A stretch of 64,000 nucleotides of DNA from Limihaloglobus sulfuriphilus (GTDB lineage Bacteria > Planctomycetota > Phycisphaerae > Sedimentisphaerales > Sedimentisphaeraceae), in the NCBI RefSeq assembly GCF_001999965.1, contig NZ_CP019646.1, positions 1,426,001 through 1,490,000 of the forward strand, read 5' to 3'. The notes under the pieces were generated by a model. The model had not been told where the DNA came from. It was given only the letters and a program-made list of their open reading frames with translations, and did not search any database. The position numbers were made by a program, and so were the translations under genes. Positions 1-64,000 of this stretch are shown here, one piece after another (the stretch's first letter is position 1; every line of letters begins with the position of its first letter).

Positions 1-552
1 AATATTATCCAAACCCCAACTTTCATCGCTTACTGATTGCATACTACTACCCTGGAAGTTAATTACAACATCATCCTCAAGATGGTTGAAAGTATAAACT
101 AAATGATAAGTTGAGTCACCAGCCTTGTATCCCAAACTGCGGACAGCAGAAGCTCCCGTATGGGCAGGGTGTGAACTCGGATAGTTGTCAGGGTATGATT
201 GCCTTGGTCCTTGGCCTGAATTATTTAAATTGGTAAAAGTGGTATTAAGCAACACTGGGCCGTCTTGAATTGCTAATGTCCAAATGTCACCATTATTTCC
301 ATCCATCGTTTGAAGAATATACAAGTCAAACTCAAGTTTTATATCTGTATGACTTGGAATACTACCCAATGAAAGAGTGACAAGGGTGTTTGACCAATCC
401 CCAAGAAATCTTTGTCCGGAAGGAGTCTGCTTAATAGTAGTTGCAGACCATTCACTACCTACGGACGACTCAAAATCATTGGAATAGATAGTAGTAGCAC
501 CAACAAAGTTCCCGGCGAGACAACACACTAATAAACATAGCATCTTTCTCAT
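1..552 (-). CDS. Secreted protein, C-terminus cut off by window edge
   Basis: An open frame of 184 codons runs leftward off the window edge from an ATG at 552, preceded by an AAGGTAAG ribosome binding site. The first ~19 residues (MRKMLCLLVCCLAGNFVGA) form a Sec-type signal peptide. The mature part is rich in Ser, Thr, Asn and Gly and has alternating beta-strand character. The last visible residues (SDESWGLDNI) match a motif common just before the sorting tail of PEP-CTERM surface proteins in planctomycetes, but the tail itself is outside the window, so that class is inferred. Function is unknown. It is transcribed divergently from the XRE regulator at 737. Confidence 0.7.
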   Translation of the reverse strand, partial: MRKMLCLLVCCLAGNFVGATTIYSNDFESSVGSEWSATTIKQTPSGQRFLGDWSNTLVTLSLGSIPSHTDIKLEFDLYILQTMDGNNGDIWTLAIQDGPVLLNTTFTNLNNSGQGPRQSYPDNYPSSHPAHTGASAVRSLGYKAGDSTYHLVYTFNHLEDDVVINFQGSSMQSVSDESWGLDNI

Positions 553-690
553 TTTACTTACCTTTCAACTAAATAATCATGAAACCCCATATATAGCAAC
601 CATATCCTATATATTTGAGTTTCTAATCTCTTTCGCATTTTTAACATAAGCATTTAACACAATTACATCTTCTATCATTACATATTAATC

Positions 691-736
691 TGACACGTAA
701 CTCGTGTCAAGTGGTTTTGACACTAAAATTGGGTCA
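691..736. promoter_or_regulatory. Operator-like inverted repeats before XRE gene
   Basis: A perfect 7-bp inverted repeat TGACACG/CGTGTCA with a 5-bp spacer occupies 691-709. A second, imperfect repeat of the same half-site follows (TGACAC at 718-723, GGGTCA at 731-736, 7-bp spacer) and abuts the ATG at 737. Two spaced palindromes sharing the TGACAC half-site in front of an XRE-type gene suggest an autoregulatory operator. Binding is inferred. Confidence 0.5.
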
Positions 737-982
737 ATGGCTACAAAATCTCAACATTCTATGAAATATAGGCCCTTACCTCTCTTCCTAAAAAAGATGA
801 GAGAAGAGGCAGGTTTGACTCAAAGGCAGATAGGAAAGCTCTTAAATAAGCCACAATCCTATATTTATAACTGCGAAGTTGCCAATCGAAGAGTTGATAT
901 CACTGAATTTATCCTTTGGGCAGAGGCTTGTGGGGTAAATCCCAAAACAGCCTTTAATAACTTGTTAAAAGAGCTTAAATAG
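737..982 (+). CDS. XRE/Cro-CI type DNA-binding regulator
   Basis: This 81-residue protein is essentially a single Cro/CI-type helix-turn-helix domain. The segment LKKMREEAGLTQRQIGKLL followed by a second helix with QSYIYNCE is the classic XRE pattern. An upstream GTG at 704 would add 11 residues, but it lies inside the operator-like inverted repeat at 691-709, so I prefer the ATG at 737, which leaves both repeats in the promoter region. The gene stands alone between a divergent secreted-protein gene and an ISL3-family element inserted 12 bases past its stop. It is probably a small autoregulated repressor of the island; the target is unknown. Confidence 0.75.
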   Translation: MATKSQHSMKYRPLPLFLKKMREEAGLTQRQIGKLLNKPQSYIYNCEVANRRVDITEFILWAEACGVNPKTAFNNLLKELK

Positions 983-1032
983 CCTCTATTTTCGGTTCTT
1001 CCGGTTAATGAGTAGGTATCTTTACAAAAAAA

Positions 1033-1093
1033 GACATGGCTGTATTATATGTGGAAAAAAATAAAACCACATATTTGGAGATATAGCCATGTC
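1033..1093 (+). promoter_or_regulatory. Hairpin over the start codon of the ISL3-A transposase
   Basis: GACATGGCT (1033-1041) pairs with AGCCATGTC (1085-1093), and ATATGTGG (1047-1054) pairs with CCACATAT (1067-1074). The transposase ATG (1089-1091) sits in the 3' arm. Transcripts entering from outside would fold the start codon away, a known way for insertion sequences to limit transposase synthesis from read-through. The role here is inferred. Confidence 0.55.
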
Positions 1094-2313
1094 CATATCG
1101 TTTTTGCATCATACTTTCAAAACACCTGGAGTTCAACACATTAGTTCTTTTTTTTTTTTGCGACAGAACCGTTCTCAATTGCCGTCTGCACCCTAATTAT
1201 GAGAGGTGCTCTAACTGCAAGTCTCGTAATACTATACACTACGGTAAGAGAACAAGAACTTTCAAGATGCTTCCTGTGGGCAACACAAAAGTTGAAATGT
1301 CAGTCAGCATTCCCCGTCTGCACTGCAATGATTGCGGCAGCATTCGCCAGCCCGATTTACCCTTTGCTGATCCTAAAAAGCATTACGTCAGGGCCTTAAA
1401 GCGTTACGTAATTGACCTGTGCAGGTTAGCTTCTATCCGCGATGTTGCACAGATAACGGGATTGAGCTGGGATACGGTTAAAGATATTCATAAAGAGTAC
1501 TTACAGAAAAAGTACAAGTCGATAAACCTCAAAACAGTCCGCCGGATAGCGATCGATGAAAAGTACCTGGGCAAGAAACGTAAATTCATTACCATAGTAT
1601 TTGATCTGGATATGGGCAGGGTAATACATGTTGGAAATGGTAAGGGCAAGGATGCTCTAAAGGGATTCTGGAAACGCCTGAAAACTTCAAAGGCCAAAAT
1701 CAAGGCAGTCGCCACAGATATGGCCAGCGGGTATATTTTTGCTGTGATGGATAATCTACCCAAAGCAGAGCTTGTACTGGATCACTTCCATCTGGTTAAA
1801 TGGTTCAATGAGAAGCTTACAAGACTGCGAAGGCAAATGTTTAATGAAGCTGATCTGATTGGCAAAAAAATCTTGAAGGGTTCAAGGTGGTTGTTGCTTA
1901 AATGTCCTGAAAATCTCAAGATACATTCACAACAGAATAAAGATGAACGCTATCGTTTACAGCAGGCTCTGGAGTTAAATCAGCCTCTTGCAACGGCATA
2001 TTACATGAAGGAGAGACTTAGGCTTTTGTTTGAGTGTGCCAGTGAGAATAATGCCAGAACCGAATTGTACAACTGGATAAAAGAAGCCGAATCAAGTGGT
2101 ATCAGAATTCTCAAAGAAGCTGCAAGACAATTGAGGATTTGGAGACGGCTTATCCTCAACTGGTACAAATATCCTATCAGTACAGGCAAAGTAGAAGCAG
2201 CGAACCGCAAAATTGGAACCCTGCAACGTAACGCATACGGATACAGAGATGAGGAATATCTAATGCTGAGAATATACCACCTACACAAATCAAACTACTC
2301 ATTAACCGGATGA
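1089..2313 (+). pseudogene. ISL3-family transposase, frameshifted at a T12 tract
   Basis: The product would be a DDE transposase of the ISL3 family: an N-terminal zinc-binding segment (ERCSNCKS, then HCNDCGS), an HTH region (TIRDVA-like SIRDVAQITGLSWDTVK), and the DDE domain (AIDEKYLGK, ATDMASGY, KVEAANRKIG). Translation should begin at ATG 1089 (MSISFLHHTFKTPGVQH, typical of the family), but a 12-base T run at 1148-1159 puts the N-terminus out of frame with the rest, which is open from about 1159. One T fewer would restore a full-length protein. This is a frameshift mutation, a homopolymer sequencing error, or slippage-dependent expression. The portion from ATG 1267 (348 aa) lacks most of the zinc segment. 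Confidence 0.8.
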
Positions 2314-2515
2314 GCCGATTTTTAATCGTCTGAAATTCTAATTGGTTACTTTTAACTTCGTCTCCTGCCAGAAAACTAAGAAAAGAGCCTCCACTCCTTA
2401 TATATATATTCGGCAGAATGCCGTAGAATCCTTTTTTTCTAAATTAAAGAATTCCTTACTATTTTGAAATTTTATCAAATACCTTTTCACTTTCCTATAG
2501 ATTGAGATTCTTTGC

Positions 2516-2628
2516 AAAAAAAGAGCTGGAACGAAGAATGTTTCTCCAGCGGTTGGTAATCTTACTAAAGAACTTGCTTTAAAAAGTTCAGATTACTCAA
2601 AATGAGAAATATACTCCCATTCCAGCTC
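2516..2628 (-). terminator. Long nested hairpin followed by T7, end of the 2638-3024 gene
   Basis: Four nested stems share one axis: GAGCTGGAA (2523-2531) with TTCCAGCTC (2620-2628), TTTCTC (2541-2546) with GAGAAA (2604-2609), GTAATCT (2556-2562) with AGATTAC (2590-2596), and GAACTT (2570-2575) with AAGTTC (2584-2589). On the minus strand the structure is followed by seven T (2516-2522), so it can terminate the gene ending at 2638. At 106 nt it is much longer than ordinary terminators and could be a structured RNA. Bases 2317-2515, between it and the IS, show only a small CGGCA/TGCCG hairpin and no gene. Confidence 0.55.
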
Positions 2629-2637
2629 AACACCATA

Positions 2638-3024
2638 TCAGGAGCAGCACTCCTCATAACACAGATGCCTCTCCTCGTCTCTATCTTTCTGTTCCTGGGC
2701 TTGTTCTTCGATATATACCTCGAACTGCTTTTGTTCCCTGTCTAACTGTTCTTGGGATAAGTTTAAGTAGTGTATCAATTCAGACTCAGTCTCAAGCCAT
2801 TCTCCAGCGTGAGTTAGCTTGCTTTCACAATGCTGACAAATATATCCATATTCAGCTGGTATTTGGTCATCATGGTCAATAACAGATTCTCCGTAATGGA
2901 TATGACCTTCATTGTTGATATTGACTGGTGTTAAACTCTTAACATAATTTTGATATCCCAATTTGTTTGACCCGCATTTGGGGCATTTGAAAGTTCTTTG
3001 TATCTTTTCTTCTTTAAAATCCAT
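2638..3024 (-). CDS. Putative zinc-ribbon protein, function unknown
   Basis: The 128-residue product starts with MDFKEEKIQRTFKCPKCGSN and has a second pair of cysteines at IC-QHC, giving a CxxC...CxxC arrangement about 65 residues apart that resembles a zinc ribbon with a long insertion. The C-terminal third is a charged, Glu/Gln-rich helix (EQLDREQKQFEVYIEEQAQE) likely to form a coiled coil, ending in a Cys-rich tail (CYEECCS). An SD-like sequence (AAAAGGAG) precedes the ATG. I do not recognise the family. It is a lone AT-rich gene of the island with a strong hairpin just past its stop. Confidence 0.6.
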   Translation of the reverse strand: MDFKEEKIQRTFKCPKCGSNKLGYQNYVKSLTPVNINNEGHIHYGESVIDHDDQIPAEYGYICQHCESKLTHAGEWLETESELIHYLNLSQEQLDREQKQFEVYIEEQAQEQKDRDEERHLCYEECCS

Positions 3025-3380
3025 TTTTTCTCCTTTTATTAAAAGATATTAATATTTAACTTTCAGCAACAAAAACGATTTGCCGCTTACTCTTTTACTT
3101 TTTCACGAAAAAAAACCTCACTTCCAGGCAGAGTGAGGTTCGTAATAACTGCTTTGTCAGCAGATTCATATTTGTTTATTTTGCAACATCTTACCTGGAT
3201 ATATTACTTGTTTTTATATTAATTTTTTAAAAGTCTATTCAGCATTTTGCTGAACTGGTATATACATCGACATGAAATCGAAAAAACTTTAGGAAAATTT
3301 TGAAAAAAATTAAATTTTTATGAAAAAAACGAAAAAAACTTATTAAAATTTCAAGGATGAAATCAAAAAAGGAAATTGAA
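3025..3380. other. AT-rich intergenic region with several hairpins
   Basis: This 356-bp stretch between two divergent genes has no convincing coding frame. It contains three stem-loops: AACCTCACT/AGTGAGGTT (3114-3140), CTGCT/AGCAG (3149-3163) and TTCAGCA/TGCTGAA (3238-3254). The first is followed by a T-run on the minus strand and is listed separately. The rest is very A+T-rich and probably holds the two divergent promoters. Confidence 0.5.
3108..3140 (-). terminator. Intrinsic terminator in the leader of the 2638-3024 gene
   Basis: A perfect 9-bp stem (3114-3122 with 3132-3140, 9-nt loop) is followed on the minus strand by eight T, two of them in the stem. No minus-strand gene lies just upstream, so it sits between the presumed promoter and the start of the zinc-ribbon gene. 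It may act as an attenuator or end a small RNA that begins between 3,150 and 3,350. Confidence 0.5.
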
Positions 3381-3980
3381 ATGAAAATTGCAGTAAATAA
3401 AGAATTTAAGAATTTGATTTTTCCGCTAACGCAACAAGAAAAAGATATCTTGGAGAGGTCAATTTTAAAATATGGGGTTAAGGATAAATTGGTCGTTTGG
3501 GATAATGGGCGTAATGTCCTAGTCGATGGTCATCACAGATGGGAAATTATACAGAAACACCAAATTAGAAAATATGAAATACAAAAGCTGAAATTTAAGC
3601 ATAAAAGTGAGGTGGTAAATTGGATAATCGAAAACCAAATGGGTCGCCGGAACTGCACTCCAGGAGCGATATCATATCTACGCGGATTGAGATATAAAAA
3701 CGAAAAGGGCTCTCACGGAGGCGACAGAATAGCAACAAGTGGACATTCTGCCCACTTGAAAACGTCGAAAAGGTTAGCAACGTTTTATAATGTCGATGAG
3801 AAAACGATACGCAGAGATGAAAAGTTTTATGAAGCGATTAACTCTATTGAAGACGCATATCCCACTCCCAAAACAAAAGCAGAAATCAAGAATAGAATCT
3901 TAACAGGGCAAATATCTCATAGCAAAAGACTTGCTGGAGATATCCTCTCTGCCAGAAAAGCAAATAAGAGATGTTATTGA
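3381..3980 (+). CDS. ParB-like nuclease domain protein (N-terminal half of a split ParB-methyltransferase)
   Basis: The product carries a ParB/sulfiredoxin-type fold: an N-terminal LTQQEKDILERSILKYG helix, then VVWDNGRNVLVDGHHRWEI, where GHHR replaces the GxRR of plasmid ParB. A HTH-like region follows (RLATFYNVDEKTIRRDEKFYE). I chose ATG 3381 because AAGGA lies 8 nt upstream; ATG 3357 has its purines too close. The frame ends at 3980, just after it starts to overlap, in another frame, a methyltransferase that continues the expected homology (DLLEISSLPEKQIRDVIEG). Removing one base from the AAAA run at 3922-3925 would fuse the two into one phage-type ParB-methyltransferase. As it stands the C-terminal ~17 residues are probably out-of-frame sequence. 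Confidence 0.65.
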   Translation: MKIAVNKEFKNLIFPLTQQEKDILERSILKYGVKDKLVVWDNGRNVLVDGHHRWEIIQKHQIRKYEIQKLKFKHKSEVVNWIIENQMGRRNCTPGAISYLRGLRYKNEKGSHGGDRIATSGHSAHLKTSKRLATFYNVDEKTIRRDEKFYEAINSIEDAYPTPKTKAEIKNRILTGQISHSKRLAGDILSARKANKRCY

Positions 3981-4695
3981 AGGCAAAAAGCATCTTTGGG
4001 AGGCTAAGGCACAAGTAAACAAGAAACGGCAACAAAAGGATTTTGAAAATGCTTCCAAAATAACACTCGGTAAAAATATAAAATTGTATTGTGGAGATTG
4101 CCTTGAGTTGGCAAACAAATATCTTAAGGATGACTCTATCGATTGTATCATTACTGACCCGCCATATCTTACAAAACAAATAGATTGTTTTGAAAAATTA
4201 GGGCAAATTGCCCAAAGAGTATTAAAACCCTCTGGCTTTTGCTGTTTCTATACTGGAAAATTAAATTTGGCTGAAATTATAAATATTGCAAGTCAATATC
4301 TTGATTATTACTGGCAGATAATAATCCAACATTATGGCAGTTGCGGCACAAATTTTAATCCAAAAACGATACATGCAAAAAAAGTTAACACATTCTATAA
4401 ACCCATTTTAGTTTTCCAAAAACCTCCTGCTAAGAAATGTCAAAAATATTTTAATGACGTTATAAATGGGAGCGGCATACAAAAAGATTTGCACCCTTGG
4501 CAACAGTCAGAGTCAGAATTGGTTCCTATAGTTGAAGCCTTTACTCAAGTTGGCGACGAAATTTTTGACCCATTTTTGGGTTCTGGAACGACTGCCATTG
4601 TATCTAAAAATCTGAAAAGAAAATTCGTTGGATTTGATGTCGATGAGAATTGCCTTGCGGCAACAAAGAGGAGATTAACTGAAGATTTAAATTAA
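3931..4695 (+). CDS. DNA methyltransferase, N4-cytosine/N6-adenine type (C-terminal half of split gene)
   Basis: Motif IV DPPY (IITDPPYLT) precedes the SAM-binding FxGxG motif (DPFLGSGTTAIVSKNL), the order of beta-class amino-methyltransferases. The segment between them, around residues 85-180, is the probable target-recognition region. The first ~40 residues (LLEISSLPEKQIRDVIEGKKHLW) are not methyltransferase sequence; they resemble the linker of ParB-methyltransferase fusions. The only in-frame start is TTG 3931 within the upstream gene, with no clear ribosome binding site, so this looks like the displaced 3' half of a frameshifted fusion. No cognate restriction enzyme is adjacent, so it is probably an orphan phage-like methylase. 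Confidence 0.7.
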   Translation: MLEISSLPEKQIRDVIEGKKHLWEAKAQVNKKRQQKDFENASKITLGKNIKLYCGDCLELANKYLKDDSIDCIITDPPYLTKQIDCFEKLGQIAQRVLKPSGFCCFYTGKLNLAEIINIASQYLDYYWQIIIQHYGSCGTNFNPKTIHAKKVNTFYKPILVFQKPPAKKCQKYFNDVINGSGIQKDLHPWQQSESELVPIVEAFTQVGDEIFDPFLGSGTTAIVSKNLKRKFVGFDVDENCLAATKRRLTEDLN

Positions 4696-4741
4696 AGAGG
4701 TTTTGTTGCTTTTAAGTTCTATGGTAGAGGGCCTGTTCCTT

Positions 4742-5965
4742 TTATTTATCCTGTTTCAACTTTTTCACTATCGCATTTCTCAAATCTGCTCTGCAATGCT
4801 TATTCTCAATATCTCTCACAAGTAAATACCTGAAATCGTTTAATTTATCCTTTTCCTCAGCCATGTTCTTAACCTGCTCATAGGCAGAGATTATCTGAAA
4901 TACTGTTATCTTATCATAGAAATCACCCGTCATCATCCTGATAATTCCAGTTACTCCAACTACAAGGGCAAACTTAAAATTCTTATCAGCGAAATCCCTC
5001 GATGCTCTTAAAAGAGTAAATGGGTCAGAACTAGACGACTTGGCACACTCTATTGCTATATCATAAAAACCGGCATCTTTTGCCGCCGCAAACCATTTTC
5101 CTGACTCTGGCGTTTTTTCTATACAGTCGAGAAGTATCTTTTTCTTATCAATGTCAGGGTATTTCCTGCATATAGAGCGATAGATGTTTTTATATGTTCC
5201 GCGAGAAGGAAAAACAAGACCATATTTCTGATAAGCCTCTTCTGTTCTGTCCATATCTATTAGAAGAGATTCACAGAAATTGTTGATAGAATAATTGCTA
5301 TTGCCAGACCTGTCATCCAACTTCATATTCTCAGCATATGCAAGGGCTTCTTCCTGTTTGCCCTGCTTAGCCAACGCCATTGCCTGATACTTGTTGTATG
5401 GCCAGAACGTGTTCTTTCTAAGACTTAGCAATTCTTCAATCTCTTTGTAGCGTTCTGTAAACAGCAGGCAGGAAAGGCACATGTCCGAACCTGCAAAAAA
5501 ATGCCATCCTTCACTTTGCCAGCAATTTCTAACAAAAGGGATAAGTTCATCTGCCCACAGATTGGCAAGCCCAGGATATACACATATTTCTCCCCAACGG
5601 TCTCTTAGGTCATCAAAAATCCCCCAACCCTCATCCTGTATGGCATCAAAGAGTTTTTCAAGCCACTTGCCCCTTGTATTCATATCCCATTCAGCACTGA
5701 TAAGAATAGGAGTAAGAGCATCCATTGTTCGATTTAAAGCAGTTCCCAGGGCACCTGAAGAGCTGTCAATATACATCAGAGCAGGGTATAGACGGGAACA
5801 TAACTCAACTGTCCCTTCTCCAGCAAGGGCAGAGTCTTTTTTGGCAACTTTCTTTATCTCAGAGACAGCCTCTCTCATCCTTTTGGACGCTTTAGCAGTT
5901 CCATTCCAGCCGTAAGCTGAACTGCGAAAGTATTTTTTAAAGTTCCATTTATATTTATCTGCCAT
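4742..5965 (-). CDS. Conserved protein of unknown function, helical repeats likely
   Basis: This 407-residue soluble protein has no signal peptide or membrane segment. The N-terminus is basic (KWNFKKYFRSSAYGWNGTAKASKRMREAVSEIKKVAKKD). The rest is alpha-helical with Trp-rich stretches (EGWGIFDDLRDRWGEICVYPGL) and repeats reminiscent of TPR-like arrays (YQAMALAKQGKQEEALAYAE). I recall similar proteins as uncharacterised genes in many bacteria but cannot assign a domain. Its end converges with the methyltransferase end 46 bp away. It is the last of the minus-strand genes running down from hsdM, 12 bp after the membrane-protein gene, so it may be the distal gene of that transcript. Confidence 0.6.
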   Translation of the reverse strand: MADKYKWNFKKYFRSSAYGWNGTAKASKRMREAVSEIKKVAKKDSALAGEGTVELCSRLYPALMYIDSSSGALGTALNRTMDALTPILISAEWDMNTRGKWLEKLFDAIQDEGWGIFDDLRDRWGEICVYPGLANLWADELIPFVRNCWQSEGWHFFAGSDMCLSCLLFTERYKEIEELLSLRKNTFWPYNKYQAMALAKQGKQEEALAYAENMKLDDRSGNSNYSINNFCESLLIDMDRTEEAYQKYGLVFPSRGTYKNIYRSICRKYPDIDKKKILLDCIEKTPESGKWFAAAKDAGFYDIAIECAKSSSSDPFTLLRASRDFADKNFKFALVVGVTGIIRMMTGDFYDKITVFQIISAYEQVKNMAEEKDKLNDFRYLLVRDIENKHCRADLRNAIVKKLKQDK

Positions 5966-5976
5966 AACTTTTTAAC

Positions 5977-6384
5977 TCATCTTATCTTAATTTGAGCATA
6001 AACAACTGATATGAATGATGTAATGACTGCTGATATAAAGAGCAAAACTAACCCAAGAATCCAATTGCAGAATAATCCAATAATTCCTGAGCATAAAATC
6101 CCAATGAAAATACCCAATGCGGAGCATTTAGTCAATATTTCATGTTCTTTATCACTTATCCGCATTGGCTCTGCTTTCTTTCTTATATACTTCCATGGAA
6201 TTGTAAAGGATGCCATTAACAATATAATAACGAAACCATATAACCAGCCAAGAAATAAACCTGCAATTGCACCTCCCGCCATTCCTGCTATGGCAGCTAA
6301 TAAGCCAAAAGGCTTACATATTACCCATCCAATAATAGCTCCGAATGGGATAGAAGGTATAATTCCTGCCTCAAAAAGGTTCAT
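5977..6384 (-). CDS. Small integral membrane protein
   Basis: The 135-residue product is strongly hydrophobic, with about four membrane helices: roughly residues 8-30, 32-62 (two close segments rich in Gly/Ala) and a C-terminal pair around 88-130. A short basic cytoplasmic loop (WKYIRKKAEPMRISDKEHE) divides the halves. Its ATG overlaps the stop of the upstream 65-residue gene by four bases (ATGA), so the two are translationally coupled. The family is not recognised. Association with a restriction-modification operon suggests an accessory role, but nothing in the sequence shows which. Confidence 0.6.
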   Translation of the reverse strand: MNLFEAGIIPSIPFGAIIGWVICKPFGLLAAIAGMAGGAIAGLFLGWLYGFVIILLMASFTIPWKYIRKKAEPMRISDKEHEILTKCSALGIFIGILCSGIIGLFCNWILGLVLLFISAVITSFISVVYAQIKIR

Positions 6385-6578
6385 TCTTTCGGCTCATAAG
6401 CATAACATCTAAACTCATCCTCTCCCTGCTGGTCAGCTCTGGTAAGAGCACAGAGTATCTCTTCTTCACCTGATATACCATCTTTCTTGCAGGTAACGCA
6501 AAGAGCAGGTTTGGGGATTAGGTCAGGGTTAATTTCTGTTCCGTCGTCATCATAAAATTTAGGGTGATTGTCGTTCAT
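6381..6578 (-). CDS. Small cysteine-containing protein, function unknown
   Basis: The 65-residue protein has a CxxC (LCVTCKKDG), then two further cysteines (ILCALTRADQ and FRCYAYEP), a pattern suited to binding one zinc ion. The acidic N-terminus contains KFYDDDGTEINPDLIPKP, a sequence style I remember from small uncharacterised proteins in other bacteria. It overlaps the following membrane-protein gene by 4 bp and follows the preceding gene by 2 bp, so it is part of a tight operon. Confidence 0.6.
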   Translation of the reverse strand: MNDNHPKFYDDDGTEINPDLIPKPALCVTCKKDGISGEEEILCALTRADQQGEDEFRCYAYEPKE

Positions 6579-6580
6579 TG

Positions 6581-6847
6581 TTATTTTTCCAGCACGCTCT
6601 CAAAATAGTCAATTAGAGCATCTAACTCTAAAACAAGGTTCTTATTCTTTTCCTCGTGGTTAAAAACAAAGCAGGCACTTCCTATTAATTCTTCAAGAGC
6701 GTCGACCTTTATAGAAATATGATACTTGCCATTCTTGAGAACGGCATTATTGAAAGCATCGTCTATATCAGAATTAATGATATAGTCACTAACTTCCTTT
6801 TCGAGAAGTTCTACCTGATGCTTTGTAAGAGTAAGTTTTTTAGTCAT
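6581..6847 (-). CDS. Small acidic protein of unknown function
   Basis: The 88-residue product starts MTKKLTLTKHQVELLEKEV; the ATG at 6847 has AAAAGG 6-10 nt upstream, whereas a possible TTG at 6871 has no such site. The protein is mixed alpha/beta with acidic surfaces (DIDDAFNNAVL, VDALEELIGSACFVF, LDALIDYFESVLEK) and no recognisable domain. It lies in the tight minus-strand gene series, 33 bp after the PIN-domain gene and 2 bp before the small cysteine protein. Confidence 0.55.
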   Translation of the reverse strand: MTKKLTLTKHQVELLEKEVSDYIINSDIDDAFNNAVLKNGKYHISIKVDALEELIGSACFVFNHEEKNKNLVLELDALIDYFESVLEK

Positions 6848-6880
6848 AATTAAACCTTTTATAAAATTCAATTAGTGGAA

Positions 6881-7759
6881 TTACTTTTTCTTTGGTGGTT
6901 CTAAAAAAGGCAAACATGCATTCTCTGCCTTATTCTGCATATTAATATCAGTAGTAACAATATAAACAGCAGAACGAATATTCTTTTTTATTATCTCAAA
7001 AGCAGTAGCAATAAATCTGTCATCGTTATTATTTTCATCAAGCCAAGGTAACGAATTCTCAAAAACAGGTTCTACGGCTATGCTTCTTAGATGAATATTA
7101 TCATTTATTTTTACACCACTGAGAATACTACCCCTTCTGCGATATTCTTTTATCTGACGTATGAGCTTGTTAGATTTCTCTCTGACAAACTCATTTCTAT
7201 GATTAACTTTGTGGCTATCAAGCTCTGATAGAACCGCAGGAGTTAATACAACACAAAATTCTCCAAATTCATCGAATTTCCAAGTTTCGATTTTGGTGTT
7301 GGTCAACAAAGCACAAGTATCTGCAATTAACAAAGTTTCATCTTCTGTTGAATGGAGGCTATCGAGCAAATGGTCTATTTCTAAAAATGCTTCCAATACT
7401 TTACTGTAAGCTTGCTCAGTATTTTTGATATAACACCGGTCATTCTGGTCAACATTTTTCAGAACAGTTTTATCATAACCATTTAACTCGCAAAAATGAA
7501 CTTCATCAATTAAACATCTAACAATTTCAATATAAGTATTATATTCATTGCGTATTTTGCTTTGTAATCGTTTTCCCTCGAGTGTTAATTCCTGCCATCG
7601 GTAATCACCTATTCCAATTACAAAAAAATTTGTGCTGCCAGCATTAAGGTCATCATATATCAATTTTGAGTGTTCTAACAATAAATCTTTGATGTTTTCT
7701 TTAATACTGTGGCTAAGATTATTTAGGTTTTCTCTAAAAGTATTTGCCATAGCAACCAT
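6881..7759 (-). CDS. PIN-domain protein, putative ribonuclease
   Basis: The C-terminal ~160 residues form a PIN nuclease domain: LLIADTCALL supplies the first Asp, VVLTPAVLSELDSHK the Glu/Asp pair, NNNDDRFIATAFEI the third acidic cluster, and VYIVTTDINMQNKA the last strand and Asp. This layout is like the PIN domain found with PhoH-type ATPases. The N-terminal ~140 residues are helical (DLLLEHSKLIYDDL) with no recognised domain. Start is uncertain between ATG 7759, ATG 7750 and TTG 7768; GAGG lies just upstream. It follows hsdR, the YgjP gene and a 48-codon gene. A toxin or anticodon-nuclease-like role linked to the restriction system is a possibility only. Confidence 0.7.
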   Translation of the reverse strand: MVAMANTFRENLNNLSHSIKENIKDLLLEHSKLIYDDLNAGSTNFFVIGIGDYRWQELTLEGKRLQSKIRNEYNTYIEIVRCLIDEVHFCELNGYDKTVLKNVDQNDRCYIKNTEQAYSKVLEAFLEIDHLLDSLHSTEDETLLIADTCALLTNTKIETWKFDEFGEFCVVLTPAVLSELDSHKVNHRNEFVREKSNKLIRQIKEYRRRGSILSGVKINDNIHLRSIAVEPVFENSLPWLDENNNDDRFIATAFEIIKKNIRSAVYIVTTDINMQNKAENACLPFLEPPKKK

Positions 7760-7764
7760 GAGCC

Positions 7765-7911
7765 TCAATTATTATCAGAAAAATGTTTCAGAACTGTAGG
7801 TGCAATGCTTAACATCGACAGTGATTTACCATCAGCTCCATCTACTTTTCCATAACCCGTTGTTTGATTAGTTCTTGCTTCTTGTTCTTTTTGGCTTTTC
7901 TTTGCTTCCAT
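7765..7911 (-). CDS. 48-residue protein in the restriction-modification operon
   Basis: A short frame starts at ATG 7911, overlapping the stop of the YgjP gene as TAATG, and ends at TGA 7765, just before the PIN gene. The predicted protein (MEAKKSQKEQEARTNQTTGY at the N-terminus) is hydrophilic and Lys/Gln-rich at the start, with a short hydrophobic helix near the end (LSMLSIAPTVLKHF). No family is recognised. The stop/start overlap and the tight fit between flanking genes are the evidence that it is translated. It could be an inhibitor of the PIN protein encoded next to it, by analogy with small antitoxins; this is inference. Confidence 0.5.
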   Translation of the reverse strand: MEAKKSQKEQEARTNQTTGYGKVDGADGKSLSMLSIAPTVLKHFSDNN

Positions 7912-8636
7912 TAGTATTTCCAATCAATATGACTAACTGGATATCGGTTCAAATCATCTTTATACGAACGCCACTGGGGTAGAAAATGGTCCATATAATC
8001 AACAAAACGGCTATTATGATGTCTCTCCAAGAGATGGGTCATCTCATGGACAAGGATATATTCCAAACAATGCAAAGGTTTTTTAGCCAGCTCCAGATTA
8101 ACCCATATACGCCTCGCATCAACATTGCAGGTTCCCCATTTCGTCTTCATTTTCTTAACCCTGCACTCTGCAACCCTGACAGGTATTTTCTTTTCCAGTT
8201 TTTCGATGAGTTCAGGCAGCATCTCCTTCAATTTCTGGCGATACCATTCTTCTAAAACAGCATGTCTTTTTGGCGTATCGGTATTTGGCCGCACATACAT
8301 TTCAAGGGTTTTGTGTTTAATTTCAACCTTCGGCGGAGCATCGTGTTCTATAATCTTCAACAGATACCTCTTGCCCAGAAAACGGTGGCTTTCTCTTGAA
8401 ATATACTCTCTGGGAGCCTCTCTTTTTTGATTAACAAGTTTAGCCTGCTGTTTTTTTATCCAGCCCAATTTGGAAATAGCAAAGATACGTATCGTTTCCA
8501 GGTTCATCCTCAGAGGTGCGGATATATGAACCCTGCCGGTAGGCGGATAGACGCTCAAGTGCAGGTTTTTGATATCCTTCTGCACCACATCTACATCTAT
8601 ATCGCCAAGCCTTATTATATGCATCTCAGTATTCAT
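7911..8636 (-). CDS. YgjP-like metallopeptidase (M48-type fold, DUF45)
   Basis: The 241-residue protein has the zinc-metalloprotease motif HEMTH (residues 197-201) followed by a third ligand in RHHNSRF, preceded by the family signature KTKWGTC and YILVHE. The N-terminal ~100 residues carry the beta-rich YgjP segment (RVHISAPLRM, LGWIKKQQ). Proteins of this family are frequent companions of type I restriction systems, and here the start lies 11 bp inside the end of hsdR. Substrate is unknown; processing of HsdR or another partner is a reasonable guess. A second, more divergent copy lies at 53,833-54,402. Confidence 0.85.
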   Translation of the reverse strand: MNTEMHIIRLGDIDVDVVQKDIKNLHLSVYPPTGRVHISAPLRMNLETIRIFAISKLGWIKKQQAKLVNQKREAPREYISRESHRFLGKRYLLKIIEHDAPPKVEIKHKTLEMYVRPNTDTPKRHAVLEEWYRQKLKEMLPELIEKLEKKIPVRVAECRVKKMKTKWGTCNVDARRIWVNLELAKKPLHCLEYILVHEMTHLLERHHNSRFVDYMDHFLPQWRSYKDDLNRYPVSHIDWKY

Positions 8637-11600
8637 GTTGCTCTACAGCTATTCCAAAAATCCGCTCTACCTCATCTTTGTCCTGTAAAATCTTATACAG
8701 TTCTGCCTTTATCTCGTTTTCTTTTGGCTTATCACCCCGAAAATCAGCTCTTTTTGTTCGCATAATGGCATCATGTATTTGAAGAGCCAGTTCTGCGTTC
8801 TTGCCCAGATTATTATACAAAGCCCGTTGGGCATTGGTTTTTATAATCGAAGGAACAGAATCACTGCTGGGCTTATCCACATTTTTCGCCAATTCAGCTA
8901 TTTTTTTCAGATATTCCTCATAGATGATAGCCTTGTCTTTTCTTTCCCTGATAATCTCTTTTAAAAGCTCCGACATACGCTCGTAGTATGCAGGGTCAAC
9001 TACTTTTTTCTCAATAATTTTCTTCCTGACGTTGTTTTCTATCGTCTCTGCTACAGCGTCCCTGTCACCCCTGATACCCTTTGGAAGGCTGCTAACAGCA
9101 TCAGCAATCCCGCTGTTCACAATGATGTCAATTAACGTCATATCTCCGAACGGTGAGATTTCCCTCGAATCTTCTGCCTGTATAAAAGTATCTATCATAT
9201 GACGCATATCCGCCTCATACGGCTTCATATCAAGCGTTTCTCCGCTGGCATTCTTGATTTCATCTCTCAGGTTCAGATAGAAATTAACCCTCTCATTTAT
9301 ATCTTTGATTTCGCTTTCAGTAAATCCTGCCTCTTCCATTTCCGCGGATATATTGGCGTATGCCCGTATCAAAGCCGCTGCCATCTTGTATAACATATTC
9401 CTTTGAACTTCTGTATTCTTGAGTTCGTCCTCGTTTTCAGGATTCCCGCAGAAATAGCGTATATATGCCAGTGAATCTTTGGGCGGCTCTACAGGCTCAC
9501 ACAGCATATAAATCTCTTCAAGGGCGTTATCAAGCCGCTCCTTTCCCTTCTCTAAGCGGTCTTTTAACAGAACATCCACATCTTCCTTCTCAAAATCATC
9601 ATAGTCAAGCTCAGAAGTATAGACCGAAACCGCATCCTCGACCTTTCTGAACAAATCCTTATAGTCAACTATATATCCGAATTCCTTATCTTCGCTGTCA
9701 AGCCTGTTTACCCGGCAGATAGCCTGGAACAGCCCGTGGTCCTGCATACTCTTGTCGATATAGAGATAGGTGCAGGGCGGAGCGTCAAAGCCTGTGAGGA
9801 GTTTATCGACGACGATAAGCAGTTTCATATTGGCAGGTTCTTTTATGAACTTTGCCTTGGCCTTATCTTCATACTTCTCTGTCGATGTGCCCCCGAGCAG
9901 TTGAGTATAGGTATTATACATAAACTCTTTTTCCGTCTCGGTATTTTCTCCTGTATCCTCTGTAGTTATATCCTGTGTATTGGGTGAATAGGAAGTTATC
10001 AGGGCACACTTATCCTTCATCTCGGTCTTCTGAAATAGTTCAAAATACCGGCACGCCTCATAGATACTGCCTGCCACCAGAATAGCGTTGCCAAAGTCAG
10101 AGTTTAAACGCGGCTTGACATTAAAATCAAAAATAATATCGCTTACAATCTTCTCTAATCTCGACTTGCCGCTGAGCACCCTCTGCATCGTGCCCCATTT
10201 CTTCTTGAGCTCTGATTTCTGAAAATCGTTAAGACCCCTTGTCTTTACCTCAAACCATTCATCTATTTTATCCTGTGATGTTATCTTCTGGTCGATATCC
10301 CTGGCCTCATAGACCAAATCCAGAACGACCTCATCTTCAACCGCCTCATTGAATTTATATGTATGGATATACCTTCCAAATACCTCAAGGCTGGTCTGTT
10401 TGCCGCTTTTGAGCAGCGGAGTCCCCGTAAAGCCGATAAAAACCGCACTGCTCAGCATAGCCTTCATGGTCCTGTGAAGCTTGCCGTTATCCTCCTTATC
10501 GGTCTTGTTGGTCCTGTGACACTCGTCAACAAATACAAACAGTTCACCCGCAGCGATTGAAGGAGATTCTTCCAGCTCTTTAACATACGCCTTGAAATCA
10601 TTTACATCCTTCCTGCCGAACTTATGAATCAGCGAGCACAGCATCCGGGGCAGCGGCTGTTCAAGCTGTCTGATTAAATCCCTGCCGCTGCTGGTTCGAA
10701 CTATTTTTTCTCCGGCTTCGTTAAAGACCCTTTCAATCTGTTTGTCCAGCTCATCCCTGTCTGTTACTATCAGAACCCGGGCATTTGGATTGTTCTCAAG
10801 TATCCACTTGGCAAGCCAGACCATCACAAGGCTCTTGCCGCTTCCCTGCGTATGCCAGATTATACCGCCTTCACGCCTTTTTACGTGCTCCTGAGAAGCC
10901 TTTACCCCGAAATACTGATGCGGGCGGCATATCTTCTTTTTCCCGCCGTCAAAGAGGATAAAATCGCGGATAATTTCCAGAAAACGTTCTTTATCGCACA
11001 TTTTAAGCAGGTATTTGTCCAGCAGGTTCTCTACATCGCCGTCTTCCTTCCACTTGAGATAATACTTCTCGGGAGTCCCAATCGCCCCATACCGCAGGCC
11101 CTGCGTATCATTACCGGCAAAAATCAGCTGAACGGTCGAGAAGAAGGGCTGAATAAATTCCCTGCGTTGGTTGACAATATTCTGGCGAATTCCATTGCCA
11201 ATCGAAACTGTGCTGCGTTTGAGTTCCATAATCCCCAGGGCGATTCCGTTTACATACAGAACAATATCAGGCCTTTTGTCGTGCATTCCATAGACTGTAA
11301 CCTCCTCGGCGATGGCAAACTCATTCTCCAGCGGATTCTCCCAGTCAATCAGGTGGACTGTTTCGGTATTCTCTCCGGCATGAGCCTTTACCTTTACGCC
11401 GTATCGAAGCAGCTGATAAACATTACCGTTGGCTGCATACAAGCCCTCGCTAAGGTTGTTAGCCGCCTTGTTTAATTGGTATAAAGCCTTCTTTACAAGA
11501 TTATCGCCGTATCCCCTTTTATCCCTCAAATATGCAGACAGGATACCCTCTTCGATATTGCTGTTATTGGCACGGTCATGCCAATCGCCAAGATACGAAT

Positions 11601-11673
11601 ACCCAAGCGAGTCCCCAAACAACCTGACCACACGGTTCTGCGTCTTACGCTCTATCTGTCCAACATCATTCAT
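8626..11673 (-). CDS. hsdR: Type I restriction enzyme, R (translocase/nuclease) subunit
   Basis: The 1,015-residue product has the standard HsdR layout. The N-terminal nuclease contains RPDIVLYVNG...IMELKRS, with Asp136, Glu150 and Lys152 as the PD-ExK core. The SF2 translocase has Walker A TQGSGKS at 275-281, the DECHR box at 383-387 and FTGTPL. Later helicase motifs include LLIVVDKLLTGFDAP and QAICRVNR. The helical C-terminal region would dock on HsdM/HsdS. The start overlaps the hsdS end by 4 bp and the end overlaps the YgjP gene by 11 bp, showing one transcript. All core motifs look intact, but function depends on an S subunit, and hsdS is broken. Confidence 0.93.
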   Translation of the reverse strand: MNDVGQIERKTQNRVVRLFGDSLGYSYLGDWHDRANNSNIEEGILSAYLRDKRGYGDNLVKKALYQLNKAANNLSEGLYAANGNVYQLLRYGVKVKAHAGENTETVHLIDWENPLENEFAIAEEVTVYGMHDKRPDIVLYVNGIALGIMELKRSTVSIGNGIRQNIVNQRREFIQPFFSTVQLIFAGNDTQGLRYGAIGTPEKYYLKWKEDGDVENLLDKYLLKMCDKERFLEIIRDFILFDGGKKKICRPHQYFGVKASQEHVKRREGGIIWHTQGSGKSLVMVWLAKWILENNPNARVLIVTDRDELDKQIERVFNEAGEKIVRTSSGRDLIRQLEQPLPRMLCSLIHKFGRKDVNDFKAYVKELEESPSIAAGELFVFVDECHRTNKTDKEDNGKLHRTMKAMLSSAVFIGFTGTPLLKSGKQTSLEVFGRYIHTYKFNEAVEDEVVLDLVYEARDIDQKITSQDKIDEWFEVKTRGLNDFQKSELKKKWGTMQRVLSGKSRLEKIVSDIIFDFNVKPRLNSDFGNAILVAGSIYEACRYFELFQKTEMKDKCALITSYSPNTQDITTEDTGENTETEKEFMYNTYTQLLGGTSTEKYEDKAKAKFIKEPANMKLLIVVDKLLTGFDAPPCTYLYIDKSMQDHGLFQAICRVNRLDSEDKEFGYIVDYKDLFRKVEDAVSVYTSELDYDDFEKEDVDVLLKDRLEKGKERLDNALEEIYMLCEPVEPPKDSLAYIRYFCGNPENEDELKNTEVQRNMLYKMAAALIRAYANISAEMEEAGFTESEIKDINERVNFYLNLRDEIKNASGETLDMKPYEADMRHMIDTFIQAEDSREISPFGDMTLIDIIVNSGIADAVSSLPKGIRGDRDAVAETIENNVRKKIIEKKVVDPAYYERMSELLKEIIRERKDKAIIYEEYLKKIAELAKNVDKPSSDSVPSIIKTNAQRALYNNLGKNAELALQIHDAIMRTKRADFRGDKPKENEIKAELYKILQDKDEVERIFGIAVEQHEY

Positions 11674-12572
11674 ACTAACCTCGTCTTGCCTGTTAATAAC
11701 TCCTGCATCATTCCCTGCTTAATCGATTTATATTTATCACGTTTCTGCTCTAAGGTTTCGATTTCTGAATCCATATCGTTTAGAACTCGTGCGATGGCAT
11801 TTTGTTCTCCCAATAAAGGAAAAGGTATAATCGTTTTTTTTGCACCTGTTATAGTATATGTTCCAACTGTAGTCCCTGCAGAAGCGTCCTCTATTTGTTT
11901 CGTTATTAGTTTGGTAAGATAAAGTTGCTTCAAATAATCAGCACTAACTTTGCCAGAGTTCTTGAACCAAATAATATTGCCATCTTTAAAATAGAATTCG
12001 TGGTCTCCAAGAGCTACATAAGTTTTCCCTAATGTTCCAACACCTGTCACTAACATATCCCCTGGCTTAGGAACGCCATAAACTTTTTTATAGCCTCGAT
12101 ACATTTCCTCACTAATAAATAGTTCATTCTGAACAGTGCCACACTCTCCTAAAACAGCTAACTCTCTGGCTCTATAAAATGGTATACCTTGTGATTTCCA
12201 TTCACTTTGAAAAACTCTCTTGCTTGATGTAATATCAAAAAGTTCTCCAAGTTGTTTCACATCCCAATCTTCAGGAATAACACCAATCTCGGTCTGCTTA
12301 TACCCCTTTTTCTTCTCAAACCCCGGCAGTCTCTTTTTGCCTGTCAGCAGTTCCTGCATCGCACCCTTCTTGATGTTCCGTTTTTTTTCTATCAGCCCAT
12401 CCAACGCAGATATAAGCTCGTCAACATCTGACAAAGCACCGGCAATGGCCTCCTGCTCTTCTTTGGTGGGGAGGGGGATTTTAAAGCCATGAATATCATT
12501 TCTATTTAAAGTTGGAACACCGGAGCCTGTCCCAAATCTTTCAAGTTTTAGCGATGTATATAAATAATAAAT
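11670..12572 (-). pseudogene. hsdS: hsdS, 3' part (TRD2 and conserved regions), separated by an insertion
   Basis: This is the C-terminal ~300 residues of the type I specificity subunit. It holds the end of TRD1 (YLYTSLKLERFGTGSGVP), the central conserved helix (LISALDGLIEKKRNIKKGAM), a second target-recognition domain starting KGYKQTEIGVIPEDWDVK, and the C-terminal conserved helix ending MMQELLTGKTRLV. The gene is cut at an 8-bp duplication (12565-12572) by an ISL3-family element. Deleting 12573-15040 restores one frame of 405 codons with the fragment at 15,032-15,355. Possible internal starts (for example TTG 12434) would give a ~254-residue half-subunit with one TRD and both conserved regions, a form known to work as a homodimer in some truncated HsdS proteins. 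Confidence 0.88.
12565..12572. repeat. Target-site duplication, left copy (TAATAAAT)
   Basis: TAATAAAT directly borders the GGCTCC end of the ISL3-family element and is repeated at 15033-15040. An 8-bp duplication is characteristic of the ISL3 family. Confidence 0.95.
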
Positions 12573-12609
12573 GGCTCCTCACATAAATTTGTGCAGAAAA
12601 ATTTGATAT

Positions 12610-12675
12610 AGCATATGTTAACACTTGTTATAATGATGATTTAGAACAATGTTATAGCAAGGGAAAACATATGCT
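12610..12675 (+). promoter_or_regulatory. Hairpin over the start codon of the ISL3-B transposase
   Basis: AGCATATGTT (12610-12619) pairs perfectly with AACATATGCT (12666-12675), and CTTGTTATAA (12624-12633) pairs with TTATAGCAAG (12652-12661) with one G-U. The original transposase ATG (12671-12673) and its upstream purines (AAGGG) lie in the 3' arm, so long read-through transcripts would hide them. Confidence 0.55.
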
Positions 12676-12688
12676 GCTTAAAAGAATA

Positions 12689-13808
12689 CGCGGATTCAAC
12701 TCCCAAGTGCAATTAAGTTAAATCCTGTTTTGTTATCCTGTTAGTTTTTTCCTCTTATAGAATACTTCATTTGGGGTTAAAAATCCAAGAGATTTTCTGG
12801 GTCGATTATTCAGTCGATTCATTATGTGCTCAATCTTCTGATTGGTCAGCATTCGGATGTCACTTCCTTTTGGTACATACTGACGGATCAAGCCATTGGT
12901 ATTCTCATTCAAGCCCCGCTCCCATGCACTGTAGGGATCGGCAAAGAAGACCTTAATTTTAAGGTTATGGGCAATAGATTCATGGTTTGAAAATTCTTTG
13001 CCATTGTCCACTGTCAGTGTATAGGTTCGTCGGGGCAGCGTGCCGATCAGGGCGATAATGGTCCGTTCAACCGCTTCGGCGGTATAACGATCTACCTTAC
13101 CGATCAGCGTCAGCTTGCTTTTGCGGTCAACCAGGGTTACCAGGGCTCCCTGATGGTTTTTCCCCACGACGGTGTCGCCTTCCCAGTCCCCGATGCGGTT
13201 TTTTCTCTCTACAACCGGTGGGCGTTTTTCGATACCAACCCTGTTTTTGATCGTTCCACGCCGGTCCCGGCTGTTTCTTCGTTTTCTTCTTTGTTTGGTC
13301 CCGGCAATCCGCAGATGGGTATACAGGGTTTCTCCCCGGGCTTTATCCTGCCAAATGTGCTGGTAAATCCGCTCATGACTGACGGCCGGCCCCTGCCAGT
13401 GGGGATCGGTTTTCATGCGTTTTGCGATCTGCTCCGGCGAATGTTGCTGCCGGAGGCGGGATTCAATGTATTCTATCGTCTCCGGCTTCATTTTGACTGC
13501 TTTACGGGCGGCCATCCGTCGATATAAAGCCTTTTGCTGGGCCTGCTTAGGGCGATAGCCCCGCAGACCTGTATTGCGGGCCAGTTCCCTGCTGATCGTG
13601 CTGGGAGAAACGCCCAACGCCGCAGCTATTTGTTTTTGTTGATTTCCTGCTTGCTTCATGGCATATATTTCGATACGATCGTCTTCGGTGAGCTGCTTGT
13701 ACGCTCTCATAAGTGTTCCTTTCGTTGAGGTCACCATAATTCAGTGAGAGAGTATACCAGCTCACCACAATTTTGGCGACTTAATTGCACTTATGAGTTG
13801 AATCCGCT
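12689..13808 (-). mobile_element. IS30-family insertion sequence nested in ISL3-B
   Basis: The ends carry 29-bp inverted repeats (12690-12718, beginning GCGGATTCAACTC, and 13779-13807) that differ only at two central bases. The 3-bp sequence ATA borders both ends (12686-12688 and 13809-13811). Removing the element and one ATA rejoins the ISL3 transposase frame as MLLKRILKKTLKVKRHKVVK, which confirms the boundaries. Length is 1,120 bp. Confidence 0.9.
12733..13710 (-). CDS. IS30-family transposase
   Basis: The 325-residue protein begins MRAYKQLTEDDRIEIYAMKQ, the usual IS30 N-terminus, with an HTH (QKQIAAALGVSPSTISREL). The DDE domain follows: WEGDTVVGKN (D), LTVDNGKEFSNH (D) and SAWERGLNENTNGLIRQYVPKG (E), then RPRKSLGFLTPNEVF. 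ATG 13710 is chosen because AAAGGA lies 7 nt upstream; an ATG 27 bp further out lacks a site. The gene is intact and the terminal repeats are nearly perfect, so this element may be active. Confidence 0.93.
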   Translation of the reverse strand: MRAYKQLTEDDRIEIYAMKQAGNQQKQIAAALGVSPSTISRELARNTGLRGYRPKQAQQKALYRRMAARKAVKMKPETIEYIESRLRQQHSPEQIAKRMKTDPHWQGPAVSHERIYQHIWQDKARGETLYTHLRIAGTKQRRKRRNSRDRRGTIKNRVGIEKRPPVVERKNRIGDWEGDTVVGKNHQGALVTLVDRKSKLTLIGKVDRYTAEAVERTIIALIGTLPRRTYTLTVDNGKEFSNHESIAHNLKIKVFFADPYSAWERGLNENTNGLIRQYVPKGSDIRMLTNQKIEHIMNRLNNRPRKSLGFLTPNEVFYKRKKLTG

Positions 13809-13811
13809 ATA

Positions 13812-15026
13812 CTAAAAAAGACATTAAAAGTCAAGAGACATAAAGTGGTAAAAGTCGATTATAGTGACAATCAGCTCAACTTTTATTTAGACGTTCACAA
13901 ACGTCGTCGGTTGCCTTGCGGCACCTGTCAGACGCTCGCTCCGCAACGTGACCGGCTTCCGCAACGGCAGATTAAGCATGTTCCGTTATGGGGCATACCA
14001 GTGATGCTGCATTACCGTCCGGTTCGTGTCAGCTGTCCCAAATGCGGTGGGCCGAGGGTTGAGGACATACCCTTTACCTCAGGTAAATCACGTATGACAA
14101 ACGGATTGGTCTGGACCTTGAGCAGTATGGCGAAATTGCTGCCCTGGCAGACGGTTTCTCAGATGTTTAATGTCAGCTGGAATACGGTTCAGTCTGCGGT
14201 AAAGCAGGCAGTTGACTACGGCATGAAACACAGGGATACAGGAAAGGTCATTTATATTGGCATTGACGAAGTATCCCGCCGCAAGGGTCATACGTATATG
14301 ACGGTGGTGTACGACCTGGAAGAAAAACGCATTTTATGGAGCGGCCAGGGCCGGAAAAAAGAGACGCTGGAGGCGTTTTTCAAAGAACATGGAAATTCGT
14401 TAAAAGGCAGTTTAAAGGCGGTTTGCTGCGATATGTGGCAATCGTACATTGATGTTGTAAAAGAGCATGTTGACGAGGATGTTGTTCTGGTTTTCGATAA
14501 ATTTCATATCGTACAACATTTGAATCAGGCTGTCGATGAGGTACGCAAACAGGAAGCTATCACGCTCAAAAAAGACAACCCCGAACTGCTTAAAAAAACG
14601 CGATATATCTGGCTGAAGAATCCTGAAAACCTTACAGACAAACAGCGTGCACGTCTGGGGTATCTGGAGAAGCTGAATCTTAAAGTCAACAGGGCTTATT
14701 TATTGAAAGAATCCTTTCGTGATTTTTGGGATTACCGCTACCCTGCAGCTGCCAAAAAATATCTTGCAAAGTGGTTCTGGTGGGCCACCCACAGCAGGCT
14801 CGAACCATTACGTGATTTTGCCTGGATGCTCAGAAAACATCAGCAAGGTATCATAAATTATTTCAAATGCCGAGTTACCAATGGAGTCACCGAAGGTATG
14901 AACAATAAAGTTAAAACAATAGTCAAAAGATGTTATGGATTCAGGACAATCCCGACGCTGCAGTTAGCCTTATATCACTGCCTTGGAAAGCTGCCTGAAC
15001 CTGAAAATATGCACAAATTTGTGTGA
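13812..15026 (+). pseudogene. ISL3-family transposase (copy B), 5' end interrupted by IS30
   Basis: The original gene starts at ATG 12671 and runs six codons to the IS30 insertion, then resumes at 13812; the rejoined frame encodes 410 residues. Visible parts are the zinc segment (LPCGTCQTL, SCPKCGG), the HTH (QTVSQMFNVSWNTVQ) and the DDE domain (IDEVSRRKGHTY, VCCDMWQSYID, NGVTEGMNNKVKT). The remaining frame could still be read from GTG 13845 (393 residues), losing only the first 17 residues, so partial activity is possible if a promoter in the IS30 end drives it. Confidence 0.88.
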
Positions 15027-15031
15027 GGAGC

Positions 15032-15355
15032 CTAATAAATAAACAACGGAACATTTTTTTGAAAATCCGTAACCCATAAAGAAGTGTTATGTGGCCAATA
15101 ATTTTCATTAATAAATGTAACCTTTCCTATTGTGCCTGAGCGACCCGTTACGACACCCGGTGCTCTGACTTTATACTCTATATGGTAGTGTTCTACTCCA
15201 TTTGAATAAACGACTGGAAACTCCCCTTTTTGTAATTTAGTGTTTGGTAAATCAAACCCCCTTTGTAAAGGGGCAATATGTTTAATTTCCTTAACATCCC
15301 AATCCTCGGGAATTACTCCCACCTCTGTCTGTTTGTATCCCTTCCTCACTTGCAT
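15032..15355 (-). pseudogene. hsdS: hsdS, 5' part (start of TRD1), separated by an insertion
   Basis: The first 105 native codons of the type I specificity subunit begin MQVRKGYKQTEVGVIPEDWD, nearly the same linker that opens the second TRD, and include the first part of TRD1 (VVTGRSGTIGKV, SLWVTDFQKNVP). The ATG overlaps the stop of hsdM, so the two were translationally coupled. The frame is closed by a TAG made where the 8-bp duplication meets the IS end. The fragment lacks the conserved helices needed to bind HsdM and is unlikely to work alone. Confidence 0.88.
15033..15040. repeat. Target-site duplication, right copy (TAATAAAT)
   Basis: Second copy of the 8-bp duplication made by insertion of the ISL3-family element into hsdS; see 12565-12572. 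Confidence 0.95.
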
Positions 15356-17739
15356 ACAAACCCCATCTTCTCAAGATGAGCGGCCACCCTCTCTTCCATC
15401 TCTGTAACGGCTGAGTTGTGCATTGGCAGGGATGTTTCATAACGCTCTGCCAGCTGCCTGATACGCTGAGTAAGACGCTGGCTGATTCGGTCCATCTCCG
15501 ACTTGACATTCCGCTCAATGGCCGCCATCCACTTATCATCAACCACCAGCACCTTGATTTCATCCTCTGTAAGCGTTTTATACCTGGCAACCACCTTTTT
15601 ATCCAGTTCTGCCTTTGCAATCTTGATTATCTTGTTCAGGGCAGCCTGCTGCATATTCAGCTCCAGATATTGCGTTAGAACCTCTATCTCTTCCGCAGAA
15701 TCAGGGTCATCTTTGATTTCCTTTGCTCGTTTCTGGACATTACCCTTATTAATCTTCTCAAGCATGGAAAAATACCCGTCTTCTCCTCCATACTCTTCTG
15801 TAATCTCTGTTATTTGAGCGGCAAGAGCCTCTTTTTGAACTTCCAGACCTTCAATAGTCTTTTTTTCCTCGGGGAAGTATCTGTCAATAACCAGATATAC
15901 CGGCACTAAATCGCATTCAAACGTCTTGCCCTTATCGCCATAGCTCAACTCTGCCTTCCAGCCGAGACTTGAGATAATATAGCAGTCATCCTGCATAACC
16001 TCGGCCCAGTAGTTCATCAGATGCTGATACACATCATACTTGTCTATGAGGGCTTTACCCGTAAAAGATGAGAGGATATCCTCAGATATCGTATAAATGA
16101 TTTCTTTGGGCTTGTTATCGAGCCCCAGCCCCTTGAGCAGCCTGAGAGTCCTCTCTTTCCATGTGTCAAAAACAGCGTCAATCTCCTTGCTGAAGGCGGT
16201 AAATTCAGGATGGCTCAAGATTTTCTGCTTGATTTTCTCCTTCTTAACCTTAAGTTTTAATAATCCCTTTCGCCCTCTATTTGAAAACAGCTCTTTTTTA
16301 AGCGTTGGATAGACCTTCCAGTAGTCCTCCAATGCGTCAATATCTTCTTTTGGAATACCTCCAGATAGATGAGCCTCGATATTCTGGGTATCTTCCGGCT
16401 CCTGGCTGTCGATATAGCGTGGGATATTGAGGTTGAAATCATTGGCTTCGATTTCAGATACCGGCACCATACGGCTGAATTTGTCAAGCTCGGTCTGCTT
16501 ATTGAATACATCCACAATTCTGTGTATATCCTGCTCCCTGAGCCTGTTCTTGTTGCCGTCTTTGATAAACCCCTTCGAAGCGTCTATCATAAAGATACCC
16601 TTGCGATGCTGGGCGTTCTCTTTATCGATAACGATGATACAGGCTGGGATGCCCGTTCCAAAAAACAAGTTGGCTGGCAGACCGATGATACCCTTGATAT
16701 AGCCCCTGCGTATCAGATTTGTCCTGATTTGGGCTTCGGCATTGCCCCTGAACAATACGCCGTGGGGAAGAATACAGGCACCCTTACCCCGGCTCTTTAG
16801 CGATTTTATTATATGCAGAAGAAATGCGTAATCACCGTTCTTTGACGGCGGAATGCCGTAGTCCTTGAAACGGCCATAGATATCATTAACCGCATCTACA
16901 CCGTTACTCCATGACTTATAGCTGAATGGGGGATTAGCGACGACATAATCAAAGGTTTTGAGCCTGTTATGCTCATCTGTGAACAGGGGATTGGCAAGGG
17001 TATTACCCTTTTTTATGGTCTGAACGGCGGTGGCGTTGTTATGCAGAACCATATTCATTCGAGCCAGACCCGCCGTTGCGGTATCATTTTCCTGCCCGTA
17101 GATGGAGAGTCCTTCTTCAGTCTCATCAGCGACCTTGAGCAGCAGAGACCCCGAACCGCAGGTGGGGTCATATACAGTAGTTGTCCTGCCGGTTTTCGCA
17201 TTTACGCCGATAACCTTGGCCATGATACGGCTTACCTCGGCTGGCGTGTAGAACTGCCCCTTGCTTTTACCGCTTTCGGTAGCAAAATGACGCATAAGAT
17301 ACTCATAAGCGTCCCCAAGGATATCATCGCCGCCGGCACGGTTTTTGGCAAAATCAAGGGCGGGGTTTTCAAAAATGGCTATAAGATTGGTTAGTTTCTT
17401 GACCATTTCGGAACCGCTGCCGAGCTTGTCTGCACTGTTGAAATCGGCAACTGTGATTGTGCCGGTAAGATTGTTGGCCTCGGCTATCCTGCCGATAATT
17501 TTCTTATTTATGTCATCGCCGATGGTAGATTTGCCCTTCAGGGCCGCCATATCCTTGAAACTTGCCCCCTCTGGGACGGTAATAGGAGCGAAAGGAACCC
17601 CTGCGTATTTGTCGGATATATACTTGATGAACAACAGAACCAGCACATAATCCTTATACTGGCTGGCATCCATACCTCCCCTTAACTCATCGCAGCTTTT
17701 CCATAATGAGCTGTATAATTCACTCTTTTTTATCGCCAT
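15346..17739 (-). CDS. hsdM: Type I restriction-modification system, M (methyltransferase) subunit
   Basis: This 797-residue N6-adenine methyltransferase has the HsdM N-terminal helical domain (SSLWKSCDELRGGMDASQYKDYV in two parts), SAM-binding motif I DPTCGSGSLLL at 191-201 and catalytic NPPF at 269-272. GQFYTPAEVSRIM at 161-173 is the family signature. A further ~300 residues extend past the usual HsdM end (from about residue 480), mostly helical and coiled-coil-like, ending at the hsdS overlap. Such long HsdM proteins are a known subgroup. ATG 17739 has GGAG upstream. It is the first gene of the restriction-modification transcript. Confidence 0.93.
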   Translation of the reverse strand: MAIKKSELYSSLWKSCDELRGGMDASQYKDYVLVLLFIKYISDKYAGVPFAPITVPEGASFKDMAALKGKSTIGDDINKKIIGRIAEANNLTGTITVADFNSADKLGSGSEMVKKLTNLIAIFENPALDFAKNRAGGDDILGDAYEYLMRHFATESGKSKGQFYTPAEVSRIMAKVIGVNAKTGRTTTVYDPTCGSGSLLLKVADETEEGLSIYGQENDTATAGLARMNMVLHNNATAVQTIKKGNTLANPLFTDEHNRLKTFDYVVANPPFSYKSWSNGVDAVNDIYGRFKDYGIPPSKNGDYAFLLHIIKSLKSRGKGACILPHGVLFRGNAEAQIRTNLIRRGYIKGIIGLPANLFFGTGIPACIIVIDKENAQHRKGIFMIDASKGFIKDGNKNRLREQDIHRIVDVFNKQTELDKFSRMVPVSEIEANDFNLNIPRYIDSQEPEDTQNIEAHLSGGIPKEDIDALEDYWKVYPTLKKELFSNRGRKGLLKLKVKKEKIKQKILSHPEFTAFSKEIDAVFDTWKERTLRLLKGLGLDNKPKEIIYTISEDILSSFTGKALIDKYDVYQHLMNYWAEVMQDDCYIISSLGWKAELSYGDKGKTFECDLVPVYLVIDRYFPEEKKTIEGLEVQKEALAAQITEITEEYGGEDGYFSMLEKINKGNVQKRAKEIKDDPDSAEEIEVLTQYLELNMQQAALNKIIKIAKAELDKKVVARYKTLTEDEIKVLVVDDKWMAAIERNVKSEMDRISQRLTQRIRQLAERYETSLPMHNSAVTEMEERVAAHLEKMGFVCK

Positions 17740-18271
17740 TCATTACTCCATAAATATATTAAATTATGACTATATGAAAGGGGATTTTAACAGATAAACA
17801 TACCTAAATCAATAAGCAATAGATATTTACCCCTCATATTTTTCACTGCTCCGGCAAGGTCTGTATATCATATTTGAAACCTCTCAAAATATTCTTAAAT
17901 ATTCTATCAAGAAGGGCTTAGGAGGGACATGAGAACCAGAGGTCGGTTCCACCCTTGTACTAGCTAACATAATAGCAGAAATTTGATATTTGTCCAGTTA
18001 AAACTATCTTTTACAACTGAACCAAGATATTTAAACCCCTTCCTGAACCATAAATCCTTTTAAAGTTGTTAATTTTCTAAACAATTCAGGTATCTTTTTC
18101 TTTTAAAAAAGAGATAATTCACTACAAAAGAATAACTTACAAATATAATAACAGACATATTTTTTTTGATTCTGCCAGCCCTCCTGCCCTGATATTTGAA
18201 AAAAAGGCTCCTGGGCTGTAAAGTGGAGATATTGGGCTGAAAAAAGAGCAACTCTGGGATGAGAGGAGGGC
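17740..18271. other. Intergenic region between integrase and hsdM
   Basis: These 532 bp hold no frame I can support. They are A+T-rich, lie downstream of the integrase stop and upstream of hsdM, and should include the hsdM promoter near 17,760-17,830. No repeat, tRNA or terminator with a clear stem and T-run was found. Confidence 0.5.
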
Positions 18272-19732
18272 TCAATTTTCAAAAAAGGCTTTTTCAACTT
18301 TTATGCAAGCATCTTTGAGCTCGTTATGAATCCTTCTATGGCTATATCTCTCTGAAGTTTTACCTGTGCTATGCCCCATAACCATATTTGAATGGTAGAG
18401 AGATACTCCACACTCATTTGCAAGAGTTTGAAAAGTATCTCTTAATTGATTAAACTCTACATTTAATAAATTACATTCTTTCCTCAAAATATACAACCTT
18501 GTCCTCAATCCGTGTCCGTCTTTATACTCTCCTCCATGAGATGCTAAAAATAATATATCAGAATTATCTTTTCTGGTATCTAAATAGGCTTTTAAATCTT
18601 TTACTGTCCTGTCCCAAAGATAAGCAAACTTTTTACATCTGCCTACCTTGTTTCTCTGTGTCATCAGAGTTTGTTCGTCTAAATTTATCTCAGAACGCTT
18701 GAGCCGTGAAGCCTCTATGAGATAAGTTCCTGTGTTAAGACATAACATTAGTAGAGCTTTTAGTTGTATATCACCTTTTTTATCAGCAGCATTATAAAGT
18801 TTAATAAAATTCTTTTTAGATACTACTTTTGCAGCAATTGATTTAGATACATTAACTTCTAATTTTTCCCATTTATCAAAGTGTAGTATAACTTTTTGCA
18901 GTATAGTAGTATCTTCATAGTTTTTTAAAGAGCCTCTTAATATTTTCAATACTCTACTTTTGTGATGATGAATGGTTTTATCACAATAGTTCTTTTTGTT
19001 AAGATACTTTTCAAATAGTTTAATGTCATATAAAGAAATTTGTTCTAAATACTCTTTTCCTATTAAAGATACAAAAGTATCCCAATCTTTTTTTGTCTTT
19101 TTCTTTTCGTCTGAACTTTTACCATCTATATAACTTTTAGAGTTTTTGTAGTTATCCCAAAGTTCTGATAACTTAATGGGATTTTTATTTACATAATCGT
19201 AGAAAAAATTAAAAGCATCAATGCCTGTTTTCTTAGATAATTCCTGGGGATTTTGAAGTTCATCTTTGAGCCACTGTATATGCTCCTCCTCTGAAATATC
19301 AGCTACTATTTTTTTATCTATTTTACTTATTCCTCTTTTTTCAATTTCTGATGCTACTTGCTTCGGGTCATATTTGTTGTTTATAACGATTTGGGCAAGT
19401 TCTTCTAAATCTGCTCCTTCTAGAATCTTTGTTACATATTTTGTTTTAACAGTGCCTTCTTTTATCTCTGTTTGAAATACCTTTTCTTCTTCTCCTTTTA
19501 GTTCTTTTATAACTGCTCTGAATTTCAGAACAGCATTACCCAAATCAGATTTTAACCATACTCTTTTACTTCTTTTTGCATTATCCCCAGCAAATTCTTT
19601 TGGAATCATCATATAATAACTTTTGTTTTTAGTAGCATAAGATAAACCTATTTCTCTTCCATCTATAATATCTTTTACTTCCTTGTTACCATATATAACA
19701 TACTTAGCTTGTTTTCCTGTTTTTCTTGCCAT
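18272..19732 (-). CDS. Tyrosine recombinase / integrase of the island
   Basis: The C-terminal catalytic domain of this 486-residue protein carries box II residues NQLRDTFQTLANECG (Arg431), VMGHSTGKTSERYSH with His454 and the presumed nucleophile Tyr463. The first catalytic arginine, usually in a G(L/T)RxxE context, is not evident: the matching region reads NTGTYLIEASRL. The usual His of HxxR is Asn428. The N-terminal half is Lys-rich with a SAM-like core-binding segment (ISLYDIKLFEKYLNKKNYCDKTIHHHKSR). I associate this variant pattern with planctomycete integrases, but that is memory, not a search. Its place beside a 3' tRNA fragment fits an island integrase. Confidence 0.85.
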   Translation of the reverse strand: MARKTGKQAKYVIYGNKEVKDIIDGREIGLSYATKNKSYYMMIPKEFAGDNAKRSKRVWLKSDLGNAVLKFRAVIKELKGEEEKVFQTEIKEGTVKTKYVTKILEGADLEELAQIVINNKYDPKQVASEIEKRGISKIDKKIVADISEEEHIQWLKDELQNPQELSKKTGIDAFNFFYDYVNKNPIKLSELWDNYKNSKSYIDGKSSDEKKKTKKDWDTFVSLIGKEYLEQISLYDIKLFEKYLNKKNYCDKTIHHHKSRVLKILRGSLKNYEDTTILQKVILHFDKWEKLEVNVSKSIAAKVVSKKNFIKLYNAADKKGDIQLKALLMLCLNTGTYLIEASRLKRSEINLDEQTLMTQRNKVGRCKKFAYLWDRTVKDLKAYLDTRKDNSDILFLASHGGEYKDGHGLRTRLYILRKECNLLNVEFNQLRDTFQTLANECGVSLYHSNMVMGHSTGKTSERYSHRRIHNELKDACIKVEKAFFEN

Positions 19733-19889
19733 GATTATATACTTATTGAGCTATTCCGTTTGTTTGTAAGTTGTTGAGCGGGTGGATTTAGCAACGGCAG
19801 TGAAACCGATTTTCCCCCTTTTTCTCTGGCTTCAGGCCTGATTCGAGCGAAAAAAACATTAAAAAACCTCAAATTGCCCCCATAGAAAA

Positions 19890-19970
19890 ATGGTAAATCA
19901 TTTTGCATGTGATATAATATAAGACATTAAACCAAAAGAACTTATATTATATTCTACAAAAGGATTTACC
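19890..19970 (+). promoter_or_regulatory. Hairpin covering the transposase start at 19,972
   Basis: TGGTAAATC (19890-19898) pairs with GATTTACCA (19962-19970), and ATATAATATAAG (19911-19922) pairs perfectly with CTTATATTATAT (19940-19951). The ribosome binding site (AAAGGA) and the base before the ATG lie in or against the 3' arm. A TATAAT lies inside the 5' inner arm, so transcripts started at the native promoter would lack the outer 5' arm, while read-through transcripts would fold. Confidence 0.55.
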
Positions 19971-19971
19971 A

Positions 19972-21279
19972 ATGGCTAATATACCACAACCCAGCTTGTT
20001 TTGCTACCAAAATGTTGAAAATCTCGGAGATTTAGAGCGGCTCGACCTGTTACTCAAGACGCTCGACGATGAACAACTAATGCAAACACTCGAAAAACGC
20101 CGCGGCAATGGACGTGATGACTACCCGATACGGGCCAGTTGGAACTCAATGCTTGCCGGCATCGTATTTGGGCACAACACCATCGAAGCTCTTCGCCGGG
20201 AGCTTTCTCGCAACGGTCAGCTCAGGGATATCTGCGGTTTTGATCCTCTCAAAGAGCACCCGGTACCATCATCAAACGCCTATACCAACCTGCTCAAGTC
20301 GCTTATGGAGTATCCGGCAGAAGTAGCCGGTATTTTCCAGAATCTTCTGGAGTGTCTTGCCCGGGAACTGCCCGGCTTTGGTCAGCGTATAGCGATTGAC
20401 AGCAAAGTCATCCAGAGTGCGGCAAACTCCGGTTCAGAAAATAAGCCTGACGGCAGAAGGGATACTGACGGCGGCTGGGCAACAAAAACTTACACAGATA
20501 AAAACGGTAAGATTATCAAAAAAACAACGATATTTGGTTACAAGGTTCATCTGGCAGTGGATGCCAATTATGAACTGCCGATAGCACGTATCGTAACGCC
20601 GGGTAATGACAATGATATGTTAGAGGCGTACAATCTGGTTGACGCCTGTCCCTCAAAGGCTCTTGAGAAGTGCGAATATCTCTCGGCAGACAAAGGCTAT
20701 GATTGCGGCGATTTCAAGCTATGGTTATGGAAGGAGCACGATATACGTGCTGTTGTTGATACTCGCAATATGACGCAGTTGGAACATAGCCCGGTTGAAG
20801 GCCTTGACAGGATATATTACAACCAGCAGGGTGAGGTGTTCTGCAAGTGCTGCAAGGGGGGAGAACTCAACAAGATGTGCAACAGGGGTTTTGAGAAGGA
20901 TAGAGACAGTATCAAGTTCGGTTGCCCGGCACACCATCAAGGGCTGACATGCCCCGCATCAGGGAGTTGTCCAATTGGCAAGAGTATCAGGATCGGGTTG
21001 GAAAAAGACCCGCGTATCTTTATGGCTTTGCCGCGGGACAGCTATAAATGGAAAGACGAATACAAAAAACGGACTTCTGTCGAGAGGGTCAACAGTCGGC
21101 TCGATGTCTCCTTTGGTTTTGAAACTCACTATATTCGAGGCCTTAAAAAAATGCAGATGCGAGTAGACCTGGCACTGATCACGATGTTAGGCACGGCATT
21201 GGGGTACGTGAAAACCAAGCAGCCGCACTACATACGCTCACTGGTTAAATCAGAGTCGATCAAAATATCAGCCGCATAA
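19972..21279 (+). CDS. DDE transposase, IS4/IS5/IS1182-like
   Basis: The 435-residue product has an N-terminal domain (RASWNSMLAGIVFGHNTIEALRREL in two parts), then the DDE domain: RIAIDSKVIQSAA (first Asp), YLSADKGYDCGDFK (second Asp) and KKRTSVERVNSRLD (Glu with the Y/R region). A cluster of cysteines (FCKCCKGGELNKMC, CPAHHQGLTCPASGSC) between the second Asp and Glu suggests a zinc-binding insertion. The gene is intact. I could not define terminal repeats; the element probably extends from about 19,750 to about 21,470. It sits between the island integrase and the tRNA fragment. Confidence 0.85.
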   Translation: MANIPQPSLFCYQNVENLGDLERLDLLLKTLDDEQLMQTLEKRRGNGRDDYPIRASWNSMLAGIVFGHNTIEALRRELSRNGQLRDICGFDPLKEHPVPSSNAYTNLLKSLMEYPAEVAGIFQNLLECLARELPGFGQRIAIDSKVIQSAANSGSENKPDGRRDTDGGWATKTYTDKNGKIIKKTTIFGYKVHLAVDANYELPIARIVTPGNDNDMLEAYNLVDACPSKALEKCEYLSADKGYDCGDFKLWLWKEHDIRAVVDTRNMTQLEHSPVEGLDRIYYNQQGEVFCKCCKGGELNKMCNRGFEKDRDSIKFGCPAHHQGLTCPASGSCPIGKSIRIGLEKDPRIFMALPRDSYKWKDEYKKRTSVERVNSRLDVSFGFETHYIRGLKKMQMRVDLALITMLGTALGYVKTKQPHYIRSLVKSESIKISAA

Positions 21280-21631
21280 CAACGCAAATACAAACCAACA
21301 AACTACCTGCCACACTATCGGTGCGCCTAAAATCACACGACCAGAAGAAACACACACCAGGCTCGCCCCGACTGCTCCCCCAAAGCACGCCCGCAAGCCG
21401 AGGAAACGCCGATTAATCCGCATTAACCTACTGGGTATCAATAGTATTTTGTGGCAAATTTTCTGAAAAGCCTTACAAACGGAATTGCTCTTATTTTAAT
21501 ATTGATTTCTGCTCAAAGATTAATTAACTTTTACACTTGAATTATAACCTTTTTTGAGCTAAAAACAAGGATTAAATGTGCTAAACAATGTGCTAAAAAT
21601 GCAATTAGAGAACATTAGACCTACACACTCA
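21280..21631. other. Non-coding right flank of IS, left of the tRNA fragment
   Basis: About 350 bp with no supported gene. The first ~190 bp are G+C-rich like the IS and probably contain its right end. The remainder is A+T-rich and leads to the tRNA 3' fragment. It carries no usable 5' half for that tRNA. Confidence 0.5.
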
Positions 21632-21656
21632 AGGGGTTCGAATCCCCTTGGGGTCA
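21632..21656 (+). other. 3' fragment of a tRNA gene, probable attachment site (island right end)
   Basis: The sequence contains a complete T-arm, AGGGG-TTCGAAT-CCCCT (21632-21648), followed by a 7-nt acceptor strand TGGGGTC and discriminator A (21656). No GACCCCA acceptor 5' strand or anticodon arm exists upstream, so this is only a 3' fragment. Island integrases often target tRNA 3' ends and leave such a copy behind. Orientation predicts the intact tRNA gene at the far left end of the island, outside the window. Confidence 0.75.
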
Positions 21657-21660
21657 TAAA

Positions 21661-21695
21661 ACAGCCTTTACAATACTGTAAGGGCTGTTTTTTTT
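21661..21695 (+). terminator. Intrinsic terminator after the tRNA fragment
   Basis: ACAGCCTTTACA (21661-21672) pairs with TGTAAGGGCTGT (21677-21688; one G-U pair) around a 4-nt loop, then a run of T to 21695. It lies 4 bp past the tRNA end and is best read as the native terminator of the tRNA gene that the island displaced. Confidence 0.88.
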
Positions 21696-21879
21696 GCTCT
21701 GACACACATTGACTATAGTTAAACTTCCAACCTTTCGCTCCCACAGAAAAAAATGTCCTGATTACTATATACATTTGTTTGATATTATTTTTATTCAGTA
21801 TATGATTAAAAGACTTTTGATTTCGGCAATACTGTATAAGCAATATACATTATAAAACTTTTAAACAGGATTAAATAAA

Positions 21880-23139
21880 ATGAATACAGCTTTCACGAAA
21901 AGACTAACAGCTCTGCTGCTATTCTGCCTCGTCTCCGCCGCGTTCTGTCAACAGGACCTTAATTTCAATTACAGGGACGAGGTTAAAGACGTATCTGATA
22001 TCAGCTTTTATCAACCCTCACCGACAGACACCCAATACCCTGTAACCACTGAATCAGAAAAGGTTAAAAACGTTATCCTGCTGATAGGCGACGGAATGGG
22101 GCTCTCCCAGGTTCGCCTTGCCGCACTCAAAGCCGGCGGCACCGACATACGGCTTTATATGGAAAAGATGCCTGTTACCGGTATTCTGACAACAGAACCG
22201 CACGGCAGATTTATTACCGATTCTGCCGCCGCGGCGACCGCGATTGCCTGCGGAATAAAAACTACAAACGGAACTCTCGGCCAGGACCCGGACGGCTTGA
22301 AATATTTCTCCTTCGCAGAGCTTCATAAGATTCGCGGCGGCCGCTGCGGACTTGTTGCTACAAGCGAACTGACCCACGCCACACCTGCCGGTTTTGCTTC
22401 TCACGTTGAAAGCAGAGGCATGGAACGGGCAATTGCCGTACAGATGATAGAAAACGGCTTTGACGTGCTTTTTGCCGGCGGAAAACGGTATTTTCTGCCC
22501 AAATCTGATGAGAAAAGCAATAGAGAAGATGACAGAGACCTGATAAAACAGGCGCTGAATTCCGGATATGTATTTATCGAACATCGCAATCAGCTCAGAA
22601 ATCTTCAACCCGGCACAAATAAGGTACTCGGGCTTTTCAGCAACCATGCCATGACAACCTTTGCCCCTGAACCGACAATATCGGAAATGGCCAGAACAGC
22701 CATCAAAGTCCTTTCAAATAAAAACGAAAACGGGTTTTTCCTAATGGTTGAGGGAAGCCAGATAGACTGGGCCGGCCATGCCAACAATGTGGAGAATATC
22801 ATAAAACAGACTCTCGAGTTTGACATGGCAGTCAAGGAAGCCCTTGATTTCGCCGTAAAAGACAAAAACACCCTTGTACTGGTTACTGCCGACCATGAAA
22901 CCGGCGGACTCGTGGTTACCGGCGGCAGCAGCAGTGAAAACCTCGCCGTCGAATGGGCAACCAAGTCCCACTCCGCATCTCACGTGCCGCTGTTCGCATA
23001 CGGACCCCAGGCCCTGAATTTTACCGGCGTTTATCACCATACCGATCTCGCCGCTAAAATAGCCGAGATTATGGGCATAGAGAATTTCCCGCGTACCATG
23101 CAGAAGCAGCCGGACAAGACCGAACTCGCTGCCGAATAA
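21880..23139 (+). CDS. Secreted alkaline phosphatase
   Basis: The 419-residue protein has a signal peptide (to about residue 23, ending AAFCQ) and the alkaline phosphatase fold: IGDGMG with metal ligand Asp71, TDSAAAATA with Asp114 and nucleophile Ser115, ATSELTHATPAGFASH, VEGSQIDWAGHAN, VTADHETGG and SHSASHVPLFAYGP. All metal-binding motifs are present, so a working phosphomonoesterase exported to the periplasm or outside is expected. Length (419) is near the family norm for short forms. It is the first core gene right of the island and converges on tyrA 6 bp away. Confidence 0.95.
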   Translation: MNTAFTKRLTALLLFCLVSAAFCQQDLNFNYRDEVKDVSDISFYQPSPTDTQYPVTTESEKVKNVILLIGDGMGLSQVRLAALKAGGTDIRLYMEKMPVTGILTTEPHGRFITDSAAAATAIACGIKTTNGTLGQDPDGLKYFSFAELHKIRGGRCGLVATSELTHATPAGFASHVESRGMERAIAVQMIENGFDVLFAGGKRYFLPKSDEKSNREDDRDLIKQALNSGYVFIEHRNQLRNLQPGTNKVLGLFSNHAMTTFAPEPTISEMARTAIKVLSNKNENGFFLMVEGSQIDWAGHANNVENIIKQTLEFDMAVKEALDFAVKDKNTLVLVTADHETGGLVVTGGSSSENLAVEWATKSHSASHVPLFAYGPQALNFTGVYHHTDLAAKIAEIMGIENFPRTMQKQPDKTELAAE

Positions 23140-23145
23140 ACCAGT

Positions 23146-23922
23146 CTAAAAGTCTATATTGTCACGGAGCTTGTCGAGGAACTCAACCATCACCTCATAG
23201 TCCCTGCCGCGTATGATGTGGGTCAGGTATGACAGACGCTGGTTGATCTTCTCGATCTGCTCAATCGTGCCGGCATTAAACAGAATCTCGGCCAGCAGAT
23301 AATCATCCTCACTTAAAAGCCCCTTGGCTATCTCATGGTGCCTGCGGAACGTCGTACCAGGGGCGTCCTGCTTTTTCATGCACGCCGCGAAAACCAGCGA
23401 TGACGTAAACGGTATCGAAAGGCTGTAGGATATTGTCTCATCATGCTCTGCGAATGAATATTCATATATATTCAGCTCGAGTGACTCGAAGAATTCACGG
23501 AAAAACTTTTTGCCCTCTTCGTCTGATTCTGTGATGATTACGGCGTTTTCGTCCTTTAGATTTCTGATATTGGCGAATGTCGGGCCGAACATCGGGTGAA
23601 TAGAGACGAAACGCAAATTGTGCTGTTTGTAATACTTGTCTATATCGCCCTTTACTGACATGATATCTACAAATATACAGTCATCGCGAACCAACGGTAT
23701 TATCTGGTCAAATGCTTCTTTTGTATGACGAAGCGAGACGGCATTTATCACCATATCAGGGTCAAACTCTTTTAACTGACTCATATCTGTGAGCCGCTGT
23801 ACCTCGATGAAAAACTTCATCTTTTTACGGTCAAAGTCGTATATAGCGACCTCATGATCAAGACAGAACTCCTCTGTCAGCCATGCTCCCATTCGGCCTG
23901 TTCCGAGTATAAAGATTTTCAT
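23146..23922 (-). CDS. tyrA: Prephenate dehydrogenase
   Basis: This 258-residue NAD(P)-dependent enzyme converts prephenate to 4-hydroxyphenylpyruvate for tyrosine. The Rossmann motif is ILGTGRMGAWL at the start, and the fold continues with FVDIMSVKGDIDKY, VSIHPMFGPTF (the prephenate-binding HPMFGP signature) and a C-terminal helical dimerisation region. It has no fused chorismate mutase and no ACT domain. Its start overlaps the pheA stop by 4 bp (ATGA), making it the last gene of the aromatic supraoperon. Confidence 0.92.
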   Translation of the reverse strand: MKIFILGTGRMGAWLTEEFCLDHEVAIYDFDRKKMKFFIEVQRLTDMSQLKEFDPDMVINAVSLRHTKEAFDQIIPLVRDDCIFVDIMSVKGDIDKYYKQHNLRFVSIHPMFGPTFANIRNLKDENAVIITESDEEGKKFFREFFESLELNIYEYSFAEHDETISYSLSIPFTSSLVFAACMKKQDAPGTTFRRHHEIAKGLLSEDDYLLAEILFNAGTIEQIEKINQRLSYLTHIIRGRDYEVMVEFLDKLRDNIDF

Positions 23923-24974
23923 AATGCCACCTTCTCGTCATAACAGCCCAGGAACCTGTAGTGATGGCAGCTTTGCTCTACCTGCTCAAGTATGCCGGCC
24001 ACCTCGGGGTCGTCGATAGAGCCCTCAAAATCGAGGAAAAACGCAAACTCGCCCGGCGCATCCGGCATTGAATCGATTCTGGTAAGGTTGATATTCTTCT
24101 TTGCAAACAGCTCGAGAACTCCAAAAAGAGCGCCGGCCTTGTCCGGAGTGGCAAAAACTATCGAGCACTTGGAGCCGTGATTTTTGTTAGCGTCTCTGGA
24201 TATAACAACAAAACGTGTCTGGTTCGTATCCAGATCCTCAATCTGCTCCTGTATGATACTCAGGTTATAAAACCTGGAACTTAGCTTGCTTGCGATAGCG
24301 GCTGTCGCGGCGGGCCGCTCTTCTGCGAGGATTCGTGCGGCTCCGGCAGTGTCATAATGCGCCACCGGCTCAAGGTTGTGCCGCTTGAGGTACTCTCTGC
24401 ACTGTGTCAGCGCTTGCGGGTGTGAATACACACGCCGTATTGCCCGGTAATCAGTCCCCGGAACAGCAAGCAGGCAATGATTTATCGCCATCTTGACTGC
24501 GCCGACTATATGCAGGTCAGACTTGATCAGCTGGCCGTTCACCGCGCCGACCATACCCCCGAGAGTGTTCTCCACCGGAACTATACCGTAATCATAGACT
24601 CCCTGTTCTACGCCGCTGAAGACATCGGCGAATTCATGGCAGGGCATGGGTGCGAGTTTGGGATCCCAAACCATACATGCACTTTCGCTGTAAGCCCCGT
24701 GCTCACCCTGAAAAGCGATAACAGGGCCGATTGACTCCTGAATATTTTTACTCTCCTTAAGTATAAGGGAATAAACATCTTTTATAAAATCACTACGCAG
24801 CAAAGCACTCTCGCACTGCGAAAGCACTTCAAGAATCTGCTTTTCCCGCTGTTCGTCAAAGGTCGTTTCCTTGAACGTCATCGCGATACGGGCGCTTTCC
24901 ATACGGTTTTTCAGCAACTGCACAATCTGGCAGTCAAGCTGATCAATTTTCTGTCTGATTTCGTTTAAGTCCAT
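23919..24974 (-). CDS. pheA: Chorismate mutase / prephenate dehydratase (P-protein)
   Basis: Three domains are visible in 351 residues. An AroQ-type chorismate mutase spans about 1-88 (LNEIRQKIDQLDCQIVQLLKNR). A prephenate dehydratase spans about 95-265 (AFQGEHGAYSE, VPVENTLGGMVG, NQTRFVVISRD with the catalytic Thr-Arg-Phe). A C-terminal ACT domain is at about 275-351 (AGALFGVLELFAKKNINLTRIDSMP). It takes chorismate to phenylpyruvate, and the ACT domain should give phenylalanine feedback. It lies between aroC (52 bp gap) and tyrA (4-bp overlap). Confidence 0.95.
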   Translation of the reverse strand: MDLNEIRQKIDQLDCQIVQLLKNRMESARIAMTFKETTFDEQREKQILEVLSQCESALLRSDFIKDVYSLILKESKNIQESIGPVIAFQGEHGAYSESACMVWDPKLAPMPCHEFADVFSGVEQGVYDYGIVPVENTLGGMVGAVNGQLIKSDLHIVGAVKMAINHCLLAVPGTDYRAIRRVYSHPQALTQCREYLKRHNLEPVAHYDTAGAARILAEERPAATAAIASKLSSRFYNLSIIQEQIEDLDTNQTRFVVISRDANKNHGSKCSIVFATPDKAGALFGVLELFAKKNINLTRIDSMPDAPGEFAFFLDFEGSIDDPEVAGILEQVEQSCHHYRFLGCYDEKVAL

Positions 24975-25026
24975 ATTATTACCTTTCTTCTAATATTACC
25001 GGCCGCATATTTCATCGGCACACTTG

Positions 25027-26043
25027 TCATTGTTTGTACGAATTATCCTGACCTCTAAACGCCTCTCCGGCTTTTCGGGTTAGTATCATGTCCGCCATGG
25101 TTATCGCGGCGGCAGCCTCTATCACCGGAACAATCCTGACAGCAATACACGCATCATGTCGGCCGTGCACCTCGAGTGTCTCCATGCTGCCGGTCGTAAA
25201 GTTCATGGTGGTCTGGGGCTTTGCTATGCTCGATGCCGGCTTGACAGCAACACGGAAAATTATATCGTTGCCGTTAGTTATGCCGCCGTTGATGCCGCCG
25301 GCATGATTGGAGAGCGTACGGCCCTGCTGGGAACAGAACGGATCATTGTGCTCGCTTCCGAGCATCATTGCGGCATTAAAACCGGTGCCGAATTCAATCC
25401 CACGGGTTGCAGGCACCGCAAAGATAAAATGCGATAGCCTGGCCTCTACCGAGTCGAAGAACGGCTCGCCAACACCTGCCTCTATACCTGTTATAAGGCA
25501 CTCGATGAGCCCGCCCACCGAATCGCCTGAATCCGCTGCCTTGGCGATAGTCTCGTCAATTTCCTCACTGCCGCCAACCTGCACAAGACGCGCAGAGGCT
25601 TTTGCGGGGGCGATAATTTTTTTTGCTACAACGCCGGCCGCGACGATTCCCACTGTCAGCCGGCCGCTGAAATGGCCGCTGCCCCGCATGTCCGCGAAAC
25701 CGCCGTATCGCTTATACGCACTGAAATCGGCATGTCCCGGGCGGGGGATGTCCCGAAGGTTGTCATAATCGCTGCTGCGGGTATTGGTGTTCTCAAATAG
25801 TATTGTTATAGGGCTGCCGGTTGTACAGCCGTTTACAACGCCGCTGACGATATTCGGCGAGTCCGGCTCTCTGCGGGGGGTTGTGCCTTTGCCTCCGCCG
25901 CCCTGCCTGCGGGAGAGATCATGCCGAAAGTCCGCTTCGTCAATCGCAAGCCCCGCAGGGCAGCCGTCAATGCAGACACCAACCTTTTTGCCGTGCGATT
26001 CGCCAAAAATACTTATTCTGAATATTCTGCCAAAACTGTTCAT
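25027..26043 (-). CDS. aroC: Chorismate synthase
   Basis: The 338-residue flavin-dependent enzyme makes chorismate from EPSP. Signature segments are present: FGESHG near the start, RRQGGGGKGTTPRREPD, RPGHADFSAYKRYG, RGSGHFSGRLT, SNHAGGINGGI and GRHDACIAVRIVPVIEAAA. It is slightly shorter than the typical ~360 residues. It lies 67 bp after aroA in the same direction, with both last shikimate steps adjacent. Confidence 0.96.
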   Translation of the reverse strand: MNSFGRIFRISIFGESHGKKVGVCIDGCPAGLAIDEADFRHDLSRRQGGGGKGTTPRREPDSPNIVSGVVNGCTTGSPITILFENTNTRSSDYDNLRDIPRPGHADFSAYKRYGGFADMRGSGHFSGRLTVGIVAAGVVAKKIIAPAKASARLVQVGGSEEIDETIAKAADSGDSVGGLIECLITGIEAGVGEPFFDSVEARLSHFIFAVPATRGIEFGTGFNAAMMLGSEHNDPFCSQQGRTLSNHAGGINGGITNGNDIIFRVAVKPASSIAKPQTTMNFTTGSMETLEVHGRHDACIAVRIVPVIEAAAAITMADMILTRKAGEAFRGQDNSYKQ

Positions 26044-26110
26044 AATCTTTTTTTTCTTGAATTTTATCAGACTGATCTGACCGATCCGACCGATAACTAT
26101 TGCCTGTTGC

Positions 26111-27364
26111 CTAATGCCTAATGCCTATTTTCCCAAACTGCTCAAAAAAGCCCGGCCACGATTTCGCGGCGCATTCGGGATCTTCTATTTCTACCATTTC
26201 ACCTTCAAGCCCGCAAGCATACGCCGCCGCCGCCATTGCAATACGGTGATCCCCGCAGGCATTTATCCTGCCGCCGGTGCCCGTTCCGCCGATGATGTAC
26301 ATGGTATTGTTTTTTAAAGATATTTCCACACCTAAACGGCCGAACTGCTCCTGAAGCACTGCCGCCCTGTCGCTTTCTTTGTGTCGAAGACGGGATACGC
26401 CGGTAATCTCCGATACGCCGTCGCAGTGTGCCGCCAAAGCCGTCAGCGGCGGAAACAGATCCGGGCACTCTGTCGCATCAAAACTGAAGCCCTTAAGCCT
26501 GCCGCGTGATGCGGTTATTTCTCCGGCATCTGCGTCAATATCAATATTTGCACCTGCCGCTTCTATTGCCTGCAATACCGCGATATCGGCCTGTTTGGTA
26601 TCTGTTCGCAGCCCCGCCGCGGTTACCGGCCCGCCAAGAGCACCGGCAGCAAGCACAAACGCCGCGCCGCTCCAGTCGCCCTCAACGGTATAGTCGCGGC
26701 TTTGGTATTTCTGGCCGCCCGGAACGATAAACCGCGTATATCCCTCACGTCCGTATTCGATGCCGAAAGCATCCATCACCTGCAGCGTCATATCAATATA
26801 CGGTTTGCTGGCAAGACTGCTGACATTTATCACCGAGTCGTGCCGGGCCCTTGCACAGGCAATCAGCAGTCCGGAGAGCAGCTGTGAGCTCATTGACGCA
26901 TCTAGTGTTACTTCGCCGCCTTTAAGCGGGCCTTTGACTGTGATGGGCAATAAGCCGTTGTTGGTCGAGACCCGGGCGCCGAGTGCCCGCAGCGGTGATT
27001 CAGCCATTGACATGGGCCTCTTTGTCAGCCCGCCCGAACCGGTCAGCGTAACCTCCGTATCAAGCAGTGCCGCAATCGGCGTGTACATGCGGATACACAG
27101 CCCCGCCTCGCCGCAGCAGAGCTCTCTTGACGGGGCTTTGAGCCCGCCTGTGATCAGAACGCTGTTATTGGCCGGCGTGGAGACTTCCGCACCAAGCGAA
27201 GAGGCTACATCCATTCCAGCCACGCAGTCATCACAGAGAGAGATGTTCCGCAGGCAAGACCGGCCGTCACACAAAAGAGCCGCCGCGACGGCCCGCTGCA
27301 TCATGCTCTTGGACGGCTCAACCATTACGCGGCCTTTTGCCTTAGCTGTTTTTAAGCATATCAT
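26111..27364 (-). CDS. aroA: 3-phosphoshikimate 1-carboxyvinyltransferase (EPSP synthase)
   Basis: This 417-residue enzyme joins shikimate-3-phosphate with PEP. The N-terminal active-site segment reads VMVEPSKSMMQRAVAAALL, where the common PGSKS is EPSKS. The second PEP segment is GEAGLCIRMYTPIAALL instead of GNAGTxMR, and later motifs include EGDWSGAAFVLAAGALG, ECPDLFPPLTALAAHC and DHRIAMAAA. I chose ATG 27364, which lies 23 bp inside the end of aroK and begins the homology; an upstream start would add 12 unrelated residues. The motif variation suggests a divergent subclass. Confidence 0.93.
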   Translation of the reverse strand: MICLKTAKAKGRVMVEPSKSMMQRAVAAALLCDGRSCLRNISLCDDCVAGMDVASSLGAEVSTPANNSVLITGGLKAPSRELCCGEAGLCIRMYTPIAALLDTEVTLTGSGGLTKRPMSMAESPLRALGARVSTNNGLLPITVKGPLKGGEVTLDASMSSQLLSGLLIACARARHDSVINVSSLASKPYIDMTLQVMDAFGIEYGREGYTRFIVPGGQKYQSRDYTVEGDWSGAAFVLAAGALGGPVTAAGLRTDTKQADIAVLQAIEAAGANIDIDADAGEITASRGRLKGFSFDATECPDLFPPLTALAAHCDGVSEITGVSRLRHKESDRAAVLQEQFGRLGVEISLKNNTMYIIGGTGTGGRINACGDHRIAMAAAAYACGLEGEMVEIEDPECAAKSWPGFFEQFGKIGIRH

Positions 27365-27878
27365 ATATTTCCCGGGCTGTTGTCTCAATATCTTTGTCAC
27401 TTCTGTTAATTACAACATCCGCCGCCTGTTTGTACAGAGGTTTGCGTTTCTCATACAGCTCTCTGGCAAAATCAGACGAATCCTCGCGGTCAAGCAGCGG
27501 CCTGCTGCCGCTCTGTACCCTCTCAAGACAAACGTCGATATCCTGTTCGAGCCAGACGACTTCAGCGTGCTTTGCAAGTAATTGCCGGTTACGCTCTGAA
27601 ATAACTATACCGCCGCCGCACGAGAGTATGACACCCCTGCCGCTGGTAAGATAATCCTCCATCAGCGACGATTCAAGCCGGCGAAAATAATCCTCACCGT
27701 GCTCGCGGAAGACAGAGGGAATATCCGTCCCGCTGCGGTCTTCAATGATGCTGTCCAGATCTACCAGCTCGCGGTCGGTCAGCTTTGCCAGCTCAGTACC
27801 AACGGCGGTCTTGCCGACACCCATAAACCCGATAAGGGCAATGGGTCTTTCTGTAATGTTATGTTTTGATTTTTGCAT
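27342..27878 (-). CDS. aroK: Shikimate kinase
   Basis: The 178-residue P-loop kinase has Walker A GFMGVGKTAVG, a DLD shikimate-binding motif (ELVDLDSIIE), FREHGEDYFRRLE, the CGGG loop (LSCGGGIVI) and the lid R-P-L-L (GSRPLLDRE). It phosphorylates shikimate with ATP. It overlaps aroA by 23 bp and follows aroB by 60 bp, so supply steps 2, 5 and 6 of the pathway are co-transcribed. Confidence 0.95.
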   Translation of the reverse strand: MQKSKHNITERPIALIGFMGVGKTAVGTELAKLTDRELVDLDSIIEDRSGTDIPSVFREHGEDYFRRLESSLMEDYLTSGRGVILSCGGGIVISERNRQLLAKHAEVVWLEQDIDVCLERVQSGSRPLLDREDSSDFARELYEKRKPLYKQAADVVINRSDKDIETTAREIYDMLKNS

Positions 27879-27938
27879 AATGTTTTAAAATTATCAGACT
27901 GATCAGTCCGATACGACCGATACTGTTGCCTATATCAC

Positions 27939-28973
27939 TCAAAATTCAAATCCGCGTATTATCTCCTGCAACCTCGCAATCGGGATGGGTTTTATAACAG
28001 CCTTTCCCAAATCCTCGAGCAGGATAAAATCTATCTCCCCGCCGTGGCGCTTTTTGTCGCCCGCTATCGCATCAGCCAGAACTGAGGCTTTTTCATGCAG
28101 TGACACCGGCAGGCCGGCAGTCTCGATTAAGCCTTTCAGCCGTTGATGTTTATCTTCGCAAAGCAGACCCATCTCTACTGAAAGCCTTGATGCGATGCAC
28201 ATACCCACGCTGACCGCCTGGCCGTGGGCAAGTTTACAGACCTTTTCTATAGCATGGGCGAATGTGTGGCCAAAGTTGAGTGTTTTTCTAAGCCCCGACT
28301 CCCGCTCGTCCTGGGCGACAACTTCAGCCTTAATTGAAACAGACTCATAAACCAGAGTCTCAACAGTACTTATATCACGTTTGAGCAGACCTCTCATGTT
28401 ATCTTCGATATTCTCAAAATGCCTGGCGTCTCGTATCGCGCCGTGCTTGATCATCTCCGCAAGCCCGCAGCGATAGTCAGATTCTCTCAGCGTAGCCAGC
28501 GTGGAGACATCGCATACAACAAACCGCGGCTGGCTGAACACGCCGACAATATTTTTATAGCCATGAAAATTTACACCGTTTTTGCCGCCGACTGACGCGT
28601 CAATATTTGCCAGCAGTGTCGTAGAGATAAAGCCAAAATCAATGCCCCGCATATATGTTGACGCGGCGAATCCGGCTGTGTCGCAGACGATACCCCCGCC
28701 AACCGCCAGTATAAACCATGACCGGTCAGCGCCGCACTCGAGCAGCCCCGAATATATCTTTTCAAGCCCGCCAAGTGTCTTATTCTCCTCGCCCGGTACC
28801 GTCGTAATAACCGGACAATCGGGGAATCTCTCCGCGTATATCCCGGCAACGTTTGAATCGGTTATGATAACCGCCGGCTTATCCTCCGGCACAAACCGCG
28901 AGAAATCGCCGCCGAAATCACCGACAAGAACCCGGCTACCACCGCTTTGAGCATGTACAGTCAATTCTTTCAT
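27939..28973 (-). CDS. aroB: 3-dehydroquinate synthase
   Basis: The 344-residue NAD-dependent enzyme cyclises DAHP. The NAD site shows LAVGGGIVCDTAGFAASTYMRG (in two parts) and STTLLANIDASVGGKNGVNF. Metal ligands are expected in GLAEMIKHG (Glu), NFGHTFAHAIE (His) and KLAHGQAVSVGM (His). All are intact. It lies 16 bp after a small nucleotidyltransferase gene that interrupts the otherwise aromatic series. Confidence 0.95.
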   Translation of the reverse strand: MKELTVHAQSGGSRVLVGDFGGDFSRFVPEDKPAVIITDSNVAGIYAERFPDCPVITTVPGEENKTLGGLEKIYSGLLECGADRSWFILAVGGGIVCDTAGFAASTYMRGIDFGFISTTLLANIDASVGGKNGVNFHGYKNIVGVFSQPRFVVCDVSTLATLRESDYRCGLAEMIKHGAIRDARHFENIEDNMRGLLKRDISTVETLVYESVSIKAEVVAQDERESGLRKTLNFGHTFAHAIEKVCKLAHGQAVSVGMCIASRLSVEMGLLCEDKHQRLKGLIETAGLPVSLHEKASVLADAIAGDKKRHGGEIDFILLEDLGKAVIKPIPIARLQEIIRGFEF

Positions 28974-28989
28974 CTATAATTCTTTGCGG

Positions 28990-29259
28990 TCAACCATAAA
29001 TAACAGTCCCTGTGTGTTTTATCAGGCGATTAAACTTTGAATCCTTTTTTAGATCAATAAGATCAACCGGTTTATCAACAGCAAACATTAAATCAGCATA
29101 AAAATTAAAAAAATCTTTATCCGCGACACCTTCTACCGCAAGATCAATGTCGTTTGCCTTAACATTAGGAATTTGCGAGGAACCAAAAAGTAAAACTTTT
29201 TCCACGTGATATTTTTCGCACACTCCCAATATGGCTTGTTTTTCATGATCGCTTATCAT
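28990..29259 (-). CDS. MNT-type minimal nucleotidyltransferase
   Basis: The 89-residue protein is a minimal nucleotidyltransferase domain: helix, then VLLFGSSQIPNVKANDIDLAVEG in two pieces, giving GSS and the DxD pair (DIDLA), then a third Asp in KPVDLIDLKK. Such proteins normally pair with a HEPN protein as an antitoxin that AMPylates or otherwise modifies the toxin. No HEPN partner is present here. It sits inside the aromatic operon between DAHP synthase (28 bp) and aroB (16 bp) and has no link to the pathway. Confidence 0.85.
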   Translation of the reverse strand: MISDHEKQAILGVCEKYHVEKVLLFGSSQIPNVKANDIDLAVEGVADKDFFNFYADLMFAVDKPVDLIDLKKDSKFNRLIKHTGTVIYG

Positions 29260-29287
29260 ATTAAACCTTTAATTGAGATTAAAGTTT

Positions 29288-30130
29288 CTACTCCTGTTCC
29301 ACAGCAGCAGGGAGTTTTTTTATCTCTGCCATACATTCGTTTAACTTGTTTATCCTTGCCATCATACGCTTGAACATTGGAATACTCAGTGCCTGGGCTT
29401 TATCGCACATTGCCTCTTCGGGCTTGCAATGCACCTCGACGGTGATCCCGTCCGCGCCGGCAGCGAAGGCCGCCAGACTCATCGGCTCAATCATGGACAA
29501 AAGTCCCGTAGCGTGCGAAGGATCAACGATTATCGGCAGATGCGAGAGCTCGAGAACCGCCTGTACAGCGCTTAAATCAAGCGTGTTGCGTGTGTACGTC
29601 TCGAACGTCCTGATGCCGCGTTCACACAGAATAACGTCCTTGTTGCCCTCTGCGAGTATATACTCGGCGCAGTAGAGCCATTCATTGATTGTTGAGTGCA
29701 TTCCCCGTTTGAGCAGCACCGGCTTGTTCGCCCTGCCGACTTCCTTAAGCAGCGAAAAGTTCTGCATGTTGCGTGTGCCGACCTGCAATATGTCGGCATA
29801 TTCACATACCCAGGAGACATCACGCGGGTCTAAAACCTCGGTCACGACGGGCAGGCCCGTCTCACGTGAAGCTGTTCGGAGAATCTTGAGTCCCTCGAGC
29901 CCGAGCCCCTGGAATGCATACGGCGAAGTACGCGGCTTAAAAGCTCCGCCGCGGAGCATTGTAGCGCCGCCCTCTTTTACGCCGATGGCTGTTTCTACGG
30001 TCTGTTTTTCACTCTCTACACTGCACGGACCGGCTATAACCGTTAAATCCTGCCCGATTTTTGTGCCGCCCACCTCGATGATGGTTTTATGCTCGGGTGA
30101 CTGTTTTTGGCATAATTTTAAATCTTTCAT
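29288..30130 (-). CDS. aroF: 3-deoxy-7-phosphoheptulonate (DAHP) synthase, type I-beta, no regulatory domain
   Basis: This TIM-barrel aldolase joins PEP and erythrose-4-phosphate as the committed step. The barrel shows VIAGPCSVES, MLRGGAFKPRTSPY, LQVGTRNMQN, VLLKRGMHSTINEW, IIVDPSHATG and GITVEVHCKPEEA. It belongs to the KDO8P synthase-like I-beta group. Only ~30 residues precede the barrel, so the N-terminal ferredoxin-like feedback domain of the Thermotoga enzyme is missing, and no chorismate mutase is fused. Allosteric control by aromatic amino acids is therefore unlikely, which shifts control toward transcription. Confidence 0.93.
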   Translation of the reverse strand: MKDLKLCQKQSPEHKTIIEVGGTKIGQDLTVIAGPCSVESEKQTVETAIGVKEGGATMLRGGAFKPRTSPYAFQGLGLEGLKILRTASRETGLPVVTEVLDPRDVSWVCEYADILQVGTRNMQNFSLLKEVGRANKPVLLKRGMHSTINEWLYCAEYILAEGNKDVILCERGIRTFETYTRNTLDLSAVQAVLELSHLPIIVDPSHATGLLSMIEPMSLAAFAAGADGITVEVHCKPEEAMCDKAQALSIPMFKRMMARINKLNECMAEIKKLPAAVEQE

Positions 30131-30236
30131 GATATTCTCGTTTATTTATTCAAAAGTTTTCAATTCAGTATCATTTTATCTAATTTTAACCTGTTGTCTT
30201 GTAATATTTTGCTTAATTTTCATTAAACAGCGGCGG

Positions 30237-31037
30237 TCAATATCGGTCCAGTGCCCCTCGAAAACCACGCACAAAATCGCCCATGATTTTCGGCAAATCG
30301 GGATTGTCGGGATTTTTCTCGATCACCTTTTCGAATGCGCTGCCAATTACTATCCCGTCAGCATGGCCGGCCATGGCAAAAGCATCCTCAGGCGTGGAGA
30401 TTCCAAAACCAACGCACAGCGGCAAATCTGTCTGCCGGCGGATCCTGTCAACATATCTGCCGACGCCGTCAATATCTATGCCGCCGGTGCCGGTAACTCC
30501 GGTACGTGATATCAGATACAGGAACCCTCTCGAGGCAGTCGAAATCAGCTTCACCCGCTCGTCGTATGTTGTCGGAGCAATAAGGTGAATGACTACAAGC
30601 TCATTGCCGGGCCATTTATCGGTCAGCTCGCCGGCCTCTTCGGGCGGCAAATCAACAATCAGCACGCCGTCAGCGCCCGCCGCGGTAGCATCCTCGTAAA
30701 ACCTTTCTCCGTAAGCTATTATCGGATTGTAATAGCTGAACAGCACCACCGGCACATCCGCGTCATACGAGCGAATATCGCGGACAATATCAAAGCACAC
30801 ACCCATATTGACACCCGCCGCGAGTGCCCGGCTGCTGGAACGCTGGATAACAGGCCCGTCTGCCGTCGGATCGGAGAACGGAACACCAAGCTCCAAAACA
30901 TCAAGCCCGCCGGCGATCATCTCACGAATCAGCTTCTTAGACATCTCAACAGACGGATCGCCTGCCGAGATAAAGCCGACTAAAGCCTTGCGGCCGTTTT
31001 TCTTATATTCTGCAAATCGTTTTTCAATCCTGTTCAT
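30237..31037 (-). CDS. trpA: Tryptophan synthase alpha chain
   Basis: The 266-residue TIM-barrel cleaves indole-3-glycerol phosphate. Catalytic Glu and Asp lie in LELGVPFSDPTADGPVIQ; the active-site loop is LIAPTTYDERV; the phosphate-binding part is CVGFGISTPEDA and GIVIGSAFE. Length matches the family (about 268). It follows trpB by 20 bp, the usual order for assembling the alpha2-beta2 complex. A 106-bp gap to the DAHP synthase gene is one of the wider spaces in the operon. Confidence 0.96.
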   Translation of the reverse strand: MNRIEKRFAEYKKNGRKALVGFISAGDPSVEMSKKLIREMIAGGLDVLELGVPFSDPTADGPVIQRSSSRALAAGVNMGVCFDIVRDIRSYDADVPVVLFSYYNPIIAYGERFYEDATAAGADGVLIVDLPPEEAGELTDKWPGNELVVIHLIAPTTYDERVKLISTASRGFLYLISRTGVTGTGGIDIDGVGRYVDRIRRQTDLPLCVGFGISTPEDAFAMAGHADGIVIGSAFEKVIEKNPDNPDLPKIMGDFVRGFRGALDRY

Positions 31038-31057
31038 AGTAAAATCCGTATATTCTT

Positions 31058-32266
31058 TTATTTTGTGGTTTTTCCAATTATTGCAAGCGCATGCGCCAGG
31101 TCTTTATCTCCGCGGCCCGAAAGGTTTACAAGTATAACCTCGTCTTTGCTCCTGCTGCGGGCCTCTTTGAGAGCTGAGGCCAGAGCGTGTGAGCTTTCAA
31201 GAGCGGGGATAATCCCCTCAAAACGCGAAAGCATTTTGAACGCCTCTATCGCTTCATCATCTGTTACCGGCACATAACGAACGCGTCCAAGCTCTTTTAA
31301 CAGAGAATGTTCGGGCCCTACGCCGGGATAATCTAATCCTGCCGAGACAGAGTATGCGTGTTTTATCTGACCGTCTTCGTCCTGGAGCAGATACGACTTT
31401 GAGCCGTGCAGGACACCGACCGTGCCCTTGCACAGCGGCGCCGCGTGTCTGCCGGTCTCGATACCCTCGCCTGCCGCCTCTACGCCGATCATCTCGACCT
31501 CATCACCGATAAACGGATAGAACAACCCCATCGCGTTGCTGCCGCCGCCGACACAGGCTACGAGCACATCGGGCAGCCTGCCGATAAGCTCTTTGATCTG
31601 CGTGCGTGCTTCGATGCCGATAATCTTCTGAAACTCACGAACCATCACCGGATACGGATGCGGGCCGGCAACCGTGCCGATAACATAAAACGTATCCTCT
31701 ACCGCTTCGACCCAGTACCGCATCGCCTCGTTCATAGCGTCCTTGAGCGTACCGGTACCGCTGGAAACCGGCACAACCGTCGCGCCGAGAAGCCCCATAC
31801 GCTGAACATTGGGCTGCTGCCGCTCGATATCCTCGACACCCATGAACACCTTGCACTCCATACCCATCAGCGCCGCGGTCGTAGCCGTCGCCACACCGTG
31901 CTGGCCGGCGCCGGTCTCGGCGATAACCCGGTTTTTGCCCATGTATTTGGCGAGCAGTGTCTGGCCGACTGTGTTGTTTATCTTGTGTGCGCCGGAATGG
32001 GCTAAGTCCTCACGTTTAAGGTATATCTGAGCGCCGCCGATATGCTCCGAGAGCCTGCCGGCATGATAAACGGGTGTAGGCCGGCCGACATAGTGCTTTA
32101 AAAGAGAGTTAAACTCCGCAAGAAATGACTTGTCGATGATATATTTTTCAAATGCCGCCGCCGCTTCTATCAGTGCGGGCATAAGCGTCTCGCCGACATA
32201 GATGCCGCCGAACTCGCCGAAATGGCCCCGCTGATCAGGGTAGTTGTAGTCAAACATTCCGTTCAT
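31058..32266 (-). CDS. trpB: Tryptophan synthase beta chain
   Basis: This 402-residue PLP enzyme condenses indole with serine. The PLP lysine lies in [13 protein letters not shown]; the phosphate-binding GGGSNAMG, the catalytic Glu region ([13 protein letters not shown]) and the C-terminal SGRGDKD are all present. It is of the trpB1 type, which works with TrpA. ATG overlaps the trpF stop by 4 bp. A second ATG three codons in is possible. Confidence 0.97.
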
Positions 32267-32916
32267 ATTAAAATTCTCCTCAAAGGAACATTTATTTTCA
32301 AATTTTTTGCGCTGTTTATAAATTTTTCAACAAGTTTTATATCTTTTATCCCCGGGCCTATCTCGAGGCTGCTCGAAGCGTCCACGCCGTCCGGCAGTGC
32401 CGCCTCACACGCCCGAGCCAGATTGTCCGGCCCAAGCCCGCCGGCAAGCAGAACCGCCCTTTTGCGGAACCGCTCTGGGATATGATAATTCCAGACCGTA
32501 CCGTTGCCGCCGGGCAATTCGCCTTTTGAGCCTTCGATCAGATAAACATCCGCCGGATAATCAACCAAAGGCAGTGAATCGGGACGGAAAAATTTTATCA
32601 CCTTTATGCCGGCACCCATTATTTCCCGGGCATCTTCGGCAGGTTCATTGCCGTGCAGCTGAACAGCCGCGAGTTTGAGATTCTGTGCGGTTTTTATAAT
32701 CTTCGCCGGTGTCTCATTGACAAACACTCCCACACACGGCACTGGAGCCGCCGCATTAGCAATACGCCTGGCCAGCGATACATCCACATTTCGCGGGCTT
32801 GGCGGATAGAAAACGAGCCCGATCGCATCGGCTCCCGCCGCAGCGGTCAGCTCTGCCTGCCGCGGATGTGTTATGCCGCATATCTTCACAAAAAGTTTGT
32901 CGCTATTTCCTGTCAT
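32263..32916 (-). CDS. trpF: Phosphoribosylanthranilate isomerase
   Basis: The 217-residue TIM barrel starts [18 protein letters not shown]; the catalytic Cys is in KICG and the Asp in the C-terminal GVDASSSLE segment, with the phosphate loop [10 protein letters not shown] use ATG 32916, which overlaps the trpC stop by four bases (ATGA), instead of a longer frame whose first 49 residues overlap trpC. Its end overlaps trpB by 4 bp. trpC and trpF are separate genes here, unlike the fused enterobacterial enzyme. Confidence 0.94.
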
Positions 32917-33713
32917 TTGACTCCCCGCAGTTCTCTTATAAACGCCGCCGGAACAGCCGAGCGGACAATACTCTCGCCGACAAGAAAGCAGTTCACTCCG
33001 CGTTCGAGATAGAAATCTATATCGGTACGTGCAAATATCCCGCTCGCAGCGACGGCAATACAATCGCCAGGCAGCTCTTTAGAAACCTGAGCAGCCACCT
33101 TAATATCTGTGTCGAAAGTCTTCAGGTCGCGGTTGTTTATGCCGACAATTTTAGCGCCGGCATTCAGGGCCTTTTCTGTCTCTGCTGCCTGGTGTACCTC
33201 AACGAGTGAATCCATACCCAGAGATTCTGTAAGCTGGATAAGGTCTTTTAAAAGCGGCCCTTCCAGGACGCGGACTATCAGCAGCAGGGCATTGGCGCCC
33301 ATCATCTTCGACTCGTACACCTGATACTGGTCAAAGATGAAATCCTTTCGTAAAAGCGGTACATCAACCGCGCCGCGGACATCAGCGAAGTCCCTGGCAC
33401 TGCCTTTGAAGAATTCGCTCTCTGTCAGTACCGAAATTGCCGCCGCACCGCCGCGTACGTATGAAAGGGCTGTTTTTTCCGGCTCAAGCTCAGGGCAGAT
33501 ATCACCCTTTGACGGCGATGCACGTTTTATTTCGGCAATAATCCGAACGCTGTCTTTTGCCGCGAGGCAGTCATAAAAACTGCTGCCCACCGCCGGCATT
33601 ACAGATGCCATATCCTTTATTGCTTCCAGAGGCATGACAGCTTTCTGCGTCGCGACCTGTGCCCGGCGAGAGGCCATTATTGTTTCAAGTATGTTTTTTT
33701 CTCTGCTGCTCAA
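32913..33713 (-). CDS. trpC: Indole-3-glycerol phosphate synthase
   Basis: The 266-residue TIM barrel has AEIKRASPSKGDI (catalytic Lys), LLRKDFIFDQYQVYE, VEVHQAAETEKAL, KIVGINNRDLKTF and VAASGIFAR as its phosphate loop. It closes the indole ring of carboxyphenylamino-deoxyribulose phosphate. It follows trpD by 107 bp; that gap contains an interspersed A+T-rich motif (agatttcagatttcaaat) also seen between trpD and trpG. Confidence 0.95.
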   Translation of the reverse strand: MSSREKNILETIMASRRAQVATQKAVMPLEAIKDMASVMPAVGSSFYDCLAAKDSVRIIAEIKRASPSKGDICPELEPEKTALSYVRGGAAAISVLTESEFFKGSARDFADVRGAVDVPLLRKDFIFDQYQVYESKMMGANALLLIVRVLEGPLLKDLIQLTESLGMDSLVEVHQAAETEKALNAGAKIVGINNRDLKTFDTDIKVAAQVSKELPGDCIAVAASGIFARTDIDFYLERGVNCFLVGESIVRSAVPAAFIRELRGVK

Positions 33714-33820
33714 TTTCTAATACCTGTATAAATCACAAATTGCCAGATTTCAGATTTCAAATTATATTTGACAGGATTTCTATTAATCTTGTCTATCTTG
33801 TTAATCCCGTCTATTAACTC

Positions 33821-34834
33821 TTAATTCTCCTGTGTATATCTTATTAACGCATCGAGTTTTGCCGCGGCGTTTCCTGTATCGATGGCTTCTTCTGCTAATT
33901 TAACGCCTTGGCTGATATTCTCTGCCTTGCCGGCGGCGGAGATCGCGGCTGCGGCGTTTATTACAACGACATTTCTCGCCGGGCCCTTTCTGCCGGAGTA
34001 AATATCCTTGATTATTTTAGCGTTTTCCGGTGCCTCTCCGCCTTTCAGGTCATCAAGGTCTGCCGCTTCGCCGAAAAACTGTTCTGGTAGAAGCTCGTAA
34101 GTCTTTACCATTCCATCTTTAAGCTCGCTGATGCGTGTCGCGTCACAAACGCTTATCTCGTCAAGCCCATCATGGCCGTGTACCACCGCGGCACTTCTGC
34201 AGCCGAGCAGTTTGAGTGCCTCGGCGAACATCTCTGTCAACTGCGGCGCGAACACACCGAGCACCTGATAATTTGCGCCGGCAGGGTTGGTCAGCGGCCC
34301 AAGCATATTAAAGATACTCCGTATGCCAAGCTCTTTACGGACGGGCATGGCGTATTTCATCGCGCCGTGAAACTTCGGGGCAAACATAAAGCCGATGCCG
34401 ATCTCGTTTATCGCATCTTCTACCAGCTCCGGTTCCATTTCGAGGTTTACGCCCAGCTCCTCGAGCACATCAGCACTGCCGCATTTGCTGGAAATCGAGC
34501 GGTTGCCGTGCTTTGCGACGGTTATTCCTGCACCGGCAACGACAAACGCCGCCGCTGTCGAGATATTGAACGTGCCCGAAGCGTCTCCGCCGGTACCGCA
34601 GGTATCAACCACTACCGGCGAGATGACCTGGATCCGATGCGCCTTGCTCCGCATGGCACGTGCAGCGCCGGCAAGCTCGGCGAATGTCTCACCCTTGGTG
34701 CTCAGTGAGCTGATCAGGGCGGCGATCATTACCGGCGAGACCTCACCGGAAAGAATCGCCGATAGCATTTCAGCGGATTCTGTCTGGGTAAGGTCAGTTC
34801 TTGATGTTATCTTTTTCAAAAGCTCGTTTATCAT
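33821..34834 (-). CDS. trpD: Anthranilate phosphoribosyltransferase
   Basis: The 337-residue enzyme shows the family motifs VDTCGTGGDASGTFNIST (PRPP loop), VAKHGNRSISSKCGSADVLE, and NMLGPLTNPA with the surrounding RSIF. It transfers phosphoribose to anthranilate. It is not fused to the trpG amidotransferase domain, and both are separate genes in this operon (99 bp apart). Confidence 0.95.
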   Translation of the reverse strand: MINELLKKITSRTDLTQTESAEMLSAILSGEVSPVMIAALISSLSTKGETFAELAGAARAMRSKAHRIQVISPVVVDTCGTGGDASGTFNISTAAAFVVAGAGITVAKHGNRSISSKCGSADVLEELGVNLEMEPELVEDAINEIGIGFMFAPKFHGAMKYAMPVRKELGIRSIFNMLGPLTNPAGANYQVLGVFAPQLTEMFAEALKLLGCRSAAVVHGHDGLDEISVCDATRISELKDGMVKTYELLPEQFFGEAADLDDLKGGEAPENAKIIKDIYSGRKGPARNVVVINAAAAISAAGKAENISQGVKLAEEAIDTGNAAAKLDALIRYTQEN

Positions 34835-34886
34835 TTTTATATGCTCAAATTTAAGATTTAAGATTTCAGATTTCAGATTTCAGATT

Positions 34887-34908
34887 GAGAAAATTCGTGA
34901 ATTTTCTC
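34887..34908. repeat. Interspersed palindrome, copy 1
   Basis: GAGAAAATTC-GT-GAATTTTCTC, a perfect 10-bp inverted repeat, between trpD and trpG. Identical copies lie at 37148-37169 and 42544-42565, each in a gap between minus-strand genes, and each followed by TACA. Confidence 0.85.
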
Positions 34909-34933
34909 TACACTATTGCCTTTTGCCTAATGC

Positions 34934-35509
34934 CTATTGCTTATCTATAATCTTCAAATAGTTTCTCAGTATCTTCATTCCCAGCGGGGTCATTATGGAT
35001 TCAGGGTGAAACTGAATGCCCTCGATGGCAAATTCCTTGTGCCGGATGGCCATAATCTCGCCATCGTCGCTCTGGGCACTGACGGTGAAAACCTCCGGCA
35101 GCGTATCCCGCTCGGCAACAAGCGAATGGTACCGCATGGCCTGAAACGGTTTCTTAAAAGATTCGAAAACTCCCTGGGAGTCTGTAGTTATCTCAGAAGT
35201 CTTGCCGTGCATAATGCGTTTTGCACGGACGATTTTTCCGCCGAACGCCTGGGCAATCGCCTGGTGCCCCAGACATACGCCGAGAATCGCCGCCCTGCCG
35301 GCAAAATGTTTGATAACCTCCAGCGAGATTCCCGCACTGTCGGGATTGCCCGGCCCGGGTGAAATGACAATTCCCTCGGGCGAAAGAGCCTCGATCTCTT
35401 CGATTGTGGTCTGATCGTTGCGTTTTACGACAACCTCGCGTTCGAGCTTTCGCAGATACTGCACAAGGTTATATGTAAACGAATCGTAATTATCCAGCAT
35501 AAATATCAT
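34934..35509 (-). CDS. trpG: Anthranilate synthase component II (glutamine amidotransferase)
   Basis: The 191-residue class I amidotransferase has the oxyanion strand SPGPGNPDSAG, the nucleophile Cys in GVCLGHQAIAQAFGG, and the His-Glu pair in FHPESIMTPLG. It supplies ammonia to TrpE and, in many bacteria, also serves para-aminobenzoate synthesis, which would make it pabA-like too. Its position 28 bp after trpE supports the tryptophan role. Confidence 0.94.
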   Translation of the reverse strand: MIFMLDNYDSFTYNLVQYLRKLEREVVVKRNDQTTIEEIEALSPEGIVISPGPGNPDSAGISLEVIKHFAGRAAILGVCLGHQAIAQAFGGKIVRAKRIMHGKTSEITTDSQGVFESFKKPFQAMRYHSLVAERDTLPEVFTVSAQSDDGEIMAIRHKEFAIEGIQFHPESIMTPLGMKILRNYLKIIDKQ

Positions 35510-35537
35510 AATTATATTCCAATTCTACGTTTATAGT

Positions 35538-37022
35538 TTACTGGTTTTTCCTCAAAAGCTCAAGTGCCTTCTGGACGGAGCCGGCCTTGTTCACTGTTTC
35601 TGTATATTCACTTTCCGGCACGGAGTCATACACTATCCCTGCGCCGGCCTGCACGGTGAGTTTTCCGTCTTCAATGCTTGCTGTTCGTATCGTGATGGCG
35701 AAATCCATATTCCCGCTGAAGCAGAAATACCCCACGCCGCCGCCGTAGGGCCCGCGGGGAGTGTCCTCCATTTCGGCGATTATCTCCATCGCCCGCACCT
35801 TGGGAGCGCCGGAGAGGGTGCCTGCGGGGAAGCTGCACCCGAACAGGTCAAAAGAATCGTAACCGTCTTCTATGTCACATGTTACATTTGACACCAGATG
35901 CATCACATGTGAATACCGCTCGACTACCATCAAATCCGTTACCTGCACAGTGCCGGTTTTTGCGACGCGGCCGAGATCATTGCGGCCCAGGTCAACCAGC
36001 ATTATATGCTCAGCCCGCTCTTTTTCATCACGGAGAAGCTCATCAGCCAGCCGCCGGTCTTCCTGTTCGCTGCCTCCGCGCTGGCGTGTGCCGGCGATAG
36101 GCCGCAGGCTCGCCGTGCGGTTCTCAACACGCACCATTGTCTCGGGCGAAGAACCGATAAGCACCGTGCCGCCAAGATGAATAAAGTACATATATGGTGA
36201 TGGATTTATGTAACGCTGTGCCTGATATAAAGATATAACGTCTTTGGGAGCGTCGCTGACAAACGGCTGGGAGATAACGCACTGTATAATTTCGCCCGCT
36301 TTGATTTGCTCTTTTACATATTCAACACGCTCTATAAATGTGTCTTTTTCGACAAGCGGTTTTAAAGTCATATCAGATTTGCCCTGTATCGGTGTGGAGT
36401 ATTTATCCCTGCTCTCAATGGCGCTGAGCGTGTCTTTGAGCCTTTCTTCCGCGAAGTGGTACAGCGTGTCCACATCTTCATTTGCATCTTTGAATGCGAG
36501 TGAAACAACTGTCATCGTCTTGCGGATATTATCGAATATAATAACCGTCTCAGGTATCATAAAGCTCGCCAGCGGCTTATCTTCGGGCAATTTATTGATT
36601 ATCTTCGGCTCAAAAAAACTAACGGCTTCATAGGTAAAATACCCGATAAGCCCGCCCCAGAACCGCGGCAGCTCGGGAATCTGCGCGGGTTTATATCCCT
36701 TCATAATCTCCCGCAGTGTTTCAAGCGGTTTGCCGCCGTGCGGGATGGTCTTCATCCGGCCGTTTTCGTTAATGACGACTGAATCTCGGTAAACCTGCAC
36801 CGTCGCCCTGGCAGAGATACCCAGAAAGCTGTACCGCGACCATCTTTCTCCGCCTTCAACACTCTCAAGCAGACATACAGGCCCCCTGCCGCGGTAAAAC
36901 CGCTTGAGCAGCGATACCGGTGTCTCTGTATCCGCCAGCACCTCAGCACAAACGGGTATCACATTCGCGTTTTCAGCAAGCTCTCTAAATCTATTACATT
37001 CTGGAAACGTCTGTAAAAGCAT
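35538..37022 (-). CDS. trpE: Anthranilate synthase component I
   Basis: The 494-residue enzyme turns chorismate to anthranilate. The N-terminal tryptophan-feedback motif LLESVEGGERWSRYSFLG is intact. The catalytic domain shows TVLIGSSPETMVRVENR, IAGTRQRGG, EHIMLVDLGRNDLG, FPAGTLSGAPKVRAMEII and PRGPYGGGVGYF. ATG 37022 has AGGAA nine bases upstream. It is the first structural gene of a fifteen-gene aromatic operon and follows a leader that looks like an attenuator. Confidence 0.97.
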   Translation of the reverse strand: MLLQTFPECNRFRELAENANVIPVCAEVLADTETPVSLLKRFYRGRGPVCLLESVEGGERWSRYSFLGISARATVQVYRDSVVINENGRMKTIPHGGKPLETLREIMKGYKPAQIPELPRFWGGLIGYFTYEAVSFFEPKIINKLPEDKPLASFMIPETVIIFDNIRKTMTVVSLAFKDANEDVDTLYHFAEERLKDTLSAIESRDKYSTPIQGKSDMTLKPLVEKDTFIERVEYVKEQIKAGEIIQCVISQPFVSDAPKDVISLYQAQRYINPSPYMYFIHLGGTVLIGSSPETMVRVENRTASLRPIAGTRQRGGSEQEDRRLADELLRDEKERAEHIMLVDLGRNDLGRVAKTGTVQVTDLMVVERYSHVMHLVSNVTCDIEDGYDSFDLFGCSFPAGTLSGAPKVRAMEIIAEMEDTPRGPYGGGVGYFCFSGNMDFAITIRTASIEDGKLTVQAGAGIVYDSVPESEYTETVNKAGSVQKALELLRKNQ

Positions 37023-37060
37023 AACTTATGTTCCTGTTTTTTTCTTTATAAGACAGGATT

Positions 37061-37110
37061 ACCCGTCACTTGTTTCACTATATAACCTGTTTTAAAAACA
37101 AGTGACGGGT
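37061..37110. promoter_or_regulatory. Perfect 15-bp inverted repeat just upstream of trpE
   Basis: ACCCGTCACTTGTTT (37061-37075) and AAACAAGTGACGGGT (37096-37110) form a perfect 15-bp stem with a 20-nt loop, 39 bp from the trpE start. No T-run follows on the minus strand, so it is not a standard terminator. It may be an operator, an mRNA-stabilising hairpin or a relic of a small mobile repeat. Confidence 0.5.
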
Positions 37111-37147
37111 TAATCATGTCTATTTTATTTATCTCAAATTTCAATTT

Positions 37148-37169
37148 GAGAAAATTCGTGAATTTTCTC
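37148..37169. repeat. Interspersed palindrome, copy 2
   Basis: Same 22-bp palindrome as at 34887-34908 (GAGAAAATTC-GT-GAATTTTCTC), lying between the attenuator terminators and trpE. Confidence 0.85.
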
Positions 37170-37192
37170 TACATAAGGGTCAATATTCCAAC

Positions 37193-37225
37193 AAAAAAGG
37201 CCGCCAGGTTATCTGCCTGCGGCCT
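37193..37225 (-). terminator. Second intrinsic terminator of the trp leader
   Basis: On the minus strand AGGCCGCAGG pairs with CCTGGCGGCCT (one bulged base), followed by six T. It lies 14 bp beyond the first leader terminator and would catch polymerases that pass it. Confidence 0.85.
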
Positions 37226-37238
37226 CTATCTTTAAAAC

Positions 37239-37274
37239 AAAAAAAAGACCGCAAACCTCAAGGGGCTTACGGCC
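37239..37274 (-). terminator. First intrinsic terminator (attenuator) of the trp leader
   Basis: On the minus strand GGCCGTAAGCC (37264-37274) pairs with GGTTTGCGGTC (37247-37257; three wobble pairs), then eight T. The 5' arm can instead pair with leader bases 37305-37319 (GGGGC with GCCCC, ACGGTT with GGCCGT), which would prevent terminator formation. Confidence 0.8.
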
Positions 37275-37289
37275 TTATGCGTTCAGTAA

Positions 37290-37382
37290 TTAAAACTGCA
37301 ATCCAACCGTTACCGCCCCTGAGCGATACCAATAACGCCAGTTAAAGCCAAAATAAAAGTTGTTTGCAGCAAATTTAATCAT
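37290..37382 (-). CDS. Leader peptide rich in Phe, Tyr and Trp (attenuator of the aromatic operon)
   Basis: A 30-codon frame begins at ATG 37382 (MIKFAANN...) and ends at TAA 37290, 16 bp before the first terminator. Residues 9-20 read FYFGFNWRYWYR; eight of the eleven residues 9-19 are aromatic (3 Phe, 3 Tyr, 2 Trp). An in-frame stop lies seven codons upstream, so this is not the end of a longer frame. No strong Shine-Dalgarno site precedes it. Position between a sigma70-like promoter and tandem terminators, directly ahead of trpE, fits a transcription-attenuation leader in which stalling at Trp, Tyr or Phe codons frees the antiterminator arm at 37305-37319. The alternative, a relic of an outer-membrane barrel end (GLQF terminus), cannot be fully excluded. 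Confidence 0.75.
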   Translation of the reverse strand: MIKFAANNFYFGFNWRYWYRSGAVTVGLQF

Positions 37383-37428
37383 TTGTATTTTCAGTATAAA
37401 TTAAGTTTTAAATTTCTATCTACAGGTT

Positions 37429-37456
37429 ACTATAAACAGAAACCAGTGTAAGTCAA
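37429..37456 (-). promoter_or_regulatory. Sigma70-like promoter for the trp leader
   Basis: On the minus strand TTGACT (37451-37456) and TATAGT (37429-37434) are 16 bp apart. Transcription would start near 37422, giving a ~40-nt untranslated region before the leader peptide. It lies between the preceding gene's stop (37475) and the leader. Confidence 0.65.
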
Positions 37457-37474
37457 ATAAGAAAATAATTTTTT

Positions 37475-38923
37475 TTATTTATTCAGCGGCAGAATCTTTA
37501 TATTGCGGAAACTGATTTCCTGGCCGTGGTCTTGGAATATCAGGTAGCCTTCTCTGGGCAGGTCTTTGAACGCTGTTTCCTTGAATTTGTTTTCGCTGCC
37601 GTCGGGGTTTTTGCCGGCCTCGCTCCAGAGGTCAAGATTCATCTCGGTAACAGTTTTCCCGTTGAGAATAACGTTTATTCTGTTATCAATCGCGTATATT
37701 GTCATTCTGTTCCACCGGCCGGGCTCATTTACCGCTATCTGGGCAGGCTCAAGCAGGTCAAATATGCCGCCGCAATCGTGTTTATCCGGTGTGTCTTTTC
37801 CGTATGAGTCGAGGATCTGCACTTCTATCCAGGGAGTCCAGTTATAATTCTGTGTACGAAGCAGGACACCGCTGTTTGAACCTTTCTCTGTTTTGAAGCC
37901 GAAATCGAGGACAAAATCAGCGTATTTCTCTTTTGTGCATATATCCCCGCCGCCAAGACGTTTGATAACTCCCATTTCATATTCCCATTTGGCATCTTTG
38001 TTTTTATAAGCCGCGTTTGAAAGGTCCGGCTCGAAAACATACTGCCAGCCGCTGGAATTGATCTGCGAGGCCTTCTTGTTGAAATACTGTATGCACTCAT
38101 AAACATCCGGCACAGAGTTTTCCCAGTTATGCTCATATTCAATGGAGAAAACGCCCTTGAAACCCTGGCTGTTCAGAGTCTCAAGAACCTCGTCAACTTT
38201 ACAGACACCATTGCCCCAATGGACATCGTGAGCTTTTCTCACGCCGAACTCGTTTATATCCTTGAAGTGCATGGAAATTATGCGTCCCTCAAGCATCTTA
38301 ACTGCCTCTACAGGGTCAACTCCGCTGCGGCACCAATGTCCAATATCAGCACAGGCTCCGATATACTCGCTGCGGCCTTTGCACGCCTCGAGAACAGCCT
38401 CCGGGTTCCAGTATCTGCTCGGCTGGGGATGGTTATGTATTGCCACGTTTATGTCGTATTCTTTACATAACTCATCGATTTTGTCCAGGCACTCCTGCGG
38501 GGGTTCAGAGACAATTGTCTCAATGCCCATGTTCCTTGCAAATTCAAAAACCTTGCGGTTGGCCTGCTCGTCTTCTCCAAGGCCTACCACGCCGAAATTC
38601 ACCAGCCGGATCCCCGCCGAATCGAGCTTTTCTTTGACTGCCCTTCGCTGCGGAGGAGTCATATCCACATTGGTTTTGGCATCGCCGAATTCTTCGCAGA
38701 TTTTCTGGCCCGGATACATCTCTATCCAGTCAAGACCAAGCTGGGCTGCTTTGTCAACAGCCTCATAGAAGGTAAAAAGTCTGAACGTGTAAGCCTGTGT
38801 GCCAAGCCGCCAGCCTTCATAAAATTCCGTTGATGGATGCCCTGCGGCTATACAATCGCCGCCAAGGCACAAACCTGTTGATAATACCATAAGTGTCACC
38901 ATTATAATTAAAGTTCGTTTCAT
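37475..38923 (-). CDS. Exported sugar-phosphate isomerase/epimerase-like protein fused to DUF1080
   Basis: The 482-residue protein has a signal peptide (MKRTLIIMVTLMVLSTGLCLGG). Residues ~35-290 are a xylose isomerase-like TIM barrel (YTFRLFTFYEAVDKAAQLGLD in part, VAIHNHPQ, CADIGHWCRSG, HFKDINEFG). Residues ~300-482 are a DUF1080/concanavalin-like domain (WEYEMGVIKRLGGGDI, FGFKTEKGSNSGVLLR, GRWNRMTIYAIDNRINVILNGK, FQDHGQEISFRNI). Planctomycetes often pair these domains in extracytoplasmic sugar metabolism, for example 3-keto-glycoside breakdown; the substrate is unknown. ATG 38923 has GAGGT upstream. It follows the symporter gene by 22 bp. Confidence 0.85.
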   Translation of the reverse strand: MKRTLIIMVTLMVLSTGLCLGGDCIAAGHPSTEFYEGWRLGTQAYTFRLFTFYEAVDKAAQLGLDWIEMYPGQKICEEFGDAKTNVDMTPPQRRAVKEKLDSAGIRLVNFGVVGLGEDEQANRKVFEFARNMGIETIVSEPPQECLDKIDELCKEYDINVAIHNHPQPSRYWNPEAVLEACKGRSEYIGACADIGHWCRSGVDPVEAVKMLEGRIISMHFKDINEFGVRKAHDVHWGNGVCKVDEVLETLNSQGFKGVFSIEYEHNWENSVPDVYECIQYFNKKASQINSSGWQYVFEPDLSNAAYKNKDAKWEYEMGVIKRLGGGDICTKEKYADFVLDFGFKTEKGSNSGVLLRTQNYNWTPWIEVQILDSYGKDTPDKHDCGGIFDLLEPAQIAVNEPGRWNRMTIYAIDNRINVILNGKTVTEMNLDLWSEAGKNPDGSENKFKETAFKDLPREGYLIFQDHGQEISFRNIKILPLNK

Positions 38924-38945
38924 AGTTACCTCACATTGTTTTAAT

Positions 38946-40976
38946 TTATTTACATATCCCAATAGGACTGAAAACTATATAGAATATAAGAGTAATTATA
39001 ATTATCGCAACTCCAAAAATCTTTGCCGTTTTGGAAGTTGTCAGCTCTATCTGCGTATTTTGTCTGAAGACAATTGGTTCTTTGAGAGGCTTTATAACTG
39101 TCATAATAGCCATAATCAGCAGACAAAGTCCCAAACATATCGCCATACGGTTGAGGAAATTCAGCCCCGGTACATAAAGTTTTAAAATTCCGTAAGCGGC
39201 GATGTTAGTCAGCAGGCCCACAACCCCGACAAACGCCGGTGCCCTGTGAATCAGCAGTCCGAAAACAAACACCGCCAGGATACCCGGTGATATAAACCCC
39301 TGGCTTTCCTGTATGATGGTAAATATGCTGTTGCTGATCTTAGGGTTGCCAAGCTGAGGGGCCAAAGCTATCGCCACCAGCGAGAATACAACGACACAGC
39401 ACCTGCCAACCATGACAAGTGTTTTCTGCTCTGCCGTCTTGCCTATATACTTGTGGAATATATCCATGGAAAATATCGTCGATGCGGCGTTGAGCATTGC
39501 CGCCAGAGAGCTGACAACAGCACCGAGAAGCGCAGCCAGCACAAAACCGACTAAACCCGTGTTTTGAGGCAGGACATTGCCCAGCAGCTGAGCGAAAGCC
39601 GTGTCATATTTGTAGGCAACAAATTTCTCTGTAGATATGCCTGTGCCGCCGGTCTGGGCTGATTCCTGGACATTCATGTTATACGGCCCCAGCTCGCCTG
39701 CCAGAATTGGGTAGGTGCTGGCCCACGACTGATCATCGCTTTTGAATACGGTGTACTCATCGACAGTTATCTGCTCATAATCAGTTTTGGTCAGCGGCAG
39801 TATATACGGAGAGTTTAACTCTGTTTGAGCAAGAACGTCTTCACTGTCAAAAACAGCAATCATCATTCTATCTGAGCCCCACTGCTGAATCTGCTCATTT
39901 GAGGGATTCTCGATTCGTTCGAGAAAATCAGTTGAGGGGTTGGCCTTGTAGTATTTTACCATAACAGCGACATTATCGTGCACCGCCTCGAGCTGCATAT
40001 CTTTGGAATACAGATTAAATGCAATGATACCCGGGACAACTATTACAAAGGGAACCAGCAGCTTCATAAACGCTGAGAACACGATACCCTTCTGCCCTTG
40101 AGCAAGCGAAGCCGAGCCGAGTGTTCTTTGCGTTATGTACTGGTTTAGCCCCCAGTAATAGAAGTTCGGTATCCACAGCCCCAGCAGCAGCGCCGTCCAG
40201 GGCAGTGTCCTGTCGTTTCTTGGCAGAAACATATTCATGCGGGCCTTGTTCAGCTCCCAGAACCGCTCTATCGATGACTGTGACTGGGCAAAGGACTTAT
40301 AGACAACCTCGCCGGTGCCGGCATCAGATACCGCCGCGGCCTCATCGGCATTGCCAAGGGCAGCAAAAGCGAATATCATGATAACAGCTCCGCCAAGTAT
40401 CAGGGCGCTGCCCTGAATTAAATCTGCCCAGGCGCAGGCCTTAAGCCCGCCTGCCGCCACGTAAACCATTGCTATAACGCCTATAACAACAGAACCGCTA
40501 AGCAGAGAAACGTCATAGCCCATCTTGCCGGCAAGCGTCCTGATGGTTAGTGCACCGGAATAGGTTACAGCTCCAAGCAGCAGCATATAAATGAACATCG
40601 TCGCTACCGCCATTATCAGCCTTGCGGCGCTGTTGTACCTGTATTCCAAAAACTCGGGCATGGTATAGATTCCGGCCCGCAGAAAATACGGCAGGAAACA
40701 GAATCCGACAATGACCAGCGTCACAGCCGCCATCCATTCATAACTGGCAATAGCAAGGCCGATGTGGCTGGCCGCATTTCCGCTCATGCCGACAAACTGC
40801 TCGGTAGAGATATTCGCCGCGATAAGAGAGAACCCTATCAGCCACCAGCTAAGGCCGCGTCCGGCGAGAAAATAGTCTTCGCTTGTAGATTCATTGCGGC
40901 TTTTTACTATGCCGATAGAGATTACCGCAACAACAAAAACCACAAATACCAAAATATCTATCGGGCCAAAAATCAT
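38946..40976 (-). CDS. Sodium:solute symporter (SSS/SLC5 family)
   Basis: The 676-residue membrane protein starts MIFGPIDILVFVVFVVAVIS and has the SSS signature (SEDYFLAGRGLSWWLIGFSLIAANIS in part, GLKACAWADLIQG, LGAVVSSLAAMLNAASTIFSMDI). About 13-14 helices are expected. A loop of roughly 120 residues near the middle (from about residue 340, hydrophilic) is larger than usual. Position between an oxidoreductase and the isomerase/DUF1080 gene suggests uptake of a sugar or related solute. Confidence 0.92.
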   Translation of the reverse strand: MIFGPIDILVFVVFVVAVISIGIVKSRNESTSEDYFLAGRGLSWWLIGFSLIAANISTEQFVGMSGNAASHIGLAIASYEWMAAVTLVIVGFCFLPYFLRAGIYTMPEFLEYRYNSAARLIMAVATMFIYMLLLGAVTYSGALTIRTLAGKMGYDVSLLSGSVVIGVIAMVYVAAGGLKACAWADLIQGSALILGGAVIMIFAFAALGNADEAAAVSDAGTGEVVYKSFAQSQSSIERFWELNKARMNMFLPRNDRTLPWTALLLGLWIPNFYYWGLNQYITQRTLGSASLAQGQKGIVFSAFMKLLVPFVIVVPGIIAFNLYSKDMQLEAVHDNVAVMVKYYKANPSTDFLERIENPSNEQIQQWGSDRMMIAVFDSEDVLAQTELNSPYILPLTKTDYEQITVDEYTVFKSDDQSWASTYPILAGELGPYNMNVQESAQTGGTGISTEKFVAYKYDTAFAQLLGNVLPQNTGLVGFVLAALLGAVVSSLAAMLNAASTIFSMDIFHKYIGKTAEQKTLVMVGRCCVVVFSLVAIALAPQLGNPKISNSIFTIIQESQGFISPGILAVFVFGLLIHRAPAFVGVVGLLTNIAAYGILKLYVPGLNFLNRMAICLGLCLLIMAIMTVIKPLKEPIVFRQNTQIELTTSKTAKIFGVAIIIITLIFYIVFSPIGICK

Positions 40977-41030
40977 ACCGCGTCTCTCCAGTTAAAGTTA
41001 ATTTCCGAATTTTCAGCTTATTGGATAATA

Positions 41031-42362
41031 TTACAGGCTCCAGCCTTCTCTGTATTCCTTATGAACGAGCTTTGAGGCTTCCTGGTTATTGGTAAATTTA
41101 AGATTCTTTGAATCCCAAATCAGTTTATCGCCTCTGAATCTCGGCGCCAGGTTGCCCAGCAGCACCATCTCGGAAAGCGGGCCTGAAGCCTCAAAATTCG
41201 AACACGGAACGTGGCTTGAATCAACAATGCCGCGAACCCAGTCAATCTGTGGAGAAGGGTTAACACGCGGTATTGTCTTCTCCGGCCGCTCATAAGCCTG
41301 CATGTCGGTTTCCGGTATCAGCCTCGGGCTTGAGCCGTAACAGCCGCACCCCAGGATACCTTTGTCACCTATGAACAGCACACCGTTGTCTCCAATTCTG
41401 CGTGCAAGTTCCATAGTCTCAGGCCGCATCGGCAGCAGACCGCCGTCGTACCAGTGAACAACGACCTCGGGCATATCGCCGCGTTTGGGGAACGTGTAAT
41501 GAACAATCGAAGCCGCCGGACCGGAAATCTCGTTATACCTTGAAGAGCTCGCCTCGACCGACTTGGGAGAACCAAGTTTCAGGGCTTCAAACACTGGATC
41601 AATCACATGGCAGCCCATGTCGCCAAGAGCGCCTGTGCCGTAGTCCCAGAAACCACGCCACTTGAAAGGGTGTATCTCCGGCGAATACTGTACAGCAGGA
41701 GCCGGCCCAAGCCACAGATCCCACTTTATGTGATCAGGCAGCGCCGGAGGTTTTTCTGAAAGTTTTACATATTCGCCCTGCGGCCATATCGGTCTGTCAG
41801 TCCAGGTGTGAACTTCGCGGATGTCGCCGACTGCGCCGTCCCAGATCCATTCACATACCAGACGGATACCCTCGCCGCAGTGGCCCTGGTTGCCCATCTG
41901 TGTTTTAACGCCGTGCTTGCGTGCAAGCTCGGTGAGGTAACGGGATTCATAGACCGTGTGCGTAAGAGGCTTCTGAACACAGACATGTTTGCCGCGTTTG
42001 ATAGCTTCTGCGGCGATGACGGCATGGGTATGGTCAGGAGTCGAGATTATAACACCATCTATTTCTTTATCCATCTCGTCAAACATTATCCGCCAGTCAT
42101 GATATTTCCTGGCTTTGGGAAAACTCTTAATAGTTTCTGACGCCCGTTCAAAATCTATGTCACATATCGCCACAATGTTGCTCTCTTGCGAAGCAGATTT
42201 TGTATCACTCTTTCCTTTTCCGCCCGCGCCGACAATGGCGATATTAGGCCGGTTGTTGGCGGATGGTTGACCATTTGCTCCGAGAACATGTTTGGGCACA
42301 AAAGTAAACGCACCCAATGCCGCGGAGCTTTTCACGAAATTACGCCTTGATATTTTAGCCAT
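41031..42362 (-). CDS. Gfo/Idh/MocA-family oxidoreductase, Tat-exported
   Basis: The N-terminus contains a twin-arginine signal (ISRRNFVKSSAALGAFTFV). A Rossmann fold follows (NIAIVGAGGKGKSDTK), then the EKPLTHT-like KHVCVQKPLTHTVYE and a C-terminal beta-sheet domain typical of the family; GDMGCHVIDPVF provides the conserved catalytic-region His. The 443-residue length fits planctomycete members. It likely oxidises or reduces a sugar or cyclitol using bound NAD(P). It is 54 bp upstream of the symporter gene in the same direction. Confidence 0.92.
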   Translation of the reverse strand: MAKISRRNFVKSSAALGAFTFVPKHVLGANGQPSANNRPNIAIVGAGGKGKSDTKSASQESNIVAICDIDFERASETIKSFPKARKYHDWRIMFDEMDKEIDGVIISTPDHTHAVIAAEAIKRGKHVCVQKPLTHTVYESRYLTELARKHGVKTQMGNQGHCGEGIRLVCEWIWDGAVGDIREVHTWTDRPIWPQGEYVKLSEKPPALPDHIKWDLWLGPAPAVQYSPEIHPFKWRGFWDYGTGALGDMGCHVIDPVFEALKLGSPKSVEASSSRYNEISGPAASIVHYTFPKRGDMPEVVVHWYDGGLLPMRPETMELARRIGDNGVLFIGDKGILGCGCYGSSPRLIPETDMQAYERPEKTIPRVNPSPQIDWVRGIVDSSHVPCSNFEASGPLSEMVLLGNLAPRFRGDKLIWDSKNLKFTNNQEASKLVHKEYREGWSL

Positions 42363-42431
42363 AATTTACCTTTCTAAACGGCCTCTGCGGCCATTTTAAA
42401 TATAAAATGTATAATATAAATTATTTCAAAG

Positions 42432-42468
42432 GAACAATAAATCGCTGTTAAATGACGATTTATTGTTC
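42432..42468. promoter_or_regulatory. Perfect 13-bp inverted repeat between permease and oxidoreductase genes
   Basis: GAACAATAAATCG (42432-42444) and CGATTTATTGTTC (42456-42468) form a perfect stem with an 11-nt loop. There is no long T-run, so it could be a weak terminator for the permease gene or an operator for the oxidoreductase gene. Confidence 0.45.
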
Positions 42469-42543
42469 TTGACTCTCAACTTTGAAAACTATGTCTTTTA
42501 TATTTATCTCGAATCTGAAATTTCAAATCCCAGATTTCAAAAT

Positions 42544-42565
42544 GAGAAAATTCGTGAATTTTCTC
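42544..42565. repeat. Interspersed palindrome, copy 3
   Basis: Third identical copy of GAGAAAATTC-GT-GAATTTTCTC, 18 bp past the end of the permease gene. The flanks (TACACTAG, GCCTCATGCCTAATTC) resemble those of copy 1 (TACACTAT, GCCTAATGCC). Confidence 0.85.
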
Positions 42566-42583
42566 TACACTAGCGCCTCATGC

Positions 42584-43939
42584 CTAATTCTCGAGCGGCA
42601 CAGTTTTCGGCTCACATCCCATGCCCGCGGCAAGCAGATATACTGCAAAGCCTACAATAAACGACATAAGCGTTTCCAGACCGTAAGCGAATCCGATTCC
42701 GGGAATTACGCCCAGTATTCCTACAACAAAACCGCACGCCCAGGCGATATATCCTGCCCAGTTGACGCCTTCGCGGGGTCCGTTCCAGCCGCGGCTGCGG
42801 ATATAATCAGCGAACATAGCTCCAAGTATCGGCCCAAACGAAGCACCGATTATGCCGAAAAAGCCAACCAGATTTGCCGCCAGACCTGTTGCCGCCAGCA
42901 CTACACCTATGCCTCCGGAAACCAGCGTCATAGGCTTTGAGGGTATTTTGGGGAACATTGTCGCAAAGGCGTTAGCCGCCAAAAACGCGCAAAAGCCTGT
43001 CGGGCATACGCACGCTATTACAAATACCCAGTACATGATTTTTGATAATCCGCTTACAGTTCCGATGGACTCTATAAATGCCGCAAACGTTCCGCTGCCG
43101 GCATGAACAGCCAGCTCAGGGTTGTTGCCGATTGCGCCGGCCATGGTCATAATACCAAAGATACCGGCAACCAGAGCTGCAATCGTGATGCCGACAAGAC
43201 CGCCCATAACAACATCTTTTTCACTGCGGCTGTTGCATGTAAAATCAGCTCCCGCTGCACCGGCGGTAGCAAAGAAGCCCGCGGCAGACTGAAACGCCGC
43301 GAATGCCGCTATACCCATCACGGGAACGGCACTTCCGAATGAGTTAAATCCTGACATTACATCGGAAAACTTTGATATACCATCAAGATTAGAAAAGCCG
43401 GCTATTATAATAACAATAAGCGGCGCCAGCGGCACCCAGCTTGAAATCGCTCCGAGCAGGCCTATGCCGGTTGCCCCGACAAATGCGAGGATCAGACCCC
43501 ACACGGCCGCGACTATCCAGAAAAGCAGGCTGCCCGCTTCGGCGTTACTGCCGATGGCTTTCATGAAAAAACTCGTCGCTGTGAAGGTAAAAACTGCGTG
43601 CCAACCGATCTGAAGAACACCCATCAACAGCCCCGGCATCAGGATTCCGCCTTTGGTGCCGAATGTGGATGAGCCCACAACATAAAGCGGCATTCCGGTC
43701 TTAAAACCAAGAATTCCAGGCACATAATAGATGAGAAAACAAAACAGCGAGCCCAGGATCAGGCCTATTACCGCCGCGTTTACGCTGCCGTAGGCAAGAG
43801 CGCCGGCCATACCCGCCATAAAGGGTACTGAGATGAATATGCCCGCATACGACGGTGCGGTATTCTTGTACCACGGTGCGCGGTTCTCCATCGAGTTGGG
43901 TGAGGCTTCTTTAAGATAGGATGGTAATACGTTGCTCAT
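42584..43939 (-). CDS. NCS1/CodB-like permease
   Basis: The 451-residue protein has about 12 hydrophobic segments and resembles purine/cytosine permeases of the NCS1 family: an N-terminal ENRAPWYKNTAPSYAGIFI start, APLIVIIIAGF, and a conserved mid-region FFATAGAAGADF. ATG 43939 is chosen over a start 27 bp upstream because GGAGA precedes it. The substrate could be a nucleobase or another small nitrogen compound. It is the first gene of the transporter/oxidoreductase series, though a 221-bp gap follows. Confidence 0.8.
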   Translation of the reverse strand: MSNVLPSYLKEASPNSMENRAPWYKNTAPSYAGIFISVPFMAGMAGALAYGSVNAAVIGLILGSLFCFLIYYVPGILGFKTGMPLYVVGSSTFGTKGGILMPGLLMGVLQIGWHAVFTFTATSFFMKAIGSNAEAGSLLFWIVAAVWGLILAFVGATGIGLLGAISSWVPLAPLIVIIIAGFSNLDGISKFSDVMSGFNSFGSAVPVMGIAAFAAFQSAAGFFATAGAAGADFTCNSRSEKDVVMGGLVGITIAALVAGIFGIMTMAGAIGNNPELAVHAGSGTFAAFIESIGTVSGLSKIMYWVFVIACVCPTGFCAFLAANAFATMFPKIPSKPMTLVSGGIGVVLAATGLAANLVGFFGIIGASFGPILGAMFADYIRSRGWNGPREGVNWAGYIAWACGFVVGILGVIPGIGFAYGLETLMSFIVGFAVYLLAAGMGCEPKTVPLEN

Positions 43940-44379
43940 AATCAGTCTCCACAATTTAATAAACACCTTTTATAAATGCACTTACAAACATTTTAAATTA
44001 ACTGTACAGCTTCCTGTTAAAAACCGAAGCCACTAAATAAAATACACCTGTATTAACAATCGGTTTCTGCATTTCAATTTTACGCACTAAACATTATTAA
44101 ACAAGTATAAAGTTTTGCAATTAGTTTTTTATCTTTTCTGGGCTTGACATAACTGTCGCCGCAGATGTCTTTGATACAGTTGTCATAATACCGGTTTGCG
44201 GAAACCGCTTTTCCTGCCATATCACTGGTTGAAATATTTCATCAATTTAATCCATTTCATATTGACTCCTGAATAAGATTTTATCAGGCGTTTAGCATAT
44301 TGCATTTATATTTTTTACGGATATAATAAAATATTAGATACAGAAACGGAATTATTCAGGAATAAAATTGTAAAAACCT
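43940..44379. other. Divergent intergenic region between permease and lepA
   Basis: These 440 bp contain no supported gene. A TTGACA lies at 44144-44149 without a convincing -10 partner, and a CGGTTT-GCGG-AAACCG hairpin at 44192-44207. Promoters for lepA (right) and for the permease gene (left) are expected here. Confidence 0.5.
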
Positions 44380-46176
44380 ATGGGAACAGAACATATACGT
44401 AATTTTTCTATCGTGGCACACATTGACCACGGCAAAAGCACAATCGCTGACCGGTTGCTGCTGATGACAGGGTCTGTAACAGAGCGAGAATTTCACCAGC
44501 AGCTGCTTGACAGCATGGATCTGGAACGTGAACGCGGCATAACAATCAAAGCCTCCGCGGTTACTATGGACTATGTCCATGAAGGCCAAAAATACATGAT
44601 AAACTTCATTGACACCCCGGGACATGTGGACTTTCACTATGAAGTATCCCGTGCCCTGGCGGCGTGTGAAGGCGCACTGCTTGTGGTTGATTCATCTCAA
44701 GGTGTTGAGGCACAAACTGTTGCCAATGCATACCTTGCAGTAGAAGCCGGCCTTGAGATAATACCGGTGCTCAACAAGGTTGACCTGCCGGCGGCACAGC
44801 CGGAAGTCGCCGCCGAAGAGGTTGAAACAATACTCGGTTTCAGTCATGACGAATGCTATATGGTAAGTGCAAAATCCGGCCTGGGCATGAAAGAGCTGCT
44901 TACTGCTATTGTCGAAAAACTCCCGGCCCCGCTGGACAGAAGCAATGAAGCCCTGAGGGCTCTTATTTTTGACAGTCATTTCGACGGCTACCGCGGCGTT
45001 ATATGTTATGTGAGGGTTGTTTCCGGCGAGCTGAAAACCGGCCAGAAGATAATGCTTATGGGCTCAAACCGCAACTATAATGTTACTGAGCTGGGCAAGT
45101 TTAAGCCGCAAATGGTCGCTGTTGATTCACTGGGAACAGGCGAAGTGGGTTACCTTATCGCCAACATCAAGAGCCTTGCAGATGTCACTGTCGGCGACAC
45201 AATTACAGACGATGCCAATCCCGCTGATACCCCGCTGCCCGGCTACAATCCCCCGATGCAGATGGTTTTTTCTGACTTTTATCCCGCCGACACGGGTGAT
45301 TATCCAAAAATGAAAGCGGCATTCGAGAAACTGGCGCTGAACGACTCAAGTTTCTCGTTTACACCTCAGAACTCCCCTGCTTTGGGTTTTGGCTTCCGTT
45401 GCGGTTTTCTGGGGCTTTTGCACATGGAAATAATACAGGAACGTCTTGAGCGTGAAAACGACATCGGTGTTGTTCAGACCGCCCCAACTGTAAGCTATGA
45501 AATATTAACTACTTCCGGCGAGGTAATGCGGATTGACTCGCCCAGCCAGATGCCGGATCCCTCACTGGTTGCAGAATTTCGTGAGCCCATTGTACGCCTT
45601 GAGATTATAATGCCTAAAGAAAGCATAGGCGCGGTTATGCAGCTTACTGAACAGAGGCGATGCAAGCTCAACAAAACCGAATATATCAGCCCTATCCGTG
45701 TCATGATGGAATTTCGGGCCCCGCTGGCAGAGATTGTTTACGACTTCTACGATGTACTCAAAGGTGCTACACACGGCTACGCGACAATGGATTACGAGCT
45801 GCTGGGTTTTGAAAAATCGAACCTGGTTAAGATTGATATTCTCGTGAACAAGGTCGCCGTTGACGCGCTCTCAATAATAGTCCACCGATCCAACGCCGAA
45901 GCACGCGGCAGGAGGCTGCTTATCAGACTCCGCAGAGCTATAAACCGCCACCAGTTCGAAATTCCGCTGCAGGTTGCCATCGGCGGCAAGATAATCGCCA
46001 GAGAAACTATTAAGGCCTTCCGAAAAGATGTTACATCTAAGCTCTACGGCGGAGACATCACACGTAAGATGAAAGTGCTCAAAAAGCAAAAAGAAGGCAA
46101 GAAGCGTATGAAGAGCGTCGGCTCGGTTCAGATCCCTCAGGAGGCATTTATGACGGTACTAAAAAACGAGGACTGA
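44380..46176 (+). CDS. lepA: Elongation factor 4 (LepA)
   Basis: The 598-residue ribosomal GTPase has G1 AHIDHGKST, G2/G3 ERGITIKA and DTPGHVDF, G4 NKVDLP and G5 SAKSG, then the LepA-specific C-terminal domain ending in KLYGGDITRKMKVLKKQKEGK (in two parts) and SVGSVQIPQEAFMTVL. Length matches the family. It acts on stalled or mistranslocated ribosomes. It stands alone. Confidence 0.97.
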   Translation: MGTEHIRNFSIVAHIDHGKSTIADRLLLMTGSVTEREFHQQLLDSMDLERERGITIKASAVTMDYVHEGQKYMINFIDTPGHVDFHYEVSRALAACEGALLVVDSSQGVEAQTVANAYLAVEAGLEIIPVLNKVDLPAAQPEVAAEEVETILGFSHDECYMVSAKSGLGMKELLTAIVEKLPAPLDRSNEALRALIFDSHFDGYRGVICYVRVVSGELKTGQKIMLMGSNRNYNVTELGKFKPQMVAVDSLGTGEVGYLIANIKSLADVTVGDTITDDANPADTPLPGYNPPMQMVFSDFYPADTGDYPKMKAAFEKLALNDSSFSFTPQNSPALGFGFRCGFLGLLHMEIIQERLERENDIGVVQTAPTVSYEILTTSGEVMRIDSPSQMPDPSLVAEFREPIVRLEIIMPKESIGAVMQLTEQRRCKLNKTEYISPIRVMMEFRAPLAEIVYDFYDVLKGATHGYATMDYELLGFEKSNLVKIDILVNKVAVDALSIIVHRSNAEARGRRLLIRLRRAINRHQFEIPLQVAIGGKIIARETIKAFRKDVTSKLYGGDITRKMKVLKKQKEGKKRMKSVGSVQIPQEAFMTVLKNED

Positions 46177-46277
46177 TTTAGCGAAATTCAAATTCAGATG
46201 CAAAGCCGGGCTGTGCAGGCTGCCTGAGCAATGGCTGTTTTCAAGTGCTCGCCGCGGCTTTGCAGAAAGCAAACAAC

Positions 46278-46781
46278 ATGAATATTACCGCTAAGGATAT
46301 CATTCAAAGATTCAAGCTCCAGGCCCACCCTGAAGGCGGATATTTCACTGAAACATACCGCAGCGGTTTGGCGTTTGATAATCCCGCGGTTAAAAACACA
46401 TACAAGACGCAGCATTGCGCAGGCACCGCCATATACTACCTTTTGACATCCGGCACTTTTTCAGCAATGCACAGGGTTGCCAGTGATGAGATATTTCATT
46501 TCTATCTTGGGGATGCGGTAGAAATGCTCCAGCTTTTGCCTGACGGCAGCGGCAAAAATATCTCTATCGGCACAGACATCAATACCGGCCAACAGCCCCA
46601 GGTTCTTGTTCCGGCAGGCAGCTGGCAGGGATGCCGGCTTGCTGAGGGTGGAAAGTTCGCCCTGATGGGCTGCACCGTCGCTCCAGGCTTTGAATTTGAA
46701 GATTTTCAAATGGCAGACAGAGAACAGCTTATACGGAAATATCCCGATTTTAAAAAGGATATCCTTCAGCTCACAAAATAA
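46278..46781 (+). CDS. DUF985 cupin-like protein
   Basis: The 167-residue protein starts MNITAKDIIQRFKLQAHPEG and shows DUF985 cupin motifs: HPEGGYFTETYRS, TAIYYLLTSGTFSAMHRVASDEIFHFYLGD and VLVPAGSWQGCRL. The two His/Glu clusters fit cupin metal sites. A GTG 33 bp upstream would add residues unlike the family. Related proteins include a sugar-binding or isomerase-like cupin, but the reaction here is unknown. Confidence 0.88.
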   Translation: MNITAKDIIQRFKLQAHPEGGYFTETYRSGLAFDNPAVKNTYKTQHCAGTAIYYLLTSGTFSAMHRVASDEIFHFYLGDAVEMLQLLPDGSGKNISIGTDINTGQQPQVLVPAGSWQGCRLAEGGKFALMGCTVAPGFEFEDFQMADREQLIRKYPDFKKDILQLTK

Positions 46782-46868
46782 GATAGCTTTTTTACATAAT
46801 CATTTATATAATACATGTTTTGCCGGCGGATTGCCGGAAGTTGCAGCTTCTTTTAATAAGGAATAACA

Positions 46869-48158
46869 ATGAAAAGGTATGTAACTGTCATAGCGATTAC
46901 AGCAATATGCTGTGATGTTATCTTCGCGGCTCTGGAACCTCAGCTTAAATTGGTCTGGGAAAAAGAGTTCTCTTTTGAAGACGACAAAAGCTCCTGCATC
47001 TCGAAAGCGTGGTTAAACAAGCAAAACGTAATTGAATTTGCCGGGTTTTCTTTCATAACGAAAGAACCACAAAGCGGGTGCATATATACCGGAAGCATTG
47101 ACCACGAGGGCGGGATTACAAAAAAACTCATCGGCAAGGCTCCAGATTACAAATTCTGGGCAAAGATGACGAGCAATTCTATTTTGGCTGTTTACAAATA
47201 CAACGGCCGGCTGAAAATGGTGGGCGAATTCCGCCCGTCCAGGAGCAAAACAACAGAACCGCTCAAGCCGCTTCATGAGATCAAAGGCGTTATTCTATAT
47301 GAAACGCCAAACTTCAAACCGACAGACTACGGAATTCGGACAACGGTTACTGATTCATACGTCTCGGATAACGGCATTTACTACTGCGGCATAAACCACC
47401 CCGGCGGCTGCGTTTTCAAGATGGACATGTATAACAAGCTCCGCTGGCTCAGAGAGATTGATTACAACCAGACATGCGCAGTTAACGACATGTCCGCTGT
47501 GGAGAATGAAGGTATTTACATAGTCGGCATATCCGGTGAATCAGAATCGAAATTCGGTTTAAAATCCCCCGCAGATATTTTTGTCCGCAAATATGATTTC
47601 GACGGCAACTTTAAAGGTGAATACACATTCGAAACTGGCCTGGGCACATTCAACTTTCCTGTTATTTCAGCCGCCAAATCAGGAGCTGCAATCTCATACC
47701 TTGATACGGAACCAGTCACGTCAGAAAAAGGAAACAATCAACAAACACAGCAAACATGCCCCGGTAACGGGGTAAAATTCACCGGCGAGGGAATGTCACT
47801 GTGCCAGAAAATAACCATGTTAGACACAAGCCTCAAACACAAATGGACGGCCAGGGTCACCGACACTGAAAACGCAATGATTGAGAATAAAACTGTTCTC
47901 GGCTCAAACTGTGTGTTTGGCTATACAGATATCATAGGCCAGAAAGATTCAACAATTCTCTCCGTTTACAGCCTGGAAGGAAACAGAATATGCAGCGAGA
48001 AGATCAATTTCATAGCAGCAACAGTTGAAATATTTGCCATTACCGATTCAAATAACACTCAAAGCTGCATCCTCCTCGGGAAAGGCATACAAACTGATAA
48101 AACCGAGAAAACCATGACATTTACCATAAAAGCCGCCAGGATAGAACTAATCGAATGA
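46869..48158 (+). CDS. Secreted protein of unknown function, probable beta-propeller
   Basis: The 429-residue product has a signal peptide (MKRYVTVIAITAICCDVIFA). The mature region is beta-rich, with repeated short stretches such as ILAVYKYNGRLKMVG, GIYYCGINHPGG, GIYIVGISGES and IFVRKYDFDGNFKGE, spaced roughly 50-70 residues apart, as in beta-propeller repeats. AAGGA lies upstream of the ATG. No known domain is named with confidence. It is monocistronic as far as can be seen. Confidence 0.6.
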   Translation: MKRYVTVIAITAICCDVIFAALEPQLKLVWEKEFSFEDDKSSCISKAWLNKQNVIEFAGFSFITKEPQSGCIYTGSIDHEGGITKKLIGKAPDYKFWAKMTSNSILAVYKYNGRLKMVGEFRPSRSKTTEPLKPLHEIKGVILYETPNFKPTDYGIRTTVTDSYVSDNGIYYCGINHPGGCVFKMDMYNKLRWLREIDYNQTCAVNDMSAVENEGIYIVGISGESESKFGLKSPADIFVRKYDFDGNFKGEYTFETGLGTFNFPVISAAKSGAAISYLDTEPVTSEKGNNQQTQQTCPGNGVKFTGEGMSLCQKITMLDTSLKHKWTARVTDTENAMIENKTVLGSNCVFGYTDIIGQKDSTILSVYSLEGNRICSEKINFIAATVEIFAITDSNNTQSCILLGKGIQTDKTEKTMTFTIKAARIELIE

Positions 48159-48254
48159 GGCTGAAGGCACTTGACAGATTTACGGGAAAGAGTGCGGCTT
48201 TTTTTATTGCCACAAAAAAACCATCTAAATAAGCGGTATTAACCGGCTTTTTGC

Positions 48255-48284
48255 TTGAACAACAGGCAATCTCTATTGTATAAT
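48255..48284 (+). promoter_or_regulatory. Sigma70-like promoter for panD
   Basis: TTGAAC (48255-48260) and TATAAT (48279-48284) are separated by 18 bp. The start codon of panD follows 42 bp downstream of the -10, after AAGGA. Confidence 0.7.
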
Positions 48285-48326
48285 ATTTTGTTTAGTATAT
48301 TTTGATAAATAAGGAATGATTTAAAC

Positions 48327-48683
48327 ATGCTTGTAAAAGCGCTTAAAGCAAAAATACACAGGGCAACTGTAACAGATGCTGAATTGAACTACCCGGGCAG
48401 CGTAGCGATCGACACAAACCTGTTAAAGGCATCTGGAATAAGACCTTACGAAGAGGTTCTGCTTGCCAATATAAATAACGGCGAACGGGTGGAAACCTAT
48501 GTTGTGCCGGCCCCTGAGGGTAGTGGGCGAATTGGCATTTTGGGTGCGGCGGCACGGAAATTTGAGCCGGGTGATATTGTGATTATCATAAACTTCGGCT
48601 ATTACAGCCCTGAGGAAATGGAAAAACACAAACCCGTAGTGGTTGTAGCTGATGACAAAAACGGCATAGCAAAAACTATGTAA
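48327..48683 (+). CDS. panD: Aspartate 1-decarboxylase proenzyme
   Basis: The 118-residue protein makes beta-alanine for pantothenate. The self-cleavage site Gly24-Ser25 lies in YPGSVAID; the new Ser25 becomes the pyruvoyl group. The catalytic Tyr/Thr context is present (YEEVLLANINNGERVETY, ILGAAARKFEPGD, VIIINFGY). It is in a short run with lgt, whose start is 29 bp downstream. Confidence 0.96.
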   Translation: MLVKALKAKIHRATVTDAELNYPGSVAIDTNLLKASGIRPYEEVLLANINNGERVETYVVPAPEGSGRIGILGAAARKFEPGDIVIIINFGYYSPEEMEKHKPVVVVADDKNGIAKTM

Positions 48684-48712
48684 ACTGCCCTCTAATTGAA
48701 GATGTCGCATCC

Positions 48713-49729
48713 ATGAAACCGGAACTATTCACTATACCTTTTACCAACCTGACCGTTAAAGGCCCCGGACTTATGATAGCTATCGGTTTTATCGCCGCGG
48801 CTTTTATAGTAAAGTACATGTCCAGGAGGGTCAGCATAAAGGATGATATCCTTGTCAACGCGGCACTTATATCACTGGTTGCCGGCCTTTTCGGATCAAG
48901 AGTCCTTCACGTCGTCCATTACTACGAGCATTTTGACAGTTTTCTCGCTGTTTTCCGCATTTGGGAACCGGGGCGAGAGCTGCTCGGCGGCGTAATCGCG
49001 GCTATCATTGCCATAGTTGTGTATCTCCATATAAAAAAACAGCGGATTATGCTGTGCCTGGACATTCTCGCCGTGGCACTCATGGCGGGTATAGGTTTTG
49101 GACGAATCGGCTGCCTGCTTGAAGGGTGCTGCTACGGCAAACCATGCAGTCTGCCTTGGGCTGTGGTATTCCCTTACGATTCAATACCTTACAACTCACA
49201 GGCATACCCTGACCCTCAAAGAGGCAGAGATGAACCGACATTGAAACTGCCGTCGTCTTATTACGGCAGAGTATCCCAGGACGGCCGCTGGATTCCGGCA
49301 CCCGAGGGCGATGCAAAATTTAATTATCCGTTGAAACCGTATGAAATGCTCACCGAAGAAGAAAAGCAGGCTGTCTCTAAAAACGGTCCTAACCACTGCG
49401 TGCCGATACATCCCACTCAGCTCTACTCCTCTGTTTTTGCTTTCAGCTGGCTGGCGATCTTGTTCTTCTACTGGCGGCTCGCCGGCGCCGGTTCGCTTTA
49501 CGGCAGACAAGAACATGAGAAATCACCCATGCGATACCGGCTTGCCAGACCGGGCATTACCGGCGCTTTGATGCTTGTGCTGTATGGCTTTGGCAGGATA
49601 ATACTTGAGAATCTCAGGGATGACAATCCTTATGAAATAAGCACACTCACCATTTCACAAATTATCAGCATCGCCATGATAGCTGCCGGCTCTATAATAG
49701 CCGCTTATATAGCAGGCAAGCCGGATTGA
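48713..49729 (+). CDS. lgt: Prolipoprotein diacylglyceryl transferase
   Basis: This 338-residue membrane enzyme attaches diacylglycerol to lipobox cysteines. The Lgt signature is GFGRIGCLLEGCCYGKP, a variant with Cys pairs where proteobacteria have N. An ~90-residue insertion with SSYYGRVSQDGRW follows it before IHPTQLYSS. About seven helices are expected. It services lipoproteins such as the one at 58,669. Confidence 0.93.
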   Translation: MKPELFTIPFTNLTVKGPGLMIAIGFIAAAFIVKYMSRRVSIKDDILVNAALISLVAGLFGSRVLHVVHYYEHFDSFLAVFRIWEPGRELLGGVIAAIIAIVVYLHIKKQRIMLCLDILAVALMAGIGFGRIGCLLEGCCYGKPCSLPWAVVFPYDSIPYNSQAYPDPQRGRDEPTLKLPSSYYGRVSQDGRWIPAPEGDAKFNYPLKPYEMLTEEEKQAVSKNGPNHCVPIHPTQLYSSVFAFSWLAILFFYWRLAGAGSLYGRQEHEKSPMRYRLARPGITGALMLVLYGFGRIILENLRDDNPYEISTLTISQIISIAMIAAGSIIAAYIAGKPD

Positions 49730-49966
49730 GCAAAAAAGATACCGCTTAGATTTTAACGCAAATATAGATAAAATTAACCGTTACAAAAAGAGACTATTTT
49801 AGATAACCGCCTCGCAGCACAATTTTTCAGAAATAAATGCTTATTTCTTGACCTTGCACACAGATTAAGTATAGTAATAAAGACTTTTAAATCCATTGTT
49901 CATCCGCAATTAAGTAAACTGATGGTAAAATCAGATTTGTTAATGTTACTATAAATAAGGACAAAA

Positions 49967-51154
49967 ATGAAAATTAGCCAAAGAGCACAAGCCGTTCCGG
50001 CTTCAGCAACAATGCTGGTAGCTACTCGCGCAAAAGAAATGAAAGCACAAGGCATCGACGTTGTCAGTTATGGCGCCGGCGAACCGGATTTTGACACACC
50101 TCAATACATAAAAGACGCGGCAATCAAAGCTATAAATGACGGCAAAACAGGCTACACAGCAACTCCGGGAATACCCGAACTGAAAAAAGCCATTTGCGAA
50201 AAGCTCAAAGCTGAAAACAATCTCGACTACACCCCTGAACAGATAATATGCAATATCGGAGCAAAACACTCTATATACGAAGCCTTCCAGGCTATACTTG
50301 ATGATGGCGATGAAGTTATTATGCCTGCTCCGTACTGGGTAACATATCCAGAGGCAATCAAACTTGCAGGAGGAACACCAAAAGTCATAAACGGAGACCC
50401 GTCAAACAGTTATAAAGTTACTCCAGAACAGCTCAAAAATGCCCTTACAGATAAGACAGCGGCATTTTTGCTGAACTCGCCCAACAACCCCGGCGGCTTC
50501 TGCTATACACCTGATGAGCTCAAAGAGCTGGCCAAAGTGCTTGAAGGAACAAATGTAACAGTAGTTTCTGACGAGATTTACGAACGCCTTGTTTACGGTA
50601 ATACACAGTTTATAAGTTTCGCCGCTCTCAGCGACGATGCCTTCAGCAGGACAATTACTATAAACGGTTTCAGCAAGGCATTCGCCATGACCGGATGGCG
50701 TCTGGGATACACTGCCGGCCCGCTGCAGATTATAAAGGCTATGGGCAAACTCCAGTCACATATGACGCAGAATCCGGTTAGTTTTGTCCAGTATGCCGCT
50801 GTTGAAGCACTCAAAGACCCGGACGGCGTTGTAGAACAGATGCGGCTGGAATTTGAGAAACGCGGCGGACATATGTCAAAACGCTTAAAGGCGATTGAGG
50901 GATTCATCTGCCCGGAACCGACAGGCGCGTTTTACTGCTTCCCTGATGTAAGTCACTATTACGGCAAGACTATTGGCGGCGTTGAGATAACCGACAGTAT
51001 GACATTTGCTCAGACTCTGCTCGAACAGGCGAACGTAGCGATTGTTCCCGGCGGGGCTTTCGGGTGTGACAACAATGTACGACTCAGCTTTGCCTGCTCA
51101 ATGGAACAGATAGACAAAGGAATTGACAGGATTCAAGATTGGCTCAAGAGCTGA
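49967..51154 (+). CDS. Aspartate aminotransferase-like PLP enzyme (class I, AAT-Ib type)
   Basis: The 395-residue fold type I aminotransferase has SYGAGEPDFDTP at the N-terminus, NSPNNPGG in the middle, the PLP lysine in NGFSKAFAMTGWRLGY and the substrate arginine near VRLSFACS. This 1-beta group includes aspartate/prephenate-accepting enzymes, so it could also supply the aromatic transamination that is absent from the aro block; that is inference. An intrinsic terminator follows at 51,189. Confidence 0.9.
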   Translation: MKISQRAQAVPASATMLVATRAKEMKAQGIDVVSYGAGEPDFDTPQYIKDAAIKAINDGKTGYTATPGIPELKKAICEKLKAENNLDYTPEQIICNIGAKHSIYEAFQAILDDGDEVIMPAPYWVTYPEAIKLAGGTPKVINGDPSNSYKVTPEQLKNALTDKTAAFLLNSPNNPGGFCYTPDELKELAKVLEGTNVTVVSDEIYERLVYGNTQFISFAALSDDAFSRTITINGFSKAFAMTGWRLGYTAGPLQIIKAMGKLQSHMTQNPVSFVQYAAVEALKDPDGVVEQMRLEFEKRGGHMSKRLKAIEGFICPEPTGAFYCFPDVSHYYGKTIGGVEITDSMTFAQTLLEQANVAIVPGGAFGCDNNVRLSFACSMEQIDKGIDRIQDWLKS

Positions 51155-51188
51155 CACAAGTCAAAGTGATATTTTAATCAAAACCGAT

Positions 51189-51218
51189 AAGGGAGCATCA
51201 GAAATGCTCCCTTTTTTT
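51189..51218 (+). terminator. Intrinsic terminator after the aminotransferase gene
   Basis: AAGGGAGCAT (51189-51198) and ATGCTCCCTT (51204-51213) pair around a CAGAA loop, followed by T to 51218. Confidence 0.92.
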
Positions 51219-51447
51219 ATAAGCCGGCCTTGTGGTTTTACTGATTCCGAAGCTCTAAACAGCATGTTTTATATACAGCGGCATAGCGGCAGCGAAGAGA
51301 TGGGGACATAATATTTTTTGAATTCTCTTGACTTTAAACTGTCAAAACATAATTCTATTGCACTAAAAGAAATAAATTATGTTGCTTGCTTAAAGCACAA
51401 AAGATTTTTATCTACTTGTAAAATTTAGAGTTACATCTGGAATACCA

Positions 51448-53805
51448 ATGGCGGAAAAAAACAGCACAAAAGCGCTGGTAGTCGTAGAGTCACCGGCCAA
51501 AGCGAAAACTATAAACAAATACCTTGGTTCGAACTTCGAGGTAAAAGCCTCTGTTGGCCATATCCGTGACCTTCCGAGCAAAGGACTTAACGTTGATATA
51601 GAAAACAACTTTGAGCCTACGTATGACATTATGCCCGGAAAGAAGCGGACACTCAACTCACTCAAGAGTGCGGCGAAAAAATGCGACACACTATACCTGG
51701 CAACTGACCTTGACCGCGAGGGAGAGGCAATAGCCTGGCATATCAGCGAGATGTTAAAGTTTGATCCGGAAAAAACGTATCGTGTTGTATTTAACGCAAT
51801 TACAAAGAAATCTATACAGGATGCATTTTCAGAGCCCGGCAAACTGAACATGAACAAGGTAATGGCTCAACAGGCCAGGCGAATCCTTGACCGAATTGTT
51901 GGGTATCAGATCAGCCCGCTGCTGTGGAAAAAGGTAAGCAAGGGACTTAGTGCCGGCAGGGTACAATCAGTCGCGGTTAAAATGGTGGTTGAGCGTGAGC
52001 GAGAGATTCGGGCATTTAACCCCAAGCCATACTGGCTGATACCGGCGGTATTCACCACTGACTTAAATTTAGACTGTTCAGAAATCTGGAAACAGTTTCT
52101 CGGTGATGACGAGAAAAACCGCCCCACTGTTTCAGACCAGAATAAATGGCTCTCTGAGCATGATGCCTTCAGAGCAGAACTTAAGGAAATCAACGGCCAA
52201 AAATTTGTCCCGGAAGATAAAGACCTGGCTTTCACCGCCTACGAGATACTCAAAGGGGCGGATTTTAAGGTCTCTGACTATAAAACCAAACAAACCCAGT
52301 CCCGCCCGGCTCCGCCATTTATAACATCTTCGCTTCAGCAGACCGCCGCGAATAAACTGGGATTCGCGACCAAACGAACCATGCGTCTGGCGCAAAACCT
52401 TTACGAAGGTATCGAACTGGGGGCAATGGGCTCTGTCGGTCTTATTACATACATGCGAAGCGACAGCACTTACATCTCACCAGAAGCCTTTAACGCGGCA
52501 AGAACTTTTATAGGCAAAGAGTTTGGCGACGAATATGTCCCCGAAAAACCGAATTTCTTCACCTCCGCCAAGAATGCTCAGCAGGCTCACGAAGCTATCC
52601 GCCCCACCGACCCTGCTCTGAGCCCTGAATTTGTAAAACCTCACTTAACGGCTGAACAATACAAACTTTATGACCTTATATGGCGCAGGTTTGTGGCTTG
52701 CCAGATGTCCAACGCTAAATGGAATATTACCACAATAGATATCAAGGCCCAAAACAGCGGCAAAACAGGTCTTTACCGCTCTGCCGGAAGGCAGCTTGTA
52801 TTTGACGGCTTTACAAAAGTCTGGCACACAAGCTCCAACGAACAGAGAATACCCGAATTAGAAACAGACCAACAGCTCAGGCCCGTTGATATAAGTCTTG
52901 ATGAAAAATGGACAAAACCGCCGGCAAGATACACTGAAGGTTCACTGGTAAAAGCCCTGGAAAACCAGGGGATTGGCAGGCCAAGTACTTATGCCAGCAT
53001 TATCTCCACAATTCAGGACAGAAATTATGTTGAACAGCGAGAACGAAAGTTTCACGCTACTGACCTTGGTGAAGTCGTCACAGATAAACTCAGCGAGTTT
53101 TTCCCGCAAATCATGGACATGGACTTCACCAGGCTTATGGAGCAGAAACTCGACAACATTGAAGACCAGCACAGCAACTGGGTCGGAGTACTGAATGACT
53201 TCTACGGGCCATTCAAAGAGAACCTCGACAACGCCCTTGAGCAGATGAAGCACGCAAAGGCTGAAACCCAGCCAAGCGACTATAAATGCCCTGAGTGCGG
53301 CGCTGAGCTGGTGTATCGTTTCGGCAGAAACGGAAGATTCCTGAGCTGCTCAACCTATCCTGAATGCAAATTCGCGGCTCCGGTAGATAAAGACGGCAAG
53401 ATATTAGAAGAAAAACCATCCGGCATAAAATGCCCGAACTGCGGCAAAAACATGATTGAGAAGAACGGCCGTTACGGCAAATTCCTCGGCTGTGAGGATT
53501 ATCCTCAGTGCAAAACCATTATGCGTATAGGAAAAGACGGCAACCCCGTGCCGCCCAAGGCCCCGCCGGAGCCTACCGGTATAAAGTGCTATAAATGCGC
53601 AAAAGGCGAGCTGGTTATCCGTGACAGTAAAAGAGGTAAATTCCTGGGCTGCAACAAGTTCCCCCGCTGCCGGACAATCGTGAAACTCGATCATCTTGAA
53701 AAACTCAAAGAACTTCAGGCTGCCGGTAAATGGCCGCCCGAAAACGAAGAGAAGGCAAAAGAGATACTCAAAGCAAATGCAGACGCTGCGAAAAAAGAAG
53801 AGTGA
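51448..53805 (+). CDS. topA: DNA topoisomerase I with three C-terminal zinc ribbons
   Basis: The 785-residue type IA topoisomerase has the TOPRIM domain (VVVESPAKAKTINKYLG, YLATDLDREGEAIAWH), the active-site tyrosine in GLITYMRSDSTYIS, and GIGRPSTYASIISTIQDRNY. Three C-terminal Cys4 modules follow, each about 50 residues: KCPECGAELV, KCPNCGKNMI and KCYKCAKGEL, with the matching FLGC...C pairs. It relaxes negative supercoils. It is intact and monocistronic. Confidence 0.97.
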   Translation: MAEKNSTKALVVVESPAKAKTINKYLGSNFEVKASVGHIRDLPSKGLNVDIENNFEPTYDIMPGKKRTLNSLKSAAKKCDTLYLATDLDREGEAIAWHISEMLKFDPEKTYRVVFNAITKKSIQDAFSEPGKLNMNKVMAQQARRILDRIVGYQISPLLWKKVSKGLSAGRVQSVAVKMVVEREREIRAFNPKPYWLIPAVFTTDLNLDCSEIWKQFLGDDEKNRPTVSDQNKWLSEHDAFRAELKEINGQKFVPEDKDLAFTAYEILKGADFKVSDYKTKQTQSRPAPPFITSSLQQTAANKLGFATKRTMRLAQNLYEGIELGAMGSVGLITYMRSDSTYISPEAFNAARTFIGKEFGDEYVPEKPNFFTSAKNAQQAHEAIRPTDPALSPEFVKPHLTAEQYKLYDLIWRRFVACQMSNAKWNITTIDIKAQNSGKTGLYRSAGRQLVFDGFTKVWHTSSNEQRIPELETDQQLRPVDISLDEKWTKPPARYTEGSLVKALENQGIGRPSTYASIISTIQDRNYVEQRERKFHATDLGEVVTDKLSEFFPQIMDMDFTRLMEQKLDNIEDQHSNWVGVLNDFYGPFKENLDNALEQMKHAKAETQPSDYKCPECGAELVYRFGRNGRFLSCSTYPECKFAAPVDKDGKILEEKPSGIKCPNCGKNMIEKNGRYGKFLGCEDYPQCKTIMRIGKDGNPVPPKAPPEPTGIKCYKCAKGELVIRDSKRGKFLGCNKFPRCRTIVKLDHLEKLKELQAAGKWPPENEEKAKEILKANADAAKKEE

Positions 53806-53832
53806 GGCTCTTAGGAGAAACGAATAACTCGT

Positions 53833-54402
53833 TTACCACCATTGAGTTATTCGGTAATCCCGAAGTTTTCGATCTGTAATTTTCGAACTGATCAAAGTGT
53901 ATTTATCCAGCTCTTTCCAAAAGCGTTTGCTGTGGTTTGGATGTTTTGTGTGAACCAGCTCATGAAGGATCACATAGTCCCTTAAATCTCCGGGTAATTC
54001 CGCTAAGGCTATATTAATACTAATGTTACCTGAAGACGAACAACTCCCCCACATGGTTCGCTGATTTCTGATTGTGAGTTTTTTATATTTAAAGCCGTAT
54101 TTCTTAGCGAGGTAAACAAACCTGTCGGCCAGTTTTTTGGCTTCAACAGGCATTCTCGCCAAACGCATATTTACGTCACGCTGGGTATCAACGCCTTTGG
54201 CAGTCAGTTCTTTGATATTAGAATTTATTTTTGTTGCTATTGAGACAACAAAATCCCTCGCCTGGCTGTAGCTATTCCACAACGGAACAGAGACTTTAAC
54301 ACAGTTATGTTCTGTAGTTACAACAATCCGCCTTGCCCTGCGGTTTCTACGAAAAAAAACCGGCACCGGAATGCCGGGAAGATGTTCTGTTTTCAGTTTC
54401 AT
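53833..54402 (-). CDS. YgjP-like metallopeptidase, second copy
   Basis: The 189-residue protein carries VILHELVHTKHPNHSKRFW with the HExxH zinc motif, and RTMWGSCSSSGNISINIALAELP, the YgjP signature. It is shorter than the island copy at 7,911 and not in a restriction locus. ATG 54402 is chosen because the longer frame adds a hydrophobic stretch unlike the family. It converges with topA; a 10-bp stem (53821-53830 with 53844-53853) spans the junction. Confidence 0.85.
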   Translation of the reverse strand: MKLKTEHLPGIPVPVFFRRNRRARRIVVTTEHNCVKVSVPLWNSYSQARDFVVSIATKINSNIKELTAKGVDTQRDVNMRLARMPVEAKKLADRFVYLAKKYGFKYKKLTIRNQRTMWGSCSSSGNISINIALAELPGDLRDYVILHELVHTKHPNHSKRFWKELDKYTLISSKITDRKLRDYRITQWW

Positions 54403-54482
54403 GAGCTCATAATATATTTTAAGCAGAAAAACTAACAAGATAAAATATTGAAAAATGTTCATTAAAATATAGAATATAATTT

Positions 54483-55304
54483 ATGATTAAAAATCGCCTG
54501 ATATGGTTTGCAGATTTCGTTGATTCTCATCTTTGCGAAGATGAATTTATCAATCGAAATATAGAGCTTAAAAGAGAACACACCAAAATGGTGTGCCTTG
54601 AAATGCAGCGGCTCTGTGAAATTCTCAAACTGGATCCCCGCTTAACAGAGCTGGCTATGATAACGGCCCTGTATCATGATTTAGGCAGATTTCCTCAAAT
54701 AGTCGAATATCGGACTTTCAGCGACCCGCAAAGCTGCTGTCATGCAACTGAATCAATAAATGTCATGAACCGCAACTCACTTCTCGAGGGGCTTGACGAG
54801 ACAGACTCAAATGCGATAAAAACAGCGGTAAAACTTCATAACAAGCTCGACTTTGATACTGAATCGCTCGACGAGAAACAACTGCTTCTAACCAGAATGA
54901 TCCGTGATGCCGATAAGATAGATATATACCGCGTCATATCTGAAGCGTACCATGAGTACCTGAAAGACCCTCAATCTTATAACCGCGCAATCGGATTTGG
55001 AGATTTCGAACAGAAAAAGGCCACCCCAGAGATAGCCGCCGCGGTGATCAAGGGCAAGCCCGTCTTATATGCCGGCGTGAAAACGTTCACCGACAGAAAG
55101 CTGCTGCATTTGGGCTGGCTGTTCCAGATACACTATGATGCTGCCCTTAATAGAATACACTCAAGGGGTTATATAAAAATGCTTCTTGAGAGCCTTCCCG
55201 ATTGCCCGCTTTGCTGCAAGGTCAGAACCACAGTTGAAAGTTATGTGAAAAATCGGCTGGCCCTCTCTGCCGGTATTTATGAACAGAAACAAAAAATAAC
55301 TTGA
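54483..55304 (+). CDS. HD-domain phosphohydrolase-like protein
   Basis: The 273-residue protein has an HD metal motif: His33 in KREHTK, His65-Asp66 in ALYHDLGRFPQ, HATES and the Asp in IRDADKIDIYR. HD proteins hydrolyse nucleotides or phosphoester bonds. Homologs are common, but the substrate here is not evident. It sits between the YgjP gene, which is divergent, and the STAS gene, 65 bp downstream. Confidence 0.85.
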   Translation: MIKNRLIWFADFVDSHLCEDEFINRNIELKREHTKMVCLEMQRLCEILKLDPRLTELAMITALYHDLGRFPQIVEYRTFSDPQSCCHATESINVMNRNSLLEGLDETDSNAIKTAVKLHNKLDFDTESLDEKQLLLTRMIRDADKIDIYRVISEAYHEYLKDPQSYNRAIGFGDFEQKKATPEIAAAVIKGKPVLYAGVKTFTDRKLLHLGWLFQIHYDAALNRIHSRGYIKMLLESLPDCPLCCKVRTTVESYVKNRLALSAGIYEQKQKIT

Positions 55305-55369
55305 CATTTACGCATTATACCGGATAGTATTCTAACTGTAATAATATTTTAGTACCGGAGTTATATACA

Positions 55370-55738
55370 ATGAATTCCTCAAATGGATTAGTGAGAATTT
55401 TCAATAAAGATCAGATTGTCATAGTAAGTTTGAACTGTAAAAAACTTCTTGAAGAAGAACACATCAACTCTGTACGCGACTCGATACTTGGCGCTATCGG
55501 GGCGGCGCCGGTTCCAAAGGTTCTTATTGATTTTGACGAAGTAGAGTTTCTTTCGAGTGCGATGCTTGGAGCACTTATAAAAATAAACGCCGCAGTCAAT
55601 GAGAAAAAAGGCAAACTCGCTCTTTGTAATATCGAGGATAACATCGCGCAAATTTTCAAAATAACCGCCCTGGAAAAAATATTCGACATCTACGACGAGC
55701 CGGAAGAAGCCTTAACCAGTTTAGAAAACCAGAGTTAG
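55370..55738 (+). CDS. STAS-domain anti-sigma factor antagonist
   Basis: This 122-residue single-domain protein has the STAS fold; the phosphorylated Ser lies in FDEVEFLSSAMLGALIKI. Length matches RsbV/SpoIIAA proteins (about 110-120). It is followed 10 bp later by an anti-sigma kinase gene, and in this pathway unphosphorylated antagonist binds the kinase and frees a sigma factor. Confidence 0.9.
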   Translation: MNSSNGLVRIFNKDQIVIVSLNCKKLLEEEHINSVRDSILGAIGAAPVPKVLIDFDEVEFLSSAMLGALIKINAAVNEKKGKLALCNIEDNIAQIFKITALEKIFDIYDEPEEALTSLENQS

Positions 55739-55748
55739 AACAGAACTT

Positions 55749-56177
55749 ATGCCGTCTGCCATGAAGACAGTCTCTAAAACCCTTGAACTAAGGTATCCGG
55801 TTAAATATACCCGGCTTTATGAGTCTATACTCTCAGAGCTCGACGAAAGCACCTACTCTCCTGAGGACCGTTTTGCTTTAGAGCTTGTGCTTGACGAAGC
55901 CATCACCAACGCAGTTAAGCACGGCAATAAGAACGACCCTGATAAAAAGGTTACCGTATCGTATTCGATCACTCCCAAACAGTTTGAAATAGAGATTACA
56001 GACGAGGGACCCGGCTTTGAGATAGAGGATCTGCCCGACCCGAGACGCGAAGAAAACCTATTTAAAACCTCAGGGCGCGGCGTTTTGCTTATGAAAGCCT
56101 ACATGGACAAGGTCAAATTCAACAAAAAAGGCAATTCTGTCAGAATGGTTAAACGCGCTGCAAATTACCATGAATGA
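55749..56177 (+). CDS. RsbW-like anti-sigma factor (serine kinase, HATPase_c)
   Basis: The 142-residue GHKL ATPase has the N-box LVLDEAITNAVKHGNK and G1 region ITDEGPGFEIEDLPDP and a final GRGVLLMKAYMD. It should bind a sigma factor and phosphorylate the STAS partner next door. No sigma factor gene is visible nearby, so its target is elsewhere. A GATCAG/CTGATC hairpin lies just after the stop (56176-56215). Confidence 0.9.
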   Translation: MPSAMKTVSKTLELRYPVKYTRLYESILSELDESTYSPEDRFALELVLDEAITNAVKHGNKNDPDKKVTVSYSITPKQFEIEITDEGPGFEIEDLPDPRREENLFKTSGRGVLLMKAYMDKVKFNKKGNSVRMVKRAANYHE

Positions 56178-56370
56178 TCAGAACGGCGGTAAAATCACCG
56201 CAAGCCGCCCTGATCTGCGGGAAAACCTGAAATAGCCAAACAGCAGCTTTGCCGCTCAAATATTAAATCAAGGTTAAAATCTTGGTTTGTAGTTTGCCAA
56301 ACACCAACTCTTGTATTATAATATCCTGGTTTAAATTAGTATTCAATTTATTCTAAAGGACTTTTAAACA

Positions 56371-57819
56371 TTGAAATTTCAAGTATTTAAGAACGGCAGC
56401 CCTGCACAGGAGTTAAACCTGGAAGGCAGTTACATATTCAGCCATGATAACTATCTCCTGCGCGACTCTTCGCTGATACAGTACGAACGGGAGGTTCTCG
56501 CGGCGGACTGCACCGGCTCAGAAACCGCCGCTCTGTGCCTGCCCTGGGATATTGAAGGCATAGGCACGATAATGCTGCCGACAACCAGGCTGCTGCGTCA
56601 ACCAGGCTGTTATAACCTCAACATTGAGCTGGCCCGCGCACGGCTGATGCTTATAATATCCAAAATTGAGGACTACTCTGAAATTGAGATGTCCGAATCA
56701 ATGATAAAATACTTTGATAACGCCAAGAAATCTTTCGTCGATGCCATAAAATCATCGGCTAATCCCCAGGAAGCGTCGGTACATGCCGACCGTTCCCTGA
56801 TAAACGCACTGCATTTCTCTGAGAAACTGGCGATTGTTCAGGCAGAAAACGGCTTCAGGAAACGTCAAAAACTTTCAAACTACGGCAAAGACTACTTTGG
56901 CTGCAAACTTGAAGTTGAACACGTTAAAAAATCTCCGCAATACTTGAAAAAAGTTATAAACGCTTTCGGCAGGGTGGAAATCCCCCTTAACTGGAGAGAA
57001 ATAGAGAAAACACCAGGACAATATGACTTCGGGAGCTTAGAAAAGATCATCAAAGTACTCTCCTCCAGCAAAGGCATTAAAATCACTGCCGGCCCCCTTG
57101 TTTCCTTTGAAAAAGAGTGCATTCCTGACTGGCTCCAGCAAAAGGACGCTTCATTTGCAGACATACAGGAAGCGGCATACGGATATATCTCTGAATGCCT
57201 GGGCAGATTCCGTAACTTTGTAGATCAGTGGATCGTTCTCAAAGGCATAAACTGCAAAAACTGCCTCAAATTCAGCCTTGACGAGATTCTCGAGATAACC
57301 CGTTCGGCGTTCATCGCGGCAAGAAACGGCGACAGCTCCGGGAAACTTATTCAAATCTGCGACCCCTGGGGCAGCAGCGAATCGGTATCCTATGACAATA
57401 TCCCGCCGCTGGTTTTCCTTGAAATGCTGATCCAGCAGAACATCTGGTTTGACGGCATCTCGCTTGACCTGGATATATGGAACCGCTGCAAGTATCCCGC
57501 TGTAAGAGATTTACTGCAGATTTCCTCCAAGATAGACAGTTTTACCAATCTTGGCCGCCAGATATATGTCTCAGAGCTCAAGGCTCCAAGGCAATCAGAC
57601 AGTATCTATTACGGATACTGGGAAAAAGAATGGTCCCAGGATATCCAGGCTAAATGGCTGGAATATGTTTACAAAATAGCCCTGAGTAAACCATCTGTCG
57701 CCGGAGTTTCATATTCTGCCGCAGTAGCAAACAGCAACAGGCCTTCTTGCGGAATCCTAAGCAAGAATTACGATGTGTCCAAAGCGTATAAGAAAATCCT
57801 AAAACTGCAGAAACTTTAA
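56371..57819 (+). CDS. GH10-like TIM-barrel protein without signal peptide
   Basis: The 482-residue product starts at TTG 56371, with AAAGGA upstream. The first ~150 residues are of unknown fold. From about 180 onward it resembles glycoside hydrolase family 10 (YFGCKLEVEHVKKSPQY, INAFGRVEIPLNWREIEKTPGQYDFG, VDQWIVLKGINC, WFDGISLDLDIW, IYVSELKAP). The GH10 acid/base position (NE in WDVVNE) is replaced by a VLKG-like segment, so catalysis is doubtful. No export signal is seen. It is followed by the ComEA-like gene 3 bp later. Confidence 0.7.
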   Translation: MKFQVFKNGSPAQELNLEGSYIFSHDNYLLRDSSLIQYEREVLAADCTGSETAALCLPWDIEGIGTIMLPTTRLLRQPGCYNLNIELARARLMLIISKIEDYSEIEMSESMIKYFDNAKKSFVDAIKSSANPQEASVHADRSLINALHFSEKLAIVQAENGFRKRQKLSNYGKDYFGCKLEVEHVKKSPQYLKKVINAFGRVEIPLNWREIEKTPGQYDFGSLEKIIKVLSSSKGIKITAGPLVSFEKECIPDWLQQKDASFADIQEAAYGYISECLGRFRNFVDQWIVLKGINCKNCLKFSLDEILEITRSAFIAARNGDSSGKLIQICDPWGSSESVSYDNIPPLVFLEMLIQQNIWFDGISLDLDIWNRCKYPAVRDLLQISSKIDSFTNLGRQIYVSELKAPRQSDSIYYGYWEKEWSQDIQAKWLEYVYKIALSKPSVAGVSYSAAVANSNRPSCGILSKNYDVSKAYKKILKLQKL

Positions 57820-57822
57820 AAA

Positions 57823-58176
57823 ATGTCTGTCGCAATTAAAGGCAAAACAATTACAGAAACCGCCCTTTTGGCTCTTTCGGCCGTTATGTTCGCCTCGGCC
57901 GCGGCGTTCTTTTACTTTCCAGTTTCAGACAGCGGCCCGGACCCGGAGGGTTTATCTGAACTTGACATCAATGAAGCCGGACTGACACAGCTTGAGCTTA
58001 TTGAAGGCATCGGCCCCGCGACGGCAGCCGCAATAATAAAGTATAGAGACGAAATATCAGAAACAGGGAAGTTTCAAAATGCCGATGAGCTTATTAACGT
58101 CAAAGGTATTGGAGAAGTAAAAGCACGGACAATTGCGGAAATCGCGGCTTTTAAAGCGAGAAATAAACGCAAATAG
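57823..58176 (+). CDS. ComEA-like helix-hairpin-helix protein
   Basis: The 117-residue protein has one N-terminal membrane helix (about 14-34) and a C-terminal HhH pair: DINEAGLTQLELIEGIGPATAAAIIKYR (in two parts) and LINVKGIGEVKARTIAEI. This is the ComEA/competence-type fold that binds double-stranded DNA at the membrane. Uptake of DNA is possible but other genes for it are not in view. It abuts the GH10-like gene and may form a unit with the following two genes. Confidence 0.85.
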   Translation: MSVAIKGKTITETALLALSAVMFASAAAFFYFPVSDSGPDPEGLSELDINEAGLTQLELIEGIGPATAAAIIKYRDEISETGKFQNADELINVKGIGEVKARTIAEIAAFKARNKRK

Positions 58177-58190
58177 AAATTCAGACTTAT

Positions 58191-58679
58191 ATGGCAGATT
58201 GGGAAATAAAAAAAACAACAGGCTTCTGTTACGGAACACAGCGGGAACTCGAACCGGGGGAGGAGTATTTCGCAGTGTTAACCGAAAACGAAGACGGCAA
58301 TCTTGAGCGGCGGGATTTCAGCAGGAAATACTGGATGGAGAATCAGCTTCAGGTATTTTATTTCTGGAAAAGCCGCATACCGCTGCCGGATGAAAACAAA
58401 AAAACTTTTATTGATGATGAGATGCTGCTGGCATTCTATGAGCGGCTAAGCGATGAAGAAAATGAAGAAAAAATCAACTTCAGGTACATACTCGCTTTGA
58501 TACTGATGCGAAAAAGGATTTTAAAATATCAGAACTCTCAAAGCTCTGACGGCGTAGAGATATGGAATATGAGAACAGCCGGAACAAATAAAACATCAAA
58601 ACTCATAAAACCTGAATTAAGCCCTGAGCGGATTGACGCTCTGACAGAAAACATCCGGGAGGTGCTTCTTGAAGATTAA
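58191..58679 (+). CDS. Conserved protein of unknown function
   Basis: The 162-residue acidic protein starts MADWEIKKTTGFCYGTQREL. The first half is beta-rich (YFAVLTENEDGNLERRDFSR), the second helical (AFYERLSDEENEEKINFRYILALILMRKR in part). It overlaps the lipoprotein gene by 11 bp and follows the ComEA-like gene by 14 bp, so all three are co-transcribed. I think I remember similar proteins in planctomycetes but do not know a function. Confidence 0.6.
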   Translation: MADWEIKKTTGFCYGTQRELEPGEEYFAVLTENEDGNLERRDFSRKYWMENQLQVFYFWKSRIPLPDENKKTFIDDEMLLAFYERLSDEENEEKINFRYILALILMRKRILKYQNSQSSDGVEIWNMRTAGTNKTSKLIKPELSPERIDALTENIREVLLED

Positions 58680-59496
58680 AATAACTGTCTCCATACTTAT
58701 TTCCATATTTTTACTTGGCTGCGGCCAGCAGTTTGAAAAGAGTGAGCGAAAATACAACTCAAGCATGAATTTTCTTGCCAAACAAAAGGCCTCTGCCGTC
58801 CCATTCAAAGCCCAGGGCTCCGGACGTGCCGAATTTATCGACGCGGACGGTGAGAAAAACATGGAAAACATAACCAGAATCGATGTTATCTTCAACCCGC
58901 CCAACAAACTCTACGTCTCTATGGACCATCTGCTTCAAAAATCCGCTGTAAGTCTGGGCCTTACCGGTCATGAATTCTGGATCTGGAGCCGGTTCAGAGA
59001 CAGAAATGACATCTATTGGGGCCAGCAGAATATGCTGGTTATGGACAACCGGCTGCCGGTAGGACTGAGGCCGGAGGCTTTTCTTGAGTGCCTGGGACAT
59101 GTTAACTATGAAAAGGAAGAAGAGCTGTTCGTTTCTGACGAGTTATCAATCGGCATAGGCAACGGCCGGGGCCAAATGGTCAAGGCGCTGGAATTTTCGC
59201 CTGACGACCATACTTTAAGGAGAATTGGCTACTTTAACAGCGAAAACAATCTGATAATGCTTTGTGAGCTGGATGATTACCGTCCCGTCTCGCTTGAGAG
59301 TGAATATATCCTGCCCAGAAAAATACGGCTGTATTTCTACAAACGGCAGTCAGAACTTAGCATAAAGCTGGACAAGATAACCCTTGTGGACCCTGAAGAC
59401 GAAAAATACTCAAGGGCATTTAACATGCCTTCAAAAGACAGGGTAAAAGAAGTATATCTTCTCACGGAGTCAGGCGAGTTTATACAAGAGAAATAA
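58669..59496 (+). CDS. Predicted lipoprotein of unknown function
   Basis: The 275-residue protein has a lipoprotein signal, IFLLGCGQQ, with Cys18 as the lipidated residue. It starts TTG or a similar codon at 58669 with GGAGG a few bases upstream. The mature part is beta-rich (VMKALEFSPDDHTL, YILPRKIRLYFYKRQSELSIKLDKITLVD in parts), resembling LolA/LppX-like outer-membrane lipoprotein carriers in general style only. Role unknown. Confidence 0.65.
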   Translation: MKIKITVSILISIFLLGCGQQFEKSERKYNSSMNFLAKQKASAVPFKAQGSGRAEFIDADGEKNMENITRIDVIFNPPNKLYVSMDHLLQKSAVSLGLTGHEFWIWSRFRDRNDIYWGQQNMLVMDNRLPVGLRPEAFLECLGHVNYEKEEELFVSDELSIGIGNGRGQMVKALEFSPDDHTLRRIGYFNSENNLIMLCELDDYRPVSLESEYILPRKIRLYFYKRQSELSIKLDKITLVDPEDEKYSRAFNMPSKDRVKEVYLLTESGEFIQEK

Positions 59497-59670
59497 CCCG
59501 CCGGACTTTCACATAACAAACAGCTTTTACGAAAACTTATTCAGCAGGATTTTGGCATAATGAACTGTTTTCTGTCATAATACTGCTTATTTACCGCAGA
59601 TAATGAATTTCATTTGACAAATCTGATATATGAAATATAAATAAACTCCTGCTCATTACAAAATTTAAAA

Positions 59671-59850
59671 ATATGCCCGTGTCCGTATTCCGGTTAAAAG
59701 GGAATGCAGTGAAAATCTGCAACGGTCGCGCCGCTGTATGCGTCTGGATAACAAGAATAATCCAGAAACAGGCAATATGCCACTGTGACAGCTAATGTCG
59801 CGGGAAGGCGCCTGTTTGCAAACGCAAGTCAGAAGACCTGCACTGGTATA
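59671..59850 (+). ncRNA. Cobalamin riboswitch
   Basis: Conserved aptamer elements are in order: GGTTAAAAGGGAATGCAGTG near 59692-59711, AACGGTCGCGCCGCTGTA, the B12-box GCCACTG at 59779-59785 and the closing CGCAAGTCAGAAGACCTGC (59823-59841). It precedes the secreted-protein operon that begins at 59,992. With a strong terminator before that gene, it should repress transcription when cobalamin is bound. A further set of small stems (GAATT-AGT-AATTC at 59872-59884) lies between aptamer and terminator. Confidence 0.92.
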
Positions 59851-59943
59851 GATCTTTAGCACTGTAAAGCTGAATTAGTAATTCAAGCATGCGCAGTGTG
59901 CAGTTTCCCGCGTAAGGAATAAGAAAGAAATAAGCTGAATATC

Positions 59944-59985
59944 AAAAGCCATTGTTCTTGCCGCAGGAACAATGGCTTTTTTTTT
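59944..59985 (+). terminator. Terminator of the riboswitch expression platform
   Basis: AAAAGCCATTGTTC (59944-59957) pairs with GAACAATGGCTTTT (59967-59980), a perfect 14-bp stem, then T to 59985. It ends 6 bp before the first start codon, so it can stop transcription before the operon. Confidence 0.9.
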
Positions 59986-59991
59986 GGAATA

Positions 59992-61029
59992 ATGATAATA
60001 CAGATGGTAAATAGCAATAAAAGAATAACAGTATATATTCTCGCGTCTTTGCTGATGGTGATCCTGTCGGGCTCTGTCCTTGCCGGTGAATATTCCGACG
60101 GCACCAATAGTCCAGATGCCATCGACGCCGGCATACCGGGTGTTTTTGAAAACCAGCTCAACCCTGTTTTTTCGGGCTGGGCAGTAACTGTCGTTGAATA
60201 CCTTCCATCTGACGAGACAGAATCCTATGGAATAGACGGTATCGGCCCATCACCCTATACCGGTAACGATTTCAGCGACACAGCCAACGCCCTTGGCCCT
60301 GTAACAACCAGCGATTTGGATGTGGTCTCTCTTGGAGATTTGAACTGGGAAGACGGGGTAACTTATGATATTGATGACGAACCGGGTTTTATTACTCTCT
60401 CTTTCCCTGAAACGGTTTCTAACGGCCCGGGCCCTGATTTTGCTGTATTTGAAAACACATTCGGCTCTGGCGGGCTGCTGCCTGCAGAGCTTGCATTTGT
60501 TGAAGTTTCCACAAACGGCACCGATTTTGCCCGATTTCCATGCTATTATAATGCCTCATCGGAGCCGGTGGGGCCTTATGGGTATATTGATGTTACGAAG
60601 ATCTGGAACCTCGCAGGCAAACATATAAATTCAGGCAGCGGCTCATGGGGCACGCCTTTTAACCTATCGGATTTATCAGAGCATCCTCTGGTTCTGGACA
60701 ATACGGTGAATATTGAACAGATAAACTATATACGAATAGTTGATATAGCAGGAAACGGTTATTTTGCAGACAGTCTGGGCAACCCTATATACGATGCCTG
60801 GGAAACCTGGGGCTCCGGAGGTTTTGACCTCAATGCTGTTGGTATCCTGGAAAATATAACCGGCGACGGCGATTCGGACGGCGAAGTAAATTTTCATGAC
60901 TTCTTGAGACTGCATAAAAACTGGAACAAAACCGGCGGCTGGCCTCAGGGAGACTTTAACGAAGACGGCTTTGTAGATGCTGATGACTATCTGCTGCTCG
61001 CCGGAAACTGGCTTTATAGAAATAAGTAA
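59992..61029 (+). CDS. Secreted surface protein with dockerin-like tail, B12-regulated
   Basis: The 345-residue product has a signal peptide (to about VLAGE, residue 32). The body shows VVSLGDLNWEDGVTYDI, ITLSFPETVSNGPGPDFAVFENTF (in two parts), AELAFVEVSTNGTDFARFP and GGFDLNAVGILENI, a family I recall near B12 genes, whose function is not established. Residues ~291-345 are two dockerin-like EF-hand repeats (GDSDGEVNFHDFLRLHKNW, GDFNEDGFVDADDYLLLAGNW) of planctomycete type. A B12 riboswitch and terminator control it. It may bind cobalamin or act in its uptake; inference. Confidence 0.85.
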   Translation: MIIQMVNSNKRITVYILASLLMVILSGSVLAGEYSDGTNSPDAIDAGIPGVFENQLNPVFSGWAVTVVEYLPSDETESYGIDGIGPSPYTGNDFSDTANALGPVTTSDLDVVSLGDLNWEDGVTYDIDDEPGFITLSFPETVSNGPGPDFAVFENTFGSGGLLPAELAFVEVSTNGTDFARFPCYYNASSEPVGPYGYIDVTKIWNLAGKHINSGSGSWGTPFNLSDLSEHPLVLDNTVNIEQINYIRIVDIAGNGYFADSLGNPIYDAWETWGSGGFDLNAVGILENITGDGDSDGEVNFHDFLRLHKNWNKTGGWPQGDFNEDGFVDADDYLLLAGNWLYRNK

Positions 61030-61099
61030 GCACCAATTTTACTGTTAGTGGCCATACCCTGATTGGTGCGAATAATAATTATTGTGTTCGGAGAAAAGA

Positions 61100-61921
61100 A
61101 TGAACAAAATGAACAAATTGACAAAGATTTTTATGGTTTTAAATGTAATTACAATACTGACTGCAACGGCTTCTGCCGTCATTGATCTTGAAGATGTCGG
61201 GGCAGCACTGGCTCCTGAGAGCCACTGGGTGGGCGAGGCACCAGATGCGCTTTACACACCTGTTGAACGGACTTTCAGCAGCGGTGATGCTGGATTTAAC
61301 CAGTATTTAACCGATTGGGGATCAATGGTATCATGGAGCGGCTTTACCTACTCGAACAAAACAGATACAACAACGGAAGGTTATACAAATGATACAAGCG
61401 CTTATGCCGAAACACCCGGCAACACATACGGCATATGCTACGTTGACGGTTATTCCGGAACACCGGAAATAAACTTTAATGCTGAATCTGTTATTTCGGG
61501 TGTTTGGATTACAAACACAACCTACGCTTATCTTTCTATGCTGAATGGAGACGGTTTAGCCAAAAAATTCGGCGGAGACAGCGGCAATGACCCCGACTGG
61601 CTCAAGCTCACCATAACCGGCACAGGAAACGAAAGCTCCGAGTCTCTCGACTTTATGCTTGCCGACTTCACGTTCGAAGACAACAGCCGGGACTATATTA
61701 TAGACACATGGACGTGGCTTGACCTGAGCTCTCTGGGTCAGATAAGCAAATTAACCTTTGCCATGAGCTCCACTGATAACAATGACTACGGAATGGTAAC
61801 GCCGTCTTATTTCGCTTTAGATAATATCAACGGCTCTGCTGATGCGGCACCTGTACCAGAACCGGCAGCTATTGCATTGCTGGGTCTGGGGGCATTTTTA
61901 GCCGCAAAAAGGAAGAAATAA
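61100..61921 (+). CDS. DUF4465 protein with PEP-CTERM tail
   Basis: The 273-residue protein has a signal peptide and a DUF4465 domain: GVWITNTTYAYLSMLNGDG, AKKFGGDSGNDPDWLKLTITG (in parts), LADFTFEDNSRDYIIDTW, WLDLSSLGQISKLTFAMSS and SYFALDNI. It ends with the sorting tail VPEPAAIALLGLGAFLAAKRKK (VPEP, hydrophobic helix, basic end). ATG 61100 is chosen because GGAG precedes it by six bases. DUF4465 genes recur under B12 control in several phyla, as I remember. It follows the dockerin-tailed gene. Confidence 0.9.
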   Translation: MNKMNKLTKIFMVLNVITILTATASAVIDLEDVGAALAPESHWVGEAPDALYTPVERTFSSGDAGFNQYLTDWGSMVSWSGFTYSNKTDTTTEGYTNDTSAYAETPGNTYGICYVDGYSGTPEINFNAESVISGVWITNTTYAYLSMLNGDGLAKKFGGDSGNDPDWLKLTITGTGNESSESLDFMLADFTFEDNSRDYIIDTWTWLDLSSLGQISKLTFAMSSTDNNDYGMVTPSYFALDNINGSADAAPVPEPAAIALLGLGAFLAAKRKK

Positions 61922-61962
61922 GTACAAAACCGGGCAGCGGGCTTTACCCGCAGAATAAAAGA

Positions 61963-62814
61963 ATGAGACAGACTGATAAAAACATAAAAGCCTTTACGCT
62001 GATAGAGCTGCTGGTTGTTATATCCATAATCGGCCTCTTGATGTCTATCATTATGCCTGCACTTTGGGCCGCGAGAAAAAGCGCTGCAAGAATTGTATGC
62101 AAGTCCAATATACGCCAGCTCCAGCTTGCAAACCAGGGCTATGTCTCAGAAAACAAAGGACACTATGTACCCGCTGCCCGGGATATATGGGGAGAAAACC
62201 TCTACCGCTGGCACGGGACACGTAAAAACAAAAATGAGCCGTTTGACCCGCTGCTTGGACCGCTTTCTGCGTATCTGGGTGAGGGAGGAGTAAAACGCTG
62301 TCCGGCGTTTAAAAAGAGTGATTATTACGCGGCTTCCGGCCAGTCAAACGCTAACTTTGAAGCGGGCTGCGGCGGATACGGATACAACGACTACATAGGC
62401 GGTAATACAATGACCGGAACCGGCGATTCAGTAAAAGCAGCCGCTGTCAAAAACCCTTCATCAACAATCATGTTCACCGATACCGCTTACCGCCAGAAAA
62501 TAAAGGGCTCCGGCACCGCCTTTATAGAATACTCGTTTGCTCATCCTCCGTATTGGCAGTGGTACCTTGACATGCAAAGCAGAATGCCGGCCGGCCCGCC
62601 CCCATCTTCTATTGGTGCACGCCCCGAGCCGACAATTCATTTCAGACACGGCAAATTTACAAACACCGTATGGTGCGACGGCCACGTCTCAAATGATACT
62701 ATGGATTTAAGCGCCCCTTACGTTACTAACGCCATTATGAGCGAAAAACAAACCGCCCAAATGGCTCTGGGGTGGTTCGGCCCTGACAATAACTCTCTGT
62801 TTGATCTGAAATAG
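61963..62814 (+). CDS. Pseudopilin with H-X9-DG domain
   Basis: The 283-residue protein starts with a type IV pilin-like N-terminus, KAFTLIELLVVISIIGLLMS, with Ala at the -1 position of the prepilin peptidase site and Glu5. The C-terminal HGKFTNTVWCDGHVS fits the H-X9-DG motif common in planctomycete pseudopilins. It would be assembled in the inner membrane by a type II secretion-like machine. It is the third gene of the B12-controlled operon, 41 bp after the DUF4465 gene. Confidence 0.9.
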   Translation: MRQTDKNIKAFTLIELLVVISIIGLLMSIIMPALWAARKSAARIVCKSNIRQLQLANQGYVSENKGHYVPAARDIWGENLYRWHGTRKNKNEPFDPLLGPLSAYLGEGGVKRCPAFKKSDYYAASGQSNANFEAGCGGYGYNDYIGGNTMTGTGDSVKAAAVKNPSSTIMFTDTAYRQKIKGSGTAFIEYSFAHPPYWQWYLDMQSRMPAGPPPSSIGARPEPTIHFRHGKFTNTVWCDGHVSNDTMDLSAPYVTNAIMSEKQTAQMALGWFGPDNNSLFDLK

Positions 62815-62998
62815 CTTAGATAAGCACGGAAATTACCAGAACAAACACGGCATAATCAGATATGCCCAATTTCACTTCAGTTTTTTAACAATTGTACTTG
62901 AACAAATTATTATTTCATGCAGAATATAACATAGTAATTTCTAATATATCTTTAAATGAGAATAATAATTTTCATATTTTTTGAAAGGATAAATCACA
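62815..62998. other. Intergenic A+T-rich region before trxA
   Basis: No gene seen. It carries the promoter region of thioredoxin and AAAGGA just upstream of its ATG. Confidence 0.4.
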
Positions 62999-63325
62999 AT
63001 GAGTGAAAACGTAATGCATATTTCAGACAGTGAATTCAGCGAACTCATAAGCAGCTCTGATGTACCGGTTCTTGTTGATTTCTGGGCAGAGTGGTGCGGC
63101 CCATGCAGAATGATCGGGCCGGTTGTCGAAGAAATCGCGGAAGAATACGCCGGCAAGGCGAAGATCTGCAAGATTGATATTGATGAACACAGAGACGCGG
63201 CCAACCAGGTTGGCGTGCAGTCTATCCCGACTGTTGTAATTTTCAAAAACGGCCAGCTCGAAAAGAAATGGGTCGGCGTTACCAGTAAGGAAGACATCAC
63301 CGAGGCACTGGACGAGCTGATGTAA
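62999..63325 (+). CDS. trxA: Thioredoxin
   Basis: The 108-residue protein has the active-site WCGPC (residues 32-36), cis-Pro in QSIPTVVIFKNG, and the usual DVPVLVDFWAEWCGP start. It reduces cytoplasmic disulfides. Length and motifs are standard. Confidence 0.97.
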   Translation: MSENVMHISDSEFSELISSSDVPVLVDFWAEWCGPCRMIGPVVEEIAEEYAGKAKICKIDIDEHRDAANQVGVQSIPTVVIFKNGQLEKKWVGVTSKEDITEALDELM

Positions 63326-63351
63326 ACACCATAGACGGTAAGCTCTTTACA

Positions 63352-63378
63352 GGCAGTCGTTTAACGGCTGCCTTTTTT
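63352..63378 (+). terminator. Intrinsic terminator between trxA and tatD
   Basis: GGCAGTCG (63352-63359) pairs with CGGCTGCC (63365-63372) with a TTTAA loop and one wobble pair, followed by six T. It may serve the converging tatD as well. Confidence 0.9.
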
Positions 63379-64000
63379 ATTGTTTAAGCCCAAAAAATCT
63401 TACAGCGTTTCGGGTGGTTACGCGGGCAATCTCCTCAAGCTCTGTATTGTGCAGCTCTGCGAGCTTAGTCGCGGTGTGAATCATCAATGCGGGTTCGTTT
63501 GTCCGCTGTTTCCGCATAGGAGCCGGTGACATGAAAGGGCAATCCGTCTCGACCATAAGCCGCTCAAGCGGCACTGCCGTCGCGGCCTCACGGGCTGTAT
63601 CGGCATTTTTGAATGTTACTGTACCGGTAAACGAAATATAACAGCCCATCTCAACCGCTCTTTGAGCCTCAGCCGCCCCGCCGCCAAAGCAGTGAAATAC
63701 GACATCTTTGAGCCGGGGCATATACTCGGTGAGAATAGCAAATGTATCCTCAAATGCCTCGCGGCTGTGCAGAATAACCGGCATCCCGGCCGCGGCGGCG
63801 ATTTCAAGTTGTTTGCGGAAGATATCCTGTTGAATTTGCGGCTCAGAATAATTGTAATGGTAATCAAGGCCGATCTCGCCCAAAGCAACGACTTTATCAT
63901 CATTTATCTGTTTTGAAAGGGCTTGCAGGTCATCTTCAGTAATAAGCCGTGCATCGTGCGGATGGAACCCCGCCGCGGCGTACATATTGTCATACCGACG
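63377..64000 (-). CDS. tatD: TatD-family deoxyribonuclease, N-terminus cut off by window edge
   Basis: The frame is open to the right edge. Visible motifs are GFHPHDAR, VALGEIGLDYHYN (Glu), ILHSREAFEDT, VVFHCFGG (His), VETDCPFMSP (Asp) and VRFFGLK at the end. This covers about residues 60-end of a metal-dependent amidohydrolase-fold DNase; the N-terminal HxH is outside the window. Confidence 0.94.
   Translation of the reverse strand, partial: RRYDNMYAAAGFHPHDARLITEDDLQALSKQINDDKVVALGEIGLDYHYNYSEPQIQQDIFRKQLEIAAAAGMPVILHSREAFEDTFAILTEYMPRLKDVVFHCFGGGAAEAQRAVEMGCYISFTGTVTFKNADTAREAATAVPLERLMVETDCPFMSPAPMRKQRTNEPALMIHTATKLAELHNTELEEIARVTTRNAVRFFGLKQ

Follow-up and report, generated by a model that had tools for sequence, protein, structure and literature searches.

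The window—the whole 64-kb stretch of DNA analysed here—carries on its minus strand a run of 15 co-directional genes, trpEGDCFBA-aroF-x-aroBKAC-pheA-tyrA, whose products cover the common pathway and all three aromatic branches. At the thresholds used, pheA and this class of aroF each occur once in the genome. A small nucleotidyltransferase gene of the Polbeta type lies between aroB and aroF (28990-29259). The features discussed below are listed in the direction of transcription.

37429-37456, minus strand: sigma70-like promoter, TTGACT-16-TATAGT (consensus scan, 10/12 matches)
37425-37444, no strand assigned: palindrome GGTTTCTGTTTATAGTAACC, candidate TrpR-type operator, overlapping the -10 box
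37290-37382, minus strand: leader peptide MIKFAANNFYFGFNWRYWYRSGAVTVGLQF, 30 codons, coordinates including the stop codon (sequence, shuffles, similar leaders in relatives)
37329-37346, minus strand: candidate control codons Phe13 to Trp18, F-N-W-R-Y-W (ribosome-position folding)
37305-37320, minus strand: segment 2, 5' strand of the antiterminator, AGGGGC ... ACGGTT (fold with the A-site at Trp15/Tyr17)
37262-37276, minus strand: segment 3, 5' arm of terminator T1 and partner in the antiterminator (folding)
37245-37257, minus strand: segment 4, 3' arm of T1 and partner of segment 5 (folding)
37238-37276, minus strand: intrinsic terminator T1 with T-run (hairpin 37276-37245, -18.6 kcal/mol)
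37214-37227, minus strand: segment 5, 5' arm of terminator T2, pairing with segment 4 (helix of -20 to -22 kcal/mol)
37193-37226, minus strand: intrinsic terminator T2 with T-run (hairpin 37224-37199, -14.8 kcal/mol)
about 37039-37173 (part: 37109-37173), minus strand: dispersed repeat between T2 and trpE (many partial genome copies)
35538-37022, minus strand: trpE, anthranilate synthase component I, first structural gene (PF00425, PF04715)
30237-35509, minus strand: trpG, trpD, trpC, trpF, trpB, trpA (Pfam)
29288-30130, minus strand: aroF, DAHP synthase, first step of the common pathway (NF006421, TIGR01361 above cut-off)
25027-29259, minus strand: small nucleotidyltransferase gene, aroB, aroK, aroA, aroC (profile matches)
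23146-24974, minus strand: pheA (chorismate mutase/prephenate dehydratase) and tyrA (prephenate dehydrogenase) (profile matches)

Read along the minus strand from 37460 to 37023, the layout is promoter and palindrome, leader ORF, T1, T2, dispersed repeat, and trpE. A preliminary description, made from the letters alone, had named the promoter, the peptide, and both terminators, and all of these stand; however, it placed the terminators directly before trpE, when they lie about 170-220 nt upstream with the repeat in between. The repeat query gave 60 genome matches in all; it also occurs at about 34870-34912 and 42527-42569, and one copy sits between trpG and trpD. Elsewhere in the window, judged by eye only, a transposase-like gene (13845-15026) is directly followed by a 107-residue ORF (15032-15355) that resembles the first part of a type I restriction specificity subunit, possibly cut by the insertion, and that adjoins a methylase gene (15346-17739).

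Residues 9-19 of the leader peptide include eight aromatics—three Phe, three Tyr, and two Trp. This is the highest aromatic density of any small ORF on either strand of the window, none of the others reaching 8 in 11, and dinucleotide shuffles of the intergenic region reached that density in 5 of 4000 trials. No clear Shine-Dalgarno sequence precedes the leader ATG; we infer that the ORF is translated.

The promoter shares first place among the sigma70-like matches of a 10-kb scan and sits between the terminators and a co-directional upstream gene (38962-37475). The sole candidate repressor is a TrpR-like protein encoded by the genome (PF01371, 64.3 bits against a cut-off of 27), which falls below the TIGR01321 TrpR equivalog cut-off (51.8 against 67.25 bits) and scores higher on that model than on YerC/YecD (31.3 bits). 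The motif GTTWCTNNNNAWAGWAAC lies 5' of trpE in ten genomes of the order (G000-G004, G009, G012, G035, G044, G055), adjoins the TrpR-family gene in G012, and is present in L044 too. A TrpR-type repressor site over the -10 box would probably add control of initiation. A wider regulon marked by the other GTTWCT..AGWAAC sites of the genome was considered and rejected; the neighbours of the second site are unrelated genes, and counts across the genome are close to background.

The Rfam Trp_leader model (RF00513) scored 14.5 bits on the leader against a cut-off of 41, a weak match to trpB (RF04312, 19.8 bits) was below cut-off and set aside, and no T-box riboswitch in the window reached the gathering threshold. 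The window's only Rfam match at that threshold is a cobalamin riboswitch at 59662-59859 (RF00174, 92 bits).

Ribosome position and the antiterminator

The leader region as a whole is more stable than 200 of 200 shuffles (z = -3.3). We folded the RNA downstream of a ribosome whose A-site was moved codon by codon along the ORF. A ribosome at Trp15 leaves segment 2 free to pair with 11 bases of segment 3 in an antiterminator of -25 kcal/mol, an energy matched by 28 of 2000 shuffled spacers. An antiterminator with the 5' arm of T1 had been proposed before; the one found here is larger than described, and in the folds it keeps 11 segment-3 bases with the ribosome at either of the two stall sites then suggested, Trp15 and Tyr17. 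The number of segment-3 bases held in the antiterminator stays at 11 up to Tyr17, is 10.2 at Trp18 and 8.8 at Tyr19, drops below 6 from Arg20, and is about 0 from Ala23. In silico, then, the antiterminator is freed only by a stall at or before the control codons, with a drop-off after Trp18/Tyr19.

When segment 4 is present, equilibrium terminator pairing is 0.43 at Phe13, 0.20 at Asn14, 0.12 at Trp15, 0.02 at Arg16, and 0.74 at Tyr17, and it is 0.95-0.98 at Phe9-Phe11 and from Trp18 onward. By this measure Phe, Tyr, and Trp each have at least one codon in the effective zone, while Phe9-Phe11, the first three aromatic codons of the cluster, are probably weaker. The preliminary description also held that a ribosome at the stop codon would cover the pairing arm; this is half right, in that the ACGGTT half is masked but the GGGGC half is already behind the ribosome. 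When untranslated RNA is folded only as far as the start of segment 4, the antiterminator prevails; without translation the switch may therefore not be off, which differs from E. coli.

The same scan was applied to 49 leaders, comprising the window, E. coli trpL, trp leaders of the order and of Desulfobacterota, and the leader of an aroF gene in genome G035. The first Trp codon precedes the drop-off in all 49, at a median distance of 5 codons; this checks consistency and is no stringent test, since the scoring accepts every stall ahead of the drop-off as permissive. The scan does tell cases apart: the Trp codons of G012 are permissive, whereas its later Phe/Tyr codons fall outside the zone, as do the late aromatics of L051.

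Two terminators and a predicted relay

A second terminator is a problem for simple attenuation, since a transcript that reads through T1 would be lost at T2. Pairing between the two hairpins answers it: segment 4 (GGTTTGCGGTCTT) pairs with segment 5 (AGAGGCCGCAGG) over 12-13 bases, and at -20 to -22 kcal/mol this helix is 5-7 kcal/mol stronger than T2. The pairing was equalled in 0 of 3000 shuffles of spacer plus segment 5, and among 146 hairpin 5' arms in the window one pairs as well as segment 5—probably T2's own. In the predicted folds, a ribosome at Trp15 leaves helices 2:3 and 4:5 and no terminator, and a ribosome at the stop codon leaves T1 and T2; the two sets are mutually exclusive (-50.8 for 2:3 + 4:5 against -37.7 for 3:4 + 5:6). 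The preliminary description had treated the two terminators as independent; structure prediction adds a helix that links them.

These folds suggest the following scheme. Transcription would start some 40 nt ahead of the leader ORF. With too little charged tRNA for Phe, Trp, or Tyr, the first ribosome would stall around codons 13-18, so that segment 2 pairs with segment 3 and T1 (3:4) is blocked; the freed segment 4 would then pair with segment 5, T2 (5:6) would be blocked, and polymerase would enter trpE...tyrA. If all three amino acids are plentiful, the ribosome would reach the stop codon, segment 2 would be unavailable, and T1 and then T2 would terminate.

The enterobacterial his attenuator is a six-segment chain, A-F, of mutually exclusive helices. 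The leader studied here resembles it in that pairing shifts one arm along the RNA, and two mutually exclusive sets of neighbouring helices, as in a his-type attenuator, are found in the window. In his the last hairpin alone is a terminator, whereas here two hairpins of the chain are.

Among 18 sampled relatives, 14 have tandem terminators with 4:5 complementarity, nearly all of them Desulfobacterales. The trp leaders of that group (L032-L051) share with the window a related TrpE (about 60-66% identity) and, for the most part, tandem terminators with complementary neighbouring arms, noted at L032-L049 and L051; they differ in having WWW/WWWW leaders, trp-only operons, and a T2 that is usually stronger than helix 4:5. 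Own-species 4:5 arms pair better than species-swapped ones (P ~1e-4 for all, 0.006 for a reduced set without the window); the swap control on 3:6, arms not expected to pair, also gave P = 0.02, and common descent or base composition may therefore account for part of the 4:5 signal.

The two terminators could instead act independently, or be partly leaky with T2 as a backup, their complementarity being a by-product of T2 having been copied from T1. The 5' arms of T1 (AAGGCCGTAAGCC) and T2 (AGAGGCCGCAGG) are indeed alike, and both the greater stability of T2 over helix 4:5 in most Desulfobacterales and the 3:6 control also speak for this view. In the window, however, the balance between 4:5 and T2 is reversed and the predicted end states are clean opposites, and a T2 acting alone would defeat attenuation by stopping the transcripts that escape T1. 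We regard independent terminators as a possibility to be kept in view, at roughly one chance in three. Taken together, the shuffles, the tandem arms of relatives, and the swap tests with their control make the relay likely in the window, where it may operate in vivo, and a lead elsewhere.

Leaders in relatives and the amino acids probably sensed

Upstream regions of related trpE genes show Trp attenuators to be common in the order, which the preliminary description had not noted. Of the other trpE genes sampled there, most have a WW/WWW leader and a terminator, and a TrpR-like operator often accompanies them. Trp-run leaders with terminators were seen at most native trpE upstream regions of the order (L007-L030, L139, L140, and L268-L307), and in one family of the order the leader start codon lies inside a TrpR-like palindrome. 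Looked at alongside Desulfovibrio-type joint aro-trp operons, L077 and L078 have Trp-run leaders; at L076, an operon of that type, the contig ends inside the operon. At class level outside the order, such leaders are mostly absent from trpE loci.

Trp-only operons mostly have Trp-only or Trp-dominated leaders, and the nearest TrpE of other types, from Desulfobacterota at up to 66% identity, belong to trp-only operons with WWW leaders. The match between leader and gene content is imperfect, since in G002/G004 a trp-only operon stands behind a mixed leader (AYNSFYWCW). In G035 a multi-aromatic leader, MKTFASTTYYSNYMWRFYYSHNIRDFARVNGG (YYSNYMWRFYY; L150, G035:C118), lies some 200 nt ahead of aroF, a DAHP synthase gene that stands alone, with a near-operator and a terminator, AGACCGTGAGC...GCTTGCGGTCT, with a T-run. 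A rule by which leader codons name what the controlled enzyme helps to make holds in G035 and fails in G002/G004. A further candidate, MLWRYWRFY ahead of aroF in G012, lacks a GC-rich terminator and hence was not counted as an attenuator, and no convincing multi-aromatic leader was found 5' of stand-alone pheA genes.

A TrpE tree places the window's sequence with one from Kiritimatiellota, beside Desulfobacterota, the key forks having moderate support only. Vertical inheritance of the operon within the order is not supported; the window TrpE stands apart from those of G002/G004/G012/G035, again with moderate support.

That the region is a ribosome-mediated transcription attenuator we consider very probable. 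The preliminary description went further and proposed a single attenuator sensing all three aromatic amino acids for a joint operon. The attenuation part holds up on the 15 co-directional genes and the folds; triple sensing is likely, and calls for more caution given that many trp-only leaders of the order also have Phe/Tyr codons ahead of their Trp run. Our main reading, an attenuator of this kind serving the single operon that makes all three amino acids, has a probability of about two in three.

The leader might function simply as a Trp attenuator, with stalls at Trp15/Trp18 alone mattering and the Phe/Tyr codons as passengers. Trp leaders prevail in the order, the one candidate repressor resembles TrpR, and of the 46 trp leaders sampled there 27 have Phe or Tyr next to the Trp run; across all 46, which are not independent, Phe/Tyr make up 43 of 230 residues directly before the first Trp and 11 of 251 further upstream. 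A precedent is AroR of C. glutamicum, a Phe-Tyr-Phe leader before aroF that, according to PMC11802643 (citing Neshat et al. 2014), responds to Phe and not to Tyr, so leader codons alone do not prove sensing. Against this, the window has six Phe/Tyr codons and two non-adjacent Trp codons where relatives mostly keep WW/WWW runs, Phe13 and Tyr17 fall inside the permissive zone, the operon yields all three products, and the DAHP synthase gene of G035 has another mixed leader. We think a Trp-only function unlikely, and sensing of all three the better account.

Far less probable is an untranslated ORF in a region that holds just a repressed promoter and the upstream gene's constitutive terminators: that gene is co-directional and a clear Shine-Dalgarno is missing, but the promoter lies between it and the terminators, the order of leader, terminator, and control window recurs at most sampled trpE of the order and Desulfobacterales, and eight aromatics in 11 codons are rare by chance.

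Attenuators of trp operons are as such already known. Like E. coli trpL (RF00513), the window has a short ORF of regulatory codons, overlapping antiterminator and terminator, trpE as the first gene, and a repressor-type operator at the promoter; it differs in using Phe and Tyr codons besides Trp, in its two terminators, and in a much longer operon. Multivalent leaders, in which the codons of one peptide cover several end products, are known from ilvGMEDA and thrABC; these use branched-chain or Thr/Ile codons and one terminator. AroR too mixes aromatic codons of more than one kind and stands ahead of an operon that includes a DAHP synthase gene; it differs in controlling aroF and not a joint trp-phe-tyr operon, with no Trp codons reported (PMC11802643). 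In Actinobacteria, a comparative study detected no RNA elements ahead of the operons for Phe or Tyr (PMC1262725). Searches of the open-licence literature found no description of trp leaders in planctomycetes, the phylum to which the window's gene content and relatives point, in agreement with the preliminary description's statement about the phylum, nor of an attenuator reading three aromatics through two chained terminators.

A broader reading joins these threads: one leader would sense Phe, Tyr, and Trp and switch a two-terminator relay, the relay being old and common to Desulfobacterota trp operons, and the leader having been adjusted as the trp, aro, phe, and tyr genes came together. We put this forward tentatively, at somewhat under even odds. 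The leaders of the order suggest that attenuation combined with a TrpR-like operator is a common form of trp control there, one for which searches of the open-licence literature found no description. If the proposed sensing is true, one RNA switch would read all three end products of a branched pathway, and a simple rule would link the codons of a leader to the set of products. Tandem terminators with complementary neighbouring arms suggest a general trick, by which one ribosome event may control two terminators.
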